From: Phytophthora colocasiae
Lineage: Eukaryota; Oomycota; Peronosporomycetes; Peronosporales; Peronosporaceae
Length of the DNA stretch: 64,000 bases
Direction of reading: 5' to 3'
NCBI GenBank assembly: GCA_018806915.1
Contig: JAGKQI010000099.1
Location: 434,001-498,000, forward strand
The position numbers were made by a program, and so were the translations under genes. Of the stretch, positions 1 to 64,000 are shown piece after piece; the stretch's first letter is position 1; each line of letters opens with the position of its first letter. The notes under the pieces were generated by a model. The model made no database searches. It saw only the letters and a list, made by a program, of their open reading frames with translations, and had not been told where the DNA came from.

Positions 1-54
1 AAAACAGTTTACCACCAGTCTTGAGCTTGAAGAACTGGAGGTTGATGAGGGGTT
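1..54 (-). pseudogene. CRN N-terminal domain, distal fragment cut by Copia (runs off the left edge)
   Basis: On the minus strand these bases read as a Ser-rich linker followed by a VVNCF-type stretch. The same stretch opens the LFLAK domain of the other CRN copies (compare 8930-8950 and 26850-26880). The frame is continuous with the fragment at 5305-5354 once the Copia element and one 5-bp target duplication are taken away. CRN proteins are secreted or translocated oomycete effectors with a conserved N terminus and variable nuclear-acting C termini. The rest of this gene lies left of the window, so its effector domain is unknown. Confidence 0.7.
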
Positions 55-289
55 TGTTGGAAAACGTATCCAAGATCAGATTACGGTACGTTGTGATGGC
101 TGTGGAGCTATCTTGCATTTGGACCAATGGTCGTTGCATTCGGAAATAGCTACTGGACTCCAGCGAAGCTGGGCGTTGAAACCAACGGAGAAGAGAAAGC
201 AGTGGTAGCTAAAATACATCAGTTCTCAATCTACAGTCTTCTTGCAAAGCCGTCCTTCCATACTCGAAGAAGAAGTTCACCTTTAAACA
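55..289 (+). repeat. Copia 5' LTR
   Basis: Begins TGTTGG and ends AAACA. It is the same length as the copy at 5070-5304 and differs at one position. Direct repeat; the terminal TG/CA and the flanking GGGTT duplication fix the boundary. Confidence 0.95.
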
Positions 290-302
290 GGGTTATGAGC
301 CC
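290..302 (+). other. Copia primer-binding site, half-tRNA iMet type
   Basis: GGGTTATGAGCCC lies directly after the 5' LTR and is complementary to the anticodon stem-loop of eukaryotic initiator methionine tRNA (GGGCUCAUAACCC, centred on CAU) rather than to a tRNA 3' CCA end. Drosophila copia and yeast Ty5 are known to prime from an internally cleaved half of this tRNA. The position and match make the same mechanism likely here. The complementarity is direct; the mechanism is inferred. Confidence 0.75.
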
Positions 303-328
303 AAGAGAACTCGCGTAAGGTGTACAAG

Positions 329-1159
329 ATGAATAACGAATCTAAGGTAGAGGGACTACCGTATGGATGGGACGGTAAAGACTGGCGGCGATATAAGTGG
401 ACGATGCGAACGATCTTTAGGGAACACGATCTACTCGACATCGCCGAGGGCAAGATAAAGCGTGAGGGCCTCACGAGTGAGGAGTCAGAGGCAACCTTCG
501 ATAAGAAGCAGTTCAAGATTATGCGGATGATCGGGACGACGATACCGTCACACAGGCTTCAACAAGTCGACCAATATGAGTCTGGTGCAGAGATGTGGGC
601 AGCGCACGAGAAGCGTCAAAATGCGACAATTCGAGAAAGTACTATCTTGAGACTATCAGAAGAATTAAAAAACCTCAAATGTCCTGGTAGTGACGATGTA
701 CAAGCGCATGTGGGATACATGTTTCGGCTGAAAACCGACTTAGCAAGTTATGGCTATGAGGTGAACGATATCAACATGAAGTCCATGCTGCTGGACAGTC
801 TACCAGATCAATATGAGTTTGAACAGCTTCGTGGAGCCGTCAAATATGGAGGAAACGGCGGTACTTTGACCCCTGAAGAACTTCGGGTGCTCATCGAAGA
901 GGCCGCGGATCGTCAGTCTCGACGACGCATTAACAATAATTCGCGACGTCGAGGTGGTACAAAGCAAGGGGGTGGTGATAGCCAAGGTGCTGGTCAAGGC
1001 GCTGGACCACCACAGACTGGGCAAGCCCGTGTACGGAACGGAGGTAGTAGTGGTCAACAGGATAACTCCTCCGGTGGGCGGTCTTCCCAGAGAAAGTGTT
1101 TTGTCTGTGGCGACACTGGCCACTACAAGGCAAATTGTCCGGAACGAACTGCCCAGTAG
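329..1159 (+). CDS. Copia gag
   Basis: A 276-residue Gag from the ATG at 329, 40 bp after the LTR. It has a UBN2/retrotran_gag-like helical core and, near the C terminus, a single CCHC zinc knuckle (CFVCGDTGHYKANC). A Gln/Gly/Arg-rich stretch precedes the knuckle. Gag packages element RNA into virus-like particles. The ORF ends at TAG 1157-1159, but the same frame stays open for about 520 bp into the protease. The TAG therefore separates gag from pol in frame and is either a nonsense mutation or a readthrough stop. Typical Copia elements use one long gag-pol frame. The nearby codon at 320 is not ATG, so 329 is preferred. Confidence 0.88.
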   Translation: MNNESKVEGLPYGWDGKDWRRYKWTMRTIFREHDLLDIAEGKIKREGLTSEESEATFDKKQFKIMRMIGTTIPSHRLQQVDQYESGAEMWAAHEKRQNATIRESTILRLSEELKNLKCPGSDDVQAHVGYMFRLKTDLASYGYEVNDINMKSMLLDSLPDQYEFEQLRGAVKYGGNGGTLTPEELRVLIEEAADRQSRRRINNNSRRRGGTKQGGGDSQGAGQGAGPPQTGQARVRNGGSSGQQDNSSGGRSSQRKCFVCGDTGHYKANCPERTAQ

Positions 1160-4100
1160 AGTATTAGTGGTGCGTCTGGACATGAAGATCAACGTCAGAA
1201 GAGATCAAACTATGCAAACGGAAGCACATCACAAAAGTTTCGAACGTACCAAAACGAACCTGGAACGGTGGCCACAGTATGGGATGAAGTACAGGCAGCA
1301 ATCGAATTTTCCCCCCAGGGTATTGTCGATGCGGATGTGGAGAAGAAAGATCCTGGAAGTTATTCTTGGTGGTGTTTCGACACCGGTTCTAACGTGCATA
1401 TAGTTGGCGATCGTGACAGTTTTCTTCATTTGGAAGATATAGTGCCAGAAAGCCTGACTGCTGACGTCAAAGGTGTCGCTCAATCAATGATCACACAGGC
1501 CGCAGGGGTTGGTACTGTGAAAATAACATCAGTAGTGGGCGAGGATGAAGTGGAACTTTGCATTGATGGCGTTCTGTACGTCCCAGGGGCCACACATGGT
1601 CTGTTCTCCATGGGTCTCGCTCTGGAACAAGGGTTCGATGTAAATTATGATGCCAAAACTAAAGTTTACAGCGATGTACAAGGAAGGAGAAAGAGTCATT
1701 AAAGCACATCCCGCACAAGCAATCTGGATCTTCAACGTGAGGGAAAACTCCAGTTCTAGCGACAACGTTAAAGAGGAACGTGAGGAGCGCGTAGTGAATT
1801 TTACAGTAGCAGACGGTGTTGGAAGTCTGCAGGTATGGCATGAGCGATTGGGGCACACTTGCGCTCAGTACTTGAAGGTTATGGTGGACCGTGGACTTGT
1901 CAAGGAATGATGCTTTCGCAGCGGCAGGTGAAGGCGTGTGATGCTTGCCACGTCGGAAAACAGAAACAGAAACGCCGGCGTAAGAAGCTAAATCGTGGGA
2001 TAACTGCACCTAACGAAGTGGTCTACGCAGACCTACTGTTCCCTGGCCAAGGAAATGGGACGAACTACAAAGCGGTATTGGTGATAATGGACGGTTGGAG
2101 CAGGTTTTTGACAGTTCATTTGCTAACGAGCAAGGGATCTGCTGTGGTAAACTCCTTAATGCAACAGTACGTTGTATGGGCAGAGCGCCAAGCTGGTCGA
2201 GGCATCAAGAAGATTGTTCAACGGGAGTACGAGTTTGTGGAGAGTGCACAGTTCCCAGTAAAACAAGTCCTGACTGATAAAGGAGGTGAGTTCGTAAATG
2301 GCGCCATCGACGGTTGGTACGCAGCACGAGGCATTGAACATATCAAAGTCGGTCCGAAAAGCTCTCACCTGAACCCATGTGAACGTGCACATCAATCACT
2401 CATGGAAATGGTTCGGTCTCAGATGCATGCGTCTGGCTTTCCGCGTTCATTTTGGCCGTACGCACTCAAGAACGCTGCTTACATCAAGAACAGAGTGTAT
2501 GCGAAACCGATTGACGGTGTGCCCTATGAGAGAATGTTCGGAGTAAAGCCAGACATTCATCATATTCGCAAGTTTGGATCACTCGCCTACGTCCATGTGC
2601 CCGTAACACCGGATAAGCACAAGCAAGACGCAAATGCCTACGTGGCTTTCGTCGTTGGTTACGCTGAAGACACTGTAGGGTGCCAGGTGTACACTCCGAG
2701 TGAGCGGACAGTTAAATTTGTGGCTGAAGTTCGGGTTGAGGAAGGAATTACCTACCGCGATCGTCACCAAGTCGATCCCGCTGACAGCAACGTCTCCGAA
2801 TGGCTAACGTTTGGCACTATCCCTCTAGATGATGATGACACACTCAGTCAGGAAGCTACTGTGTTGATGACAGCATCGTGGAGGAGTCTGAATATTCTAT
2901 GCGGTCATTTGATGCCGACGAGGACGCGTACAGCGAAGTAAATGCGTCGGTTGTGTATGAATTTAGCGAGATCAAATCGACTACACGGTCGATTTACCTC
3001 GAGGGAGGCGATGAAAATGAATCCGACGCCGACAATGGTGATGAAGATAAAAGTAATTTTGCATCGGAACAGACAGGGAAAGCTACAAAGGATGTAGTTG
3101 ATGACGATATTATATCCGTTGATGCAGAGCATGGATCCGAAATCGAATTCGATGTTGGAGATGAAGAATCAGCAAATGAATCGGCCCAAGTCACTGGAGA
3201 ATCTAACGTTCAAGAAGCAGTGGACGGGGAAAAGGAACGCGAAGTGATCGTACTTCCTACTGGACTGAGGAAGCGAACTGATCGTGACGAGACGTCCTCA
3301 GAAATACAAAAGAATCAGCTTGGTCAAACCACAAAAGCCAGAAGGACAGGTCTCCGGGAAGCGACAGAGCGACGCACTCCAGCACGGTACCAAGACTTTG
3401 TACTGTCAAACATGGCCGTGCGTATCCTTGGCAAAGATGGTAAACCACTTCACTCGTCACAGATCAAAATACCCAAGAACCGGAGAGAGGCAATGCGGTC
3501 CAAGCATGCTGATCTCTGGAGGATGGCCGAGCTCGGAGAAATGGCAGCATTAAAGTCAAAAGGAGTTCTCGAGAAGATTGATCAGAGCGAGATGCCGACC
3601 AATGGGCGGGCAATCAAAACGATGTGGGTCTACGCCTATAAAACGGATCATTACGGGTACATTATCCGGCTAAAGGCGAGAATTGTTGCTCTAGGAAATT
3701 GGCAACGCCCTGGTATTGATTTTATCGAGACATTTGCTCCGGTCGCACGCATGTCGTCATTCCGGTTGGTAGTTGCATTGGCAGCCGAACTCAATTTGAA
3801 GGTGTACGGAGGTGATATTAACACAGCATACTTGAACGCTTTTCTCACAATTCCGCAGTATGTGAGGTCTATCGAAGGTTTCCCGTGTGCAGTTGATGGA
3901 CACATGTACGTGGTTCGCAAGGCACTGTATGGGCTTAGACAATCGGGACGGGAGTGGAATGAAGAGTTAAATTCCTGGCTGATGAATCGCGGTTTTCAAC
4001 GGTGTGCCACGGAACCATGTCTGTATTTCAAGTACGAAGGTGAAACTATTGCTCTAGTACTCGTGTACGTTGATGATGTACTTTGTGCAACCAACGATAC

Positions 4101-5032
4101 TAACCTCAAGTCAAAGCTGTTCGAAGATTTGAACGTGGCGTATGGATTGAAGGATCAAGGTGAGCTGACGGAGTACCTCGGTGTTGAAGTGAACCAGACA
4201 GCGAATGATATCTTCATTACCCAGCGTAAGTACGCGAAGGAAATCCTAGCTAAATTCGGATACGATAAGGCCAACAAATGTGGGAACCCGATGGAAACTA
4301 AGGCACGACTTGTTCCGGCTGGTGAGGGTGACTCAATCGACTCGAGTTTCGACTATCGAGGTGCTTTAGGCATGCTCATGTACTTGGCTACATGCACTCG
4401 ACCGGACCTAGCGTATGCTTTGGGACAACTGAGCCGATTTGTATCCAAACCTACTGCGAAACATGTCGGGGCTTTGAAGCGTGTACAACGGTATTTGGTC
4501 GGAACTACTGAATATGGGATTCGCTACCAGAGGAACAATGCAGCGAAGAACTCGAAACTGATCCTACACGGATTTTGCGACAGTGATTGGGCTGGGGATT
4601 CGGAGTCGCGGAAGAGCACCAGTGGATTTGCGTTTATGCTCGGTGGTGGTGCCGTCGCTTGGATGTCAAGACGACAGCCCATTATTGCTCTGTCGACAGC
4701 AGAGGCTGAGTACGTGGCAGCATGTGAAGCGACCATGGAGGCAACGGCCGAATGCAACATTTTGGCGGAGATACTACCGAAATACACGATTCACCCGGTC
4801 ATCGGGATTGATAGTGCTGCTGCATGTCATGGCGACTAGTCCAACGTACAGCAGGAGGACGCGTCACATTGAGCTCCGCTGGCACTATGTGCGAGAGCAA
4901 GTTCAGCGTGGAGCTATTGAGTTGGTGAAGGTTTCGGGTGAGACGAATCCAGCGGATGCCTTTACCAAGCCACTGGACAAGGCTCGTCTCGCTCGCTTAC
5001 GTGCAGCTATGGGGATCATTGAAATCTCTTAA
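1160..5032 (+). pseudogene. Copia pol polyprotein (PR-INT-RT-RH), frameshifted
   Basis: Protease is marked by FDTGSN (about 1378-1395). The gag_pre-integrase zinc region has WHERLGH (about 1838) and CDAC (about 1942). The integrase DDE residues sit in YADL, LTDKGGEF and NPCERAHQ (2020-2400). An acidic linker follows (about 2880-3240). RVT_2 reverse transcriptase has the YVDD active site (about 4066-4078). RNase H has FCDSDWAGD and STAEAEY (4570-4720) and ends near 5032 with a conserved ADAFTKPL stretch. Frame changes occur near 1680, 1905, 2870 and 4820. Sense residues are conserved on both sides of each break, so the protein is recent in origin but not translatable as one chain here. Confidence 0.9.
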
Positions 5033-5069
5033 AAGGAAGGGTTCGAACTCATGGAGCTCGAGGGAGGCG

Positions 5070-5304
5070 TGTTGGAAAACGTATCCAAGATCAGATCACG
5101 GTACGTTGTGATGGCTGTGGAGCTATCTTGCATTTGGACCAATGGTCGTTGCATTCGGAAATAGCTACTGGACTCCAGCGAAGCTGGGCGTTGAAACCAA
5201 CGGAGAAGAGAAAGCAGTGGTAGCTAAAATACATCAGTTCTCAATCTACAGTCTTCTTGCAAAGCCGTCCTTCCATACTCGAAGAAGAAGTTCACCTTTA
5301 AACA
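5070..5304 (+). repeat. Copia 3' LTR
   Basis: 235-bp direct repeat of 55-289, TGTTGG...AAACA, followed by target duplication GGGTT at 5305-5309. The preceding GAGGGAGGCG is the likely polypurine tract. Confidence 0.95.
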
Positions 5305-5354
5305 GGGTTCGCTTGAGCTGCCATCGCGTCTTCTTCCATCTTCGAGTCTTCCAT
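5305..5354 (-). pseudogene. CRN N-terminal start fragment, 5' side of the Copia insertion
   Basis: The minus-strand ATG at 5352-5354 begins an acidic N terminus (MEDSKMEEDAMAAQAN) identical to the CRN cassette starting at 26922. After 15 codons the frame meets the Copia element. The target duplication GGGTT lies at 5305-5309 and 50-54. The 5' flank (5355-5625) is also shared with the 26922 cassette, so both starts derive from one duplicated CRN promoter plus N terminus. The start is supported by conservation between the two copies. No secretion signal is evident in the short visible part. Confidence 0.7.
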
Positions 5355-5625
5355 CGCTTCTCTGCTTTCTCGAAACTTGTAGAATGGCAAACTAAAACCT
5401 AGTGCATATATTCCTGTTAATACCGATAATCACGAATTAGAGGTTGTTAAACCCATCAAGTGATGGTTAATGCCATCTTGGAGTCGCGAATCGCGAGTGC
5501 AGGTGCCCGGTACCGGAGTATACCAGGATTTTACCTGCCATGTAATTATGACTGGGAAGCAACGGTTCACTTTATTTAATAAACCGGTTAGTTGAGCTTT
5601 CTCAAGTTTACCAAGCTCAGCTAAG
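5355..5625 (-). repeat. Duplicated CRN 5' flank, copy 1
   Basis: This block, upstream of the CRN ATG at 5354 on the minus strand, matches 26923-27193 almost throughout, with a few short indels (for example near 5455-5480 and 5510). The copies end together at a GCTCAGCTAA junction. It probably holds the CRN promoter and 5' UTR. No single TATA or initiator could be assigned with confidence. The shared flank shows that promoter plus N-terminal exon moved as one cassette. Confidence 0.8.
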
Positions 5626-6349
5626 CTTCTCGAACTGCTACAAATGCAAATGGAACGTTGTATTAGGCACTACATATTTGTAATCTAGTTGCGCCGCTTC
5701 TTGTTTTTGCTTTTCTTCTTCTTCTTCTGCGATGGTTGTTGCTAGTACCTAGTACAGCACATCGATCTTTGATCCTGGTGGGTTGGTGCTTAAAAGCTTC
5801 AGGTAGAGCTTGAATTACTGTGACAATGGCTACCATGAGTTGAAGATTTTCCCCAAAACAAAGAATGAATTTTCTTGCACTTCGTATTGCCCAAGGAAGT
5901 TGCAGACGTAACAAAAAACCGAGTCATTTTTGCGGCCTACTTCATCTTCCGACTGGAAGACGAAGTAGGCCGCAAAAATGACTCGTTTAGTTGAGCTTTC
6001 TCAAGTTTACCAAGCTCAGCTAAGCTTCTCGAACTGCTACAAATGCAAATGGAACGTTGTATTAGGCACTACATATTTGTAATCTAGTTGCGCCGCTTCT
6101 TGTTTTTGCTTTTCTTCTTCTTCTTCTGCGATGGTTGTTGCTAGTACCTAGTACAGCACGTCGATCTTTGATCCTGGTGGGTTGGTGCTTAAAAGCTTCA
6201 GGTAGAGCTTGAATTACTGTGACAATGGCTACCATGAGTTGAAGATTTTCCCCAAAACAAAGAATGAATTTTCTTGCACTTCGTATTGCCCAAGGAAGTT
6301 GCAGACGTAACAACAAACCGAGTCATTTTTGCGGCCTACTTCGTCTTCC
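5587..6349 (-). repeat. Two tandem copies of the CRN 3' flank
   Basis: Units of about 363 bp (5587-5950 and 5987-6349, offset 399-400 bp) differ at a handful of bases. The right unit runs into the stop codon of the large CRN (6336-6338), so the unit is that gene's 3' flank plus its last codons. The left unit therefore carries an orphan CRN tail. Each unit holds an Arg-rich ORF without an ATG that I do not regard as a gene. Confidence 0.85.
5921..5984. repeat. Near-perfect 64-bp palindrome from the CRN stop-codon segment
   Basis: Arms of 30 bp (5921-5950 and 5955-5984) with a 4-bp loop and one mismatch. The arm sequence is the end of the large CRN gene around its stop codon, present here in both orientations. 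It sits exactly at the junction of the two tandem 3'-flank units, as expected from a fold-back or template-switch event during duplication. Confidence 0.9.
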
Positions 6350-9005
6350 AGTCTCCAACTTCAATGAAGATAATGGTCTTGCCAGCGCCACCAGCTGAAG
6401 AACTCGTTTCATCACCCGGCAGATCTTGTCGCGCTTCCATGAGCTCTGAAAATGCCTTCAACCTTCCATCCTTTCCATGTTTACTGTTGTTAACTCCCGC
6501 AATGCGGTAAAACTTGGCATGTTGCAGCTTGATTCTTTTCAAGAACTCGGATGCAGTCTCACGGTTTCGCTCTGTTTTCGCTTTTCTCTCCTGCCCGGCA
6601 TCAGTTTTTTTCTTCTGCCCTGCTACAGCTTCTGTTTTCTTCTTCTCTCGTCCAGCTTCAATCTTTTTCTCTTGCCCTTCTTTAGTTTTTTTCTTTCGCA
6701 CTGTTGTCTTTTGGCCTTCTTTACGTTCCTTGGACTTGCTTGCTGCGGCAGAAGCTGCATCCTTCGGTTCAGCGGCTGAATTAGAACAAGAATTTGCCGA
6801 CTCAGACTTCGACGCCATAGTGAAGTATCTTTCCTGAAGATTATTCACCACCACCAAGTGAACCTTCGTCGTCGACGGGGTCGCTTTGAGAACGCTCTTT
6901 AGCACTTCTAAAGGGAACTGCTGCCGGTCTTTGCACTCGCCTGTGAGAGTACCACCATGGGCCGTGAAATCAATCATCTTGTTGTTACGAGTACGCTCCA
7001 TATTGGCGAACACAGCTTCAGGTATCTTCTCTATAAACTCGCCGGGCCACGCAACATTTGGAGGTGAGAGAAATGGAACCTTGAAATTCACAGTGTGCCC
7101 TTGCGGGAATGTCACCGTTCGAATGACGTCACGCACTCCCAACTCATACAGCAGCCTGCCAAAGAATGTTTCGAAGTCGGTTCCATAAAATCCGCCTTGG
7201 TGGCTTGCCAGAATAACAGCACCCACGGCAAGAGCTTCGAGATCCATTCCATCGTTTGTAACCTGAGCTGGATTACTAGTACTTGTTCCGTTTTGATTCA
7301 ATACAGTCCTCAATTTCTTCCAGAACGGCAGATCTAATGGGCTCCACTTTTTGTTGGGAAGGGCTTGCTGACGGTGATGTGTGGAACTGTAAGCGTCGGA
7401 GTCTTCATAATCCCCCATCAACGTTAGATAAAGGAGAATGTCGTCTTCCATCCGGGGGAATACGCATCGACACTTCCACACCTTGTCGTTCTTCACCAAC
7501 TCTTTTTGAGTTCCCAATTGGAGCTCGAAAATCTTCTGCTCCTCCATGCGGCCGTAATGTCCATCGATCAAGTTGTCCTTTTTGTCTCTGTATTCGCCGA
7601 CGTCTGCGTTATAGCTAGTCCCAAGATAAAGATAGAGTTGACCTCTTTCAAATTCCTCTGCACGTTTCAATGATCGAAATTCTGGCGTCAGTGCTTTGAC
7701 CATGTTAGTCAAGTACTTCAGTCGATCTTGGCCATCGTATGGGAACTGGGTCATGTGTTTCTGCGCTGATGCACCAAAAAGAGGTCGGCTGTTCGAAATA
7801 ATCCACTCAAACACTGAAGTGATCCTCCCCTTCGTGGCAAACTTGGGTAGCGATGGAATCACCGTACACCATGGGACTCTTGATACTCGCGAATAATCAC
7901 TTCCAGTATAAAGGCTCCGTGCCGTACCATTCGTAGCACTTAGAATAAGCGGCAGACGGAGAGAGCGGAACACATTCCGCATCGACCGAACTAGTTTTCG
8001 GTTATCTTCCCGCAAGCGAGGAAATTCGTCCAGAAAGAAGAGCATTGGTTGCTTCTTATCACGTATTCGTTGATCACGTGCTGCAGCGACGTCTTCACGC
8101 ACAGCGTTTCCGATGCACGCACCTGCACCACTGAGCGCAGCGATGATGAAAGCGTACACGCTCAATGGTTTCTCGTTGGTTCTGTCGAAGTCACTAACTG
8201 AGCCTTCAAACTCAATTGAGTTCGGGTGCTTCAGCTGTCTGTCATCAGATCGGTCATCATTTGTAGTATCGAGACTTTCGATGTCGTTCTCCATACAACT
8301 CACGAAAGTAAGCTGTCGCGACTTGAATGGCTCATACACACGCTGTCTCGAGTCATTTGATGTGGTACACGGCAGGTAGAACACTTCAAAAGCTCCATTG
8401 GCTTCCAAGTTGAACGCCATCTGCGTCTTGCCCGTGCCAGAAGAATTCTCCAGAACGACAAACCGCATCGGGTCCTCCACACCATTTCTCACATCTTCGA
8501 GACTCTTCACCACATCTTTCACCTCTTTCGTTTCCTTTAAATCTTCAGCAATGCTCCTGTATTTGGCCACGTCAGGACTTTGACCCTCCTTGATGGTCCC
8601 TTTCTGCAATGGGGGCTTCACTAGAAGGTGGAAGTTACCTGGTGGGGGGTTTTCACCGAGAGCGTCTGCAATTGTTTCCGGTCCCAGAAATGACTTACTG
8701 CTGTCGCTAAATAATTCCATGATCTCGTCAGGAATCACGCCGGTTCGCAAAACACGCAGGGTTTTTTTAGAAGCAGACAGCCACGTGCCATCCGCCTTCT
8801 TGGCCAGAAAAAGTTGCAAATTGCCTTCACCTATTTTCTTCAGTTGTGGGAATTTCTCCACAATTTTCTCTTTCACGGTATCGAGTTGAGCATTCGGCGC
8901 AATCCTAACGCCAGCGTTTCCATAGCTAATGACAAAACAGTTTACCACCACGTCGTCTGGAACAGCCATCGCGACGTCTTCCATCGTAATGTCGTTCTCT
9001 GCCAT
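6336..9005 (-). CDS. Crinkler effector with P-loop NTPase and PD-(D/E)xK-like nuclease C terminus
   Basis: An intact 889-residue frame from the ATG at 9003-9005. Residues 1-135 are a CRN N terminus: LFLAK at 65-69, an ADGTWLSA segment, and HLLVKPP (126-132), the usual recombination point before the effector domain. Residues about 175-365 form an NTPase: Walker A ENSSGTGKT (about 186-194), Walker B MLFFLDEF (321-328) and a following LILSAT strand. Residues about 585-725 contain IDF (Asp 679) and GECK (Glu 690, Lys 692), which fits a PD-(D/E)xK nuclease core. A Lys/Gln/Glu-rich repetitive tract follows (about 745-835). NTPase-plus-nuclease CRN C termini are a known class thought to act in the host nucleus. 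No signal peptide was recognised. The frame also continues upstream of this ATG into an extra N-terminal module. This start was chosen because the upstream module is frameshifted. Confidence 0.85.
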   Translation of the reverse strand: MAENDITMEDVAMAVPDDVVVNCFVISYGNAGVRIAPNAQLDTVKEKIVEKFPQLKKIGEGNLQLFLAKKADGTWLSASKKTLRVLRTGVIPDEIMELFSDSSKSFLGPETIADALGENPPPGNFHLLVKPPLQKGTIKEGQSPDVAKYRSIAEDLKETKEVKDVVKSLEDVRNGVEDPMRFVVLENSSGTGKTQMAFNLEANGAFEVFYLPCTTSNDSRQRVYEPFKSRQLTFVSCMENDIESLDTTNDDRSDDRQLKHPNSIEFEGSVSDFDRTNEKPLSVYAFIIAALSGAGACIGNAVREDVAAARDQRIRDKKQPMLFFLDEFPRLREDNRKLVRSMRNVFRSLRLPLILSATNGTARSLYTGSDYSRVSRVPWCTVIPSLPKFATKGRITSVFEWIISNSRPLFGASAQKHMTQFPYDGQDRLKYLTNMVKALTPEFRSLKRAEEFERGQLYLYLGTSYNADVGEYRDKKDNLIDGHYGRMEEQKIFELQLGTQKELVKNDKVWKCRCVFPRMEDDILLYLTLMGDYEDSDAYSSTHHRQQALPNKKWSPLDLPFWKKLRTVLNQNGTSTSNPAQVTNDGMDLEALAVGAVILASHQGGFYGTDFETFFGRLLYELGVRDVIRTVTFPQGHTVNFKVPFLSPPNVAWPGEFIEKIPEAVFANMERTRNNKMIDFTAHGGTLTGECKDRQQFPLEVLKSVLKATPSTTKVHLVVVNNLQERYFTMASKSESANSCSNSAAEPKDAASAAASKSKERKEGQKTTVRKKKTKEGQEKKIEAGREKKKTEAVAGQKKKTDAGQERKAKTERNRETASEFLKRIKLQHAKFYRIAGVNNSKHGKDGRLKAFSELMEARQDLPGDETSSSAGGAGKTIIFIEVGDWKTK

Positions 9006-9588
9006 CGCATCTGCACCGCGCTTTCTCGAAACTGGCAGACTGTCATTGTACTCACTTCGCCCGATCGCAGTGATCGGTTCCGTTACCAGCAACGGGGTCT
9101 TCACCAAAATGTGCAAGTACTCCGACGTGGGGATGGCTTCTCCGAAGGCCCGTGCGATTGTTAGTCGTCCATTGAGCAAATTGCGCTTGTTGCTAATAAT
9201 GTGTTTGATTTCCTCTGGGGTCTTGCCAGTCGCCATTTCCTGTTCAGTTTCCTCAAAATCGGGATCAGCAGACAGCCACGTGCCATCCGCCTTCTTGGCC
9301 AGGAAGTTGTAGCTCGTCTGCGCCAAAATCTTTTAGTCCCTTTGAACGCCTCGCCTTTATTAGCTCTTTCAAGATAATTAGCTTCGCATTCGGCGCAATC
9401 CTAATGCCAGCAGCGTCTCCATAGCCAACGACAAAACAGTTTACGTCCACAACGTCTGGAGCTTTCATTGCGATGTCTTCCATCGTAATGTCGTTCTCTG
9501 CCATCGCATCTGCACCGCGCTTTCTCAGACTGTCATTATACTCACTTCGCCCGATTCCGGTACCAGCAACGGGGTCTTCACTAAAATT
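9006..9588 (-). pseudogene. Extra CRN N-terminal modules upstream of the large CRN (frameshifted)
   Basis: A second start (ATG at 9504) resembles the one at 9005, with an offset of about 500 bp. It opens an LFLAK domain that breaks near 9310: the LFLAK motif itself is split by a small indel. The other frame then carries the ADGTWLSADPDF segment, a DWL-like helical region, HILVKTP (about 9085-9105) and a KRGADA linker into the downstream CRN. Bases 9505-9588 hold the end of a still earlier unit (linker plus a HILVKTP-like motif), where homology stops. The N-terminal module has therefore been amplified to a little over two copies, with boundaries at the HVLV-type motif. Confidence 0.8.
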
Positions 9589-9609
9589 CTCGGAAATTTT
9601 ATTTCCGAG
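9589..9609. other. Short inverted repeat at the CRN/unique junction
   Basis: CTCGGAAA (9589-9596) and TTTCCGAG (9602-9609) form an 8-bp stem with a 5-base A/T loop, immediately beyond the end of CRN homology. From here to about 9804 no coding feature was seen. Confidence 0.5.
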
Positions 9610-9811
9610 TTAAGGGGTAGATCCTGCTTTTCCTCTATTTTCTTATCCCTGTGAAATTCGTTTTGGCTTTTTGGTCTAGTGGGCTGTCTGATATAACTGC
9701 TATACGTTATGTTTTATATAATTTTATAAATTTGGATGGATGTTGCTCCTGTCGTCTACCAGCAACATCAAATGGTAACTTAAAAACAAAGTATAGATAA
9801 ATGGAATTCGT

Positions 9812-9826
9812 CGTGCAACTTGCACG
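9812..9826. other. Candidate Crypton recombination site, left
   Basis: CGTGCAACTTGCACG, inverted half-sites around a 1-3 bp spacer, preceded by GAATTCGT. Related to 12047-12061 and 12142-12156. Confidence 0.55.
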
Positions 9827-9901
9827 TCGAATATATTATGCTGTTTGGTAGTATATTCTGATTATAATTTTAAGGGTCACTTACACTTACAAGTCGTAGC
9901 G

Positions 9902-11041
9902 ATGGAAGTTCTTGATGCTCGTGTGGAGGAGGTCCTTGGAAATACTACTGCTGGTGCGACAAAGTACGTGTATCTCCGAGCTCTTACTCGTTTTATCAAG
10001 TGGCTTTACGACACATCAGATGAGGACCGCCGCCAGTCACTTTTCGCGATCTCGTTTTGTGACATCGAGACGATTAATGCAGACACAATTGCGGAGTGGT
10101 TTGCCAGGTCTCCTGTAGTGAGTCCAATAGACTTAAGTACGCTAACAACGCAAGAGTGCATGCGCTACCTCACTTCGATGGAACAACGTGGTGTGACTGG
10201 GAAATCTACCTTTGGCATTGTGCGATCGGCTATTGTTTATCTTTACAACACAACAGGCAATTCTCGGCCCAGTGGTTTCGATGCCCAGATGAAGCGATTT
10301 TTCAAGGGCCTTCACCATACTGTGACCCAAGTAGCCCAGGAACGAAATGCCCGTTTGCGAGAGGGTAAAGAACCTTTCTCGTTCTCAATGTACAGATCTG
10401 TTGCGAATACTATGCTGAATTCGACCAAAAAGCAGCATGTCTTTGGTCATTCTTTTCTCATAATCTGCTGGAATCTGATGTGTCGCGCAAAAAGTGCCGA
10501 GTCGATACGACATGCACATCTATCTTGGTGCGAAGATTCTGTTACAATTACATTTGCTCATATGAAGAATGACCAGGACGGTAGTCGACCGCGAGATCCC
10601 AGGCACGTGTATGCCAACCCCACCATACCTGAGATTTGCCCCGTGTTAGCACTTGGAATTTATTTTTCAGTTTTTGGATTTGATGGAGACGGCAAATTAT
10701 TTCCCGGTGGCAATCAGTACAGCCGCTTCTTAACTATTCTAAAGAAAAACCTGGAATGTGATGTCATGAAGAGCATTTTGGTTCAGTTTGGTTTGACATC
10801 AGATGATTTTGGGACTCATTCAGCTAGGAAAGGTGCCGCAACTTACGTGAGCAGTTGCTCTACGTCTGGACCGTCAGCTGCGGCTATCTGTCTAAGGGCT
10901 GGTTGGACACTTCCGGGAGTTCAAAACAAGTATGTAAGATTCGAGGCAGCAGGAGACATGACTGTCGGTCGCTACGTAGCTGGACTTCCTTTCGATTCTC
11001 CTAAGTTTGCTACTTTGCCGCCCTCTTACAAACCAGACTGA
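9902..11041 (+). CDS. Crypton tyrosine recombinase
   Basis: A 379-residue protein from ATG 9902. The N-terminal half (about residues 1-165) is helical and resembles the core-binding domain of tyrosine recombinases. The catalytic half has Arg 195 (in MCRAKS), His 306-x-x-Arg 309 (in HSARKG), a conserved GW near 333 and the candidate nucleophile Tyr 344 (NKYVRF), giving the R...HxxR...Y signature. It would cut and rejoin DNA through a 3'-phosphotyrosine. The ORF stops at 11039-11041, but a second ORF in another frame continues straight on with family-typical sequence. In related elements the two parts form one protein. The frame also extends upstream without an ATG. Confidence 0.87.
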   Translation: MEVLDARVEEVLGNTTAGATKYVYLRALTRFIKWLYDTSDEDRRQSLFAISFCDIETINADTIAEWFARSPVVSPIDLSTLTTQECMRYLTSMEQRGVTGKSTFGIVRSAIVYLYNTTGNSRPSGFDAQMKRFFKGLHHTVTQVAQERNARLREGKEPFSFSMYRSVANTMLNSTKKQHVFGHSFLIICWNLMCRAKSAESIRHAHLSWCEDSVTITFAHMKNDQDGSRPRDPRHVYANPTIPEICPVLALGIYFSVFGFDGDGKLFPGGNQYSRFLTILKKNLECDVMKSILVQFGLTSDDFGTHSARKGAATYVSSCSTSGPSAAAICLRAGWTLPGVQNKYVRFEAAGDMTVGRYVAGLPFDSPKFATLPPSYKPD

Positions 11042-11795
11042 CGAACGATGTGAATTGGAGCAGCGCCTCCGTATTACTATGGACGTAGTATTTCCTGGTG
11101 TACCACCAAGTTTAAAGATGATGATTTGTCAATTCAGCCTAGCCTCATTATTGTATCACAGTTCCTACTTGCGGGCTGAGTTGCCTCCAAATCATTTATT
11201 ATTTATGACACCTTTGTTTTCAACATCCGCTCAAAATCAACTTGGCTGGTTGCGTCAGCGCGTATTCTGCCGGAATTATCAAGAAAACGATCCCATCACA
11301 CAATCTGGTATTCCACCTCATGTCGGAATTATGGTCACCTTAGCTCAGTATAAGGCAGAAGTTGACAAAATGCACCAAAGTATGGCGGAAACTATTGAAC
11401 GCATACTTCAACGGCACATAAATGGATCCATAATGACACTGGAGGCTTTGGAATCGGCGTTCGAAGCCGTTCTTGCGCGTTCAGCGCTCTCAGTCATGAA
11501 TGAAGTCGCCCCGGCTACAGCGATTGCGCAAGTCCCTGCTACTGGTACCAGCTTGGTGACCCCACAACGTGAACTCTACATGTGGGCTGGCAGTTTCCAT
11601 CGCGTCCCGAGAGATTTTACGCTCCCTTCTGGAACGCTTCGTATAGCGTGGCAGCACTGGTGCGCAGGACAGCCACCTCTGCGGGTTTTGTTAAAGCACG
11701 ACATGTCCAGTAGATCAATGAAAGTTCGCCTAGCTGAGCTTCAAAGGTTGATGAAGCATGTCGAGTCGTTACTATCCAACGACGAAATTCACTGA
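11007..11795 (+). CDS. Crypton C-terminal ORF with GCR1_C-like DNA-binding domain
   Basis: A 262-codon frame overlapping the recombinase end in a different frame. It has a hydrophobic region (about 11100-11230), a coiled-coil-like segment (about 11330-11480) and, at 11575-11790, a stretch of the type W.G.hrvP.dF.lP..tLr..W..Wc.G.pP, which resembles the GCR1_C DNA-binding domain found in Crypton proteins. It most likely belongs to the same polyprotein as the recombinase and is separated by a single-base frameshift around 11035. A programmed shift or intron is possible but no clear signal was seen. The GCR1_C assignment is from motif memory and needs a profile search. Confidence 0.65.
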   Translation: MLLCRPLTNQTDERCELEQRLRITMDVVFPGVPPSLKMMICQFSLASLLYHSSYLRAELPPNHLLFMTPLFSTSAQNQLGWLRQRVFCRNYQENDPITQSGIPPHVGIMVTLAQYKAEVDKMHQSMAETIERILQRHINGSIMTLEALESAFEAVLARSALSVMNEVAPATAIAQVPATGTSLVTPQRELYMWAGSFHRVPRDFTLPSGTLRIAWQHWCAGQPPLRVLLKHDMSSRSMKVRLAELQRLMKHVESLLSNDEIH

Positions 11796-12046
11796 GCCTA
11801 CAGCTCTTTGGACTCGGCTGGAATTCTCTTTACCCAGGTTGTTAACCGTCTTCCTTTCTCTTCATCGTCGAGCAAAGGTAGGGGAAGAAGGTTGGATCAG
11901 CTATCGTGGAAGACGCTAGCTAGAGAACTGAAAAGGCAAACACCCGATAAATAAATAGTATTGACAATGCTGCTACTTAATCAAAGAGGCAAAATTGTTA
12001 TTGTTTTGTTTTTTTTTTCCTTTCAAAAACAAAACAAAATACGCAT
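11796..12046. other. Crypton 3' non-coding region with A/T hairpin
   Basis: No ORF of note. A 13-bp stem (12001-12013 TTGTTTTGTTTTT against 12025-12037) lies just before the recombination site at 12047, possibly a terminator-like or end structure. Confidence 0.4.
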
Positions 12047-12061
12047 CGTGCAGTTTGCACG
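12047..12061. other. Candidate Crypton recombination site, right inner
   Basis: CGTGCAGTTTGCACG, same palindromic design as the left site. Confidence 0.5.
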
Positions 12062-12141
12062 AAGATATCTGCTATAATTTTCATTAAAGCGAATTTACTT
12101 GATCTTTGTATAGTTAGAATATTTGCATTCAGGGAATTCAC

Positions 12142-12156
12142 CGTGCACACTGCACG
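12142..12156. other. Candidate Crypton recombination site, right outer
   Basis: CGTGCACACTGCACG preceded by GGAATTCAC, mirroring the GGAATTCGT context of the left site. This makes it the best partner as the right end. Confidence 0.55.
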
Positions 12157-12160
12157 ACGA

Positions 12161-14375
12161 TTGACATACAAATCGGTATATTTGAACGGCGAATTCTTGA
12201 GAAGTAGAAATTTATTCGACCAATCATAACAATATACAGTGTAAAACGTGTTTTTGCTTGTGATGTTGCGCTAATGTAGCCGTTTAGGATGCAGTTCGCT
12301 CTGAAGAAGAACTGTGGATGTCGCCTGGAAGACTAAGGACTTTATCGTCTTGAAGGTCACAAACCGCTGACTACACCAAGTCGCAAGTGGTTCACGCGTC
12401 GTCGTCCACGTACGGAACTCAAGGGCATCACTGTGTCGGTGCTCAGCTACGTGCCTGTAATCGGCCCCAAGATCGTCGCGTAAGTGGGAGAACCGACTGC
12501 AGGTTCACTTTTGAGAGTTGATTTGAGCTATGAGCAGACAAGAGGATCGACGTGGTATTCGTCTGTACCACTCGAGGAATCGTGGAAATGCAGCAAATTG
12601 ATTCAAGTGGTAGTAGCTCTCTGGGTCAGCAGCGTATCAATATTTCGATACGACACCACGCAAGTTCCTTGATATTGTGAGCGTGGTGTACGGTGTGGGT
12701 CGATCACTGGTTTTGACGCACGGACAGCAGTACCGACATTTTGGCGTAGTGTCTGAACTACGTCTGTCCAGTGTTTATTGTGCCTCTTTACTATACGGGA
12801 GTCCCATTCACGAAGACTTCACGCAGTGAAACTCAGGAAGGAAAAACTGGAGAGAACTTTGTGCAGAAGCTGGTATGCATTCGGACCGTCGGAGAGAATT
12901 TTGTGCAGAAGCTGGTATGCATTCGGACCGTCGACTCGCGACCGAAGCGATGCAGGAAGCTGCTGGGACTGCGCATCGCTGGTTACTTGAACTACACGAA
13001 TGAAGACGTCGAAGCATTTACCAAGGTACTGCACAACCCGGCGAAGGCTGGTTGATATTTACTGTGATGGTTCGGGTGCAATGCTCAATCCAGCCAAAAG
13101 CGTGATCATGAGCCTGAATAAGCACAAAACAGCTACAGTCTTCGGTCGCCCAAGAAGGGGGGATCAGTCAAATACCTTGATATTCCGTTTGGAAACTTGG
13201 ACATACCTACACAACTGGCTACTCAACTGGACGAAAAACTAATGACACGGCTTCGCTTATGGAAAGGAAGAGCTTGGACGCTCATGGGACGGCGTCTCAT
13301 TGTGCAGGCTGTGATTATCCTTACTTTGGTATTTTACGACGACGGTGAATATCCCGATACGCTTTCTTAATCGGTGGCAGTGCAGTGACTCCTATACAAC
13401 CGCGTGGGTTCGGGACCTGGTGGAATAAATATTGTCAAGAAAGGCCTTGCCACTCAGCAGCAAGAAGATGATGGCATCGGAGTTCCTATCCTGGCACTAA
13501 GCATCCGTCGACAACGATTCACGCTTCTCCAGCAGCTTATCCAAGTGCTAAGCAATCACACAGATGAGTGTGAAGACGTATGGTACCGACCAATTGCTGC
13601 ACTATTACAACGTCGTTGTGGAAGTTACTCGCGAAGATGGACTGAGGACTTTTTGCTTCAGAATCCGCCAAAACCACCAGGATGGGGACAAGCGTTGCTA
13701 CCGCTCTGGTGGCGGAAAATTCTCCTCGACTGAAAACGAGTAAAATGGCCGGATCGCATCTCCCTACAGCTTACATGAGCAAACGTTATCCAACGAACTC
13801 TATATTCCCGAATATTGTGGAATACTTCAATTGATTTTCAGGTTTTGCACACGCAAGGTCTACCGCCAACTCCATTGGGCGAAGGAAATATCAAGTTCAG
13901 ACATCTATGCCGAGAGATCTCAGCTATAAAAAAGTTATGCCTGGCAGATTTCCTAAGTGACGGCTTCATGTTGCCGAGAGCTTTTGAAATCTTTTGTGAG
14001 ATTCATGATGATCTACAACCAACAATGCCTCAGGTGCGTGCGACGGACATATTCGCGTTGTATCACCACATATCCCAGACATTTGATCGAGTGCTGCCTC
14101 ACCCAACGGTTGGAGAAATACGAGCCTCTACTCGAGGAAATTTTACACCGGTTTTTGGCGTTGAGTCTGGCAAAGGAACGCGTTTCTTTCCTAACTTAAA
14201 GCGAGATGATTTGATCGATGTGCTCTGCTCGACTACGTCGGTGAACCCTCACCCGCTGAAAGAGCTTGGATGCCCTCAAGCCCTGATTCACAAGCCTTAT
14301 CAGAATATGTATCACTGCGACGCTGTCTTCTCCCGGTTGTATATGATGTGATGCTCCGGATTGTTTTTGGAGATC
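12161..14375 (+). pseudogene. LINE (L1/Tx1-like) ORF2 remnant, 5' part, cut by Gypsy-1
   Basis: A degenerate non-LTR retrotransposon. Bases 12161-12990 give only short ORFs and no reliable match. From about 13070 the broken frames read as the C-terminal part of an L1-type reverse transcriptase (LNPAKSVIMSLNK, then LTRLRLWKGRAWTLMGRR-like), followed by the post-RT region (13400-14375; the best open part is 13815-14351). A 42-bp tandem duplication (12851-12892 and 12893-12934) is internal. At 14375 the sequence stops at the Gypsy-1 LTR and resumes at 25059 in a compatible frame. Endonuclease and RT active-site regions are not recognisable. Confidence 0.65.
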
Positions 14376-14379
14376 TCAT

Positions 14380-15513
14380 TGTAACGTAGCCTCTTATCTC
14401 GCCCGGCTAGTTGGGCGTGTCGTATAGCCCGCTGCCGTCCTAGGGCGACGAACAGACGTTCACTCGTTCACAACTCCTCCACTGGCCAACAGCACCCACT
14501 TGGTACTGCGCCGGATCTTCCGTAAATCGGTACGGTCGATCCTATTTATTAACCACTCAATACACGTCACCCGCAACTGCTAAGTCTCCTACGGTTCGTC
14601 CTGCAGATCGTTCACCAGGTTCCAGCCCGCCAACAATGCCCAGCGCCACTCCAGCCCGGTCGCCGTCCGCCAGTTCCCCGTTCCCGCTCTACCGTCAGAA
14701 AGCGCCCTTCCTCTCGAAGTCGCTGAAGACTCGCACGTCACGTCTACCTCAACTACTAAGTCTCCTACGGTTCGTCCGGCAGGTCGTCCACCAGGTTCCA
14801 GCCCGCCAACAACGCCCAGTGCCACTCCAGCCCGGTTGTCGTCCGCCAGTTCCTCGTTTCCGCTCCAAGTCGTCCACCAGGTTCCAGCCCTCCAACAACG
14901 TCCAGCGCCACTCCAGTCCGGTCGTCGTCCGCCAGTTCCTCGCTTCAGTTCTGTCGTCCGAAAGCGCCCTTCCTCTTGAAGTCGCTGAAGACTCGCAGCT
15001 CCACGTCCACGTCTCAAGGCCTCTCGCCTCTCGTGATCACCTCCGAGCTGTGCCCTTCGTGGCCAAACTCGAACTCTGCGCCCTCCGTGGCGAATCTCAC
15101 ACTATTACGCCCTCAGTGGCGAATTTCCAACTCTGCGCCCTCTGTGGCGAATCTCAAACTGTTACGCCCTCAGTGGCGAATTTCCAACTCTGCGCCCTCT
15201 GTGGCGAATCTCAAACTGCCTCCTCCTTCGTGCAGCCGCTCTCGTCGTGAGTCTCTCACTTCGTCCCACTTCATCTACTCAGTCTCCGTCCAGCACATCC
15301 TCTCGTAGGCGTCCACGCCCAATCAGCAGTTCGGCAGCGCGCTGCGCTCGCCGCTCATTCGCCGTTCCTAGTCCGCTGGACCTCCACGTCTGCGCTGTGC
15401 TGGTGTCGTTCTTCAACCACGCGCTCCACGGTCGGCTCGTTCTTCTCATCGTCCTTAGGTTCGCTGTCCTTAGGTTCGCCGTACACCACCGTCTCCAGAT
15501 CCAACCCGCTACA
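14380..15513 (-). repeat. Gypsy-1 3' LTR (full length, 1134 bp)
   Basis: Ends are TG/CA on both sides (TGTAACG at 14380, GCTACA at 15513). It contains about 2.7 copies of a 57-bp tandem repeat (about 15066-15225, unit with GCCCTCAGTGGCG and GCCCTCTGTGGCG). The last 78 codons of the integrase ORF extend into it, so pol terminates inside the LTR. Confidence 0.9.
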
Positions 15514-16452
15514 CATTTAGGGTCTTCCACGACTCTACCGTCCTTAAACAGTCTCTCGTACTCATCGACTGACACCCAGCGCCGTCCATCATGTTCTCCG
15601 GACACGCAACCGGTTGATCGTCGTCGCACTTCTCGTTCAGGTTGGAGCTCGAACTCCAAGATGTACTGCCCCGCGGCGTTTCGTCTTCTCCGCCGTCGTA
15701 GTTCCACCAAAGGCTCGTTCTGCTGCTCGTCTGTTGTTTCACGCGCCACTGTTCTTCGACGCCGTTTCTTTCCTCCTGTTCCCGTCGCCGCATGCACTGG
15801 AGCCTTCGTTGCTCTACCAGTCTCACTGTTCTTCGGTCTTGAGTCACCGTCCGTTTCCTCATTCTCGTACTGCAGCTCGTCCGCAATGTCCTTCGCCGCT
15901 TTCACCAGACAATCTTCAGGGTAGTGATAGGAAACTAAGAATGATACGTGGGCGATAATTTGTTCGCCTTCACCCTCCGTGTCTTCTCGTTCAAGTAGAT
16001 AGTTGTCGTAACCGACAGCCTCAATTATTCTCAGCGGTCCCATCCACTGGTGCGCTAACTTCGTCGCTTTCGGCCCTCTCGGCGGCCGATACATCCACAC
16101 CCTATCATTCGTCCTGAACGTCCTTCGCCGTCTCACCTGTTGGTTATAATACCGAGCTTGTCGCTGCTGCTCGCGTATTCTCGCCTTCTCTGCGCACTCG
16201 TGGCTCCTTTCCAATGTCGCCAACAACTTCTGGTGATACGCACTCAGCTCTCCAGCTTCCGTCCGTCCAGTCGTCCTCAATAACTCGTTCGGGCTCTTCA
16301 AACGCCGTCCTAACATCAACTCGTTCGGGGACAATGCAACCGTCGAGTGCCGCCCAGAATTGTACGAGTAAACCGCGAAGCTCACCCAACGCTCCCAGTC
16401 GCGCTGCTCTTCGTCTTGCATAAATGTCGCCACGATGTCCTTCCATGTTCTG
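15279..16452 (-). pseudogene. Gypsy-1 integrase, C-terminal part
   Basis: Begins at the TTAA target site and continues the integrase catalytic core after its Glu (VERFN, at the junction). It reads through VSFAVYSYNSGRHSTVALSP, the usual C-terminal integrase helix, then a GPX/SH3-like segment (RVWMYRPPRGPKATKLAHQWMG type, about 16030-16110). A basic, Arg-rich tail stops at 15279 inside the LTR. No chromodomain was recognised. The frame is the same as that of the N-terminal part at 17443-17962 once the insertion is discounted. Confidence 0.85.
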
Positions 16453-16456
16453 TTAA

Positions 16457-17438
16457 CCCTTCAACCCCCATATGTTGGAGCCACCAACATAATGGGTGTA
16501 TAGCTCTTGAAAACCTAACCACAGCATCTATACGCATGTTGGAGGCTCCAACATATTCAAATTTAGACTATATTTTTGTATTGGAAGCAGCTCAATACTA
16601 AAAACAAGTGGAAAAAAAGTGAGAGAGAAGTGGCGATGCACAGGGGTAGGTCGAATCGAAAGGAGAAAACCGACACAAATGGATAAAGACAGAACATTAT
16701 CTGATCTGTAACGAAATACGGTGCTGTTTCCTTGCTATGTGCATCATTACTTTGCAAAGCCCTTTCTAATTCGTTAACAAAGAACATAAATTCCTGTCAA
16801 TACATTTCCCATTAGATTGTACCCCCTCTAAGCGCATCACTGGCCTTGATTGTTCTCACAAGCAGGGCCCATTCTGTACATATCTTGATTTAGATTGATG
16901 GGAATAACACTACTAGTGCTGCTACTTTTGAGGAAATTATTTCAAGTGCATTATATTTTACTGTAATCTAGTGACCTTTGCATGACTGTCATATACGTCG
17001 TCTTCAGTTTGATCGTGCCAGTAAATCCAAGCATGTCTAGCTACAGCCATATTTTTATAATAATACGTAAATACAAAGGTACATGCGTGAGGTGAGTAAG
17101 CAAGTGATGCGTTCCTTATACACTCTCTTTGTACGACTGAGGCATGCATTTTATGAACTTGTGTTCGTGCAAAAACTTGATTTTTAATAAAAAGTGCATT
17201 TCTGAAGGTTGGATCCTCCATCATACTGGATCGTACTTGGCGATTTTGCCTACATATAGCGCAATATGTTAGAGGTCGCCCGTCTTTACACGAGAACAGA
17301 AACTGTAGTTTCCCTACCCCTCCCGCCAACAAAATCGTACTTAGAGTAGACACATACAAACATCAAGACTAATTATGTTGGTGGCTCCAACATAATGATC
17401 AAAATATACCCCTCGATTTTTTGACGGGGGTTGAAGGG
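16457..17438. mobile_element. TTAA-flanked piggyBac-type non-autonomous element
   Basis: 982 bp with perfect 13-bp terminal inverted repeats (CCCTTCAACCCCC at 16457, GGGGGTTGAAGGG ending 17438) and TTAA on both sides (16453-16456 and 17439-17442). Subterminal inverted copies of a TATGTTGGAGCCACCAACAT motif lie near both ends, with a related palindrome near 16530. TTAA duplication and CCC-starting TIRs are piggyBac hallmarks. The interior is A/T-rich. The longest ORF (minus, 16958-17359, 133 aa, a few Cys residues) was not recognised as a transposase, so the element is classed as non-autonomous. Confidence 0.85.
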
Positions 17439-17442
17439 TTAA

Positions 17443-18283
17443 ATCTCTCCACGAGGCCAATCAGTTGGGGTCGGTAAGGCACGGGGTTCGTCTGCCTCGC
17501 CTGCAACATCGCCACCAACTCCTCGATCACCTTGCCGGTCAACTCGGGTGCTCCGTCCGTCAACAGCTCCCGGAACGGCCCAAATTTCAGAACCGCGTCC
17601 TTCATCAGGAACTCGGCCACGTTCTCCGCCACGTGCCGATCCACCGTCGTCGCCACCACGTAACGAGTCACATACTCCACCGCCGCTATCACGTAACGTT
17701 TGCCACCATCGCTCGCGGGTAATGGGCCTGCCACGTCCAAAGCCCACCTGTCGCCTACGTCACCTCCTCGAATACTGCGCAGCGGCGGCACCACCTCTCT
17801 GGGTCTCGCCTTCCTGCTTCCGCACTCTCTACATCCGCGCACCCATTTCTTCACCTCGTTCTGCAGTCCCGGCCACCAGTACGTTGCTGCAATCCTCGCG
17901 TAAGTATGTGGAGCTCGCAAATGGCCCGCCCACACCGAATCATGACACTCTTTAAACACCACGGCCTACAATGCCGGGGGTAAAATCACCCGTCGTCCTT
18001 TCACCGTCTCTATCAACACTAAGCCGAACACTTTGGACACCTTCTGTCCTCGATACTCGCCCTCCGACAACAATCGCTGCACCAACCGACTCTTCGCCTG
18101 TTCCTCCTGGATCTCGTCGTCAGTAACTTGCAGGGTTTGCTCAGTTAGCCGTCGCCTCTCGACTTCCGCTGCACGCCGCCGCCGGTGATCGCCATCATAC
18201 ATGTCCGCCGCGCCAGTCTCCACCGTCCCGCTCAACGCCGCATCCATCGTCGACTCATCCACGCACTGCTCACCCGACGCCAC
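17443..18283 (-). pseudogene. Gypsy-1 integrase, zinc finger and catalytic core N-terminal part
   Basis: From about 18283 the frame is a linker. One in-frame TAG (17966-17968) precedes the H2C2 zinc finger (H-x-x-x-H within ECHDSVWAGHLR, then CRECG) and the core with Asp in WALDVAG and Asp in LLTDGAPE. The core is interrupted just after the catalytic Glu region by the TTAA-flanked element. The integrase would insert element cDNA into chromosomal DNA. The linker before the zinc finger is rich in Glu and Arg. Confidence 0.85.
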
Positions 18284-18357
18284 CTACGCAACCGCCGTAT
18301 CGTCACTCGCCTGCAGGTCCTCATCCACCGTCTCATGCACCAACGCCGAGTCGTCCA

Positions 18358-20556
18358 CTATTGCGGTACGTGCGCTGGATCCGCACTTCTTGTCACCGCA
18401 TGCGCCCTCGGTCGCTCGCCACTTCCTTCTCCAGGGTTCACGTCCGTCTCGCTCGCCGTCGTGCCGTGCGCCTCGGTCGTTACTTGCTCCTGACCCACAC
18501 CCACGTCCGCCACCGGGTTATTCCGTGCCTCATCCCGTACCGCACGCCCGTGCTCATCTGCCGTACTGTCGTTCGCCACATCGGTCGCTGTCTTCGCCTG
18601 GTTCACCAACTTACCGTCTTCTATCGAATCGCCCGCGTCCGTAGTCAACACTGCGTCGCCGTAGTCCACGTCCGCCTCGTTCCGTACTGGGGTCGTGCCA
18701 CACGTCATCTCGGCTCCTCGTCCTGTCGCCGTCTCTGTCGCTGCTTCCAGCATCGCACGTTCGTGCGCCGCCGTCGCGCCGTGCACTACCGAATCCTGCG
18801 CCGTCACCGCAACTCCGTCCGTCTTCTCGTCCATGGCAAAGTCCCCCAGCGCACGCTCGGCTTCCACCTGCCACTGCCGCTCGCCTTCCTTTCTCGTAGT
18901 GGCCCGAGTCACCCGTTGGTCGACCGTCGGCACCGTCCTCGCCTTCCGTCGTCGCCGTCCGTCCTTGCCGGCTATCGCATCGCCCGAACTCGTCCTCACT
19001 ATCGCCTCTACGGACTTCTCGCCCACGTCCTCGCCCTCGTCCTGTACGTCGAGCGAACCAGCAGTCGCTCCCGTTTCCGACGCCACGCCGTCCACGCTCG
19101 TTCCCTCATTATTAGCGCCCGTCGTACTGCCATCTGCAGCGCCTTGCGCCGCCCTCGACTGTCCTTGTTTCACCGTCCGTCGTTTCGATCGACGCCGCTT
19201 GCCAACCACCGCTCGCATCGCACCCTTTGCTGGTGGTCCTTGCCCAGCTTCTCGCCGCAACCGCGCACGCCGTCGTCTACCAACCGCCGCTCGCATCAAA
19301 CCAATCGCCGGAGCCCTCGAGAGCGCATCCGCCACCACATTAGTGCTTCCAGGCCTATACTCGACTACAAAGTCGAATTCTTGCAGGGTCAGCGCCCAAC
19401 GATGGAGCTTGCCCGTCAAGTTCGCACTCGTCATCAGCCACCGCAAGGCCGAGTGATCCGTAATTATGACAAACTGCCGTCCGTACAGATAAGGCCGAAA
19501 CAGCTTCACCGCCCAGACCACCGCCAAACACTCTAATTCTGTGATGCCATACTTACTCTCGGTCTCACTATTAACCTTACTCGCATACGCCACAAGTTGC
19601 CAGCCCTTGCCTTGGTCCTGCATCAAGCATGCGCCAAGTCCAACAACACTCGCATCCGTCACCACTCGAAATGGCAGTCGAAAGTCAGGATAGATAAGGA
19701 GAGGTTTGCTTGTTAGGATCGTTTTCACCTTCTCGAACGCTTCATCCTGCTTCGCCGTCCATTCCCACGCCACTTTTTTTCTCAACAACTTTGTCATTGG
19801 CGCCATGATCGACCCGAATCCTTCCACAAATCGTCGATAATAGCCCGCCAGATGCACGAACCGCTTGACCTCGTGAGCGTCGCGAGGCTTCGGAAACTCT
19901 CGTACAGCTGTAATCAGCCGCTCCACTGGTCTCACGCCCTCGTTGCTCAATTCATGGCCCAAGTACTCCATCGATCGCATGGCGAAGCTGCTATTCTTCA
20001 GCTTCAACGCCAACCCAGCCATCGACAGTCTCTCCAACACCGTCGCCAGTTCCATTACGTGCCGCTCGATCCCGCCACGCGTAAAAATAATGATGTCATC
20101 TCGATACACTAGACACGTGCTCCACGTGAGTCCTCTCAACACATGATTCATCATTCTTTGAAAAGTAGACGGCGCGTTCGTAAGTCCATAGGGCATCCTC
20201 ACGAAACGGTACAGTCCTCTCTTCGTCGTAAACGCCGTCTTGTCTCGATCTTCCGGCGCAACTAATATCTGCCAGTAACCCGCTTTCAAATCCAAGGTCG
20301 TGAAGAGCAAAGCGCCACCCAACGCCTCTAACGTCTCGTCGATCCGGGGCAGAGGATACACATCTTTTTTCGTCACCTTATTAAGAGCACGATAGTCAAT
20401 GCAAAAGCGTATTTCTCCATCTTTCTTGCGCACTAATACCACGGGAAACCCCCATGTACCATCTCCTTCTTCGATAACGCCGGCGCGGAGCATCTTCTCT
20501 ACGTTCTCTTCAATTATCTTGTCTTCCGTTTGAGCCTGTCGACGCCGCTTCAACAT
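18358..20556 (-). CDS. Gypsy-1 reverse transcriptase and RNase H
   Basis: A 732-residue open stretch of pol. RT motifs: GFPVVLVRKKDGEIRFCIDY (about residues 36-55), FTTLDLKAGYWQI, MPYGLTNAPSTFQRMM and the catalytic box as YRDD rather than the usual Y(L/I/V)DD. RNase H follows with TDASVVGLGA, ELECLAVVWA and TDHSALRWL, ending near residue 415 with VVADALSRAP. The remaining 300 residues are a low-complexity Ala/Thr/Asp/Gly-rich tether to the integrase. The Arg in the YxDD box is unusual and may inactivate the enzyme. Upstream and downstream frames are shifted relative to this one. Confidence 0.9.
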   Translation of the reverse strand: MLKRRRQAQTEDKIIEENVEKMLRAGVIEEGDGTWGFPVVLVRKKDGEIRFCIDYRALNKVTKKDVYPLPRIDETLEALGGALLFTTLDLKAGYWQILVAPEDRDKTAFTTKRGLYRFVRMPYGLTNAPSTFQRMMNHVLRGLTWSTCLVYRDDIIIFTRGGIERHVMELATVLERLSMAGLALKLKNSSFAMRSMEYLGHELSNEGVRPVERLITAVREFPKPRDAHEVKRFVHLAGYYRRFVEGFGSIMAPMTKLLRKKVAWEWTAKQDEAFEKVKTILTSKPLLIYPDFRLPFRVVTDASVVGLGACLMQDQGKGWQLVAYASKVNSETESKYGITELECLAVVWAVKLFRPYLYGRQFVIITDHSALRWLMTSANLTGKLHRWALTLQEFDFVVEYRPGSTNVVADALSRAPAIGLMRAAVGRRRRARLRREAGQGPPAKGAMRAVVGKRRRSKRRTVKQGQSRAAQGAADGSTTGANNEGTSVDGVASETGATAGSLDVQDEGEDVGEKSVEAIVRTSSGDAIAGKDGRRRRKARTVPTVDQRVTRATTRKEGERQWQVEAERALGDFAMDEKTDGVAVTAQDSVVHGATAAHERAMLEAATETATGRGAEMTCGTTPVRNEADVDYGDAVLTTDAGDSIEDGKLVNQAKTATDVANDSTADEHGRAVRDEARNNPVADVGVGQEQVTTEAHGTTASETDVNPGEGSGERPRAHAVTRSADPAHVPQ

Positions 20557-20578
20557 GATCGGGGTCGTCTCGCCGGTG

Positions 20579-22512
20579 TCATTGTGATTGGTGGATGGTC
20601 AACGCCGTAGCCGGAGGGCAGTCACTCTCGTCCGCAGACAACCCCCGGTACACACGCAACAACTTCAACACCAACTCACGAGCCTCCTGATCCTTGGTGC
20701 CCACTTTCACATCGCTCTCGTTCTTCAATGGCGTCTGGCTGTCGCCCAGTTTGCTCATCCAGTCGTTCAACCGCTTCGTTCCCAGCCCGTCATTCATCGC
20801 CAGGATGGTCATGTCGTCTTCCACCGGAATCCACGTTCCTAACTCACGCTTGTTCGGCAAGTTCGCTGCTCGGTCATTCGCATTGATCGCTGGAACCCAT
20901 GCTTTTCCACCGCGCGCCGTCGTCACCGTCGCCGCCAACATGATTGCTCCCGTGTTTCGCGTTGGGATAAACAGCCCACGTTCACCATCTTTTGCTGTCA
21001 CGGACACTACCACCGGCGTCACCGTCCGTGCCGTCAACCGTGCTTTCCCAGCAATTCTCACAGCAGCAATCTTCCGTCCGCCTTGCTTGTCTGTCGTCCT
21101 AAAGGGGATCACTACCGCCCTGCCGTTGTCGTTATACCGCACCTCGTTCCGTCCAAAGTCCATCGTTGCTCCTCGTGCCTGCATGAAGTCCACGTCGAGT
21201 AGAAACTCGTCTGTACATCCAGAGACCACCAAAGCTTCCACACTTATCAACTCGTCGTACACGTTCCGAAACTCAAAACGCCACACTCCAACCACATCCA
21301 GCAAGAAACCACCGATGCCCTCCACGTAGTCTACAGGCGCCACATTCGCCACCTTGTCTTCGTGTGCCATCCAGTCAGTCCCTGCGATCATCTCGCACAG
21401 CTGTCCAACTTCACTTCCTTACGCACGCCGTCCACCGTCAGTATCGCCGTCGGAAGTCCGTCCTCAGCGCCAACATGCTCCAGTGCGTCATCGCCGACTC
21501 TCCGTGCCTGCCGCTGTTTGGTGAGGCTCACCCGCGCCAAATTCCTCGTTTGAGTGTCCGCACTTGCGTCTCCACTCGTACGCTGCCGCCATCGTTCTTC
21601 CAATGCTGTCAGTGCCTCCGTCGCTTGTTGTGTGCGTTCTGCGCGTTGCACGGTAGCTCGACGCTCGCGTTCCTCGACATTCTCGCGAGTGGCGTTTCGT
21701 ACTGCCGTCTGCTTCGCCTTTAACTTCCGCTGCTTGGCGCTCTTTCGCGCCCGTCGCTGTTCCCGTCGTGCTTGCGCAACGTCACCGTCCGAGTCACCAG
21801 GACTGTCGCTACCATCGCCTTCGCTTGGTTCGCTGCCGCACGCTGCCTGCGTCCCGTTCGACTTCATCTCGTCGTCTACATCGGCCGGGTTCGATGCGTT
21901 CTTTCCTACCACCAGCGGCTCGTCGACTTCCACCGCTATCGTCATTATGTCATTCTGCTGCTGCGGTCCACACACACACAGGGTACCCACACACGCTTCT
22001 GCATTCTCGCTGCCCTCGTCCCTTGCGGGCACTTTGCTGACGTTCCTCGATACCTTGTTTGCTGCGGCAGTCAGCGTCGCGGCCACAACCTTCACCGCCG
22101 CGCCCGTAGATTCACTCTCTCTCGCTGCTCTTGTGCTGTCGCGGTCTGGAGACTCTGGATTCACCGTAGCCTCCAAGTCTGTCGTCACCATTATCTCCGC
22201 GCCTTCCCCAGTTGGACGTCGGTCACTGCCGTTTCCCGCCTCTGGTTGCACGTTCGTCCTCTCTTGCTGCTCTCGTTCTTCACGTACGAACCGCATAGCA
22301 GTCCACGCTGGTCGCACCGTCGCGAGATATAGCGCCGCCCGCTCAGCGTCACGCATCGCTACCTCTTCAGCCATTTCCACCATTAATTCACTCAATTTCC
22401 CGTCCGTCAGCGTTTCCGCACGTCGCACAGCAGCCACTTCCGCATCCAGTCGCCGCGCATCGCCGTCCTCGCCTGTCACTTTCGTTGGTCTCTTCCGTCG
22501 GGGTGCTCGCAA
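20579..22512 (-). pseudogene. Gypsy-1 spacer and aspartic protease, broken at the active site
   Basis: The first frame (22512-21388) is an Ala/Arg/Glu-rich tether ending in LTVDGVRKEVKLDSCAR, then a TGA. The second frame (21391-20579) continues IAGTDWMA...FLLDVDFMQARGA, which is a retropepsin-like fold. The expected catalytic D-S/T-G reads DSC and the next few bases are lost, so protease is both substituted and frameshifted. The remaining sequence up to 20579 is the usual pre-RT connection, with another frame change before RT. Without protease the polyprotein would not mature. Confidence 0.75.
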
Positions 22513-22547
22513 TGCACTCGAACGCCGTATCCCCTCAACGTCGCTCG

Positions 22548-24738
22548 CTACTTGTTTCCCGGCGTCCTTCCTCGTGCTTGACCTCTCTGTTTCAGGTACT
22601 CGTCGTTACGTGCCTTCGCGTCCTTGTCCGGGCAATCGCGCGCATAATGTCCCGAGTTGGTGCACGCATAGCACCTCGGTGTGTCTGGACATTGCATCAC
22701 CCAGTGACCTTGCTTCCCGCATCTTCGGCATCCCGTGCTCAACGTTGAACCAGTCGTCGCTTGAGTCGTCGCCGCCGTTTGTGCTTCTACACGCCGTTCG
22801 CCCGCTGCTACTTGTAAGATCTGTGCCGTCGGAGCCGCTGCATTCGCCTGCGTTGCTGTCGCCGGCTTCGTAGTCTCCTGCTTGTTCACTTTGTGTCGCT
22901 TGGACGGCTGCTTCTGTTCTTTCGGCGGAGGGTTCCTGGCACGTCGCTTCCCAGTTGCCTTCGGTTCCCACTGTCGTCCAGTCCATTCTCTGCCGGGGAT
23001 CGGCTGAATCACACCCGTCAACCTGTTGTACACGCCCTGCGGATTGGTGAAGAGAGCCAACTGCTCTTCCTCCGTCTGTACGCTCTGGCTCTCGTGCGCA
23101 TCTCCCGCGGTCCCTGCTGCTGCTCCTTCTGGTATCGCGATACCACCGACCCCAGGTATCAACACTGTCGTTCCGTTCAGTCCGTTCACTTGCATCAACT
23201 GAGCACCTGGCGCTGGAGGAAAAGGTTGTCCGATGGCTCGCATTCCCCTTGCTACATTGTCCATGGGATCGCTCAGCTCCGTCGCCTTGGCCACAGCCTC
23301 CTCGAGCGTCTGCGGAGCCGGCGGCTGCTTCACCAGTTGTCTCGTCGTCCGGTCCAGATTCCTGTAGAATTGCGCCAGGAACACCCGTTCTTCGACCGCG
23401 TTCCTATCTGCTGCATCTCTCAGACCGGCTGCGAAATCCGCGTACGTTTCTCCCGCCATCATCGCTCTCGAGTTCACTCTCCATTCTGCCTCGGCGAGAT
23501 CCTGTGGTGGCGCGTATCTTCTCAGCAAACTGCGCTTCAGATTCGTCCAAGTACGTTGTTCTCTAGTCAGTCTCCTGTCGGCGTTCACCCACCAACGTGC
23601 TGCATTCTCCAGAAGCTTGTTCCCCAGGATAAAGTACAGCGCTCTATCCGACCATTCACCTCGTCCAGATTCGCGCGCTCCCTGTAGTGCCAGGTCCACT
23701 CGATCGATCCACGTCGTCACTGAAGCCCTCGCCGATGGTGTAAACGTGGGCAATTCCAAGTCTCTGATGTTGCGCCGACGCGTTCTTCGCTCTCACGCCG
23801 TTCACGTCGTCTTCGCCTATCTCGTCGTTCGTGGCGGTTCCGTCGTGGTTCGCGTCGACGGTGTTCACGTCGTCTACGTGCTTCCCGGCTCGCATCGCTG
23901 TCGCTGTCTTCACCACTGCTGCCGCTGGAGCTACTGCTGAAGCTGCTACTACCATCAATTCCGCCGTCGCGTCTGGCTGGCCCGCGTCGGCGTCCGGCAT
24001 CGTCGGAGTCTCCCGAACTCTCGTCGCCGTCAGGTGGATCTCCTGCGCGGTTTCGGCGCCGCTCTCCTCGTCGTTCATGGCGTTCCTGGCTACACCGTCG
24101 CTCGCGTTGGGCATCTTCATTGCGTCGGCATCGTTCATGTCCAGCTGAGCGCCGTTCGTCTCGGTGCCGGGGTCTGCGTCCGCGTCGACCGTCTCCGTCT
24201 TGGTGTTGCCGACCAGCTCTACGGTCTTCGTTCGCCTTGTCCTGTCCCAGTACCACGTCTACAGGGACGGTGCCTTGTCCATCGCCGTGCGGCCGCAGAC
24301 CCGGTTCTCGTTCGTCTCGCTCGCTTTGTGGTGGGATCGCTCGCCCAGCTTTTAGCTCTGCTACGTGGGTTGCCAATTCTCGCAGCAGTGCCGTAACGTT
24401 TTCCAAGCTCGGCCCTTCGTGGCCGACTCTCGCTTGCTGGTCTGGTTCACGTCCGTCAAGTCCGTCACCAAGTTCTCCTGCGTCCAACGCTTCCTCTTCG
24501 CCCCGAGACACCTGCGACTCTGCTTCACACGCTTGGATATCAGCTACTACTTGCCCTGCCAGTGCCAAGGTCTCATCGAGTGCCGCCTGACCCTCGTCTA
24601 CTACATCACGTCTCGGCGCGGTGGTGGGTTCCGTCGCCTGACTCCTGAGTACCATGCGCGAAGCTTCTGGGGTCGACTGCTCCCCTTCGTCGTCGTGAAT
24701 TTCCTCACCGGGCTCGTCATCTTCGTTTTTCCGTTCTC
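22548..24738 (-). pseudogene. Gypsy-1 gag (N-terminal end fused to the truncated LTR)
   Basis: The main gag frame is 23759-22548 (403 codons): a retrotrans_gag domain (ARRWWVNADR, WTNLKRSLLRRYAPPQ), a Pro/Gln-rich spacer and two CCHC knuckles (CRRCGKQGHWVMQC and CYACTNSGHYARDC) near the C terminus. A very charged Arg/Glu/Asp-rich N-terminal extension (24738-23790) is in a second frame, with a single-base shift near 23790. The reading frame is open up to 24738, where it meets LTR sequence, so the natural start codon has been deleted. Confidence 0.85.
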
Positions 24739-25054
24739 GCTGTGGCGAATCTCAAACTGCCTCCTCCTTCGTGCAGCCGCTCTCGTCGTGAGTCTCTCAC
24801 TTCGTCCCACTTCATCTACTCAGTCTCCGTCCAGCACATCCTCTCGTAGGCGTCCACGCCCAATCAGCAGTTCGGCGGCGCGCTGCGCTCGCCGCTCATT
24901 CGCCGTTCCTAGTCCGCTGGACCTCCACGTCTGCGCTGTGCTGGTGTCGTTCTTCAACCACGCGCTCCACGGTCGGCTCGTTCTTCTCATCGTCCTTAGG
25001 TTCGCTGTCCTTAGGTTCGCCGTACACCACCGTCTCCAGATCCAACCCGCTACA
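24739..25054 (-). repeat. Gypsy-1 5' LTR, truncated
   Basis: Only 316 bp of the 1134-bp LTR remain, matching 15198-15513. The deletion removed the rest of the LTR, the primer-binding site and the gag start. The outer end (TGTAGCGGG on the minus strand) and the TCAT duplication are intact. Confidence 0.9.
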
Positions 25055-25058
25055 TCAT

Positions 25059-25566
25059 ACTTAGCTCGAGGTTATATTTCTTGGAAACGCTTAACCCTAC
25101 TGTCCAGCAATGCCTTCGAGAGTCATGCACAGCAATTGAGACAGTTGAACACTGATTTTTATCGTGTCCAGCGTTAGAAGAGATGTGGCGATCTCTTTGG
25201 GTTCCATGGAGCGAAATTTTTTCTGTGGCATTAGATTGGCGGCTACTGCTATTTGCGAAATCGAGTGATCTTAAGCTGGAATGGAGACAGAGGCACAAGA
25301 CTCTCCTCGTTCTTTGGCGCGTTCATACTGCAATTGTTTTTCACGCAACGTGGAGACTCCGAAATGATATACACTTTCGTGAAACGCGAGTTGAGAGACC
25401 AAGCTCACAAGCGGTGCTAGGTTCCTTCCGCAGACATTGTTAATTCATCTACTCTCATGCGGAAAAGATTGGTGTTGATGAGGCCGTAGTCGTCGGAGTC
25501 CTTCGACAACTTGGTTTCGAACCCCCGACGGCTGAAGTTTTACCCCCTCCTGAACATCGAATTTGA
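25059..25566 (+). pseudogene. LINE ORF2 C-terminal remnant, 3' of Gypsy-1
   Basis: Continues the LINE frame from 14375. It reads the zinc-knuckle-like ESCTAIETVEH..FLSCPALEEMW signature typical of LINE ORF2 C termini, with TGA in place of the expected Cys codon near 25152. After that comes a W-rich helical stretch (LWRVHTAIVFHATWRLRND) ending near 25443, with weak coding to 25566. Right of this, up to 25768, no feature was seen. Confidence 0.7.
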
Positions 25567-25768
25567 ATTCCTCGTACGTAATGGTCAAGTGATTTCCAGT
25601 TTTGATATCTTAAGTCTTAGTTAGCAAAACGAGAAGTCCGATAACTGTTATTTATCAACTAATTTCTTCTTCTGCACAACCCGGCTACGCAGTTGTCTTT
25701 TCAAGTGGTAGTAGCTCGCAAATACAATTTGATTTTGTCTGCTGATTCATTTGATCTCTAGTGTAATG

Positions 25769-26337
25769 CTATTGTGCGAAGAAACGCGTGAACAGATCCG
25801 TTGTTTTCGCCACGGTGTTCGCTTGTCCGAGGTCTTTGCAACTTGCGTGAATCAGCGTAGTAGCGACCGCATCAAAACAAGTCTGAATGCTGGTACCATC
25901 TCTTGGAGAAAAATGAGAAGCTGCTATGGGTTTAGCAACTGCACGTCCTTCTTCTTCTCCAACTTGTCGAACTTTATCCGAGACTTCACTCTTGTGACCA
26001 ACAAGGATGAGGGAAAAGGTAGAAGCTTCAGTCGGTGAGATTGGAGTTGCAACACCCATTGTAGTACACCCATGAAGCTGATCCGGTCCGTGGCGTCGTA
26101 GACAACTAGTGTCGCATCAGCTTGGCAGAAAAAGGAGCTCGGTAGCCGAGCTGCCGAATTTCTCTGACCTGCAGTATCCCACAACTGAACCTTCACCGGT
26201 GCTGCATGCATCCCCACGATCGCGATTCTGGACAAATACTCCTTGCGAGTACCGTTGGTTGGAGTGGTTAAGCTGGTCATTCGATGCAGTAAAGTTGTCT
26301 TACCAACGCCGCTATCCCCTAATACAATCACTACCGA
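25769..26337 (-). pseudogene. Rab/Ras-like small GTPase, frameshifted
   Basis: Minus-strand frames carry G1 LGDSGVGKTTLL at the start, G3 WDTAGQ, then LVVYDATDRISF (26331 to about 26060). The second frame continues with LILVGHKSE (a variant G4, normally NKxD) and a G5-like SPRDGTS, ending at the TAG at 25769-25771. The two parts are offset by one base near 26050. No C-terminal prenylation Cys was seen. A TAG acceptor-like end lies directly before 26337. A candidate first exon (ATG 26488 to a GTAATT donor at 26385) would leave the wrong phase by one base, so either it is not the exon or a further indel exists. GTP binding and vesicle-traffic control are the family roles. Function here is uncertain. 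Confidence 0.65.
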
Positions 26338-26484
26338 CTAATATGTTAAAAGAACGTGATGGAAACTAAACCTGTCTGGAATTACCTTTGTACAGCTTGC
26401 TTCCCACGGATGACCGGGCAGTGTTGTGCAGTTCCTTTGCTAGCTTTCTGTTCTCTTCGCCTAATTCAACTATTTCGTTAAATC

Positions 26485-26922
26485 TCATTTGTAAATTTCC
26501 GAGCTTCTTCGTCCTCGGGACGACCTTGTGTGCAAGTACTCCGACGTGGGAATGGCTTCTCCGAAGGCCCGTGCGATTGTTAGTCGTCCATTGAGCAAAT
26601 TGCGCTTGTTGCTAATAATGTGTTTGATTTCCTCTGGGGTCTTGCCAGTCGCCATTTCCTGTTCAGTTTTCTCAAAATCGGGATCAGCAGACAGCCACGT
26701 GCCATCCGCCTTCTTGGCCTCAAAAAGCAACAGCTCGCCTTCACCAACGTCCTGAAGTTCTGATTTGTACGCTTCCTTTATTGGTTTGCTCCCCACCCTT
26801 GCATTCAACTTGGTGCTTATGCTGACCGACCGTCCGCGTACGCCAACGACAATACAGTTTATCACCACAACGCGGTTCGCTTGAGCTGCCATCGCGTCTT
26901 CTTCCATCTTCGAGTCTTCCAT
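26485..26922 (-). CDS. CRN N-terminal cassette truncated at the HVLV-type junction
   Basis: A 145-residue frame from ATG 26922. It has an acidic start, a ubiquitin-like LFLAK domain with LLLFEAK at 65-70 (Glu replaces the usual Leu), ADGTWLSADPDF (72-83), a DWL-like helical segment (84-125), then EYLH at 128-131. At this point all other copies continue as HILV. Here the sequence switches to an unrelated RSSRGRRSSEIYK tail and stops at TGA 26485-26487. The stop overlaps an ATG (ATGA) that opens toward the GTPase. The upstream ORF extension to 26958 begins with a non-ATG codon and is ignored. It could encode a delivery module without an effector domain, or be a broken chimera. Confidence 0.75.
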   Translation of the reverse strand: MEDSKMEEDAMAAQANRVVVINCIVVGVRGRSVSISTKLNARVGSKPIKEAYKSELQDVGEGELLLFEAKKADGTWLSADPDFEKTEQEMATGKTPEEIKHIISNKRNLLNGRLTIARAFGEAIPTSEYLHTRSSRGRRSSEIYK

Positions 26923-27193
26923 CGCTTCTCTGCTTTCTCGAAACTTGTAGAATGGCAAACTAAAACCTAGTGCATATATTCCTGTTAATACCGATAATCA
27001 CGAATTAGAGGTTGTTGAACCCATCATCTTGGAGTCGCGAATTGCGAGTGCAGGTGCCCGGTACAATTCAATCCAGGAGTATACCAGGATTTTACCTGCC
27101 ATGTAATTATGACTGGGAAGCAACGGTTCCCTTTATTTAATAAACCCAAGCACTTGGTTAGTTGAGCTTTCTCAAGTTTACCAAGCTCAGCTA
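26923..27193 (-). repeat. Duplicated CRN 5' flank, copy 2
   Basis: Matches 5355-5625 and lies at the same distance from the CRN start. Likely CRN promoter and leader. Similarity ends at GCTCAGCTAA, after which unit E0 begins. Confidence 0.8.
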
Positions 27194-27496
27194 ATGTCGT
27201 ATACCTGTTGAGGGTCGAGTAGTTGCGGACTGTTAGCGAGTAGGTCTGGGCGGGGAGCTTAAGGAATACGTAAAATGCAAACTTCTTTCTTCTTGTTTTT
27301 GGTTGTTCTTAACTTGGTAAATACACGACTGACTAGATTTCAGGACGGTCTTGACCAGCACTTGTAGGGACGACACACCTCCGAAGTATAAGGGCACTGA
27401 GACTAGGCCTGACATCCGTCCTCTCGCGATGGTATGATAGTAGACGGGGCAGGGAGTAGATGAGAGGTACCTCCAAACTGGACCTCAGACACAGTA

Positions 27497-27705
27497 CTAG
27501 GCCATCTGGTCATGGACAGTGAACGACGTTGGACAAGGCCCCGGGACATAGTGCGCGCCCGACGCTGGTTCACACACTATATTCCCGGGTACGGGACAAA
27601 CTCCCCGACCTAACGTTGTGCGTCGCACAACTCGGTCGCGCTCCATGTCTCGGAGGCACTTGACCACACGGAGCTCTTCGTCAGTCAACCTGATGTAGTC
27701 GTCGT
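27497..27705 (-). pseudogene. E0 coding fragment 1 (C-terminal part), unrecognised
   Basis: The minus-strand frame reads DYIRLTDEELRVVKCLRDM and ends at a stop at 27497. It is cut at 27702-27705 by Gypsy-2. Taking out Gypsy-2 and one TCGT copy joins it in frame to 45544-45363, giving a 128-codon ORF with a Thr/Pro/Ser-rich N-terminal half. No family was recognised. Bases 27194-27496 hold no supported gene. Confidence 0.5.
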
Positions 27706-28991
27706 TGTCGCGAAGTCGGTGCAACTTTTACCGCGGTGCAGGGGCGTACAGTGAACCTGGAAGTGTGACTACCGGTAATTATACCAGAGTCGCACAGCAA
27801 GGTGGGCGTGTGTTACCTTGTGCTGTCCTCGTAGGTTCGTTGTCTTGGTAATGAGACCCTCGCCGGGGTCGTGAGAGTGTTGGTGAGAGTGAGGGTTCCT
27901 TGCGTAGACCGTCGGATGTCCTTCTGGTCCTCACAGGAGCGCTTGAGAGTCGAACGTTTTCCGGTGAACACTTGTGTACACCAGAGATTTCTGAAGTCAG
28001 AAGAGAGATTAATACAAAGGGAAGTCCAGTAATTAGACTTCCGAGATAACCGCAATATAGAGATACGATATACAAATATTTAGCTGCTCTTATTCTTTCC
28101 TGGCCCTTGAGCAGTGGGCTAGTTCTCCAGGTCAACTAGGGAAATGTTCACCAGACACCTGGTCTGTCTGGTATTCCCGTAACTTTCGCGCACCACCCTC
28201 TAATATATAGAAGGAAAATAAACCAATACACTATCAGTTATATAACAGTCTACCGAGCGTCTTGAGAGCGACTGTCTAGCTCCCAAAACCTGTCCAAACG
28301 TACAATATGAAATGGGCTACCGCTAGAGACAAGACAAACGACCCAACTAGGAAATGGAATAGGTGGGTCCTCTCAGGTCTCTACGTTACGCTGATCTCCA
28401 CCTAAAGGGGCTTGATAGGTGAGAGATCACACGACTCAAAGCTTTGTCGTGGCCTAGTACTTACGGGAAGCAGCAGGCAGACGACCTCGTTATAACAAAG
28501 CAAATCGAACTCGTTACAACAGGGAAAATTGAACTCTTTACAACGAGGCAAATTGATCTCTGGCTATCTATCTCGTATCTCTCTCTCTCTCTTCTGTCTT
28601 CTGTCTTCCATATTCTCATATACACTTGGTCTCAGTATAACTCAGGAACTTTCACTTGGGTTCACTATGGTAGTCGATGCTGCAGATCTTGTCGAGTCGA
28701 CACTTAATGATGTCATTACAGGGATGAGCAGGTTGCGTTTCACTTGATTGCGTGAGGTCGTGTTGGGTACACTTGGTTTCAGTATGTGGACGAATTCAGA
28801 GAGTCAGAGTCTGGTATCTTGTTCATCAGGGTCTGGAATCATGTGCATCGGAGACATGTTCATCGGAAACCATGTACTCCGGAATCATGTACATCAGAGT
28901 CGTAATACCAGAGTCGTGACACTTGGGTCTGATCATCAGAGTCTTGTACGTCAGAGTCTGTTCATCGGAAACTAGTGATGTCTGGAATATT

Positions 28992-29003
28992 GCTTATATA
29001 AGC
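28992..29003. promoter_or_regulatory. Palindromic TATA-like box in the LTR (candidate bidirectional core promoter)
   Basis: GCTTATATAAGC is a perfect 12-bp palindrome, present also at 44690-44701 in the other LTR. It could position transcription in either direction, which would suit an element with genes on both strands. Function is inferred. Confidence 0.4.
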
Positions 29004-29018
29004 CGGACACATCAGACT

Positions 29019-29142
29019 TGTTCACCAGAATCATGTACGTCAGACTCATGTACGTCGGACTTCATGTACGTCGGACTTCATGTACGTCGGACTCATGTAC
29101 GTCAGACTTCTGTACGTCAGACTTCTGTACGTCAGACTTCAT
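29019..29142. repeat. Tandem array of TGTACGTCRGACT-type units in the LTR
   Basis: About seven units of 17-19 bp built on the 11-mer TGTWCDYCRGA, followed by ACTTC/ACTC/ATC spacers. The same array lies near 44718-44838. Looser copies of the 11-mer precede it (28857, 28873, 28888, 28945, 28959). Confidence 0.8.
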
Positions 29143-29665
29143 GGTGTGATATCAGAGTTTCCATGCGTGATACCAGAAATCCATGAATGTTTTTAGGGTG
29201 CGGAGCACGTATGCTACAACGCACGAAGTCCAATCGGGATATGCGCGGGGTGCGCTACGTCCGGTGCGCGATACTTGGTATCTTGTGGGTATAACTGTAT
29301 TCCTTGAACCATCATCGTCACACAGGACGGCAACGGGATGAGGTCTCTCAGAGATACATTCTTCTGAGAAACTTTCTGCCAACCTTTAGGCACTCATCGT
29401 CGGGGAAAGTCCGGCGATCAGACTGAGTGTTATTGTCTCTCGGAGTTTGTGCACTTTTCCGAGGAACACTTCTGATCTCTTGGGCCCCTTTGCAGTACAG
29501 GTGAAGGTTAATATATATAGCGGTTTTCTTCCACAGATCCATTATTGTCGCACGGGACATAACCTCGTCCCACATTTCCCTTTCTCCCACAATCCATTAT
29601 ATGTCCAATCACATCACAGCGAAACGTCCATATCCACTCAAAAAATCGTAATTAGCAACGTGTCA

Positions 29666-29677
29666 ACCGCCCCTCCT
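29666..29677 (-). other. Gypsy-2 polypurine tract
   Basis: The minus strand reads AGGAGGGGCGGT directly before the LTR TGACACG, the normal site of plus-strand priming. Confidence 0.7.
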
Positions 29678-29921
29678 GGTCATAATTCGTCAGTGCGGAA
29701 CTTTCTCCAAACTGAGCATCATGGCCAGGACAGTACATCAGAGGTCCCGTGAACATAGTGTAGCTGTGACGCTCTCAAAACTTCCGAGATTTCATAATCT
29801 CTGGTGTCCTGTCGCTCAGTCTGATTCCATCAGACTCAGAAATAGCCAACTGTCGTATCCCATAAACGGCCACATCCCGATTTCCTTTCTGACACACAAG
29901 TCAGAAGAAGATCCTGCAGCC

Positions 29922-32900
29922 ATGAGTTCCCCATCGGCTTCTACCATTGGCGACGCCTCGGGCACTGGGCCTGCTTCGGCATCTGTAGCATCGCGAGGTG
30001 GTGGTGACGGTACTTCCGCATCACCTGGTGGCAGCTCAAGCGCCCCAGCCTCACAGTCGAGCGCGTCCGCCGCTCCGAAGCAGGGCGTTGATGCTGCTGA
30101 CAGCGATAATAGCACGATCGTGCCTGCCACGTCTACGGCTTCTGCCTCCACGAATCCTTCTTCCAGCGTCTCAACTCCATTCCCTAGAGGGCCGCACATC
30201 CTTTCCACCACTGAGGTGGATAGCCTGTTTGCGCCTGGGCAACAACTATTGGGCGACATGACTGCTGACGCCCCTTCCAACTGGGTGGACCCTGAGCCAA
30301 CGCCTGACGGACAGCCATTCCTGGTTGGTGTTCCGGCGCTCGCCGAGGACTTCCGTGTGGCAACCACATCGCGAACATCTATGGCGGACCTGGTGTTCTG
30401 GTGGGCCTTGAAGAGTTCACGTCGGCGGACATCTCGGAGCTTGAGCGTGTTATCCCTGACTTCACTGAAAGTCAGATGCTCGTTCCTCACGTGGATAGCC
30501 GTGACCGCCAGAACCTCGAAGCGCACATGGGGTCCGTCGATGTCCATCGGGAGTTGGCGTCAATCCTCCTGCACCTCCTCATCAGCGTCTCGCTGAGCGG
30601 GTGTACAAGACATCCGGCTATCTGAAGCAGATGGCCGGCGCTCACCGTCGGCTTCGACTTCAAGTTGAGTCCCAGGGCAACACATCTCTGGTGGACACGG
30701 CCGCTATCCAGAACGAGTCCGAAGATCTCAAGCGTCAGTGGGTTTTCAACTGCCAGTATTGGCGCCATGAAGTGCTGGACGCCCGACGTACTGCTGGTGA
30801 GGTCGAAGATCGTCTGAATGCAGAGTCCAAGAGTCTCGCGGCCCATTATCAGGACCAGATAGATGCTCTGGAGTCCGAGAAAGCGGCCTTAGAGGAACGC
30901 CTGGCGGACTCTCAAACGGAAGTCCGGTTGCTGAAGGCTCGCCCCACGACCACGGCCACAGACTCCTGGGGTTTTCTGGAGTACCTGTTTGAACACGGGG
31001 AGTTGAACGGCAATTGGGTGCGTCTTCGGGAGCTTCTGGTGAACTTCCAAGAGGGCAAGGCGCCGCCTGGAGACTGGGACACTATCATCAATGTGACGGC
31101 AATGGATCAGCGTAAGGCGGAAATTCCTGACTTCTCCAAGCGTCTGGCGAGAATTCGCTTCGATCAAGCTGCGGAGGCCAAGAAATCGACCAAAGTGCTG
31201 GATCTGACGGGTGCTGGCAGTGGTGTGAAGGTCTCCGGTGAACATGCGGGTGGCCCCGAAAAATCAGGCACTCGCCCGGTGAACAAGTCTGGGTCGCCCA
31301 CCAGGTCACCCAAATCTTCCGGATCTCCACCACTCAAGCCCAACCGGCCGTCTGGGAAACATCGGGTTCGTGTTCCTCAGGATCGCCCCAAGAATTACAC
31401 GCCTGGTATCGATTCGGTGCGTCCGGCGAACGCCAAGTCTCCGGTGTCCAAGGACGTGGTTCACACCACATTACCACCTGGAGTCGTCTGGAAGAAGTTC
31501 GTCCGACTTGCGCTTGGCTCTGCTCGCCGGCATTTCTTACGAGACAGCGATGAAGTGGCTGCGCACGGACAAGCCCGCCCACAGTCTGTTCACGGGGCGC
31601 CCTTGGTAAAAATGCTAGTGAGCATGATGTACTGGCGCAAGCTGAATCAGACCTCGTGGACTTCGTACGTCCCAGAGACGTATTACAAGATGGCTGAGGA
31701 GGAACTGCGCCGGCTTCAGAAGAACGATGTGGAGCCACCGGTCTGGGAGGCACTGACGCTCACGTCCCGTATCCCATCAGTGAGCCTGAGTCCACAGAGG
31801 ATGACCCTCAGAAGGACCCGGACTTCAAGGAGTCTGGTGAACAAGAATCTGCATCCAGCGACAGCGAGTCTGACGACGAGAAGTCGAGCGGCAACAGCGA
31901 TGACTCTGACGACGATGAGTCTGATGATCATTCGCACGCCGGCAACAAGCGTCCACGGGACTACGAGTCCAGCGACTCGGACGACTCGGGTCCGATAATC
32001 CCTACCAAGAAGTCCAAGCGGGATAGTGTACACGAGGCATCCAGGTCCAAGTCAGGCAGTCAAAAGTCCGGTGGCACTTCCACGTCAAGTCCCAAGAGCA
32101 AGAAATCCGGTGGTTCGCCCAAGTCGAGTTCCAAGGACAAGAAGTCTCAAGACTCCAAGTCGCCTAAGAGTTCTTCGGGCAAGCGACCTTCTGGTAAACT
32201 CCGGAAGTCAAGTCTGGTGTCCAAGTCGTACAAGTCGCTGACGCCAAAGGAATTACTGACGATCGAGGCCCCGGACACACATTGTTCTTCGTGGTTGTAC
32301 TACGGCATTCCGGTCCAGCCGACAAGTGACACCAAGACGTCCATCGGGCAGACTCCAGGGTTCCCAGACTTCGAGCCCCACAGACACAGTCTGGCACGCC
32401 TCAAGAAACGTTGGAATTCCAAGAAATACCAAGCCCTGCTGGATGAAGTGCCAGCGCCCTGGGACGTCATGTACCAGAACCGTCGGACCGAGCTGTACTT
32501 TCACCGGCGTGAAGACCTCTGTCCCTTGGTTCAGGCGGACATCGAAGAACTCGCGTCTCTCATGCGCAAGCACGCCCAAGCGCTATGGGAACGCACTCAC
32601 TGGGTGATCATGGATCCCGACGAGGACCTGCTGTCCGGTGAACAGCACAAGGAACGTGGGCTCCGACGTGCATCGTTACTGCGCCAATATCGAGGGGCAG
32701 TATCCAAGATTCTGAAGCACAAGGATTTCCCGGAAACGCTCATGTTCGAGCCTGGTATCTGGAAGGTCCCGGACAAATATTGCCCATGGATCTGGCAGGA
32801 CCCACGTGCACGTGACATCGGAGGTCCTGCGCCTGAGCTTGCGCAAGCAACTCGAAGCTATCGACTCAGCGGAACCGGCGCGCACGCAGTGGGCCACAGC

Positions 32901-33000
32901 GTCTTCCGACAAGGACTGGATGGAATTCGTGCCATCCGATCTCCGGAAACAAGCTCTGACGCCCGCTGAACGCGCCGAAAATCCTGTCTCTCTGAAGTAA
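29922..33000 (+). pseudogene. Gypsy-2 antisense ORF (aORF), about 1000 codons, frameshifted
   Basis: Plus-strand coding opposite to gag-pol, starting 257 bp inside the LTR boundary. It begins with a Ser/Ala/Gly-rich N terminus (29922-30200), then a conserved helical region (FTSADISELERVIPDF at about 30415) leading into a long coiled coil (about 30600-30920). Next are WGFLEYLFEHGELNG (about 30967), a basic Ser/Pro/Lys tract (31200-31400), an acidic Ser/Asp stretch with nuclear-localisation-like KKSKRD (31760-32030), and a conserved C-terminal domain (32240-33000: PWDVMY, ELYFHRREDL, FEPGIW, DLRKQAL). Frame changes lie near 30390, 30570, 31755 and 32815. The first conserved block and the C-terminal domain match the aORF of Gypsy-3. 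No known family was recognised. It might be a structural or nuclear protein. Confidence 0.75.
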
Positions 33001-33384
33001 GTACGCCAGAAGTCCGGTGTACTCTTCGCGACATCTCCGGGGAACTACATTTCTTCTTTCAGAACAACTTAGTCGTATGCATATCGTAGCGTAATAACAA
33101 TTCCCAATATAGTTCCCCGACGACCTTCTCCTTTAACATCCTCATATGTCGTTCAGTAATCTCCTTCTCATAGCATCATCATAATCCATTAGTAAAATTC
33201 CATCATACACACACAACCACGAAATCATCTCCATACAAATTCACATAACAATCACCATCACTGGGAGTCACGTATCCCTGAAATCACATTTCCGAAAGAC
33301 ATGTCTCTCAGACGCCTCATCTCTGAAATACATCGTCTGGTGAACAGTGATGTTCACCAGAGTTCTCAGAATAAGTCTCAGAGT
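33001..33384. other. Convergent gap between aORF and pol
   Basis: 384 bp between the stop of the plus-strand ORF and the stop of minus-strand pol. It is A/T-richer than its flanks and carries a motif copy at 33351-33361. Probably holds both 3' ends. No ORF supported. Confidence 0.5.
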
Positions 33385-35260
33385 TTAAACTCTGGGGTGA
33401 TCGTCTCCAGCTTGCATTGCTTGGAAACGAGCTCGCGCTCGTGCGCTCTGATTGAACTCATACAGTAAAGCGCCACAGTTCAGCTTTGACAAGGGTAGCC
33501 ACTCTGTCTCGTCAAACCCCATCCACTTGACCAGGTATTCGCGAAGTCTCTTGGAGGTCCTGGTACGTTAGCTCCACCGAGTGTCAAGGATCTTTTCCAC
33601 TTCGTATTCATCATTCTCGGTGTCGGGCCCCAACTGTCTTCTGCAACAGCGCTGCATCAAAGTCATCATCCTCGCGAACATCGAGTTCCACAGTCGGTCT
33701 TCTGGGAAACAAGGCTCTCGGCTTCAGGCGACTTATATGAACCCAAGGGTTCACCCGATACCCGGTATCCTCAACCTTCAGTTTCACACGAAAATCGTCC
33801 AACATCTCTTCGATCCGGAAAGGGCCGTGCCACATGTGTGCGAGTTTCCGACTCAACCCCGTTTGTACCTTGGGGATGTATAACCACACGGCATCACCGA
33901 CGGCAAATCCGGACTTCAGACGTTCCGACAACTCCTTCCACTTTCGAGTCTGTTCTTCAGAACGCTCCCGCTTGGCCTTCTTCTGAAGCTCTTCAGCACA
34001 GGCTTGAGCGTAGCTGTAATCTCGCTGCATCTTCCGACGCCACTCATAAGCAGTGCGCTCTTGTACACCAGAAGGCTTTGGACCAAGCATTGCGGACACA
34101 GTCCCATGAGCATCCCATCCGCGCACCAGAAAGAAGGGTGTTTCCAGACGGGTCGCATCAAAGGAAGTATTCAATGCGAACATCAGACGCTCGGCGTGAT
34201 CGTCCCAGTCACTCTGATCAGCTTCGGCGATGTAAGCCTTGATGGCGCGCACGACCGTCTGAACAGACCGTTCTTGTTGGCCGTTCGCCTGGGGACGGTA
34301 CGCCAGAGTCGCTCGCTGTCTGCTTCCCAGGAGGTCCCGGAAACACCTGAACACTTCACTCATGAACCGAGGGTCTTGATCATGGCGTATCAGGGAACTA
34401 GCTCCGAAGTTCCGGAAGACACGTTCCTCGTAGGCCTCAGCGACATCTTGAGCCGTAGTAATACTCATGGGCTTGCACATCACATATCCTGAGAACATGT
34501 CTTGGAACAACAACAGGAACGTGTTGCCTCTGGCAGACTTTGGCATGTGCGTCACGAAATCCATGGACACCACCTCAAAAGGTCGACTGGGCTCGATGTT
34601 ACCGGGCGACGGTCCAGGATTCGGGGGACGCCCCTTGCCACTTGCACAGTCCATACACTCTTTGACGAACCTTTCCACATCAGCGTACATACCAATCCAG
34701 TAGAACTCGGAGCTCAGCTTCTCGAACGTACGTTTGATTCCCTGGTGAGCACCCTGGTAATCCCCATGAGCATAGTGCAGCATATCAGCATGCAAGTCTC
34801 TGGGAACCACAAGTCTGAGTTCATCGACCATGTCTCTCGGACGTTCTCTGGTAGCACGGCTGAGGCGGTACAAAACGTCTCTGGAATCCAAGATGAAGTC
34901 ATCGGCAATCCTGGCCAGCTTCCTCACTCGGGGTCGTGGTAGATCTCCCACGTCACCCTTAAGGAACTTAATGAGTTCTGCCAGATGAACATCTTGAGTC
35001 TGGTGAACTTTGATCCGCCGCCAGCGTTCTTCCTGAAACTCTAATGGGCCCATGGGTTCACGAGCCTCCGCGTCATCTGGTAGGTTTGCTTCTTCCTGAT
35101 TGCGTGCACGAGTGATGGCAACAAGCACCTTGGCAGCATGAGGCAGGGGCGCAGACTCTGGCCCTGGGTCATCCATCTCCGGTGTACAATCATGTTCACC
35201 AGAGGTCTGGTGAACATCGTCCGGGGCTTCAGAAGACACTCCTTCGGGAGGCTTCATCAA
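33385..35260 (-). pseudogene. Gypsy-2 integrase and chromodomain
   Basis: An open frame of 549 codons (35260-33611): a spacer with GPLEFQEERWRRIKVHQ, H2C2 zinc finger (H-YAHGDYQGAHQG, CMDCASGKG), and catalytic core with SMDFVTH, RHDQDPRF and PQANGQQERSV (D, D, E). A C-terminal domain follows with DAVWLYIPKVQTGLSRKLAH and NPWVHISRLKPR. A frameshift near 33610 moves the chromodomain (YLVKWMGFDE-type, then GALLYEFNQSARARARF) into another frame ending at TAA 33385-33387. The chromodomain suggests targeting to modified histones. Gypsy-3 carries the same domains without the shift. Confidence 0.85.
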
Positions 35261-35294
35261 CTTCTCTGGGATCTTGACACCAATTTCAGATGAG

Positions 35295-36131
35295 TCAGTT
35301 CGTCAGGGTCTTGACCTGCCAGGACTCGCCAAGAACAAGAGTCTTGGACGTCAAATAGTCCGCTGCTTGGTTGAACTCACGCTTCACGTGCACTAGCTTC
35401 AGAGACTGGAACTTGATCTTCAGAGACTCAAACTCGGCCAATTTCCGCTGCAGGTTCGGCTGATTACAATTGATCAGACCTTGGGCTTGCTGTATAGCGA
35501 TACGGGAGTCTCCGACAACTACCAAGTCTCGGATGCCACGTTCCAAAGCCAACTTCAATCCATTGATCAAACCACAGTATTCTGAGTCATTCACAGTGAC
35601 ATCTTTCAGAGCGAACCCTTGGGCTTCCAGGATGTTCCACCCCGGGAGCTCCCAGAGCACACATCCGCAGCTTCCCAGGCGAGTGGATGTCTTGGCGGCA
35701 CCATCAAAACTCAGAACACAACCTCGGTAGTCAGCCTCTAGCATCTCCACGCTAATGGGTGCTGGAGGTTTGACTCGCCCCTTGACGGGGATGAGGTTTT
35801 CAGAGACCTCATCGAGGTGTTCACGGGGTGTGATGCCCGCTCCAAGAATAGCCGGGAGACCATCTTCATCTCGCTGGATTCTGCGAATCTCCAAGTTCCA
35901 ATGTGACAACTTCAATCCCCACTTCACGTTCCGACCATCAGCCGAGCTGGATGACAGGAGCCATTTCAACACCGAATGTCTGGTGTACACCGTGATCACG
36001 GGACTCGTGTTTACCATAGCCCGAAAGTTCTCCAGAACCCTGAGAATCGCGATGACCTCCTTCTCTGCAATGTGATACCGGAGTTCTGCCTCATTCAGCA
36101 CACGTCCAGTGAACCGTACGGGGTGTATCAC
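35295..36131 (-). CDS. Gypsy-2 RNase H end plus additional (aRNH-type) RNase H
   Basis: The first 90 residues are the C-terminal half of the Gypsy RNase H (ELRYHIAEKEVIAILRVL, TRHSVLKWLL). After a linker (about residues 95-145) a second, independent RNase H fold follows: LSFDGAAKTST (D), VNDSEYCGLI (E), VVGDSRIAIQQ (D) and NQAADYLTSKTL (D), i.e. the RVT_3/archaeal-like RNase H signature with all four acidic positions. Such a second RNase H is reported for some oomycete Gypsy elements and for plant Tat. The frame ends 35 bp before the next one (integrase). Confidence 0.85.
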   Translation of the reverse strand: MIHPVRFTGRVLNEAELRYHIAEKEVIAILRVLENFRAMVNTSPVITVYTRHSVLKWLLSSSSADGRNVKWGLKLSHWNLEIRRIQRDEDGLPAILGAGITPREHLDEVSENLIPVKGRVKPPAPISVEMLEADYRGCVLSFDGAAKTSTRLGSCGCVLWELPGWNILEAQGFALKDVTVNDSEYCGLINGLKLALERGIRDLVVVGDSRIAIQQAQGLINCNQPNLQRKLAEFESLKIKFQSLKLVHVKREFNQAADYLTSKTLVLGESWQVKTLTN

Positions 36132-36253
36132 CCATCGTACTCCTGTCCCAAGACGGCTGAAGCAGCCTCCACGGGTTCGTACATGAGGTATAATGACGAA
36201 AGGTCTGGTGCGATCCGGGTGTCTGAGGAGCGGTGTCGAGACAATCTTGCGCT

Positions 36254-37713
36254 TCAGAATCTCAAAGGCTTCCTAGCTCGAGCCAAATCTCGACCAGCAC
36301 GAATCTGTTCATCAGACAACTCGTAGAGCACAGCAGCGATCACCGGTAAGTCCTCGATAAACTTGTTGTAGTAATTCAGACTTCCCATGAAGCTCTGTAC
36401 TCCCTTGAGTGTCGACGGGAACGGCAATTCCTCTACTCCCTTGACGATCTTCGGTGTAGCTCTCAGTCCTTCAGCACTGATCTCATGCGACAGATAAGGA
36501 ATCGTCAGCTTCCCGAACTCGCTCTTGGGCAAGCTCACAGAAATGTTCCAGTATCTGAGTCTGAAGAGCAAGGCGTTCAGGTCTTCACAAAGTTGATCCC
36601 AGGTGGGCGCCCCATGAGCAATGTCGTCAATGTAGGAACTTCTGACCGAGTACCGGTCCCATGAAGGACGGACTGGATGTTCCTCTGAAAGACAGTCATT
36701 TGGTCGGTGAGCACCGGAACCCTGGCATGTGTTCATTAGAGTTCTGAAGTTGTTCACCAGACATCAGACCATGTACGTCAGAGTTCTGGGGTTCTAACTT
36801 CAGGAATTCCAGCACATCGGGGTCAACTCTCAGCTTCTTCTTCAGGTGACAATCGCACGAACTCCCCACAGGCAGTTATCCAACATCGCCTGGTATACCA
36901 GGGGCGCGTTCTTCAGACCGAAGGGCATTCTTACCCACTGGAAATGTCCAAATGGGCAGATGAACGCTGAGATCAGCCTCGCACGCTCCGTCATTCGAAT
37001 AGCCCAAAACCACTCGCCATATCCAGACTCATAAACCACAGTACTGCCTCAAACCAATCAACAGATCGTCTATCAGGGGCAACGGATAACGCGACAACTG
37101 GATAAAACCATTCACCACTCGATAATCAATGCACATGCGTATGTCCACACCATTCTTCTTGGAGGACAATCACAATTGGTGATGCCCAAGGCGAAGTCGA
37201 GTATTCGATGAGTCCGGTCTCCAGGAGTTTCTTCAGAAGTTCGTACACCTTGATCATCAGGTGAGGGGCAACGGACCTCGGACGTTGGGCAACAGGTTTA
37301 GCGTCTCCCACGTCCAAGTCACAGACCACGCCCCTTGCCGGGGCAGGTGCGGCATTGCTGTCTCCCAGAAAGATTTTCCGATGATACTTCAGAATGTCCC
37401 TGAGTTTCTTCTCCATTTCCGGCGTTGTTTTCCCGGGTACCCTGACGTCAGCCTTGTCGATATCGCATTCGGGAGTCAGGATCTTCCAATTCAGGCAGCA
37501 TAACCAGTTGGTCACGTAATTGAGAGAGTAGGTCCGTTCCTTCCCGTATGTAGACACCGGGTTCCAGATCCAACTCCTCATTCGTGACTCGCATGCACCG
37601 CTCGTACTCGGCTCGGAGCTTTTCCACAGGGGTGCCTGGCATACACTGGATTGGGATGTCCCATGAACAGTCTGTCGGATCCTCATCTCCCATAAACAGT
37701 TCACTAGAAACAC
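36254..37713 (-). pseudogene. Gypsy-2 reverse transcriptase, in three frames
   Basis: Segments: 37713-37126 (finger region: TPEMEKKLRDILKYHRKIFLG, then YELLKKLLETGLIEYSTSPWASP), 37039-36842 (FQWVRMPFGLKNAPLVYQ) and 36757-36254 (catalytic YIDD in SSYIDDIAHG, SLPKSEFG, FMGSLNYYNKF). Gaps are explained by small indels near 37130 and 36800 and by an insertion-like stretch around 36720-36840 that contains two copies of the 11-bp motif. RT copies element RNA into cDNA. All core motifs are present, so the enzyme was recently functional. Confidence 0.8.
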
Positions 37714-38792
37714 TCAGGGTGACTTCATCCTCGACCATGTTACTCGGAATTCCAGGCATGGTTCCAGAGTCCTTCGGAGTCGTTTCTTCTGATTGCAATT
37801 CCGAATCTCCGGTGTCCACAGCGGTATCTCGGGTCTCCTCTCTTCCGGCATCCACCCAGTCATCTGTCTGCGTAGCCGCATCCAAAGCAAAACGAACTCG
37901 TTTTGTTCGTGGGACCGAAGTAGGCCTCACAAACTGTACTCGAGCATTGTCCAGCCTTGGGCGCTGTAAGATCTTAGTTGGCCACGGGTATACCGGGTGA
38001 TCCACACACGGAGGTTGAGGCATCAGATCCTCCAAGTCAGCTCCGGTCTTCAGGCGTCTCTTCGTCTCTGGTGATGGAGTGTTTTCCAGAATCAAAACTT
38101 CCCAGTCACGATAGGCTGCAGAGCCTGGCCGTACAAAGCGACCATGTCGTGGGAAAAATCCATACTCCACAATCCTTGCAACGTCAGAAAATTCATTCAC
38201 CCACGTATTCTTGTCAGAAATGTTCACCACGCGCACCGCCACAGGCCATGACCGGGCTGCATAAATCAGCTGAGTCACCCAACGGTCTCCACGTCCCGCC
38301 CACACGACTTCTCGTTGTGGGTTCGTCGGACCATAATCAATGCGGACAACAAATTCTTCACCAGGTCTCAGAAGTACAGCTTCACTTGGTCTGATGGACC
38401 TGTTCCTGCCGATATGATCACCAGGCTCCCAGCTGCACATCATCACCACGACTTCGTCTGGCATAGATACCAGTCCCTCACGAACGCTGATCCTCAGACC
38501 AGCAGCGAACATGAATCCCATTCCCAATAGCACGTTTATACCTTTCGCCGATATTCGCAACCCAGACATCAACAATGTAAACCACCCTCGGTCCGAGGGT
38601 CAGCTTGATCTCAGCACTGGCACCAATGTACGTCGGAACTCCTCCTATCCCAGACACTCTTGTTTGTTTGTGTGACTTGAGCCTGAGTCCGAGCTTACGC
38701 GCAAAGTCGTAACTCAGGATGTTGATAGTCGCACCGGTGTCCAGGAGAATCTTGGTCCGATGATCATTGACAGCGCCATGCACCATAACCAC
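37448..38792 (-). pseudogene. Gypsy-2 aspartic protease and protease-RT linker
   Basis: Frame 38792-38478 has the retropepsin active site LLDTGATINIL. A frame change near 38540 leads to frame 38575-37448 with VLLGMGFMFAAGLRI (end of the protease fold) and then a 300-residue acidic linker. Upstream (38793-39113) the frame is traceable toward gag (DHYPDPAKRDV) with another indel. That stretch is the gag-protease junction and holds no separate gene. Confidence 0.78.
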
Positions 38793-39113
38793 ATCACGCT
38801 TTGCAGGATCAGGGTAGTGATCCTCCCACCAGCCATAACATTCCCGTCTTTCAGACGAAACTGGATTGTGTCGTCCGGAGGCGGTTCATTGTCTCTCGGA
38901 AAGTCCGGTGAACAGTCTTTCGAGAGTCCGATGAACTGTCTCTCAGACGCGGAATTTCTGAAGACATGGCTGATTCTGAGCTAAAGCGGTCATGCAATGT
39001 TGATTTTTAGGTTGGGTTGTTTTCAGCTCCGGTCCTACGTACACTAGAACACATAACTCTGGGGTGTGCCTTGCCCGGCGCGTTTCGGATCCCCATCCGA
39101 CGGGCTTGCTAGT

Positions 39114-40811
39114 TTAACTGTTTCCAGAGTCAGCCTCGTCACCCAGGAGTCTCTCCAGTAGGTGATCCGGCAGGTCCTTCAGTGTACCTTGACGGGCTAG
39201 TTTCTTGAGGGATTCCAGAGTCTTGATGTCTTCGCATGGTCTCCCAGAGTGCACCTTTCCGCAAACCTCACACGGCGGTACTCGGCACATCCTGCTCGGG
39301 TGACCTTTCTCCTGACATCTGTCGCAGACAATGTCTCTCCAACAGTTCTCTTCAGAGTGACCCGAGCGGCGACACTTCTCGCAGAACTTGTTCCAGTAAT
39401 CAGGGTTGTCCCGACGTGTATGTTGGAAGTCTTGACCTGATGATCCTCGGGGAGACTGGGGCGGCGGTCGCCATCCCATGTTATCCATGACTCGGTAGAC
39501 TTCGTTTGTCAGAGTCTGAGTCCAATCAGCACCACCAGGCGCCTGAGAGGCAGATTGTACACCAGACGAAGATTGTACACCAGACATCTCGCGATCGTGC
39601 TCTGACGACGAAGCTCTGGCATCCTTCTCTTGAGTTCTGGTATCCACATCGACATCGTCAGAGGCATTCGAGTCTGCTTCTCGGGCGACGTAAGTCTTCC
39701 CCATACGCTTCGGCTTAAACTGTCCGCGTGGGAGATTGTCCGCTCGGAAATCCCGATGTCTGGTGGTCGTAGTGTCTTGATCAGCTGTTCGCCAGACATC
39801 TTCGTCCTGTTGCAGAGCATATTCCAAGTCCGAGATACTCCTGAACTTCCGGCCTTGTAACGCGATCTTCAGACGCTCGTCCTTCAGCTTGGTGATGTAC
39901 CTCAGGACATGTTTCTCCAGGCGTCTGGAGGATTTTCTGAAGTCCACCTCAGCTTTTCCGGCGGCCGAGTTCAGGCGATAGAAGAAGTCCAACGGAGTCT
40001 CGGAACTCTTCATTTCCATCGTGAAATATCTCTCGGAGTATGATGACCGGGCCTTGCAATAGCGCCTGCGAAACTCCGACGATAATTCCTTCCAGTTACG
40101 GGAAACGCTCTTCGGAAGCTGGTTGAACCAATCTCTGGCAGACACCGGAAGCTTCAGCTTGAGTTCCTGTATGCGGGTCTTGTTCGTCCATGCTCCCTGA
40201 GATGCCATGTTCACGAAGCGCTCCCACCAGTGAACACGCTCCCGTAGTGTCGCTCGGGGATCAAATTCTCCGATGATACTGGAGTTTATGAAGGGCCTCA
40301 TAGTCAACAAGGTCGCTCCAGCTTGTCCCTGGGACGCAGAAGTCAGGTTGACCACCTCCGGAGGATCCAAGTCATCAGAAGACGAATCACTTGAGTCCGA
40401 GTTTGAATCACTGGAGCTTCCACCCGGGTCTGGGTCATTCCTGCGTCTTCCAGGCCTTCGCGGAGCGTCCCGGCCATCTTCAGAGCGTCTTTCGCTTGGT
40501 TTCCGGTGTCCTTCGCGCCTGGGAGTCGCTGGGCGCCTTCCTTCAGTCTTGATCTCGGTCAGGGGAGCCGCTTGAGCCGTCTGGGTCGTCGTAGCGGCCG
40601 CGGTGGCCGCGCCATGCCTTCCAGCCTTCGCGCGCTTGGTGTCGGTCGTTCTCCGTAGGGGAAGAGGCGTATGGAAGGCCTCCGTCGTTTTAATGGGTGT
40701 AACCCTACCCCTGCTGGCGACTCCTTCTGATCCCCTAACCCCCGGTGTGCAATCTCCCGTATCCCGACTGTTCACCAGAAGTCCGGGTTGCCGGTTTAGG
40801 GTCATGTTCAC
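39114..40811 (-). CDS. Gypsy-2 gag
   Basis: 565 codons, uninterrupted. The N-terminal 170 residues are basic then Ser/Asp-rich. A retrotrans_gag core follows (VHWWERFVNMASQGAW, WKELSSEFRRRYCK, DFFYRLNSAAGKA; about residues 195-290). Three zinc-binding clusters follow: CEKCRRSGHSEENC, CDRCQEKGHPSRMC and CEVCGKVHSGRPC (about 470-530). Gag forms the particle and binds RNA. Which ATG is used is not certain; there are several before the core. Confidence 0.9.
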   Translation of the reverse strand: MNMTLNRQPGLLVNSRDTGDCTPGVRGSEGVASRGRVTPIKTTEAFHTPLPLRRTTDTKRAKAGRHGAATAAATTTQTAQAAPLTEIKTEGRRPATPRREGHRKPSERRSEDGRDAPRRPGRRRNDPDPGGSSSDSNSDSSDSSSDDLDPPEVVNLTSASQGQAGATLLTMRPFINSSIIGEFDPRATLRERVHWWERFVNMASQGAWTNKTRIQELKLKLPVSARDWFNQLPKSVSRNWKELSSEFRRRYCKARSSYSERYFTMEMKSSETPLDFFYRLNSAAGKAEVDFRKSSRRLEKHVLRYITKLKDERLKIALQGRKFRSISDLEYALQQDEDVWRTADQDTTTTRHRDFRADNLPRGQFKPKRMGKTYVAREADSNASDDVDVDTRTQEKDARASSSEHDREMSGVQSSSGVQSASQAPGGADWTQTLTNEVYRVMDNMGWRPPPQSPRGSSGQDFQHTRRDNPDYWNKFCEKCRRSGHSEENCWRDIVCDRCQEKGHPSRMCRVPPCEVCGKVHSGRPCEDIKTLESLKKLARQGTLKDLPDHLLERLLGDEADSGNS

Positions 40812-40886
40812 CGGAGATCCGACTTGAAGTTGCTACTTCAGGGTGGGCGACCCCTTGAACTTGGGACAATGTTGCACGAAGGTTCC

Positions 40887-42500
40887 TCAATTCTGCGGCC
40901 TGAAACGCTGCATGTTCTGGGAACTTTCTCGCTCCCTGTCGCGCTCCGACTCCACGTCGTGCACCCGCTGTCGTAAGGTCTCCATTTGCGACATCCAGTC
41001 ACGTTTCAGCTCGTCTGCCCAACGCGCACGTTCGGCTTCGGCCTCGGCTTCCCGTTGTTTCCAGCGATCTGCAAACTCGGTCTCCAGACGCTGTACGTCG
41101 GAAAACTGTTCACCAGAAACTTGTTCGTCGGACACCTGTCTCTCAGACGACTTCGAATGGTACTTGAGCTTGGACTCTGACGCTTGACTCCGACGTTCTT
41201 CCAAGTCATCCGCGCGTCTCTGGGCTTCCAGCCTGGCGCTCTCAGACCTCAAGTAGTCGGTCGGTAAGTGTCTGATCTGCTGGTGCGTATCAAGTTCCCG
41301 TTGTTCACGTCGACGTTCACGCTCCATGGATTCCAGACGTTCTCTGGCCAGAAATTCCTTCTGCTCCTGTTCCATCCGACGCTGCCATTCCTGTTGCTGC
41401 CGCATAACGTTCAATTCGATCTGCGCTGGGCCTGATCTCTGGGAACTTCGTGTGTGGCTTGACGCAACGGAACTCAGGTGTCTGGAAGACACTTTCTGGT
41501 GATCCTCGCTCTTCAGACTCTGGTGCCTGCTCTGGTGGCTTCTCCCACGACTCGAGACGGACGATGATGGGGCTTCCGGCGTCCGGTGAACAGAATCTCT
41601 GGTAGACAACTGCTTCTCGGACTTCACTTCTGGAAACTCCGGCTTCTCTTCCAACATCTCGAAGTCTTCAGGCTCCGACTTCACCGGCATCAGTGTTCGT
41701 GTCACGTGGATTCCCATAGACTCTCCGGCGAGCATTCTTCCGGCTTCAGCACCTTGGGCGATCATCGCCAGACCTCCGACAGACAACGGCATATGTGTAG
41801 ACGCCCCTCGACTCATGGACATCAGCGACGAGTCTGTGGAACTTCCACGAGAGGTCTGGAGTCCCGACGAGTGGTCGTCAGACGTACGCGAGGTCCCAAT
41901 GACACTTGGCACAGGCGCATCAGTCGTCAGAGAGCTACCTCGATCTTCAGACATTGGCACACCAGACTCCAAGTGGGTGCTATCAGAATGACTCTCGTAT
42001 ACCGGCAGTGAACTCAACGACGGCGTCGACAGTGCAGATGGTGTCGACGAGACTTGCGGGCGTGGCGGACCATGTTGCAGGCGCTTGGACTGCGGCGGTT
42101 CTCCACTGCTGGACCCGTCAGAACTATGTGTGACTCTGAGTCCGGTCACCCGGAGTCTCATAATCAGCTGTCGTCCTTGTAGGTCAGCCTTCTCATCGTG
42201 TAATATACCATCAGCTTCGCCTTGACGTGCTTCGTTGCCTGCTTTTGTGTCTTCTGGGAGTCGATTGACCTGTGACCTGGCGGTCACCGTGGCCCACTCG
42301 ACCAGTTCTTCAGCAAGTCGGCTCTGAAGCTCCGTCGCCACACTGCGCACTTGAGGTTCGAAAATAGCAGACGCTTGGGTCTGAGACCACCTCGGTAGCA
42401 GGTTCTGGAACTCAAATCCTGCTTCATACAGCATCGTCTGAAGCACAGCGACGCATTCAGGTGCCGTCAGAGTATTCATCGAGATCTCGACGTATGACAA
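40887..42500 (-). CDS. Gypsy-2 extra ORF1 upstream of gag, coiled-coil protein
   Basis: 537 codons ending 76 bp before the gag frame, same strand. The N-terminal third is helical (LTAPECVAVLQTMLYEAGFEF). The middle is Ser/Thr/Pro-rich with an acidic patch (PVKSEPEDFEMLEEKPEFPEV). The last 200 residues are a strongly charged coiled coil (QQQEWQRRMEQEQKEF onward). No enzyme motif was seen. Plant Ogre elements also carry an ORF of unknown function before gag, so a parallel is possible. The frame probably continues upstream (42501-43320) across indels. Confidence 0.75.
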   Translation of the reverse strand: MSYVEISMNTLTAPECVAVLQTMLYEAGFEFQNLLPRWSQTQASAIFEPQVRSVATELQSRLAEELVEWATVTARSQVNRLPEDTKAGNEARQGEADGILHDEKADLQGRQLIMRLRVTGLRVTHSSDGSSSGEPPQSKRLQHGPPRPQVSSTPSALSTPSLSSLPVYESHSDSTHLESGVPMSEDRGSSLTTDAPVPSVIGTSRTSDDHSSGLQTSRGSSTDSSLMSMSRGASTHMPLSVGGLAMIAQGAEAGRMLAGESMGIHVTRTLMPVKSEPEDFEMLEEKPEFPEVKSEKQLSTRDSVHRTPEAPSSSVSSRGRSHQSRHQSLKSEDHQKVSSRHLSSVASSHTRSSQRSGPAQIELNVMRQQQEWQRRMEQEQKEFLARERLESMERERRREQRELDTHQQIRHLPTDYLRSESARLEAQRRADDLEERRSQASESKLKYHSKSSERQVSDEQVSGEQFSDVQRLETEFADRWKQREAEAEAERARWADELKRDWMSQMETLRQRVHDVESERDRERESSQNMQRFRPQN

Positions 42501-43320
42501 GTCTTGATTCGGCCAAAACTATGGCGCCTCAAGCAGAACTACGATATACACATGTCTTCCGGAAATACTGAAGATCACCGCCTCTTGATATAATCGCCCG
42601 TTGCTGCCGCAGCCTTCTGAAAGACATTTGCGTCAGGCTTCGCTGTTCGCCAGGCGTATTCGACGTTCGGCGGAACAATTCTTCCAGCGTCCATGTCCCT
42701 CCAGCGGCGGAACTCACGGCGTACGTACTTCAGGGCACGTTCTCCATCCAGCGAATCGGCTCCTCCCAGACTCATCAGACGGTGTCTTCAGAGAATCTTC
42801 GACTTCATCGGCATGTCATCAGACATCGGAGTGTCTTCGGACTTTGGAGTCTTCGAGACACGTTCATCAACCAGTCCGGGTTCCGTCTTCACTTCCCACG
42901 GACTTCCCAGAAGTCGTCGACTCCAGAACACAAGTCAATGACCTCCGGGGACTTCAACCACATCGGCGCCTCCTCAGACGCCTCATCACCACCCTCACGG
43001 GCAGTGGCCACCTCGTCACCAGAAGCTTCAGCTTCGGACGGACCTTCCTCAGAACCTTGTTCGCCAGACACATCGGGTGTCTCTTGGGCTTCAGGCTCCG
43101 CAGCAGGCTGGTCTTCGACCGCCGGCTCCGTGACGTTCACCTCCTCGACTGCTTCCTTTCACGTGCAGCCTTCCTCTCTCAGCGTGCCGCCTTCTGAACA
43201 GCATCCAAGTCGGGTTGTTCGTCAGGCGGAAGACCTTGAAGACGCTTCGACTGACGTGTCGCCATACTGCGACCACCGCGTCCCCGACGTCCTCCTCTCG
43301 TAGTTCCATGTGAAGCCATC
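42501..43320 (-). pseudogene. ORF1 N-terminal region, broken frames
   Basis: Starts at an ATG near 43317-43319 (MASHGTTRGGRRGRGG, basic) and runs into an acidic frame (43140-42889: EPAVEDQPAAEPEAQETPDV) and a basic helical frame (42775-42575: ALKYVRREFRRWRDMDAGR). Single-base changes between them would make one protein with 42500-40887. Function unknown. Confidence 0.5.
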
Positions 43321-43389
43321 TTGAATATAGACGCTTGACAGAAACCCTCTTCTCAAACTCTCTTAGATCCGGTGATATCACGATACCAA

Positions 43390-43406
43390 GATCCGCACGC
43401 GCACCA
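43390..43406 (-). other. Gypsy-2 primer-binding site
   Basis: The minus strand reads TGGTGCGCGTGCGGATC two bases after the 5' LTR end. TGG pairs with a tRNA CCA end, and the rest would pair with an acceptor/T-arm. The tRNA identity was not determined. Confidence 0.7.
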
Positions 43407-43408
43407 GT

Positions 43409-45362
43409 TGTCGCGAAGTCGGTGCAACTTTTACCGCGGTGCAGGGGCGTACAGTGAACCTGGAAGTGTGACTACCGGTAATTATACCAGAGTCGCACAG
43501 CAAGGTGGGCGTGTGTTACCTTGTGCTGTCCTCGTAGGTTCGTTGTCTTGGTAATGAGACCCTCGCCGGGGTCGTGAGAGTGTTGGTGAGAGTGAGGGTT
43601 CCTTGCGTAGACCGTCGGATGTCCTTCTGGTCCTCACAGGAGCGCTTGAGAGTCGAACGTTTTCCGGTGAACACTTGTGTACACCAGAGATTTCTGAAGT
43701 CAGAAGAGAGATTAATACAAAGGGAAGTCCAGTAATTAGACTTCCGAGATAACCGCAATATAGAGTTCCGATATACAAATATGTAGCTGCTCTTATTCTT
43801 TCCTGGCCCTTGAGCAGTGGGCTAGTTCTCCAGGTCAACTAGGGAAATGTTCACCAGACACCTGGTCTGTCCGGTATTCCCGTAACTTTCGCGCACCACC
43901 CTCTAATATATAGAGGGAAAATAAACCAATACACTATCAGTTATATAACAGTCTACCGAGCGTCTTGAGAGCGACTGTCTAGCTCCCAAAACCTGTCCAA
44001 ACGTACAATATGAAATGGGCTACCGCTAGAGACAAGACAAACGACCCAACTAGGAAATGGAATAGGTGGGTCCTCTCAGGTCTCTACGTTACGCTGATCT
44101 CCACCTAAAGGGGCTTGATAGGTGAGAGATCACACGACTCAAAGCTTTGTCGTGGCCTAGTACTTACGGGAAGCAGCAGGCAGACGACCTCGTTATAACA
44201 AAGCAAATCGAACTTCGTTACAACAGGGAAAATTGAACTCTTTACAACGAGGCAAATTGAACTCTGGCTATCTATCTCGTATCTCTCTCTCTTCTGTCTT
44301 CTGTCTTCCATATTCTCATATACACTTGGTCTCAGTATAACTCAGGAACTTTCACTTGGGTTCACTATGGTAGTCGATGCTGCAGATCTTGTCGAGTCGA
44401 CACTTAATGATGTCATTACAGGGATGAGCAGGTTGCGTTTCACTTGATTGCGTGAGGTCGTGTTGGGTACACTTGGTTTCAGTATGGGGTGGACTTCAGA
44501 GTGTCAGAGTCTGGTATCCTGTTCATCAGGGTCTGAATCATGTGCATCGGAGACATGTTCATCGGAACCATGTACTCCGGAATCATGTACATCAGAGTCG
44601 TAATACCAGAGTCGTGACACTTGGGTCTGATCATCAGAGTCTTGTACGTCAGAGTCTGTTCATCGGAAACTAGTGATGTCTGGAATATTGCTTATATAAG
44701 CCGGACACATCAGACTTGTTCACCAGAATCATGTACGTCAGACTCATGTACGTCGGACTTCATGTACGTCGGACTTCATGTACGTCGGACTCATGTACGT
44801 CAGACTTCTGTACGTCAGACTTCTGTACGTCAGACTTCATGGTGTGATATCAGAGTTTCCATGCGTGATACCAGAAATCCATGAATGTTTTTAGGTGCGG
44901 AGCACGTATGCTACAACGCACGAAGTCCAATCGGGATATGCGCGGGGTGCGCTACGTCCGGTGCGCGATACTTGGTATCTTGTGGGTATAACTGTATTCC
45001 TTGAACCATCATCGTCACACAGGACGGCAACGGGATGAGGTCTCTCAGAGATACATTCTTCTGAGAAACTTTCTGCCAACCTTTAGGCACTCATCGTCGG
45101 GGAAAGTCCGGCGATCAGACTGAGTGTTATTGTCTCTCGGAGTTTGTGCACTTTTCCGAGGAACACTTCTGATCTCTTGGGCCCCTTTGCAGTACAGGTG
45201 AAGGTTAATATATATAGCGGTTTTCTTCCACAGATCCATTATTGTCGCACGGGACATAACCTCGTCCCACATTTCCCTTTCTCCCACAATCCATTATATG
45301 TCCAATCACATCACAGCGAAACGTCCATATCCACTCAAAAAATCGTAATTAGCAACGTGTCA
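43409..45362 (-). repeat. Gypsy-2 5' LTR
   Basis: Direct repeat of 27706-29665 with scattered SNPs and small indels (for example a shorter CT run near 44285). Holds the same palindromic TATA-like box at 44690-44701. Confidence 0.95.
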
Positions 45363-45366
45363 TCGT

Positions 45367-45595
45367 CCAGTAGAGTATATGCAGCACAGGGAGTGGTAGT
45401 AAAAGTAGTCGCAGGACGAAGAGCCGTAGTCGAACTTGAAGTTGAAGCAGTCGTAGGAGCATCAGGGTAGGGAGTAGTAGGGGGTATCGAAGCAGGGTCC
45501 GGAGTAATCGTAGCAGCGCGCCTCGTAGTAGATGGCGGATCCATCGGCTGGGCAGTCACGGCAACTTCGTCGGCGGGGCAACCGCGGCGGGGACG
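45367..45595 (-). pseudogene. E0 coding fragment 2 (Thr/Pro-rich), between two Gypsy insertions
   Basis: The minus-strand frame from ATG 45544 is rich in Thr, Pro and Ser (MDPPSTTRRAATITPD) and joins in frame to 27701-27497 across Gypsy-2. On the other side it is cut by Gypsy-3 at the GACG duplication (45592-45595) and resumes at 61455. No family recognised. Confidence 0.5.
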
Positions 45596-47115
45596 TGTGG
45601 CGAAGTGGGTGAACACTTTTGACCGCCCAGGGGGTTGCGTATAGTGTGCCGTCCAAAATGAACAACCCAAACACTAAAAACTCCAAAAGAGAGTTAGTAG
45701 TAAGGTGTCCAGTTGGAGTGAGTCAGCACCACCTTCCGGTGTCCAAATGGGTGTCCGGAAAGTGGCTTGGCGTGTGACCTTGTGACTACCCTCGTAGGTG
45801 TCGTTTGCCTTCGAACGCGAGGAGTCTGCACCGAAAGTGTTATCTCCAAAAGATTGCAGAACTAGATCCGGAGGGAGAGTGCTAACCAAATAAACACTTC
45901 CCAAATGGTGGTTAATTAGTCCGAAAGTGGGTAAGCACTTATGAGCAAAGTACTTTCCCTCCAACAGTTAACCAAATATACAAGAGAGAGTCAAACCAAA
46001 ATAAACAACCGCTTCTTATTCTTTTCGGCCCTCGAGCGGTGGGCACTCCAAATGCCAGTACGACTAGAGCAAAGTCCGGAACACTGGCACAGTTCCGGGG
46101 CTCTTTAAACAGCGCACCACTTCCGATAGATTCACTAGAAACCTTCGGAAGAATAGAATCCAATATATATGTTCAAAATACTATGTAGCATTTCAACACA
46201 CACACAACCAATACAGTCCAAACACACAAGCAGTCAAATCAATCAATTTTAGGGGTGACTACCACTAACCTCCCAAAATGCAGTTATAATATGAAATAAT
46301 ACCCGAAAGTATCAACTGAAATATGAAATGGAAGGGGTCACGCCCGGGATACGCCGCCCGGATCACCTTTCCAACTTGGTCTTACCCTGGCGGAGATTCA
46401 CGCGGCGGTGACGCTTGTCGACGCGGCCTGACGCTTGTTCGGCTACACGTGAAGCCCTCTTCTCGAGGCTGATCCACGGCTCCTCACAGTGTGTCTTGGG
46501 AACACCTTCCAAGACTTTGCACTTGCGCCCTTGGTGGCAAATTGAACTCTCTTTAATGTATAATAGCTAGCACTAGCTAAACATGCAAAAATATACTTGG
46601 TTTCACTATGTAGTAGGGGCGTCTCATCAGGAAGAGGCTTGCGTTTCAGTAGAATACCACAGAGTCGAAAAACATGGAAGAATTCCAGCTGGCTCCGGAC
46701 ACATCATCGTCGGTCGTCTTGGTCGGTCGGAAATATATGGGCTTGAGTATACTCGAAACTCAACCAGGATACTGGGTAAAAATATAGCCAGTCACCGATA
46801 GTCCAACGTTAGCCTCCACTTCGAACCTTCGACTGCTAGCTTGGGTCTCGCATACCCTTGGTCATGGCGTTACCGAAAAGTCACTTGGTTTCCGCATACT
46901 GATCATCCGGAGTGAATCATCCGGAGTATGTCAGGATCTTTTGGAGTCGCTTCCATCTTTTGGAGTTGGTGACCCCTTCCCAGGCTTTCCCTCGTCCCTT
47001 GGCACCCACGATTGCGCCTTAACCCTGAAATCGTCTGGACCAATAATATCCTCAACGCCGCTCTGGCTCTGGGAACCGGCAGTCCATAGAAAATTTGTAG
47101 AGTCACAGCTTCACA
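45596..47115 (-). repeat. Gypsy-3 3' LTR (1520 bp)
   Basis: Begins TGTGGCG and ends CTTCACA on the plus strand. The right boundary is set by the copy ending at 61450. The next bases (minus strand GAGAGGGACGGT) are the polypurine tract. Sequence blocks parallel those of the Gypsy-2 LTR, including the TTATTCTTT...GGCCCT(T/C)GAGC segment. Confidence 0.88.
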
Positions 47116-49046
47116 ACCGTCCCTCTCATCATGAGCTCTCATTGAGCAATTTGCTTCCGAGGTGATAGGTCGCGATGAGACGAAGCAAGACGAAGGCATC
47201 ACGATCAAAGTCCAGTCGGTTATCCAGGAGAAGTCGTCCGCCAGTAAATCGGTCAAATTTCCACGCAAACTCCAATTCGGTTCTCCAACTAGCGGAGGTG
47301 GCGTCTTTTCTTCACCCTGTCCCAACTCAGCCAATCAATTCACGTCAAAAAATCCCAACAAGCTCACACGCTCACTTTGCGATATCGCGGCTGCTGAGCG
47401 CTCCAATGGAAGCTGCCACATCGTCACACACATCTCCGACGGCCACACCTGCAGCTCAAGCAGGCCCCGGATCAAGTAGCACCTCCACACATGATTCAAG
47501 CCTCGCTGGCAGTCAATCTGACGTCCCTAAGCGGTCTTCGGGAGGGGATAATGTACAACCAGGGGGTGGAAAAGCGCAGGAAGGCGAGAGCAATGATGAA
47601 CATCATATGTAGCATTTCAACACACACACAACCAATACAGTCCAAACACACAAGCAGTCAAATCAATCAATTTTAGGGGTGACTACCACTAACCTCCCAA
47701 AATGCAGTTATAATATGAAATAATACCCGAAAGTATCAACTGAAATATGAAATGGAAGGGGTCACGCCCGGGATACGCCGCCCGGATCACCTTTCCAACT
47801 TGGTCTTACCCTGGCGGAGATTCACGCGGCGGTGACGCTTGTCGACGCGGCCTGACGCTTGTTCGGCTACACGTGAAGCCCTCTTCTCGAGGCTGATCCA
47901 CGGCTCCTCACAGTGTGTCTTGGGAACACCTTCCAAGACTTTGCACTTGCGCCCTTGGTGGCAAATTGAACTCTCTTTAATGTATAATAGCTAGCACTAG
48001 CTAAACATGCAAAAATATACTTGGTTTCACTATGTAGTAGGGGCGTCTCATCAGGAAGAGGCTTGCGTTTCAGTAGAATACCACAGAGTCGAAAAACATG
48101 GAAGAATTCCAGCTGGCTCCGGACACATCATCGTCGGTCGTCTTGGTCGGTCGGAAATATATGGGCTTGAGTATACTCGAAACTCAACCAGGATACTGGG
48201 TAAAAATATAGCCAGTCACCGATAGTCCAACGTTAGCCTCCACTTCGAACCTTCGACTGCTAGCTTGGGTCTCGCATATAATCCAGAAATATACCCCATT
48301 GGTCATGGCGTTACCGAAAAGTCACTTGGTTTCCGCATACTGATCATCCGGAGTGAATCATCCGGAGTATGTCAGGATCTTTTGGAGTCGCTTCCATCTT
48401 TTGGAGTTGGTGACCCCTTCCCAGGCTTTCCCTCGTCCCTTGGCACCCACGATTGCGCCTTAACCCTGAAATCGTCTGGACCAATAATATCCTCAACGCC
48501 GCTCTGGCTCTGGGAACCGGCAGTCCATAGAAAATTTGTAGAGTCACAGCTTCACAACCGTCCCTCTCATCATGAGCTCTCATTGAGCAATTTGCTTCCG
48601 AGGTGATAGGTCGCGATGAGACGAAGCAAGACGAAGGCATCACGATCAAAGTCCAGTCGGTTATCCAGGAGAAGTCGTCCGCCAGTAAATCGGTCAAATT
48701 TCCACGCAAACTCCAATTCGGTTCTCCAACTAGCGGAGGTGGCGTCTTTTCTTCACCCTGTCCCAACTCAGCCAATCAATTCACGTCAAAAAATCCCAAC
48801 AAGCTCACACGCTCACTTTGCGATATCGCGGCTGCTGAGCGCTCCAATGGAAGCTGCCACATCGTCACACACATCTCCGACGGCCACACCTGCAGCTCAA
48901 GCAGGCCCCGGATCAAGTAGCACCTCCACACATGATTCAAGCCTCGCTGGCAGTCAATCTGACGTCCCTAAGCGGTCTTCGGGAGGGGATAATGTACAAC
49001 CAGGGGGTGGAAAAGCGCAGGAAGGCGAGAGCAATGATGAACATCA
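46182..49046. repeat. Tandem duplication of the Gypsy-3 LTR/aORF junction
   Basis: Units 46182-47605 (1424 bp) and 47606-49046 (1441 bp) are essentially identical except for a deletion of about 17 bp in the first (near 46850). The duplicated block has the 3' 930 bp of the LTR plus the first 490 bp of the internal region with the aORF start. Confidence 0.92.
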
Positions 49047-50733
49047 CGATAAAAGCGCAGCAAACGACATCTTGAGTCTCGGCAAAGTGCGTACGGCTCC
49101 CATCTCATCGGTTGAAGCCTCTCGATTGAACGTAACAAGCCGACTCAGATCGAGTGATCCCAAGCAAACGCCTACCAGTCTCGCTGTAGCTGACTTCTGC
49201 TCCGTGGAAGACATCGTCTGGTCGGGATTCCTGCAGTGGCGAATCATTTGGGGTGAAATTGTTTCTTCCAGGATGGTTATGGTGGACTAGAGATGCTGGC
49301 CCAAGTGGAGCGTCTCTCGACTTCGGAGAAGGCGATGTTATTCCAGTTCTTCGACGAGAGCGATGATTTGAATGAACACATCCTGACTCCAAGAGCCGAT
49401 TCACTCCAAGGTCCTGAGCTGGAAACTCTGTTGGCCGATCTCTCCTTTCGCCGTCAGATGGCAAGCGTTTTGATTGATTTTAATACTGAAAACTTTGCCC
49501 AACGTGTTTTCGGCACTGTCTCCGCTCTGCGTCGAGTCACTGAGAAGCTGAGTCGGGTCCAAGCTGAACTCGAGAACTCTGGAGAGCCCGTTCGAGATGC
49601 TAGTGGTCGTCAGGATGTCTTAGACTCACTCAAGCGTGAATTCCAGTTGGGTATCGCTTCTCGAGATCAACGTATCGCTAATTTGGAAGCTGAGAAGACA
49701 GAGGTCATCCGAAACGTTCATGAAGACACATTGAAGTTGTTGCAGGAACATGATCGGGCCAAACGCGGGCTCCGCACCCAGATTGAAGACTTACATCGTC
49801 AAGTGGAATAGGAAAAATCTCGTCGCCGGAGTTTGGAATCTCAGCTAGCTCGGTCTGCCTTCAATCCGGTCGATTTGATGAACTTTCTTGGGGCAGAGAG
49901 TCACACCCAAGTCCAGATGAATTGGGAAGAGTACAGTTCTCGCTCGTCGAGACTTTGAAGATCTTACACCAGTGGAGAAATAGATCATCGAAGTGCCTGG
50001 TTCAGGGGAAATCTCTTGGAGACACTACGGGATCCGGTTGAAGTGGAGTGATCCGCTTGGAGGCCATGCCAGGCAGACTCCGGGCCTTCCTGACTACTCT
50101 CCGAACCGTTACGACGTGAAGATCTTGAAAACTCGTTCGTGGGATATGGATCGGCAGTTACAACGGCTTCTCTTTGCTGCCCCTTGGAATGCCATGTACT
50201 CGCGTCGTCCTCAGGAATTATATTTTCACACTCGAGAGGACTTGGATGAAGATGCTCGAGATGCACTATATGATTGGACCAATTTCGTCGCCGGTGACTC
50301 GAGAGCTTTTTTGCACACTTACCACTGGTTAACACTCGACAATTCTCCATCCGCTCCTCCATCCATCCGGAAAGCTCAAGACAAGCGGACGAATGTCCAC
50401 GCGGTCTTCCGAAAAAGGGCCCTTGCTCTGCTTACTCGGGTGAAGGCTCGTCTTCCAGACTCTAGTTGGTTCGAGCCCGGTGTGTGGAACTTTCCAAACA
50501 AGTTGTGTCACTGGATCTTGATGGACCCCGGTCATCTCAATCCGTCTACTGGTCATCCATACACCCTTGAGGAGCAGCTGGACCTGTTGGACAGGCAAGA
50601 ACCTGGGCGTGCGCAGTGGGTTTACTGCAGTACCGACGAAGAACGAATTGCTCATGTTCCAGATGAACTTCGGGCCAAACTGATCCCAGTCGAGCAGCGT
50701 ATCCAATTTTCCGATCCCTGGAGTGAAGACTAA
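48847..50733 (+). pseudogene. Gypsy-3 antisense ORF (aORF)
   Basis: From ATG 48847 (an identical start lies at 47406 in the duplicated unit): a Ser/Thr/Ala-rich N terminus (48847-49040), then frame change near 49285 into a conserved helical block (LSTSEKAMLFQFFDES) and coiled coil (49310-49800). A TAG (49809-49811) and TGA near 49958 interrupt it. The C-terminal domain (about 49985-50733: IIEVPGSGEISW, PWNAMY, ELYFHTREDL, FEPGVWNFPNK, PDELRAKL) aligns with that of Gypsy-2. The basic and acidic middle of the Gypsy-2 protein is missing. It ends 268 bp from the end of pol on the opposite strand. Function unknown. Confidence 0.75.
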
Positions 50734-51001
50734 GAATGCGCTCGACTCCCGGTTAAGGTCATCTCTACCCTGCATGTTTCCACGTAGCAGTCACTTTTAA
50801 CCATCCAAAATACGCTCATTTCATCTCGTAACATCTCCAGTAGTCATCTCGTTAATTTCCTTTGAAGTCCCATGTCATCTCTCGAAACTCACCTCACAAT
50901 AACTTCCATGATAATCATAATCCAATCGTAATCAAAACAAAATTCAGTCGAAAACACACTTCCAGTCGTTCCATTCCGAACATCTGCATGTATGCGGACA
51001 T

Positions 51002-52518
51002 CTAAGCTCGGGGATGATCATTCCCAGCCTGCATCGCCTGGAACCTCGCCCGCGCCCGTGCTCCTTGGTTAAATTCATAGAGTAGGGCACCGCAGCTAAG
51101 TTGCGATGCAGGTAGCCACTCAGGTTCGTCATATCCTTTCCACTTCACCAGATACTCTCGGGTCCTCTGGGTGGTACGAGTCCGCTTCGACCATCTTAGG
51201 TCCAAAATCTTTTCAACTTCGTACTCGTTATTTCCAACGTCAGGCTCCCAGCTATCTTCTGGCAGAAGAGCAGCATCAAAATCATCGTCGTCTTCCACTT
51301 GGACCTCACCGGTTGGATGTCTGGGAAATACGGCTCGTGGCTTTAGACGACTTATGTGTACCCATGGGTTGACACGGTACCCCGTGCCCTCGACCTTGAG
51401 TTTCACTCGATAGTCGTCGTGAACTTCTTCAATTCGAAAAGGTCCATGCCACATGTGAGCTAATTTCCGACTCAAACCAGTCTGAACCTTCGGGATGTAT
51501 AACCAGACGGAGTCTCCTTTCTCGAATCCAGACTTCAGTCTCTCAGACAACTCTTTCCATCTCTGAGTTTGAATTTCCGAGCGATGACGTTTGGCCTTCT
51601 TTTGAAGATCTTCAGCAAACGCAATCGCATAACTGTAATCGAGTTGCATTTTTCGTCTCCACTCGTAGGCCGTCCTCTCCGGAAGATTGTGGGGCTTTGG
51701 ACCCAACATCGCCGAGATGGTATTCTGAGCGTCCCAGCCGTGGACCAGGTAGAATAGGGTCTCCAACCGGGTGGCATCGAAAGATGTGTTCAAAGCAAAC
51801 ATGAGCCTCTCCACGTGGTCGTCCCAGTCGCTTTGGTCTGCTTCCATGATATAAGCTCGGATACTCCGGACGACAATTTGGACTGACCGTTCTTGTTGAC
51901 CATTAGCTTGTGGACGATATCCCAGGGTAGCTCTTTGAAGACTTCCGAGTAGATTCCGGAAACATTCGAAGACAGTACTCATGAACCGTGGGTCTTGGTC
52001 ATGTCGAATCATCGAACTTGCTCCAAACCGTTGGAACACCACTTGTTCATATACTTCGGCGACATCTTGGGCAGTTGTCGAGTTCAACGGTTTGCACATG
52101 ACATATCCGGAGAACATGTCTTGGAACAGAAGCAAAAAAGTATTTCCGCGGGCCGACTTCGGAAGATGCGTGACGAAATCCATCGAAACGACTTCAAATG
52201 GGTAGGATGGCTCGATATTTCCGGGTGACGGACCGTCATTCGGAGGTCGTCCCTTTCCACTTGCACAATCCACACACTCCTTTACATGTCGTTCCACGTA
52301 GGCATACATTCCTGGCCAATAATATTCCGAAAGAAGTTTCTCATGAGTCCGGCGGATCCCCTGATGACCTCCTTGGAAATCTTCGTGAGCGTAATGGAGC
52401 ATGTCGGAGCGCAAAGATTCCGGGACGACTAGCCGGAGTTCTCCCAAGAAGTCTCGAGGTCGCTTCTGACTAATTGTCGACAACCGGTAAAGAACATCTC
52501 GACTGTCCAATGTGAACA
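51002..52518 (-). CDS. Gypsy-3 integrase and chromodomain (5' end cut by Gypsy-4)
   Basis: About 505 open codons. H2C2 finger (HYAHEDFQGGHQG, CVDCASGKG), core with SMDFVTHLP, RHDQDPRF and PQANGQQERS, then VWLYIPKVQTGLSRKLAH, NPWVHISRLKPR and an intact chromodomain (YEVEKILDLRW, REYLVKWKGYDEPEW). It ends at 51002 after GALLYEFNQGARARARF. The upstream part of the protein continues at 60084-60441 beyond Gypsy-4 in the same frame (KVADLF joined to TLDSRDV). Confidence 0.88.
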
Positions 52519-52940
52519 TGTAACGGGGATGTTACACGAATGTTTCTCGTTGGTGTGTGACACACGTGGATACATTTATGTGGGTACATAATGGTGTGTG
52601 ACACTCATGGATACATTTATGTGGGTACATAATGGTGTGGCACACACGAGTAGATACGTAGATGGCCTCAGAGCCTCACGTTGCATTTTGATTAGGATTT
52701 AGTATGTTATATACTAAATCCGTTACATTTAAAATTAGGGCAATAAAGTCAATAAAAATCAGTTTGCATTTTACATAGTTAGTGTTAGTCCTTTGTTATA
52801 GGGACACTGACTCTGTGAGTCCCGTATTTAGTGGACTACTTGGTTCTTGTATAGAACTGAGGGCTAGTGCCTTGCAAGCAGGACTCTACGAGTCAACTAA
52901 ACTTCCTCTGTACGGTGCACATCTACGCAGCCCCGCTGCA
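52519..52940 (+). repeat. Gypsy-4 5' LTR
   Basis: TGTAACGGGG...CCCCGCTGCA, 422 bp, preceded by GAACA. Contains a short direct repeat with GTGTGACAC and ATGTGGGTACATAATGG. Confidence 0.95.
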
Positions 52941-52997
52941 TCTGGTAGCACTTGTAGTCAATCCAACTCCTGAGTTTAAGACTGTTTCTCTGTGAGA

Positions 52998-53969
52998 ATG
53001 GAGCAAGAAGCATACGCTCACTTGACTCCGAGTCAGCAGGACACGCTTAACAAGCTTACGTCCTTGCTGGGCCGTGAAGGTATGGCGCACCTTGCGTCTC
53101 AATGGCCGGAGGCCGTCAACGCGCGCCTCGAGGCATTTGCCTCGTACGAGAACGCTCTCGTCGAGCACATTCAGCGGAATGTAAAAGGGGTTACCCCCGC
53201 TCCGAGAGCTAAGCCCGTCACGCTCAGCGTGAAGACCTTTCACGGACACGAAGGAGAGAACCTCCTGTTGTGGACCCGAGAGGTCGAAATGGCCATGGGG
53301 GCCGCTATGCTCCAGTTGGAGGGCCAACGCGTGGCGTTCGCCATCTCTAAGCTCGAAGGGCGAGCACGATAATGGGCTTTGACGTCTGGGACGTCGGTGG
53401 AAGCGGCCTTCCCTACTTGGGGCGGGCTAAAGGCCAAGCTCACGCAAGTATTTGCTCCGCCTAACCAGGCGTATCACGTGCGATCACGCTTCCTTGCTTG
53501 CCGACAGGGCAAGAAGGATCTGGTGGACTATGTCCAAGAGCTGCGCACGCTCATCACCGGCATGGCTGCCGACCCTCTACCCGAGGTGGTCGCCGTGACC
53601 GTCTTCATGGAAGGCTTGCGAGCTGGTGTGGCCAGGACGGAGGCATTCCGTCATTGCCCCCGCAGCTTTGAAGACGCTGTCAGCGCGGCATTGAATGCCG
53701 AACACAACTTTAAGTTGTCGAGGGTCGGTGCTATCAGCACAGGGTCCGGTGGACCCGAGCTCATGGACCTCAGCTATGCTGAAGATGAGGTAGCTGAGCT
53801 ACGAGCTGCGGTGCAGCGTATGAGCACCCGCCGGTGCTATACATGCGGCAGTCCCTCACACCTGAGGCCCAACTGCCTTCTGCGCAAAGAGCGCGCCGGC
53901 CAAAATGGCCGCAACCCTGCCGCGGGTCCCGCTTTGGGCTCTGCCCAGGGATACGCCGGCTCCCAGTAG
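52998..53969 (+). pseudogene. Gypsy-4 gag with one in-frame stop
   Basis: From ATG 52998 the frame encodes a retrotrans_gag protein of about 323 codons: [37 protein letters not shown], then TAA at 53370-53372 in front of WALTSGTS, after which the same frame continues with FRHCPRSFEDAVSAAL and one zinc knuckle (CYTCGSPSHLRPNC). It ends at TAG 53967-53969. Sequence on both sides of the TAA is well preserved, so it is a recent nonsense change. Confidence 0.85.
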
Positions 53970-56900
53970 ACGCGGGGCGGTCTACTGGGGAAGAACTGAG
54001 TTCTGCAGTGCGTGAGAGGCACTGGGGCTCAGCCCCGAAGAGCTCCGTGCTCTTGAACACGGAACGTGTGAGCAAGCAGGGCTTGCTGGTCGTCCATGTG
54101 GACGTGAAGGGCTTCGAGAAGCCGTGAATCGTGTTGATCGATTCGGGAGCGTCTTGCAACTATGTCAGACGCTCCACCGTTGAAGGTAGTCAGCAATATG
54201 CTGAGGCGCTTCGAGCGCGAAGAGGTGATACAGTCACAGTCCGTCTAGCGACGGGCGTCCGTGTCACGGTGGCCAAGGTCCCCATGGACCTGCGGCTGAA
54301 GTTCTTGGACTTCGATAGCGTGGAACGCTGCTTGGTCCTGGACCTGGATTCGAGGTACGACCTCATCCTTGGCATGGCGTGGCTGGAGGGCCACGAGCCA
54401 TGGATTGATTTGAGGTCGAAGACCTTAGGTGCTACGCACTTCTCTCCTAGTGGAGCTTTGGCGAGTCATGAACCCACCTCTGCTAGGAAGCAGAAGCGCT
54501 ATTGGCGCGACCATCGAGCCGAGTCGGCTATGATGCTGGAAGTCGGTGTGTCCGAGTTAGTGGACAGCACCGAGTGCGAGGACCGCAGTCCTGTTGAGCG
54601 CGTAGCGCTGGTTGACAGTGAGTCAACGTGTGGGCAAAGCTCACGTAACCCCTGTGGGGCGGCACGTACTCCGCCGAGTGACGCCGGTCATGGACCGTCA
54701 CTGGATGCCGATGGCATCGGGCCTTACCAGGCCGTGAACTGTGGGGCGGCACGTACTCTGTCGAGTGATACTGGTCGTGGACCAAGTCGATCGCTGAGTG
54801 TCTCTGACACTGGACCTGTTACGGTCATTGATTGTGCAGCGGCACGTACTCCGCTGAGCGGCATCGGTCTTCGACCGAGTGGATCGCAGAGTGTCACTGA
54901 CACTGGGCCTGAAGGGGCCGAAACCTGTGCGGCGGCACGTACTCCGTCTAGTGACGTCGGCGGTAGACCGAGTCAGTCACTGAGTGTCACTGACACTGGG
55001 CCGGGCAAGGCCATAACCTGTGCGGCGGCACGTACTCCGTCGAGTGGACGTTCGTCGGCTAGGCGACGACGTCGTAAGGCCCTATGGGAGAAACGCTCTG
55101 CGTCTGAGTCGTCCGTGACGTCAAGTGCCAACGCACGGGAGGGCTGTAGGCAGCTATACACTCTGGTTGATGGAGTGGACGGCAGTGCCGAAGGCAGCGT
55201 CCTGCTGGACGGACTGCCGAGTGTTGACAAGCTCCTTCAGCTAGAGGAGATGTCGTTCGCCGACTTTGGCGATGCCTTGATGGCTGGCGAACTCGCCGAG
55301 GTGGTCATCGTTCGACCTGAAGAGGAGTTAAGCTCATCGTCCGTCGTTGACGAGTCCGTCTTGGCCGAGGTCAAGAAGGCGCTGAGCGCCAGGAGTGGAT
55401 CAGAGATCCTCAAGAATTCCTTTGATCCCTTCTACTCCTATGGAGACGTTGTCTTGAAGGAACCACCGAGTGGCCTGCCTCCTGACCGAGGCGTTCGTCA
55501 CGAGATCGACTTAGTTCCCGGAACTAAATACTGCGTGACCCGGCAGTGGCCTCTTCCTAAAGAGCAATGCGACGTCATTGACGCCTTCTTCCGTGCGAAG
55601 CACGCGGCGGGTCTCGTGCGCGAGAGCAAGTCTCCGCACTCCGCGCCAACGTTCTGTGTCAGAAAGCCGAAGGGCAAGTGGCGTATCGTTCACGCTTTTA
55701 GCAAGCTCAACGCTGTCATGATTCCGACGTAGACGCCGATTCCTAGGAAGGATGTTCTTCAGAACAACATAGTGGGTCGCACCATGTACAGTGCGCTCGA
55801 CTTAGTCGATGGCTACTATCAGCTGCTCATGCGAGGCAGTGATATTCCGCTTACAGCGGTGAGCACCCCGAGCGGTATGCTCTGGGAGTGGTTCGTCATG
55901 CCCCAAGGGCTGTCGAATGCGCCTGCAACATTCAATCGTCAAGTGACGCAGTTGTTCAGGCCCCTACGGGCATTTGCACAGACGTACTTTGACGACGTGT
56001 TCGTCCACAGTCGTGCTGAGCACGGGAAGTCTGATGTTGAGGTACACGTGGAGCACGTACGAGCTGTGCTCGAGTGCATGCGCACCAACAAGTTGTACGC
56101 CAACGCGAACAAGTGCGTCTTTGGCGCGGAAGAAATCCCCTTCCTAGGGTGCTTCATTGGGAAGCATGGCCTTCGTGCTGATCCAGCAAAGGTCAAGGCC
56201 ATTGTGGACTGGCCGGTTCCCTTGAACCAGAAGGACTTGCGTAAGTGGCTGGGCTTGGCCAACTACTTGCACAAGTACAGCAAGAACTACGCTGAGTTGG
56301 CTCGGCCACTGTCGGATCTTCTTAACAAGGATGCCGAATGGGTATGGCGTGCTGAGCACGAGAATGCGTTCACTCGTATCAAGGATAGCCTGCTTCAGGC
56401 ACCGATACTGGCGTTGCCAGACCCCGATCGTCCGTTCATTGTCGTCTGTGACGCCTCGGACTTTGCCATCGGCAGTGCTTTGCTACAAGCGGACGCCGAA
56501 GGGCGCGAACGCGTCATTGCGTTTGAGTCTCAGAAGAACTATCCAGTTCATGACAAGGAGCTACTTGCGATGAAGTACGCTCTCGTCAAATTCAGGGTTC
56601 ACCTGCTCGGCTCCAAGCCGTTTGTGATCTACACGGATCATGCGTCACTACGCACAGCGACGCAGTCGCCTCACCTCTCGCAGAGGATGGCCCGATGGCT
56701 CTCCTTCTTTGCGGAGTATAACTTCGAGGTGAAGTACAAGCCTGGCAGGCAGAACGTCCTCGCTGACGCGTTATCACGTCGCCCGGACTATGAGTTATCT
56801 CATGTCACCTCAGTGACGTCGTCCGTGGCGGACATGGTTCGAGCAGCGTACGCCCAGGACGACTCTTGTGTCGCGCTGCTTCAAGCTCTAGGGTGCGATG

Positions 56901-58747
56901 AGTTTAAGGACTCAAAGGTGACTCTGTCACGACGCCTAAAGGCGAGGCTCCAGCGCTATAGCCTGGAAGGCGGTCTGCTGTTCTACAGCACGGGTCAGGA
57001 TGACCTACCACGTGTGGTGGTTTCTCACGATGAGGACCTGAAGTATCGTATCCTCTTTGAGGCCCACGACACGCCCACAAGCGGCCACCTTGGTCGCGAG
57101 AAGATCTACGGCTCGGTGAGCTCCATGTACTGGTGGCCGAAGCTGTACAAGTGGGTCAGCACATATGTGCACACGTGCGAGACGTGTCAGAGGGTTAAAC
57201 CCTCGCCGCATGCGGCGGCGCCTTTGGCGAGCTTGCCTGTACCCTCTGGGTGTTGGCAGTCCATGAGTATGGACTTCGTGTTTGGCCTGCCGAAGGATAC
57301 GGCAGGCAACACGGGCGTTGTGGTCTTTGTTGACCGTCTGAGCAAGATGGCTCACCTAGCGGCTGTGCCGGACACCGTCGATGGCGCTGGTACAGCGACG
57401 ATCTTTATCGATCGGGTCTTCCGCCAGCATGGGCTGCCAGAGACTATTGTCTCGGATCGAGACCCCCGTTTCACGGGTCACTTCTGGACGTCCGTCTTCA
57501 AAGTGCTTGGCACTCGACTGGACATGTCCACGGCGGATCATCCGCAGACCGACGGTCAGACTGAACGCGTGAACCGCGTCCTGGAGGACATCCTCCGCAG
57601 CGTATGCGCTGAAACGCCGAAGCGTTGGAGCGCTATGCTCCCTCTCGTTGAGTTCTCAATGAACAATGCGGTGCATGCCTCGACAGGCTTCACCCCGTTC
57701 TACGTGAACGGCCTTGCGCATCCGCGCGTCCCGCTCACTCCGCCACGCGGTGGCCTCGGGCTTAGTGGGGGAGAGGCTGTGCCGTCGCTCGACTCCGAGC
57801 TTGCTGATATCAGCCCTTCTGCTGTGCGTAAACAAGTCGATGACTTCCTCTCGGTGAGATTGAGCGTATTACGCCGTGTGCGTGACGCAATGGCTGAAAG
57901 CCAAGATGTTCAAAAGGAACAAGCTGATGCCAAAGGCAGAAGCAACATGTGGGAGTTCAAGGTCGGTGACCACGTTTTATTAAACGCTAAGAACCTGCCT
58001 ACACACGCAGTGTCAGCCGTCTTCAAGACGAAGTTGCGGCCGCGCTTCATTGGACCGTTCACGGTCGTGGCCAAGAAGGGCCTGGCATACACGCTTGACT
58101 TGCCAAAGCGTATGCGAACACATCCTGTGTTCTACGTGGGCTTGCTTAAGCCATATCGGGACCCTGCTCTTGTGAGTTCTGAGGCGCTGGCGCCGAGTCG
58201 GACGAAGTCTGCACGGCAGCAAGCGGCAGAGCCACAGGTGGTTGCATCCGAGCCAACACGTCTTGTCGATCCGGAGCAACGTGATGCTCGAGGTCATAGA
58301 CCCGCTGATGCAGCACCAGAGGTGACTCAGACCGGTCCCCGCGACTCTAGGTCTCCTCGAGACCAGTCGCTAAGCGATGGGTCGGATGACCGACGTGGTG
58401 GTCGTGCTCCTTCACCGAGCCGACGCGGGTCTGCAAGCAATGCAGTGCGTCTACACTCGCAGCGCGAGAACCCATCGACCGCTCGTCCTCCTCCTGCTCT
58501 GCTCGATGAGCAAGGTGAGCTTCACTATCATGTGGATCGCCTGATGGCGCGGCGTCGTCGCCAAGGTCACAACCAGTATCTGGTGAAGTGGCGAGGTTAC
58601 CCTCACTCACAGAACTTGTGGGAGTTTGAGGTGCCACTACGGCAAGATTGCCCCGACGTCGTTGACGCGTATGATCGGGCACACCCGGTGTCAGACCGCC
58701 CGATGGGGGTGCGACGGAGTCGCCGGGTGCCAAGCACCCCCCACTAA
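53970..58747 (+). pseudogene. Gypsy-4 pol (PR-RT-RH-INT-chromodomain), two stops
   Basis: The pol frame is -1 to gag and can be read from about 53950. TGA at 54125-54127 lies just before the protease (LIDSGASCNYV). Residues encoded at about 54650-55060 form about five imperfect 29-residue repeats (AARTPSSD, then TDTGP). TAG at 55730-55732 falls between KLNAVMIPT and TPIPRKDV in RT. RT has YFDD (about 55985). RNase H has CDASDFAIG. Integrase has HDTPTSGHLG, CETCQRV, SMDFVFGL, VSDRDPRF and PQTDGQTERVN. The C terminus is a chromodomain (QYLVKWRGYPHSQNLWE, about 58577-58630). Apart from the stops no frameshift was seen. Confidence 0.9.
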
Positions 58748-59658
58748 GGTGGGAGTCCACAGGGCCGTTGCTGAGCTCAGGCTCTGACCCGTAGCTGCAA
58801 TACTTGCGGCGAGCACGTCGGTGCCGTCGACGTGGCATCGAATGCTCAAACTGCAAGTGCAGTAGAGCTACATGCGCCTCGCGCGCGTGTTTCAAGGGTC
58901 TATGACCCTTTAACAACACTGGCCTATGGCCCGGAGCTTCGCGATCATGAAGCGAAGAACGTTCGTGATGAACAACCGTCGTAATGACGTTCTGTCTAAG
59001 CGACAAGTGGTGATGGAAACGGATTCTATCCGATCACCTGACGCTAGAAGCGTTCAATGGGTATGACTATGTCATGAGGCACTGTGGATGCCAGGGATGC
59101 CAATGCATTGGACCCCGCATGCTGGATAGCAATAGGAGGTAGGTAAGCTCCTCCTGAGCGACAGCTTAGCTGTCTGGTGCTCGTTGTCGTGTATACGACT
59201 GTGCTGAGCACGTGTATTCACAAGACACAGTGTCTGGGAGACATAGTGGCGCTTGCGCCTGCTTGAAGGACAACTTGGGCATCAAGCCCTGCACACAGTG
59301 CTCATCCGAGGGTCACATTAACAATAAAGCGAGTGGGCCCCACTGCTGTGTGGTTCGTGGAACCGTTGGTAGCCTGGAAGGCTTGCCCTATCGATCATTG
59401 ATCCAGTGATATCGTCGATACGCCACTTGTGGACTTCTCCCCACGCCCGTAGAGTCCCTTGACTCGGGCCAGTAGGCTCCTATGCTTGGTAAGCATTGGG
59501 CCCAAGTGTGTGCCAAGTGGCATCGCGTACGGAGGCGTGTAACACGCGCGAGAGATAGCGCCGTCCGCGCAAGGCAAGGTGCCGTGGCCATCGGCCGATA
59601 ATCGCGTCGTGTGTTTACACTTTCCGGATACGGTATCCGGAATCTTGGTGGGGGAGAG
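58748..59658 (+). other. Gypsy-4 3' untranslated region
   Basis: About 910 bp between pol and the 3' LTR, without a supported ORF. Ends in the polypurine tract GGTGGGGGAGAG. Confidence 0.7.
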
Positions 59659-60078
59659 TGTAACGGGGATGTTACGAATGTTTCTCGTTGGTGTGTGACA
59701 CACGTGGATACATTTATGTGGGTACATAATGGTGTGTGACACTCATGGATACATTTATGTGGGTACATAATGGTGTGGCACACACGAGTAGATACGTAGA
59801 TGGCCTCAGAGCCTCACGTTGCATTTTGATTAGGATTTAGTATGTTATATACTAAATCCGTTACATTTAGAATTAGGGCAATAAAGTCAATAAAAATCAG
59901 TTTGCATTTTACATAGTTAGTGTTAGTCCTTTGTTATAGGGATACTGACTCTGTGAGTCCCGTATTTAGTGGACTACTTGGTTCTTGTATAGAACCGAAG
60001 GCTAGTGCCTTGCAAGCAGGACTCTACGAATCAACTACACTTCCTCTGTGCGGTGCACATCTACGCAGCCCCGCTGCA
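59659..60078 (+). repeat. Gypsy-4 3' LTR
   Basis: 420-bp repeat of 52519-52940, followed by GAACA. Confidence 0.95.
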
Positions 60079-60083
60079 GAACA

Positions 60084-61143
60084 GGTCGGCTACCTTGGCG
60101 ATCTTCCGGAGGCTTCGGCGTGAAAACTTTTCGAGATCACCTTTCAGAAAACTTTTCAATTCGGACAAGTATTTATCCGCATCCTGATGTGCCTTGATCC
60201 TCCACAATCGCTCAGCCTGAAATTCCAACGGACCCATGGGGACTTCATCTGGACGTCCCGAGTCGGGGTCCTCAGATTGTGCAATGGCTGCCAAGACCCT
60301 TGCAGCAGGAGGGAGGGGAGCGGATTCTGGCCCCGGAAGACTTTGATCATCTGGAATTTGAACTCCGTATGATACATCTTTTAAAGTCTCTTTCCCTTCC
60401 GAGCCGTCCACCTTCATCAGTTTCTCTGCAATCTTGGACACATGCTCCAGATGATTTAGGTCACTTTCATCCCGAACTTACCACGATTCATCTTGTAAGA
60501 GAGTCTTGGAAGTCAAATAGTCGGCAGCCTGATTGTATTCTCGCTTCAGATGCACGAAACGGATCTTTCGGAACTTATCTTTGAGAGTCTCCGCCTCCGC
60601 GAGATGTTTCTGGAGATGTGGTTGGTTGCAGTTGATTAACCCCTGGACTTGTTGGATTACAATCCTGGAATCACCAACCACCATTAACTCATCGATGTTC
60701 CGGTTGGACGCCATGAGCATGCCCTTCAGAATTCCGTGATACTCCGCGTCATTTACCGTGACATTTTCCAAAATAAAACCACGAGCTTCGAGAACTTTCC
60801 AACCGGGCAATTTCCACAGGATATAGCCACACCTTCTTTTTCGGGTGGATGTCTTAGCAGCTCCATCAAAACTCAGGACGATACCTTCGTAATCTGACTC
60901 CAACATTTCGATACTCATCACTGGAGGTTTCCGGATGCGTTCACTTGAGTGGAATCAGCGATTCCGAAAATTCGTCCAAATCTCTCCGGCCTTCCGTCTT
61001 CGGGCCAGTATGTCGACGACAGGGAGTGCTCCACCAGTGAACGCTGTCTCCTCAGAAACGATCACCAGTCGCTCCACATAGCTAGTCCTAGGTAGGTCTT
61101 CTTCAGCCAGCGGACCATCATCATCTACTCCAGGGTACCAGGT
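60084..61143 (-). pseudogene. Gypsy-3 pol fragment: additional RNase H and spacer
   Basis: The frame from 61143 reads a linker (GPLAEEDLPRTSYVERL, ALPVVDILARRRKA), TGA at 60955-60957, then the additional RNase H (60921-60478: LSFDGAAKTST, VNDAEYHGIL, VVGDSRIVIQQ, NQAADYLTSK). A TAA stop follows ESW, then the integrase spacer (60441-60084: GPLEFQAERLWRIKAHQDADKYL) runs up to the Gypsy-4 insertion. All pieces share one frame and align with 35295-36131 and 34900-35260 of Gypsy-2. Confidence 0.82.
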
Positions 61144-61450
61144 CCTTCGACTGCTAGCTTGGGTCTCGCATATAATCCAGAAATATACCCCCTTGGTCAT
61201 GGCGTTACCGAAAAGTCACTTGGTTTCCGCATACTGATCATCCGGAGTGTATCACCCGGAGTATGTCAGGATCTTTTGGAGTCGCTTCCATCTTTTGGAG
61301 TTGGCGACCCCTTCCCAGGCTTGCCCTCGTCCCTTGGCACCCACGATTGCGCCTTAACCCTGAAATCGTCTGGACCAATAATATCCTCAACGCCGCTCTG
61401 GCTCTGGGAACCGGCAGTCCATAGAAAATTTGTAGAGTCACAGCTTCACA
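61144..61450 (-). repeat. Gypsy-3 5' LTR, truncated
   Basis: Matches 46826-47115 and 48250-48556. It retains the 18 bp missing from the first tandem unit. The outer end CTTCACA and the GACG duplication are intact. The inner part is lost in the deletion. Confidence 0.88.
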
Positions 61451-61615
61451 GACGTAGGTTTCTCCCAGGAGTAGGTTCGGCGCAGTGTAGATTTGCGTTT
61501 CACCGACGAGCAAGGTCGACTACGGGATGCAGCTCCGAGTGCCGTCGTACATAGTGCTCTCACGTCTGTTTGACGCAAGGTCGACGAATGCAACCAGCGC
61601 GAGGCTACCTGCCTC

Positions 61616-62251
61616 TCAACAGTGCGTCGCGACCCCGACTACGACGATCACGGCGGACGTATGGAAGACCCAAGTAGCCTTCACAGACAAGTAACACAGT
61701 AGACTCAGGAGGGTTAGGACGACCGCCAGTCCAGTAGTGCCGAACGTCAGGAACTCAAGTAAGTCGAATACAGCCATAGGGAAGTGGATCACCAGCGACA
61801 GACACAGTAGACCGATCCAACAGAGTCTTTTCACGACGACCCTCGCCTGAAACCACAGGGCAACTCCGGCGTCACGAGTAGCCTTCACATACGCCAGGTA
61901 GGTCGCACCGGTTCGCAGTCCCAGGTTAGGGAGGTAGTCGCCGTAGGTAACTAATGCGGCCGCCCACCAACTCCTCAACATGAGACCGTATTGTCCGTAT
62001 GCCTCACCTCCTTCTTCGAGAACTTGCACCGGTACTGCGAAGAAAGCGTTCCACAGGGCGTAGATGTACGAAGGGCCACGCAGTTGGTTGAGTTCGGGAT
62101 CCCGAAGTATCTCCTGGTACCGGCTGACGGACCCGGACAGAAGGCGGTAGTTCATACTCGCTACCATCCACGCATGTCTTGCCAGCGACCAGAGTACTCC
62201 TCGAATGGCCGAGGAATTATTGGCGTTATATGGATGATAACATGCAACCAC
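61616..62251 (-). CDS. E0 fragment 3: predicted multi-pass membrane protein, unrecognised
   Basis: An open frame of about 211 codons that begins right after a stop with a non-ATG codon, so the true start is either an internal Met or an upstream exon. The C-terminal 70 residues contain two or three strong hydrophobic helices (LCWIGLLCLSLVIHFP, LAVVLTLLSLLCYLSV, SAVIVVVGVA). The N-terminal part has an aromatic-rich, possibly luminal region. Stop TGA at 61616-61618. Between it and 61455 no supported ORF was found. Its relation to the Thr/Pro-rich E0 ORF (45544 leftward) is unclear: same strand, same interrupted locus. No family recognised. Confidence 0.45.
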   Translation of the reverse strand: MVACYHPYNANNSSAIRGVLWSLARHAWMVASMNYRLLSGSVSRYQEILRDPELNQLRGPSYIYALWNAFFAVPVQVLEEGGEAYGQYGLMLRSWWAAALVTYGDYLPNLGLRTGATYLAYVKATRDAGVALWFQARVVVKRLCWIGLLCLSLVIHFPMAVFDLLEFLTFGTTGLAVVLTLLSLLCYLSVKATWVFHTSAVIVVVGVATHC

Positions 62252-62437
62252 TCAACATTCTTTGCTCAGGGCCGTTCCGAACCGGGGTCGGCTTGGCCCT
62301 TGGATCGTGTGGATTAGATGTAGCCATCTATTTGTCATCAGACCAAGCTCCGGCCGCTCCGAACCGGGTCACAGGGTTTCCTTGTATGTTTCCTTTGACG
62401 CCCACCATAATCGAGCAACGCAAAACAAAACTGGAAG

Positions 62438-63471
62438 ATGGAGGAATCTACCAGCACAAAGTGGACGGTAACACCGGCGTTGCTGAGCAAGGGCAAGCGG
62501 CCCATGGAGGCTCCCATCTCGGGCTGCTACGGCGATTGGACGCTGGAGCAGGTGCGCCTCGAGTGCACGGCGCTGAAACTTAACGTGAAGAAAAACACAA
62601 GCAAGAGTGATCGCGTAAAGCTTCTGTCCGCCTATGACGAGAACAAGGCTGGTATTGAGCTCTTACTACAGTGCCAGCGCTGCAAGTATCGGTAACTAGA
62701 CGAGGGAGAAAAGAAACGGGCAAAGAACTGCATGTTCTGCCTTCTAAACATACTCTTCTACGACAGATTCTTCCAGCGGTTCCTTGAAAGCGGAAACCAA
62801 CTTAGCAGAACCGAACTCGACCAAGGTGGCAGTACCTTTTGGACCGACGTAGCCGATGCATATTGGGTCCAAAATCTGGATTTCGACGCTTTGACCTCAG
62901 ACGATGCGGCGTTTGAAGAGATAGATCCATCGCAAACAATGGCTAATTCTGCTGCTAAGCTACAACGTATGTGGCGGGAGGTTGTGGCAAACTTTGCACG
63001 CGCTGAGGCGGGCTCAAAGAAATCTGGAGATCATAGCGATGACTTCTGGGACTTTTGTGACGGTCGATCGGATGCTATCTACACAAGTGGTGCAAGCATC
63101 GCGGATCAGGTCGGGAGTTTTGTGCTGCGACCTTATATCATGAAAAAGAAGACGACTCACAGAAAGAAGGCGTCCATTGTGCCAATACGAAAAACCGCAA
63201 GCGGCGAAAGACATTAAATTCAGATGCGTTGGAATTACTCGCTGAAAGCATGGTTCAAACGGTGGAAATCGAGGTGGATGGCGCGCAGCAGGAAAGTTGG
63301 AAAGAGCAAGCCCTCCTTCTTCGTGATCAAAGACTCGCACATCGGTTGGATTTGTTGCTGAATATGCTAGAGCGAACTAGAAACGAAGAACAACTACTGA
63401 AAAAAAGCCGAGAAAACGAAAGTAAAGAAGCCTTTGACGAAGAACTTGAATGCACTGCAGCACACAATTAA
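62438..63471 (+). pseudogene. Harbinger accessory (Myb/SANT-like or NAM-associated) protein, interrupted
   Basis: From ATG 62438: a SAP-like motif (WTLEQVRLECTALKLNVKK), then CQRCKYR and TAA 62693-62695. The same frame continues with a segment like that in other oomycete Harbinger partner proteins (LSRTELDQGGSTFWTDVADAYW, LQRMWREVVANFARA) to about 63170. There a one-base shift leads to a coiled-coil C terminus (ALELLAESMVQ, LLKKSRENESKEAF) ending at 63471. It would help the transposase bind DNA or enter the nucleus. The family assignment is by resemblance only. Confidence 0.6.
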
Positions 63472-63528
63472 TCGACGTATTGCACTCCAACGTCAGATCA
63501 GGGAGCTGGAATTTCAAACTATTTACGG

Positions 63529-64000
63529 TTAGGAGAAGTAATTATTACCGGCCTTGGCCGGTGATACTAATGAACGTGAGAGCGGCGGAGATTGAACTCT
63601 TGGATGTAATCCAGTGACAAGTTGGCGCAAAATTCTCCCTTGCGCACTGCAAAGCTCGACATCAGACTCTTCTTCGTTGTTATCCGTTGGTAAGAGCGAA
63701 TTTTCGGATATGCTGTTATAGGCCACAGATACGACAAAGGGACGACTATCAGTGTCTGCATCTTGAACTCTTTCGTGAATGCAAACGTTGTGGAGTTCAA
63801 TGCATGTCTTGATAACTGTGGACACTGTTTTGAAGTCCACAACCGAAGGGCGTTTGAATATCTGCCATTTGTTCACCAACAGGCCGAATGCCATCTCAAT
63901 GCGAATGCGCAGCTGGCTAATGATACAGTTGAAGTCTGAGTGTTTTCTTTGAGTTCGTGTTTGTTGTACGGGACAAGCAGCGAATCCGATAAAGGGTAGG
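63529..64000 (-). CDS. Harbinger DDE_4 transposase, C-terminal part (5' end beyond the window)
   Basis: The frame is open from the window edge to TAA 63529. It reads LPFIGFAACPV, RKHSDFNCIISQLRIRIEMA, FGLLVNKWQIFKRP and IELHNVCIHER, which is the conserved C-terminal part of PIF/Harbinger nucleases (catalytic Glu in the RIE-(R/M)AFG helix, LHN motif). The remaining tail is acidic then basic. The first two catalytic Asp residues lie outside the window. It converges with the accessory ORF, with a gap of about 57 bp. Confidence 0.85.
   Translation of the reverse strand, partial: LPFIGFAACPVQQTRTQRKHSDFNCIISQLRIRIEMAFGLLVNKWQIFKRPSVVDFKTVSTVIKTCIELHNVCIHERVQDADTDSRPFVVSVAYNSISENSLLPTDNNEEESDVELCSAQGRILRQLVTGLHPRVQSPPLSRSLVSPAKAGNNYFS

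What the first reader, a model, noticed from the sequence alone, without database searches (positions are those of the whole stretch)
29666..33384. Long antisense ORF between pol and the 3' LTR of a 17.7-kb Gypsy element
Gypsy-2 codes gag-pol on the minus strand, yet its last internal 3 kb code on the plus strand. This is a protein of roughly 1000 codons with a Ser-rich head, coiled coil, basic and acidic tracts and a compact C-terminal domain. Gypsy-3 has the homologous ORF in the same place. Shared motifs include PW(D/N)xMY, ELYFHxREDL and FEPG(I/V)W. Antisense ORFs in this position are known from plant Tat-lineage elements. Finding one in oomycete elements with an additional RNase H suggests a convergent or shared life-cycle function (silencing suppressor, structural or nuclear protein).
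Basis: partly seen in the sequence, partly recalled or inferred. Interest (0 to 1): 0.88.

Follow-up and report, generated by a model that had tools for sequence, protein, structure and literature searches.

The report
Backward gene in oomycete jumping genes
Large jumping genes in a genome that is likely a Phytophthora's carry an extra gene of about 1,000 codons on their opposite strand; the two copies in this window are broken, but intact copies elsewhere in the same genome bear the mark of selection for their protein, which is predicted to enter the cell nucleus and likely helps the element survive there.

Summary
The block is a real protein-coding gene, antisense to gag-pol, between pol and the 3' LTR of Chronos-like Ty3/gypsy elements. 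The window copy (29721-33000, +) is not one open frame: at least four frame breaks split it. The Gypsy-3 copy (48610-50730) is broken too and lacks about 310 codons. Elsewhere in this genome one copy from each of five diverged, colinear families (25-53% identity) is open for 1,020-1,138 codons. Of 108 integrase matches, 81 have the C-terminal domain antisense within 5 kb and 7 more only the N-terminal domain. Within families pN/pS is 0.17 and 0.16 (15 and 13 copies, chosen for open frames). All 25 database relatives found are Phytophthora proteins of unknown function without Pfam domains. No TRP28 domain of the plant Retand proteins was found, so the shared position is likely convergence. Two lineages (four copies each) lost most of the gene through short-repeat deletions; some keep an open pol, and the copies compared sit at different sites, so the gene is not needed in cis. 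Predicted: soluble, coiled-coil, nuclear protein. Anti-silencing is my best guess, untested. No transcript evidence; both structure models failed. The main text of the 2017 Chronos paper does not mention it.

The parts
27699..27703 (.). target-site duplication TCGTC (second copy 45363-45367)
   Evidence: sequence
27704..29665 (-). 3' LTR of Gypsy-2
29605..29609 (+). CCAAT box in the LTR end, 115-116 bases before the antisense ATG in the six F1 and F2 copies looked at; possible promoter part, not shown
29666..29681 (-). polypurine tract next to the 3' LTR (sense strand minus), same in the F1 and F2 copies aligned
29721..33000 (+). antisense gene (F1 family), decayed: upstream ATG at 29721, second ATG at 29922, stop 32998-33000; at least four frame breaks
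   Evidence: intact relatives
32211..33000 (+). region of the conserved C-terminal domain (about 260 residues)
33611..35302 (-). pol piece: integrase; the chromodomain seen in L010 and L025 is outside this copy's open frame
35295..36272 (-). pol piece: RT-type RNase H followed by additional RNase H (RVT_3)
39117..42518 (-). gag region, two open pieces (39117-40832 with a weak gag match, 40890-42518 with no Pfam match)
43390..43406 (-). primer-binding site next to the 5' LTR (by position and its TGGT start; tRNA not identified)
43407..45362 (-). 5' LTR of Gypsy-2
48610..50730 (+). antisense gene of Gypsy-3 (F3 family), broken, with an internal deletion of about 310 codons
51002..52531 (-). Gypsy-3 integrase with chromodomain

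Best explanation
The block is a decayed copy of a protein-coding gene that Chronos-like Gypsy elements, in a genome that is likely a Phytophthora's, carry antisense to gag-pol next to the 3' LTR; its product is predicted to be a soluble, coiled-coil, nuclear protein that likely acts in trans on element copies, most likely by countering host silencing. Shown: the position, five families with open frames, protein-level purifying selection within two families, faster divergence than integrase, and lineages that lost the gene yet are found at several sites. Inferred: transcription from a promoter in the LTR end or leader, nuclear import by the basic clusters, self-association by the coiled coil, action on element chromatin or RNA.
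For: Coding: pooled pN/pS, bootstrap median 0.170 (95% 0.143-0.200) in 15 F1 copies and 0.164 (0.137-0.196) in 13 F2 copies; variable sites by codon position 78:53:257 and 37:29:198. Long frames in five families. Linkage: of 108 integrase matches, 81 with the antisense C-terminal domain, 7 with the N-terminal domain only, 4 shared-deletion copies, 16 none found; of 35 F3-F5-type integrases, 28. Vertical inheritance: identity to the Gypsy-3 integrase and to its antisense C-terminal domain fall together: F3 95-97% and 85-92%, F4 with F5 88-91% and 43-53%, F1/F2 82-84% and 32-35% (rows covering most of the query). Nuclear prediction: a basic cluster follows the acidic tract in 5 of 5 families and 20 of 25 database relatives; no 19-residue window above hydropathy 1.61 in any of these 30. 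Not needed in cis: two deletion lineages, four copies each, five of the eight with pol open for 1,777-1,957 codons; the two copies compared in each lineage have unrelated flanks. Host-facing: F1-F2 identity 0.515 for this protein, 0.847 for integrase-chromodomain, 0.58-0.74 for gag pieces (one pair).
Against: No transcript, peptide or localisation data. The promoter scan was not significant: 3 mismatches at best, and 1,310 of 3,000 shuffles do as well or better. Both AlphaFold2 models are poor (mean pLDDT 40 and 49), so no fold supports a function. Faster divergence may be looser constraint rather than an arms race: the Ser-rich head has pN/pS 0.71-0.75, and one gag piece diverges nearly as much (0.58). 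The deletion lineages may mean the protein is dispensable rather than supplied in trans. Copies for pN/pS were picked for open frames. F2 integrase has pN/pS as high as the F2 antisense gene (0.160 and 0.164). The basic clusters lie in lysine-rich low-complexity sequence, where such motifs arise easily. Anti-silencing rests on analogy recalled from memory.
Confidence: 0.38

Rival explanations
1. The protein is a brake or switch on the element's own sense transcription or RNA export, in the way HTLV-1 HBZ works: antisense gene at the 3' LTR, nuclear, regulatory.
For: Same position and strand relation as retroviral antisense genes (PMC11963269, passages read; PMC7264820, parts 1 and 2 of 3 read); predicted nuclear localisation; deletion lineages that escaped a brake could still spread.
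Against: A self-limiting gene would be expected to be lost more often; it is kept in five families. No regulatory domain found.
Confidence: 0.22
2. The protein is part of the particle or pre-integration complex, for example carrying it into the nucleus or tethering it to chromatin.
For: Coiled coil and basic clusters; pol already carries a chromodomain, so chromatin contact likely matters to these elements.
Against: Deletion lineages were copied to new sites without the gene in cis, though other copies could have supplied it; expression from the opposite strand is a poor way to make a particle component in ratio to gag (inference).
Confidence: 0.2
3. The antisense transcript, not the protein, is what matters: tail-to-tail transcripts make double-stranded RNA and small RNAs that limit copy number.
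For: The two genes converge with about 390 bases between stops in L010. Small RNAs at a probable convergent overlap of a gene and an LTR element are described in P. infestans (PMC3522703, passages read).
Against: pN/pS of 0.16-0.17 and third-position variation mean the amino acids are under selection. The effect may exist beside the protein.
Confidence: 0.05
4. It is a host gene captured by one element.
For: No match to other transposon proteins in Pfam; origin unknown.
Against: Found in five diverged element families, beside antisense integrase; all 25 relatives found are Phytophthora proteins of no recognised family. Two of those searches scored only the best ~8,000 candidates, so a distant host relative is not excluded.
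Confidence: 0.07
5. It is an envelope-like gene.
For: Position between pol and the 3' LTR.
Against: Opposite strand; no hydrophobic stretch like a membrane segment in 30 proteins.
Confidence: 0.02

Closest known systems
Chronos Ty3/gypsy elements of oomycetes (Ustyantsev 2017, PMC5348765)
   Same: RT-type RNase H followed by additional RNase H, integrase, C-terminal chromodomain, oomycete host (host here inferred).
   Different: The paper describes ORF1 and ORF2; 'antisense', 'opposite', 'third ORF' and 'reverse orientation' do not occur in its main text. Section 5 and passages were read; its figures and supplements were not seen.
Antisense ORFs (aORF-3R) of plant elements: Grande gene23, RIRE2, Retand with TRP28 (PMC7264820, PMC11963269)
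   Same: [quoted passage not shown] dual RNase H in the Tat lineage (PMC5348765, passages).
   Different: No TRP28 (PF04195) match and no other known domain; different hosts and element clade; Chronos-like elements also have a chromodomain.
Boty antisense ORF of Botrytis and Sclerotinia (named in PMC7264820)
   Same: Antisense ORF in a non-plant LTR element.
   Different: Sequence not compared here.
Retroviral antisense genes (HTLV-1 HBZ), as cited in PMC11963269 and PMC7264820
   Same: Antisense gene at the 3' LTR.
   Different: No homology test was made; function unknown here; HBZ is far shorter (recalled).

Membership tests
Chronos elements | Dual RNase H (RT-type followed by additional RNase H) | tested here: met
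   RT_RNaseH then RVT_3 in the window piece 35295-36272 and in L010 and L025 pol
Chronos elements | Chromodomain C-terminal to integrase | tested here: met
   L010, L025 and window Gypsy-3; not in the open frame of window Gypsy-2, whose pol is broken
Chronos elements | RT phylogeny within the Chronos clade; archaeal-like type of the added RNase H | not tested
   no tree was built
Chronos elements | Oomycete host (Peronosporales or Pythiales; one copy reported from Aphanomyces) | tested here: inconclusive
   genome unnamed; the 25 relatives found are all Phytophthora, P. citrophthora up to 78% identity over 37% of the F1 protein
Plant Tat-type antisense aORF | Antisense, between pol and 3' LTR | tested here: met
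Plant Tat-type antisense aORF | TRP28 / Transposase_28 domain (97% of Retand clusters) | tested here: not met
   no PF04195 for F1 at E up to 5, F2 at E up to 1, F3-F5 at E up to 10; for the other 21 members only 25 of 45 matched families were listed, none of them PF04195
Retroviral envelope | Transmembrane segment, sense strand | tested here: not met
   strand
HBZ-like antisense regulator | Transcription from an antisense promoter in or near the 3' LTR | not testable with these tools
   no RNA data; motif scan not significant
TE anti-silencing factor (VANC type, recalled) | Loss of silencing marks on the element when the protein is present | not testable with these tools
   needs chromatin or small-RNA data with and without the protein

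The most novel reading that the evidence does not exclude
Oomycete Chronos-like elements have independently assembled the same kit as plant Tat elements, an added RNase H plus a long antisense nuclear gene, and use it as an anti-silencing factor that works in trans. The gene-deleted lineages would then be cheaters living off full copies, making these elements a natural experiment in selfish-element cooperation.
Probability: 0.25. Interest if true: 0.82.

Novelty: new variant of a known kind. Interest (0 to 1): 0.64.

Why it matters
Antisense genes near the 3' LTR have been noted in plant and fungal elements and in some retroviruses, and in the retrotransposons their function is unknown (PMC7264820). 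Here is an apparently unrelated one in what is likely a Phytophthora, in elements that also share the dual RNase H with the plant ones. That makes it a second test case for why the two traits go together. The gene-deleted lineages give a built-in contrast: same element, with and without the gene. Relatives are filed as hypothetical proteins of Phytophthora, so they may be counted as host genes by mistake.

Tried and rejected
Structure: AlphaFold2 on the full protein (A1, 22 sequences) and on the C-terminal domain (A2, 20 sequences) gave mean pLDDT 40 and 49; no fold search was run because the models are not reliable. PDB sequence searches gave no credible match. Weak Pfam matches (TPR_MLP1_2, YL1, DUF4407, NBP1 and the like) are below the curated cut-offs where these were printed, and those placed lie mostly in the coiled-coil or acidic parts; rejected as homology.

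Promoter: an INR+FPR-like block (definition from PMC3599244, passages read) sits 31 bases before the upstream ATG, but its match is no better than shuffles. Kept only as a guess.

Module exchange as the reason for the faster divergence: synonymous change between F1 and F2 is saturated in both genes (pS 0.73 and 0.78), so no swap is needed; not excluded.

Integrase matches without the gene: 16 of 108 remain unexplained; at one locus (C52) the two are on the same strand. L047 showed that an earlier miss was a list cut-off. The integrase search scored 108 of 3,583 candidates and the antisense searches 136-150 of 392-557, so the counts are lower bounds. An earlier count with fewer rows gave 81, 6, 4 and 17; one search used every listed row. 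Rows left out elsewhere: one search transcribed 150 rows (one search reports 151 matches); one search used the first 35 of 103 rows and 60 of the rows (F3-F5 ones); for the integrase pN/pS I took 18 of the 21 loci with a single unbroken match (L021, L034, L036 left out by hand) and lost L032 to a stop, leaving 11 F1 and 6 F2.
Full report
WHAT IS THERE. The window is C48:434001-498000 of an unnamed 92.5-Mb genome. Gypsy-2 is a single insertion: LTRs at 27704-29665 and 43407-45362, 98.98% identical, flanked by TCGTC on both sides. A primer-binding site abuts the LTR at 43406 and a purine tract abuts the LTR at 29666, both read on minus, so gag-pol on minus is the sense strand and the plus-strand block is antisense, next to the 3' LTR. 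Pfam finds an RT-type RNase H followed by a second RNase H at 35295-36272 and an integrase at 33611-35302. Relatives L010 and L025 add a chromodomain after the integrase. This is the domain order of Chronos elements (PMC5348765, results section 5 read in full). No RT tree was built, so I write Chronos-like.

THE WINDOW COPIES ARE BROKEN. The plus-strand block runs from an ATG at 29721 to a stop at 32998-33000, but across several frames. Gypsy-3's copy (48610-50730) matches the F3 family at 84-91% and lacks about 310 codons, with a few shared bases at the junction.

INTACT COPIES. A search with the window's C-terminal domain gave 151 matches in this genome. Of the 150 rows transcribed, 39 lie in frames of 1,050 codons or more. 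I fetched 15 F1 and 13 F2 copies chosen for open frames; the frames are 1,113-1,118 and 1,123-1,140 codons stop to stop. A second search from Gypsy-3 showed three more families. One fetched copy of each has 1,020 (F3), 1,037 (F4) and 1,077 (F5) codons; representatives of all five align along their length at 25-53% identity. In the same stretch the other five frames reach at most 291 codons in the four F1 and F2 copies checked.

LINKAGE. All 28 fetched F1 and F2 loci have the integrase antisense, downstream of the gene. Genome-wide, of 108 integrase matches, 81 have the C-terminal domain on the opposite strand within 5 kb (median 1.4 kb between starts), 7 have only the N-terminal domain, 4 carry a shared deletion, and 16 have none found; at one of those 16 the two lie on the same strand. 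For F3-F5-type integrases it is 28 of 35, none on the same strand. Identity to Gypsy-3 falls together for integrase and for the antisense domain: F3 95-97% and 85-92%, F4 with F5 88-91% and 43-53%, F1/F2 82-84% and 32-35%, as expected if the gene has travelled with pol. Both searches were capped.

SELECTION. Pooled pN/pS (bootstrap median) is 0.170 (0.143-0.200) in F1 and 0.164 (0.137-0.196) in F2; integrase gives 0.072 (11 copies) and 0.160 (6 copies). Variants shared by two or more copies fall on codon positions 78:53:257 and 37:29:198. The Ser/Gly/Ala-rich head is near neutral (0.71-0.75), the stretch before it 0.30-0.32 and the first linker 0.27-0.29; the N-terminal domain, coiled coil, middle domains, acidic-basic linker and C-terminal domain lie at 0.07-0.20. 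The stretch between the two ATGs also looks coding: between F1 and F2 pN is 0.28 against pS 0.78, and a short motif in it recurs in F3-F5. So the upstream ATG is the better start in F1 and F2; the F5 copy has no ATG upstream of that motif, which I cannot explain. Between F1 and F2 the protein is 51.5% identical, integrase-chromodomain 84.7% (medians), gag pieces 74, 58 and 70% in one pair.

RELATIVES. Three searches of 5.8 billion proteins found 25 proteins, all from Phytophthora (capsici, palmivora, sojae, citrophthora, ramorum, cinnamomi; one known only by a JGI Phyca label), hypothetical or uncharacterised where named, none with a precomputed Pfam domain. Two of the searches scored only the ~8,000 candidates sharing most words, so absence elsewhere is not shown. 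Whether these relatives also sit in elements was not checked.

WHAT THE PROTEIN LOOKS LIKE. From the start: a short conserved stretch, a low-complexity head, an N-terminal domain, a coiled coil, a helical domain, an acidic then basic low-complexity linker, and a C-terminal domain. A basic cluster of the K-K/R-x-K/R type follows the acidic tract in 5 of 5 families and 20 of 25 database proteins; the remaining five end before it or lack it. No membrane-like stretch in any of the 30. Both structure models failed, so the helices named here come from alignment pattern and a weak model.

LINEAGES THAT LOST THE GENE. Five integrase loci without a listed antisense domain were read. One (L047) does have it. 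Two (L043, L044) lack everything from about codon 184 to beyond the stop, with the same junction at a 6-base repeat; two (L045, L046) lack F3 codons from about 320 to 1,000, again with one shared junction, at a 15-base imperfect repeat. The junction patterns occur four times each in the genome, without mismatch. Pol is open for 1,916 codons in two of the four F1-type copies and for 1,777-1,957 in three of the four F3-type copies; the other three have 537-1,176. The two copies compared in each lineage share no sequence in the 270-700 bases beyond the LTR; the other two of each were not compared. So elements without the gene were copied to new sites after losing it. Deletion between short repeats is what template switching in reverse transcription would leave (inference). 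The gene is therefore not needed in cis; it is either supplied by other copies or needed only for longer-term success. Selection on the intact gene makes the second reading, or partial self-preference, necessary as well (inference).

MECHANISM, MARKED. Shown: gene, strand, linkage, selection, loss lineages. Predicted: nuclear, self-associating. Inferred: expression from the LTR end or leader; action in trans on element chromatin or RNA; countering of silencing as the most likely role, because the protein diverges faster than the integrase beside it and is dispensable for the copying of a given element. P. infestans makes small RNAs against Gypsy elements (PMC3522703, passages read), so there is something to counter.

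WHAT IS KNOWN. Antisense ORFs in this place are described for plant Grande, RIRE2, Retand and PvRetro13 and for Boty of Botrytis and Sclerotinia (PMC7264820, parts 1 and 2 of 3 read; PMC11963269, passages read). In Retand, 97% of clusters encode TRP28; I found no TRP28 match here. The 2017 Chronos paper describes ORF1 and ORF2 and its main text has no 'antisense'. Searches for antisense ORFs in oomycete or Phytophthora retrotransposons showed no report among the listed titles and abstract openings of the held open-access library (only the top 1-20 papers of each were listed). Subscription papers, supplements and Repbase were not seen. A brown-alga paper notes a gene for 1,104 residues on the opposite strand of a DNA transposon, a different kind of element (PMC12477816, passages).

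Noticed in passing
46169-49046: Tandem duplication of 1.45 kb (98% identical) that joins Gypsy-3 LTR sequence with the first ~145 codons of its antisense gene.
   Followed up: partly
about 29035-29145, and L010/L012/L019 LTRs: Short tandem repeats around GTACGTCAGACTT in the F1 LTR, variable in number between the copies aligned and not seen in the three F2 copies; a candidate protein-binding array.
   Followed up: no
52519-60078: A different chromodomain Gypsy element (LTRs about 422 bases, 98% identical; plus strand; RT, RNase H, integrase, chromodomain; no second RNase H found in its 1,004-codon frame) nested in Gypsy-3.
   Followed up: partly
6339-9332 (-): 998-codon open frame with a Crinkler effector N-terminal domain among the transposons.
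   Followed up: no
2839-4836 (+): Copia-type reverse transcriptase frame, between a 240-base direct repeat pair at 55-294 and 5070-5309.
   Followed up: no
L041 (F5): The open frame runs 137 codons before its first ATG, through a motif conserved in the other families: lost start, splicing, or a non-ATG start.
   Followed up: no
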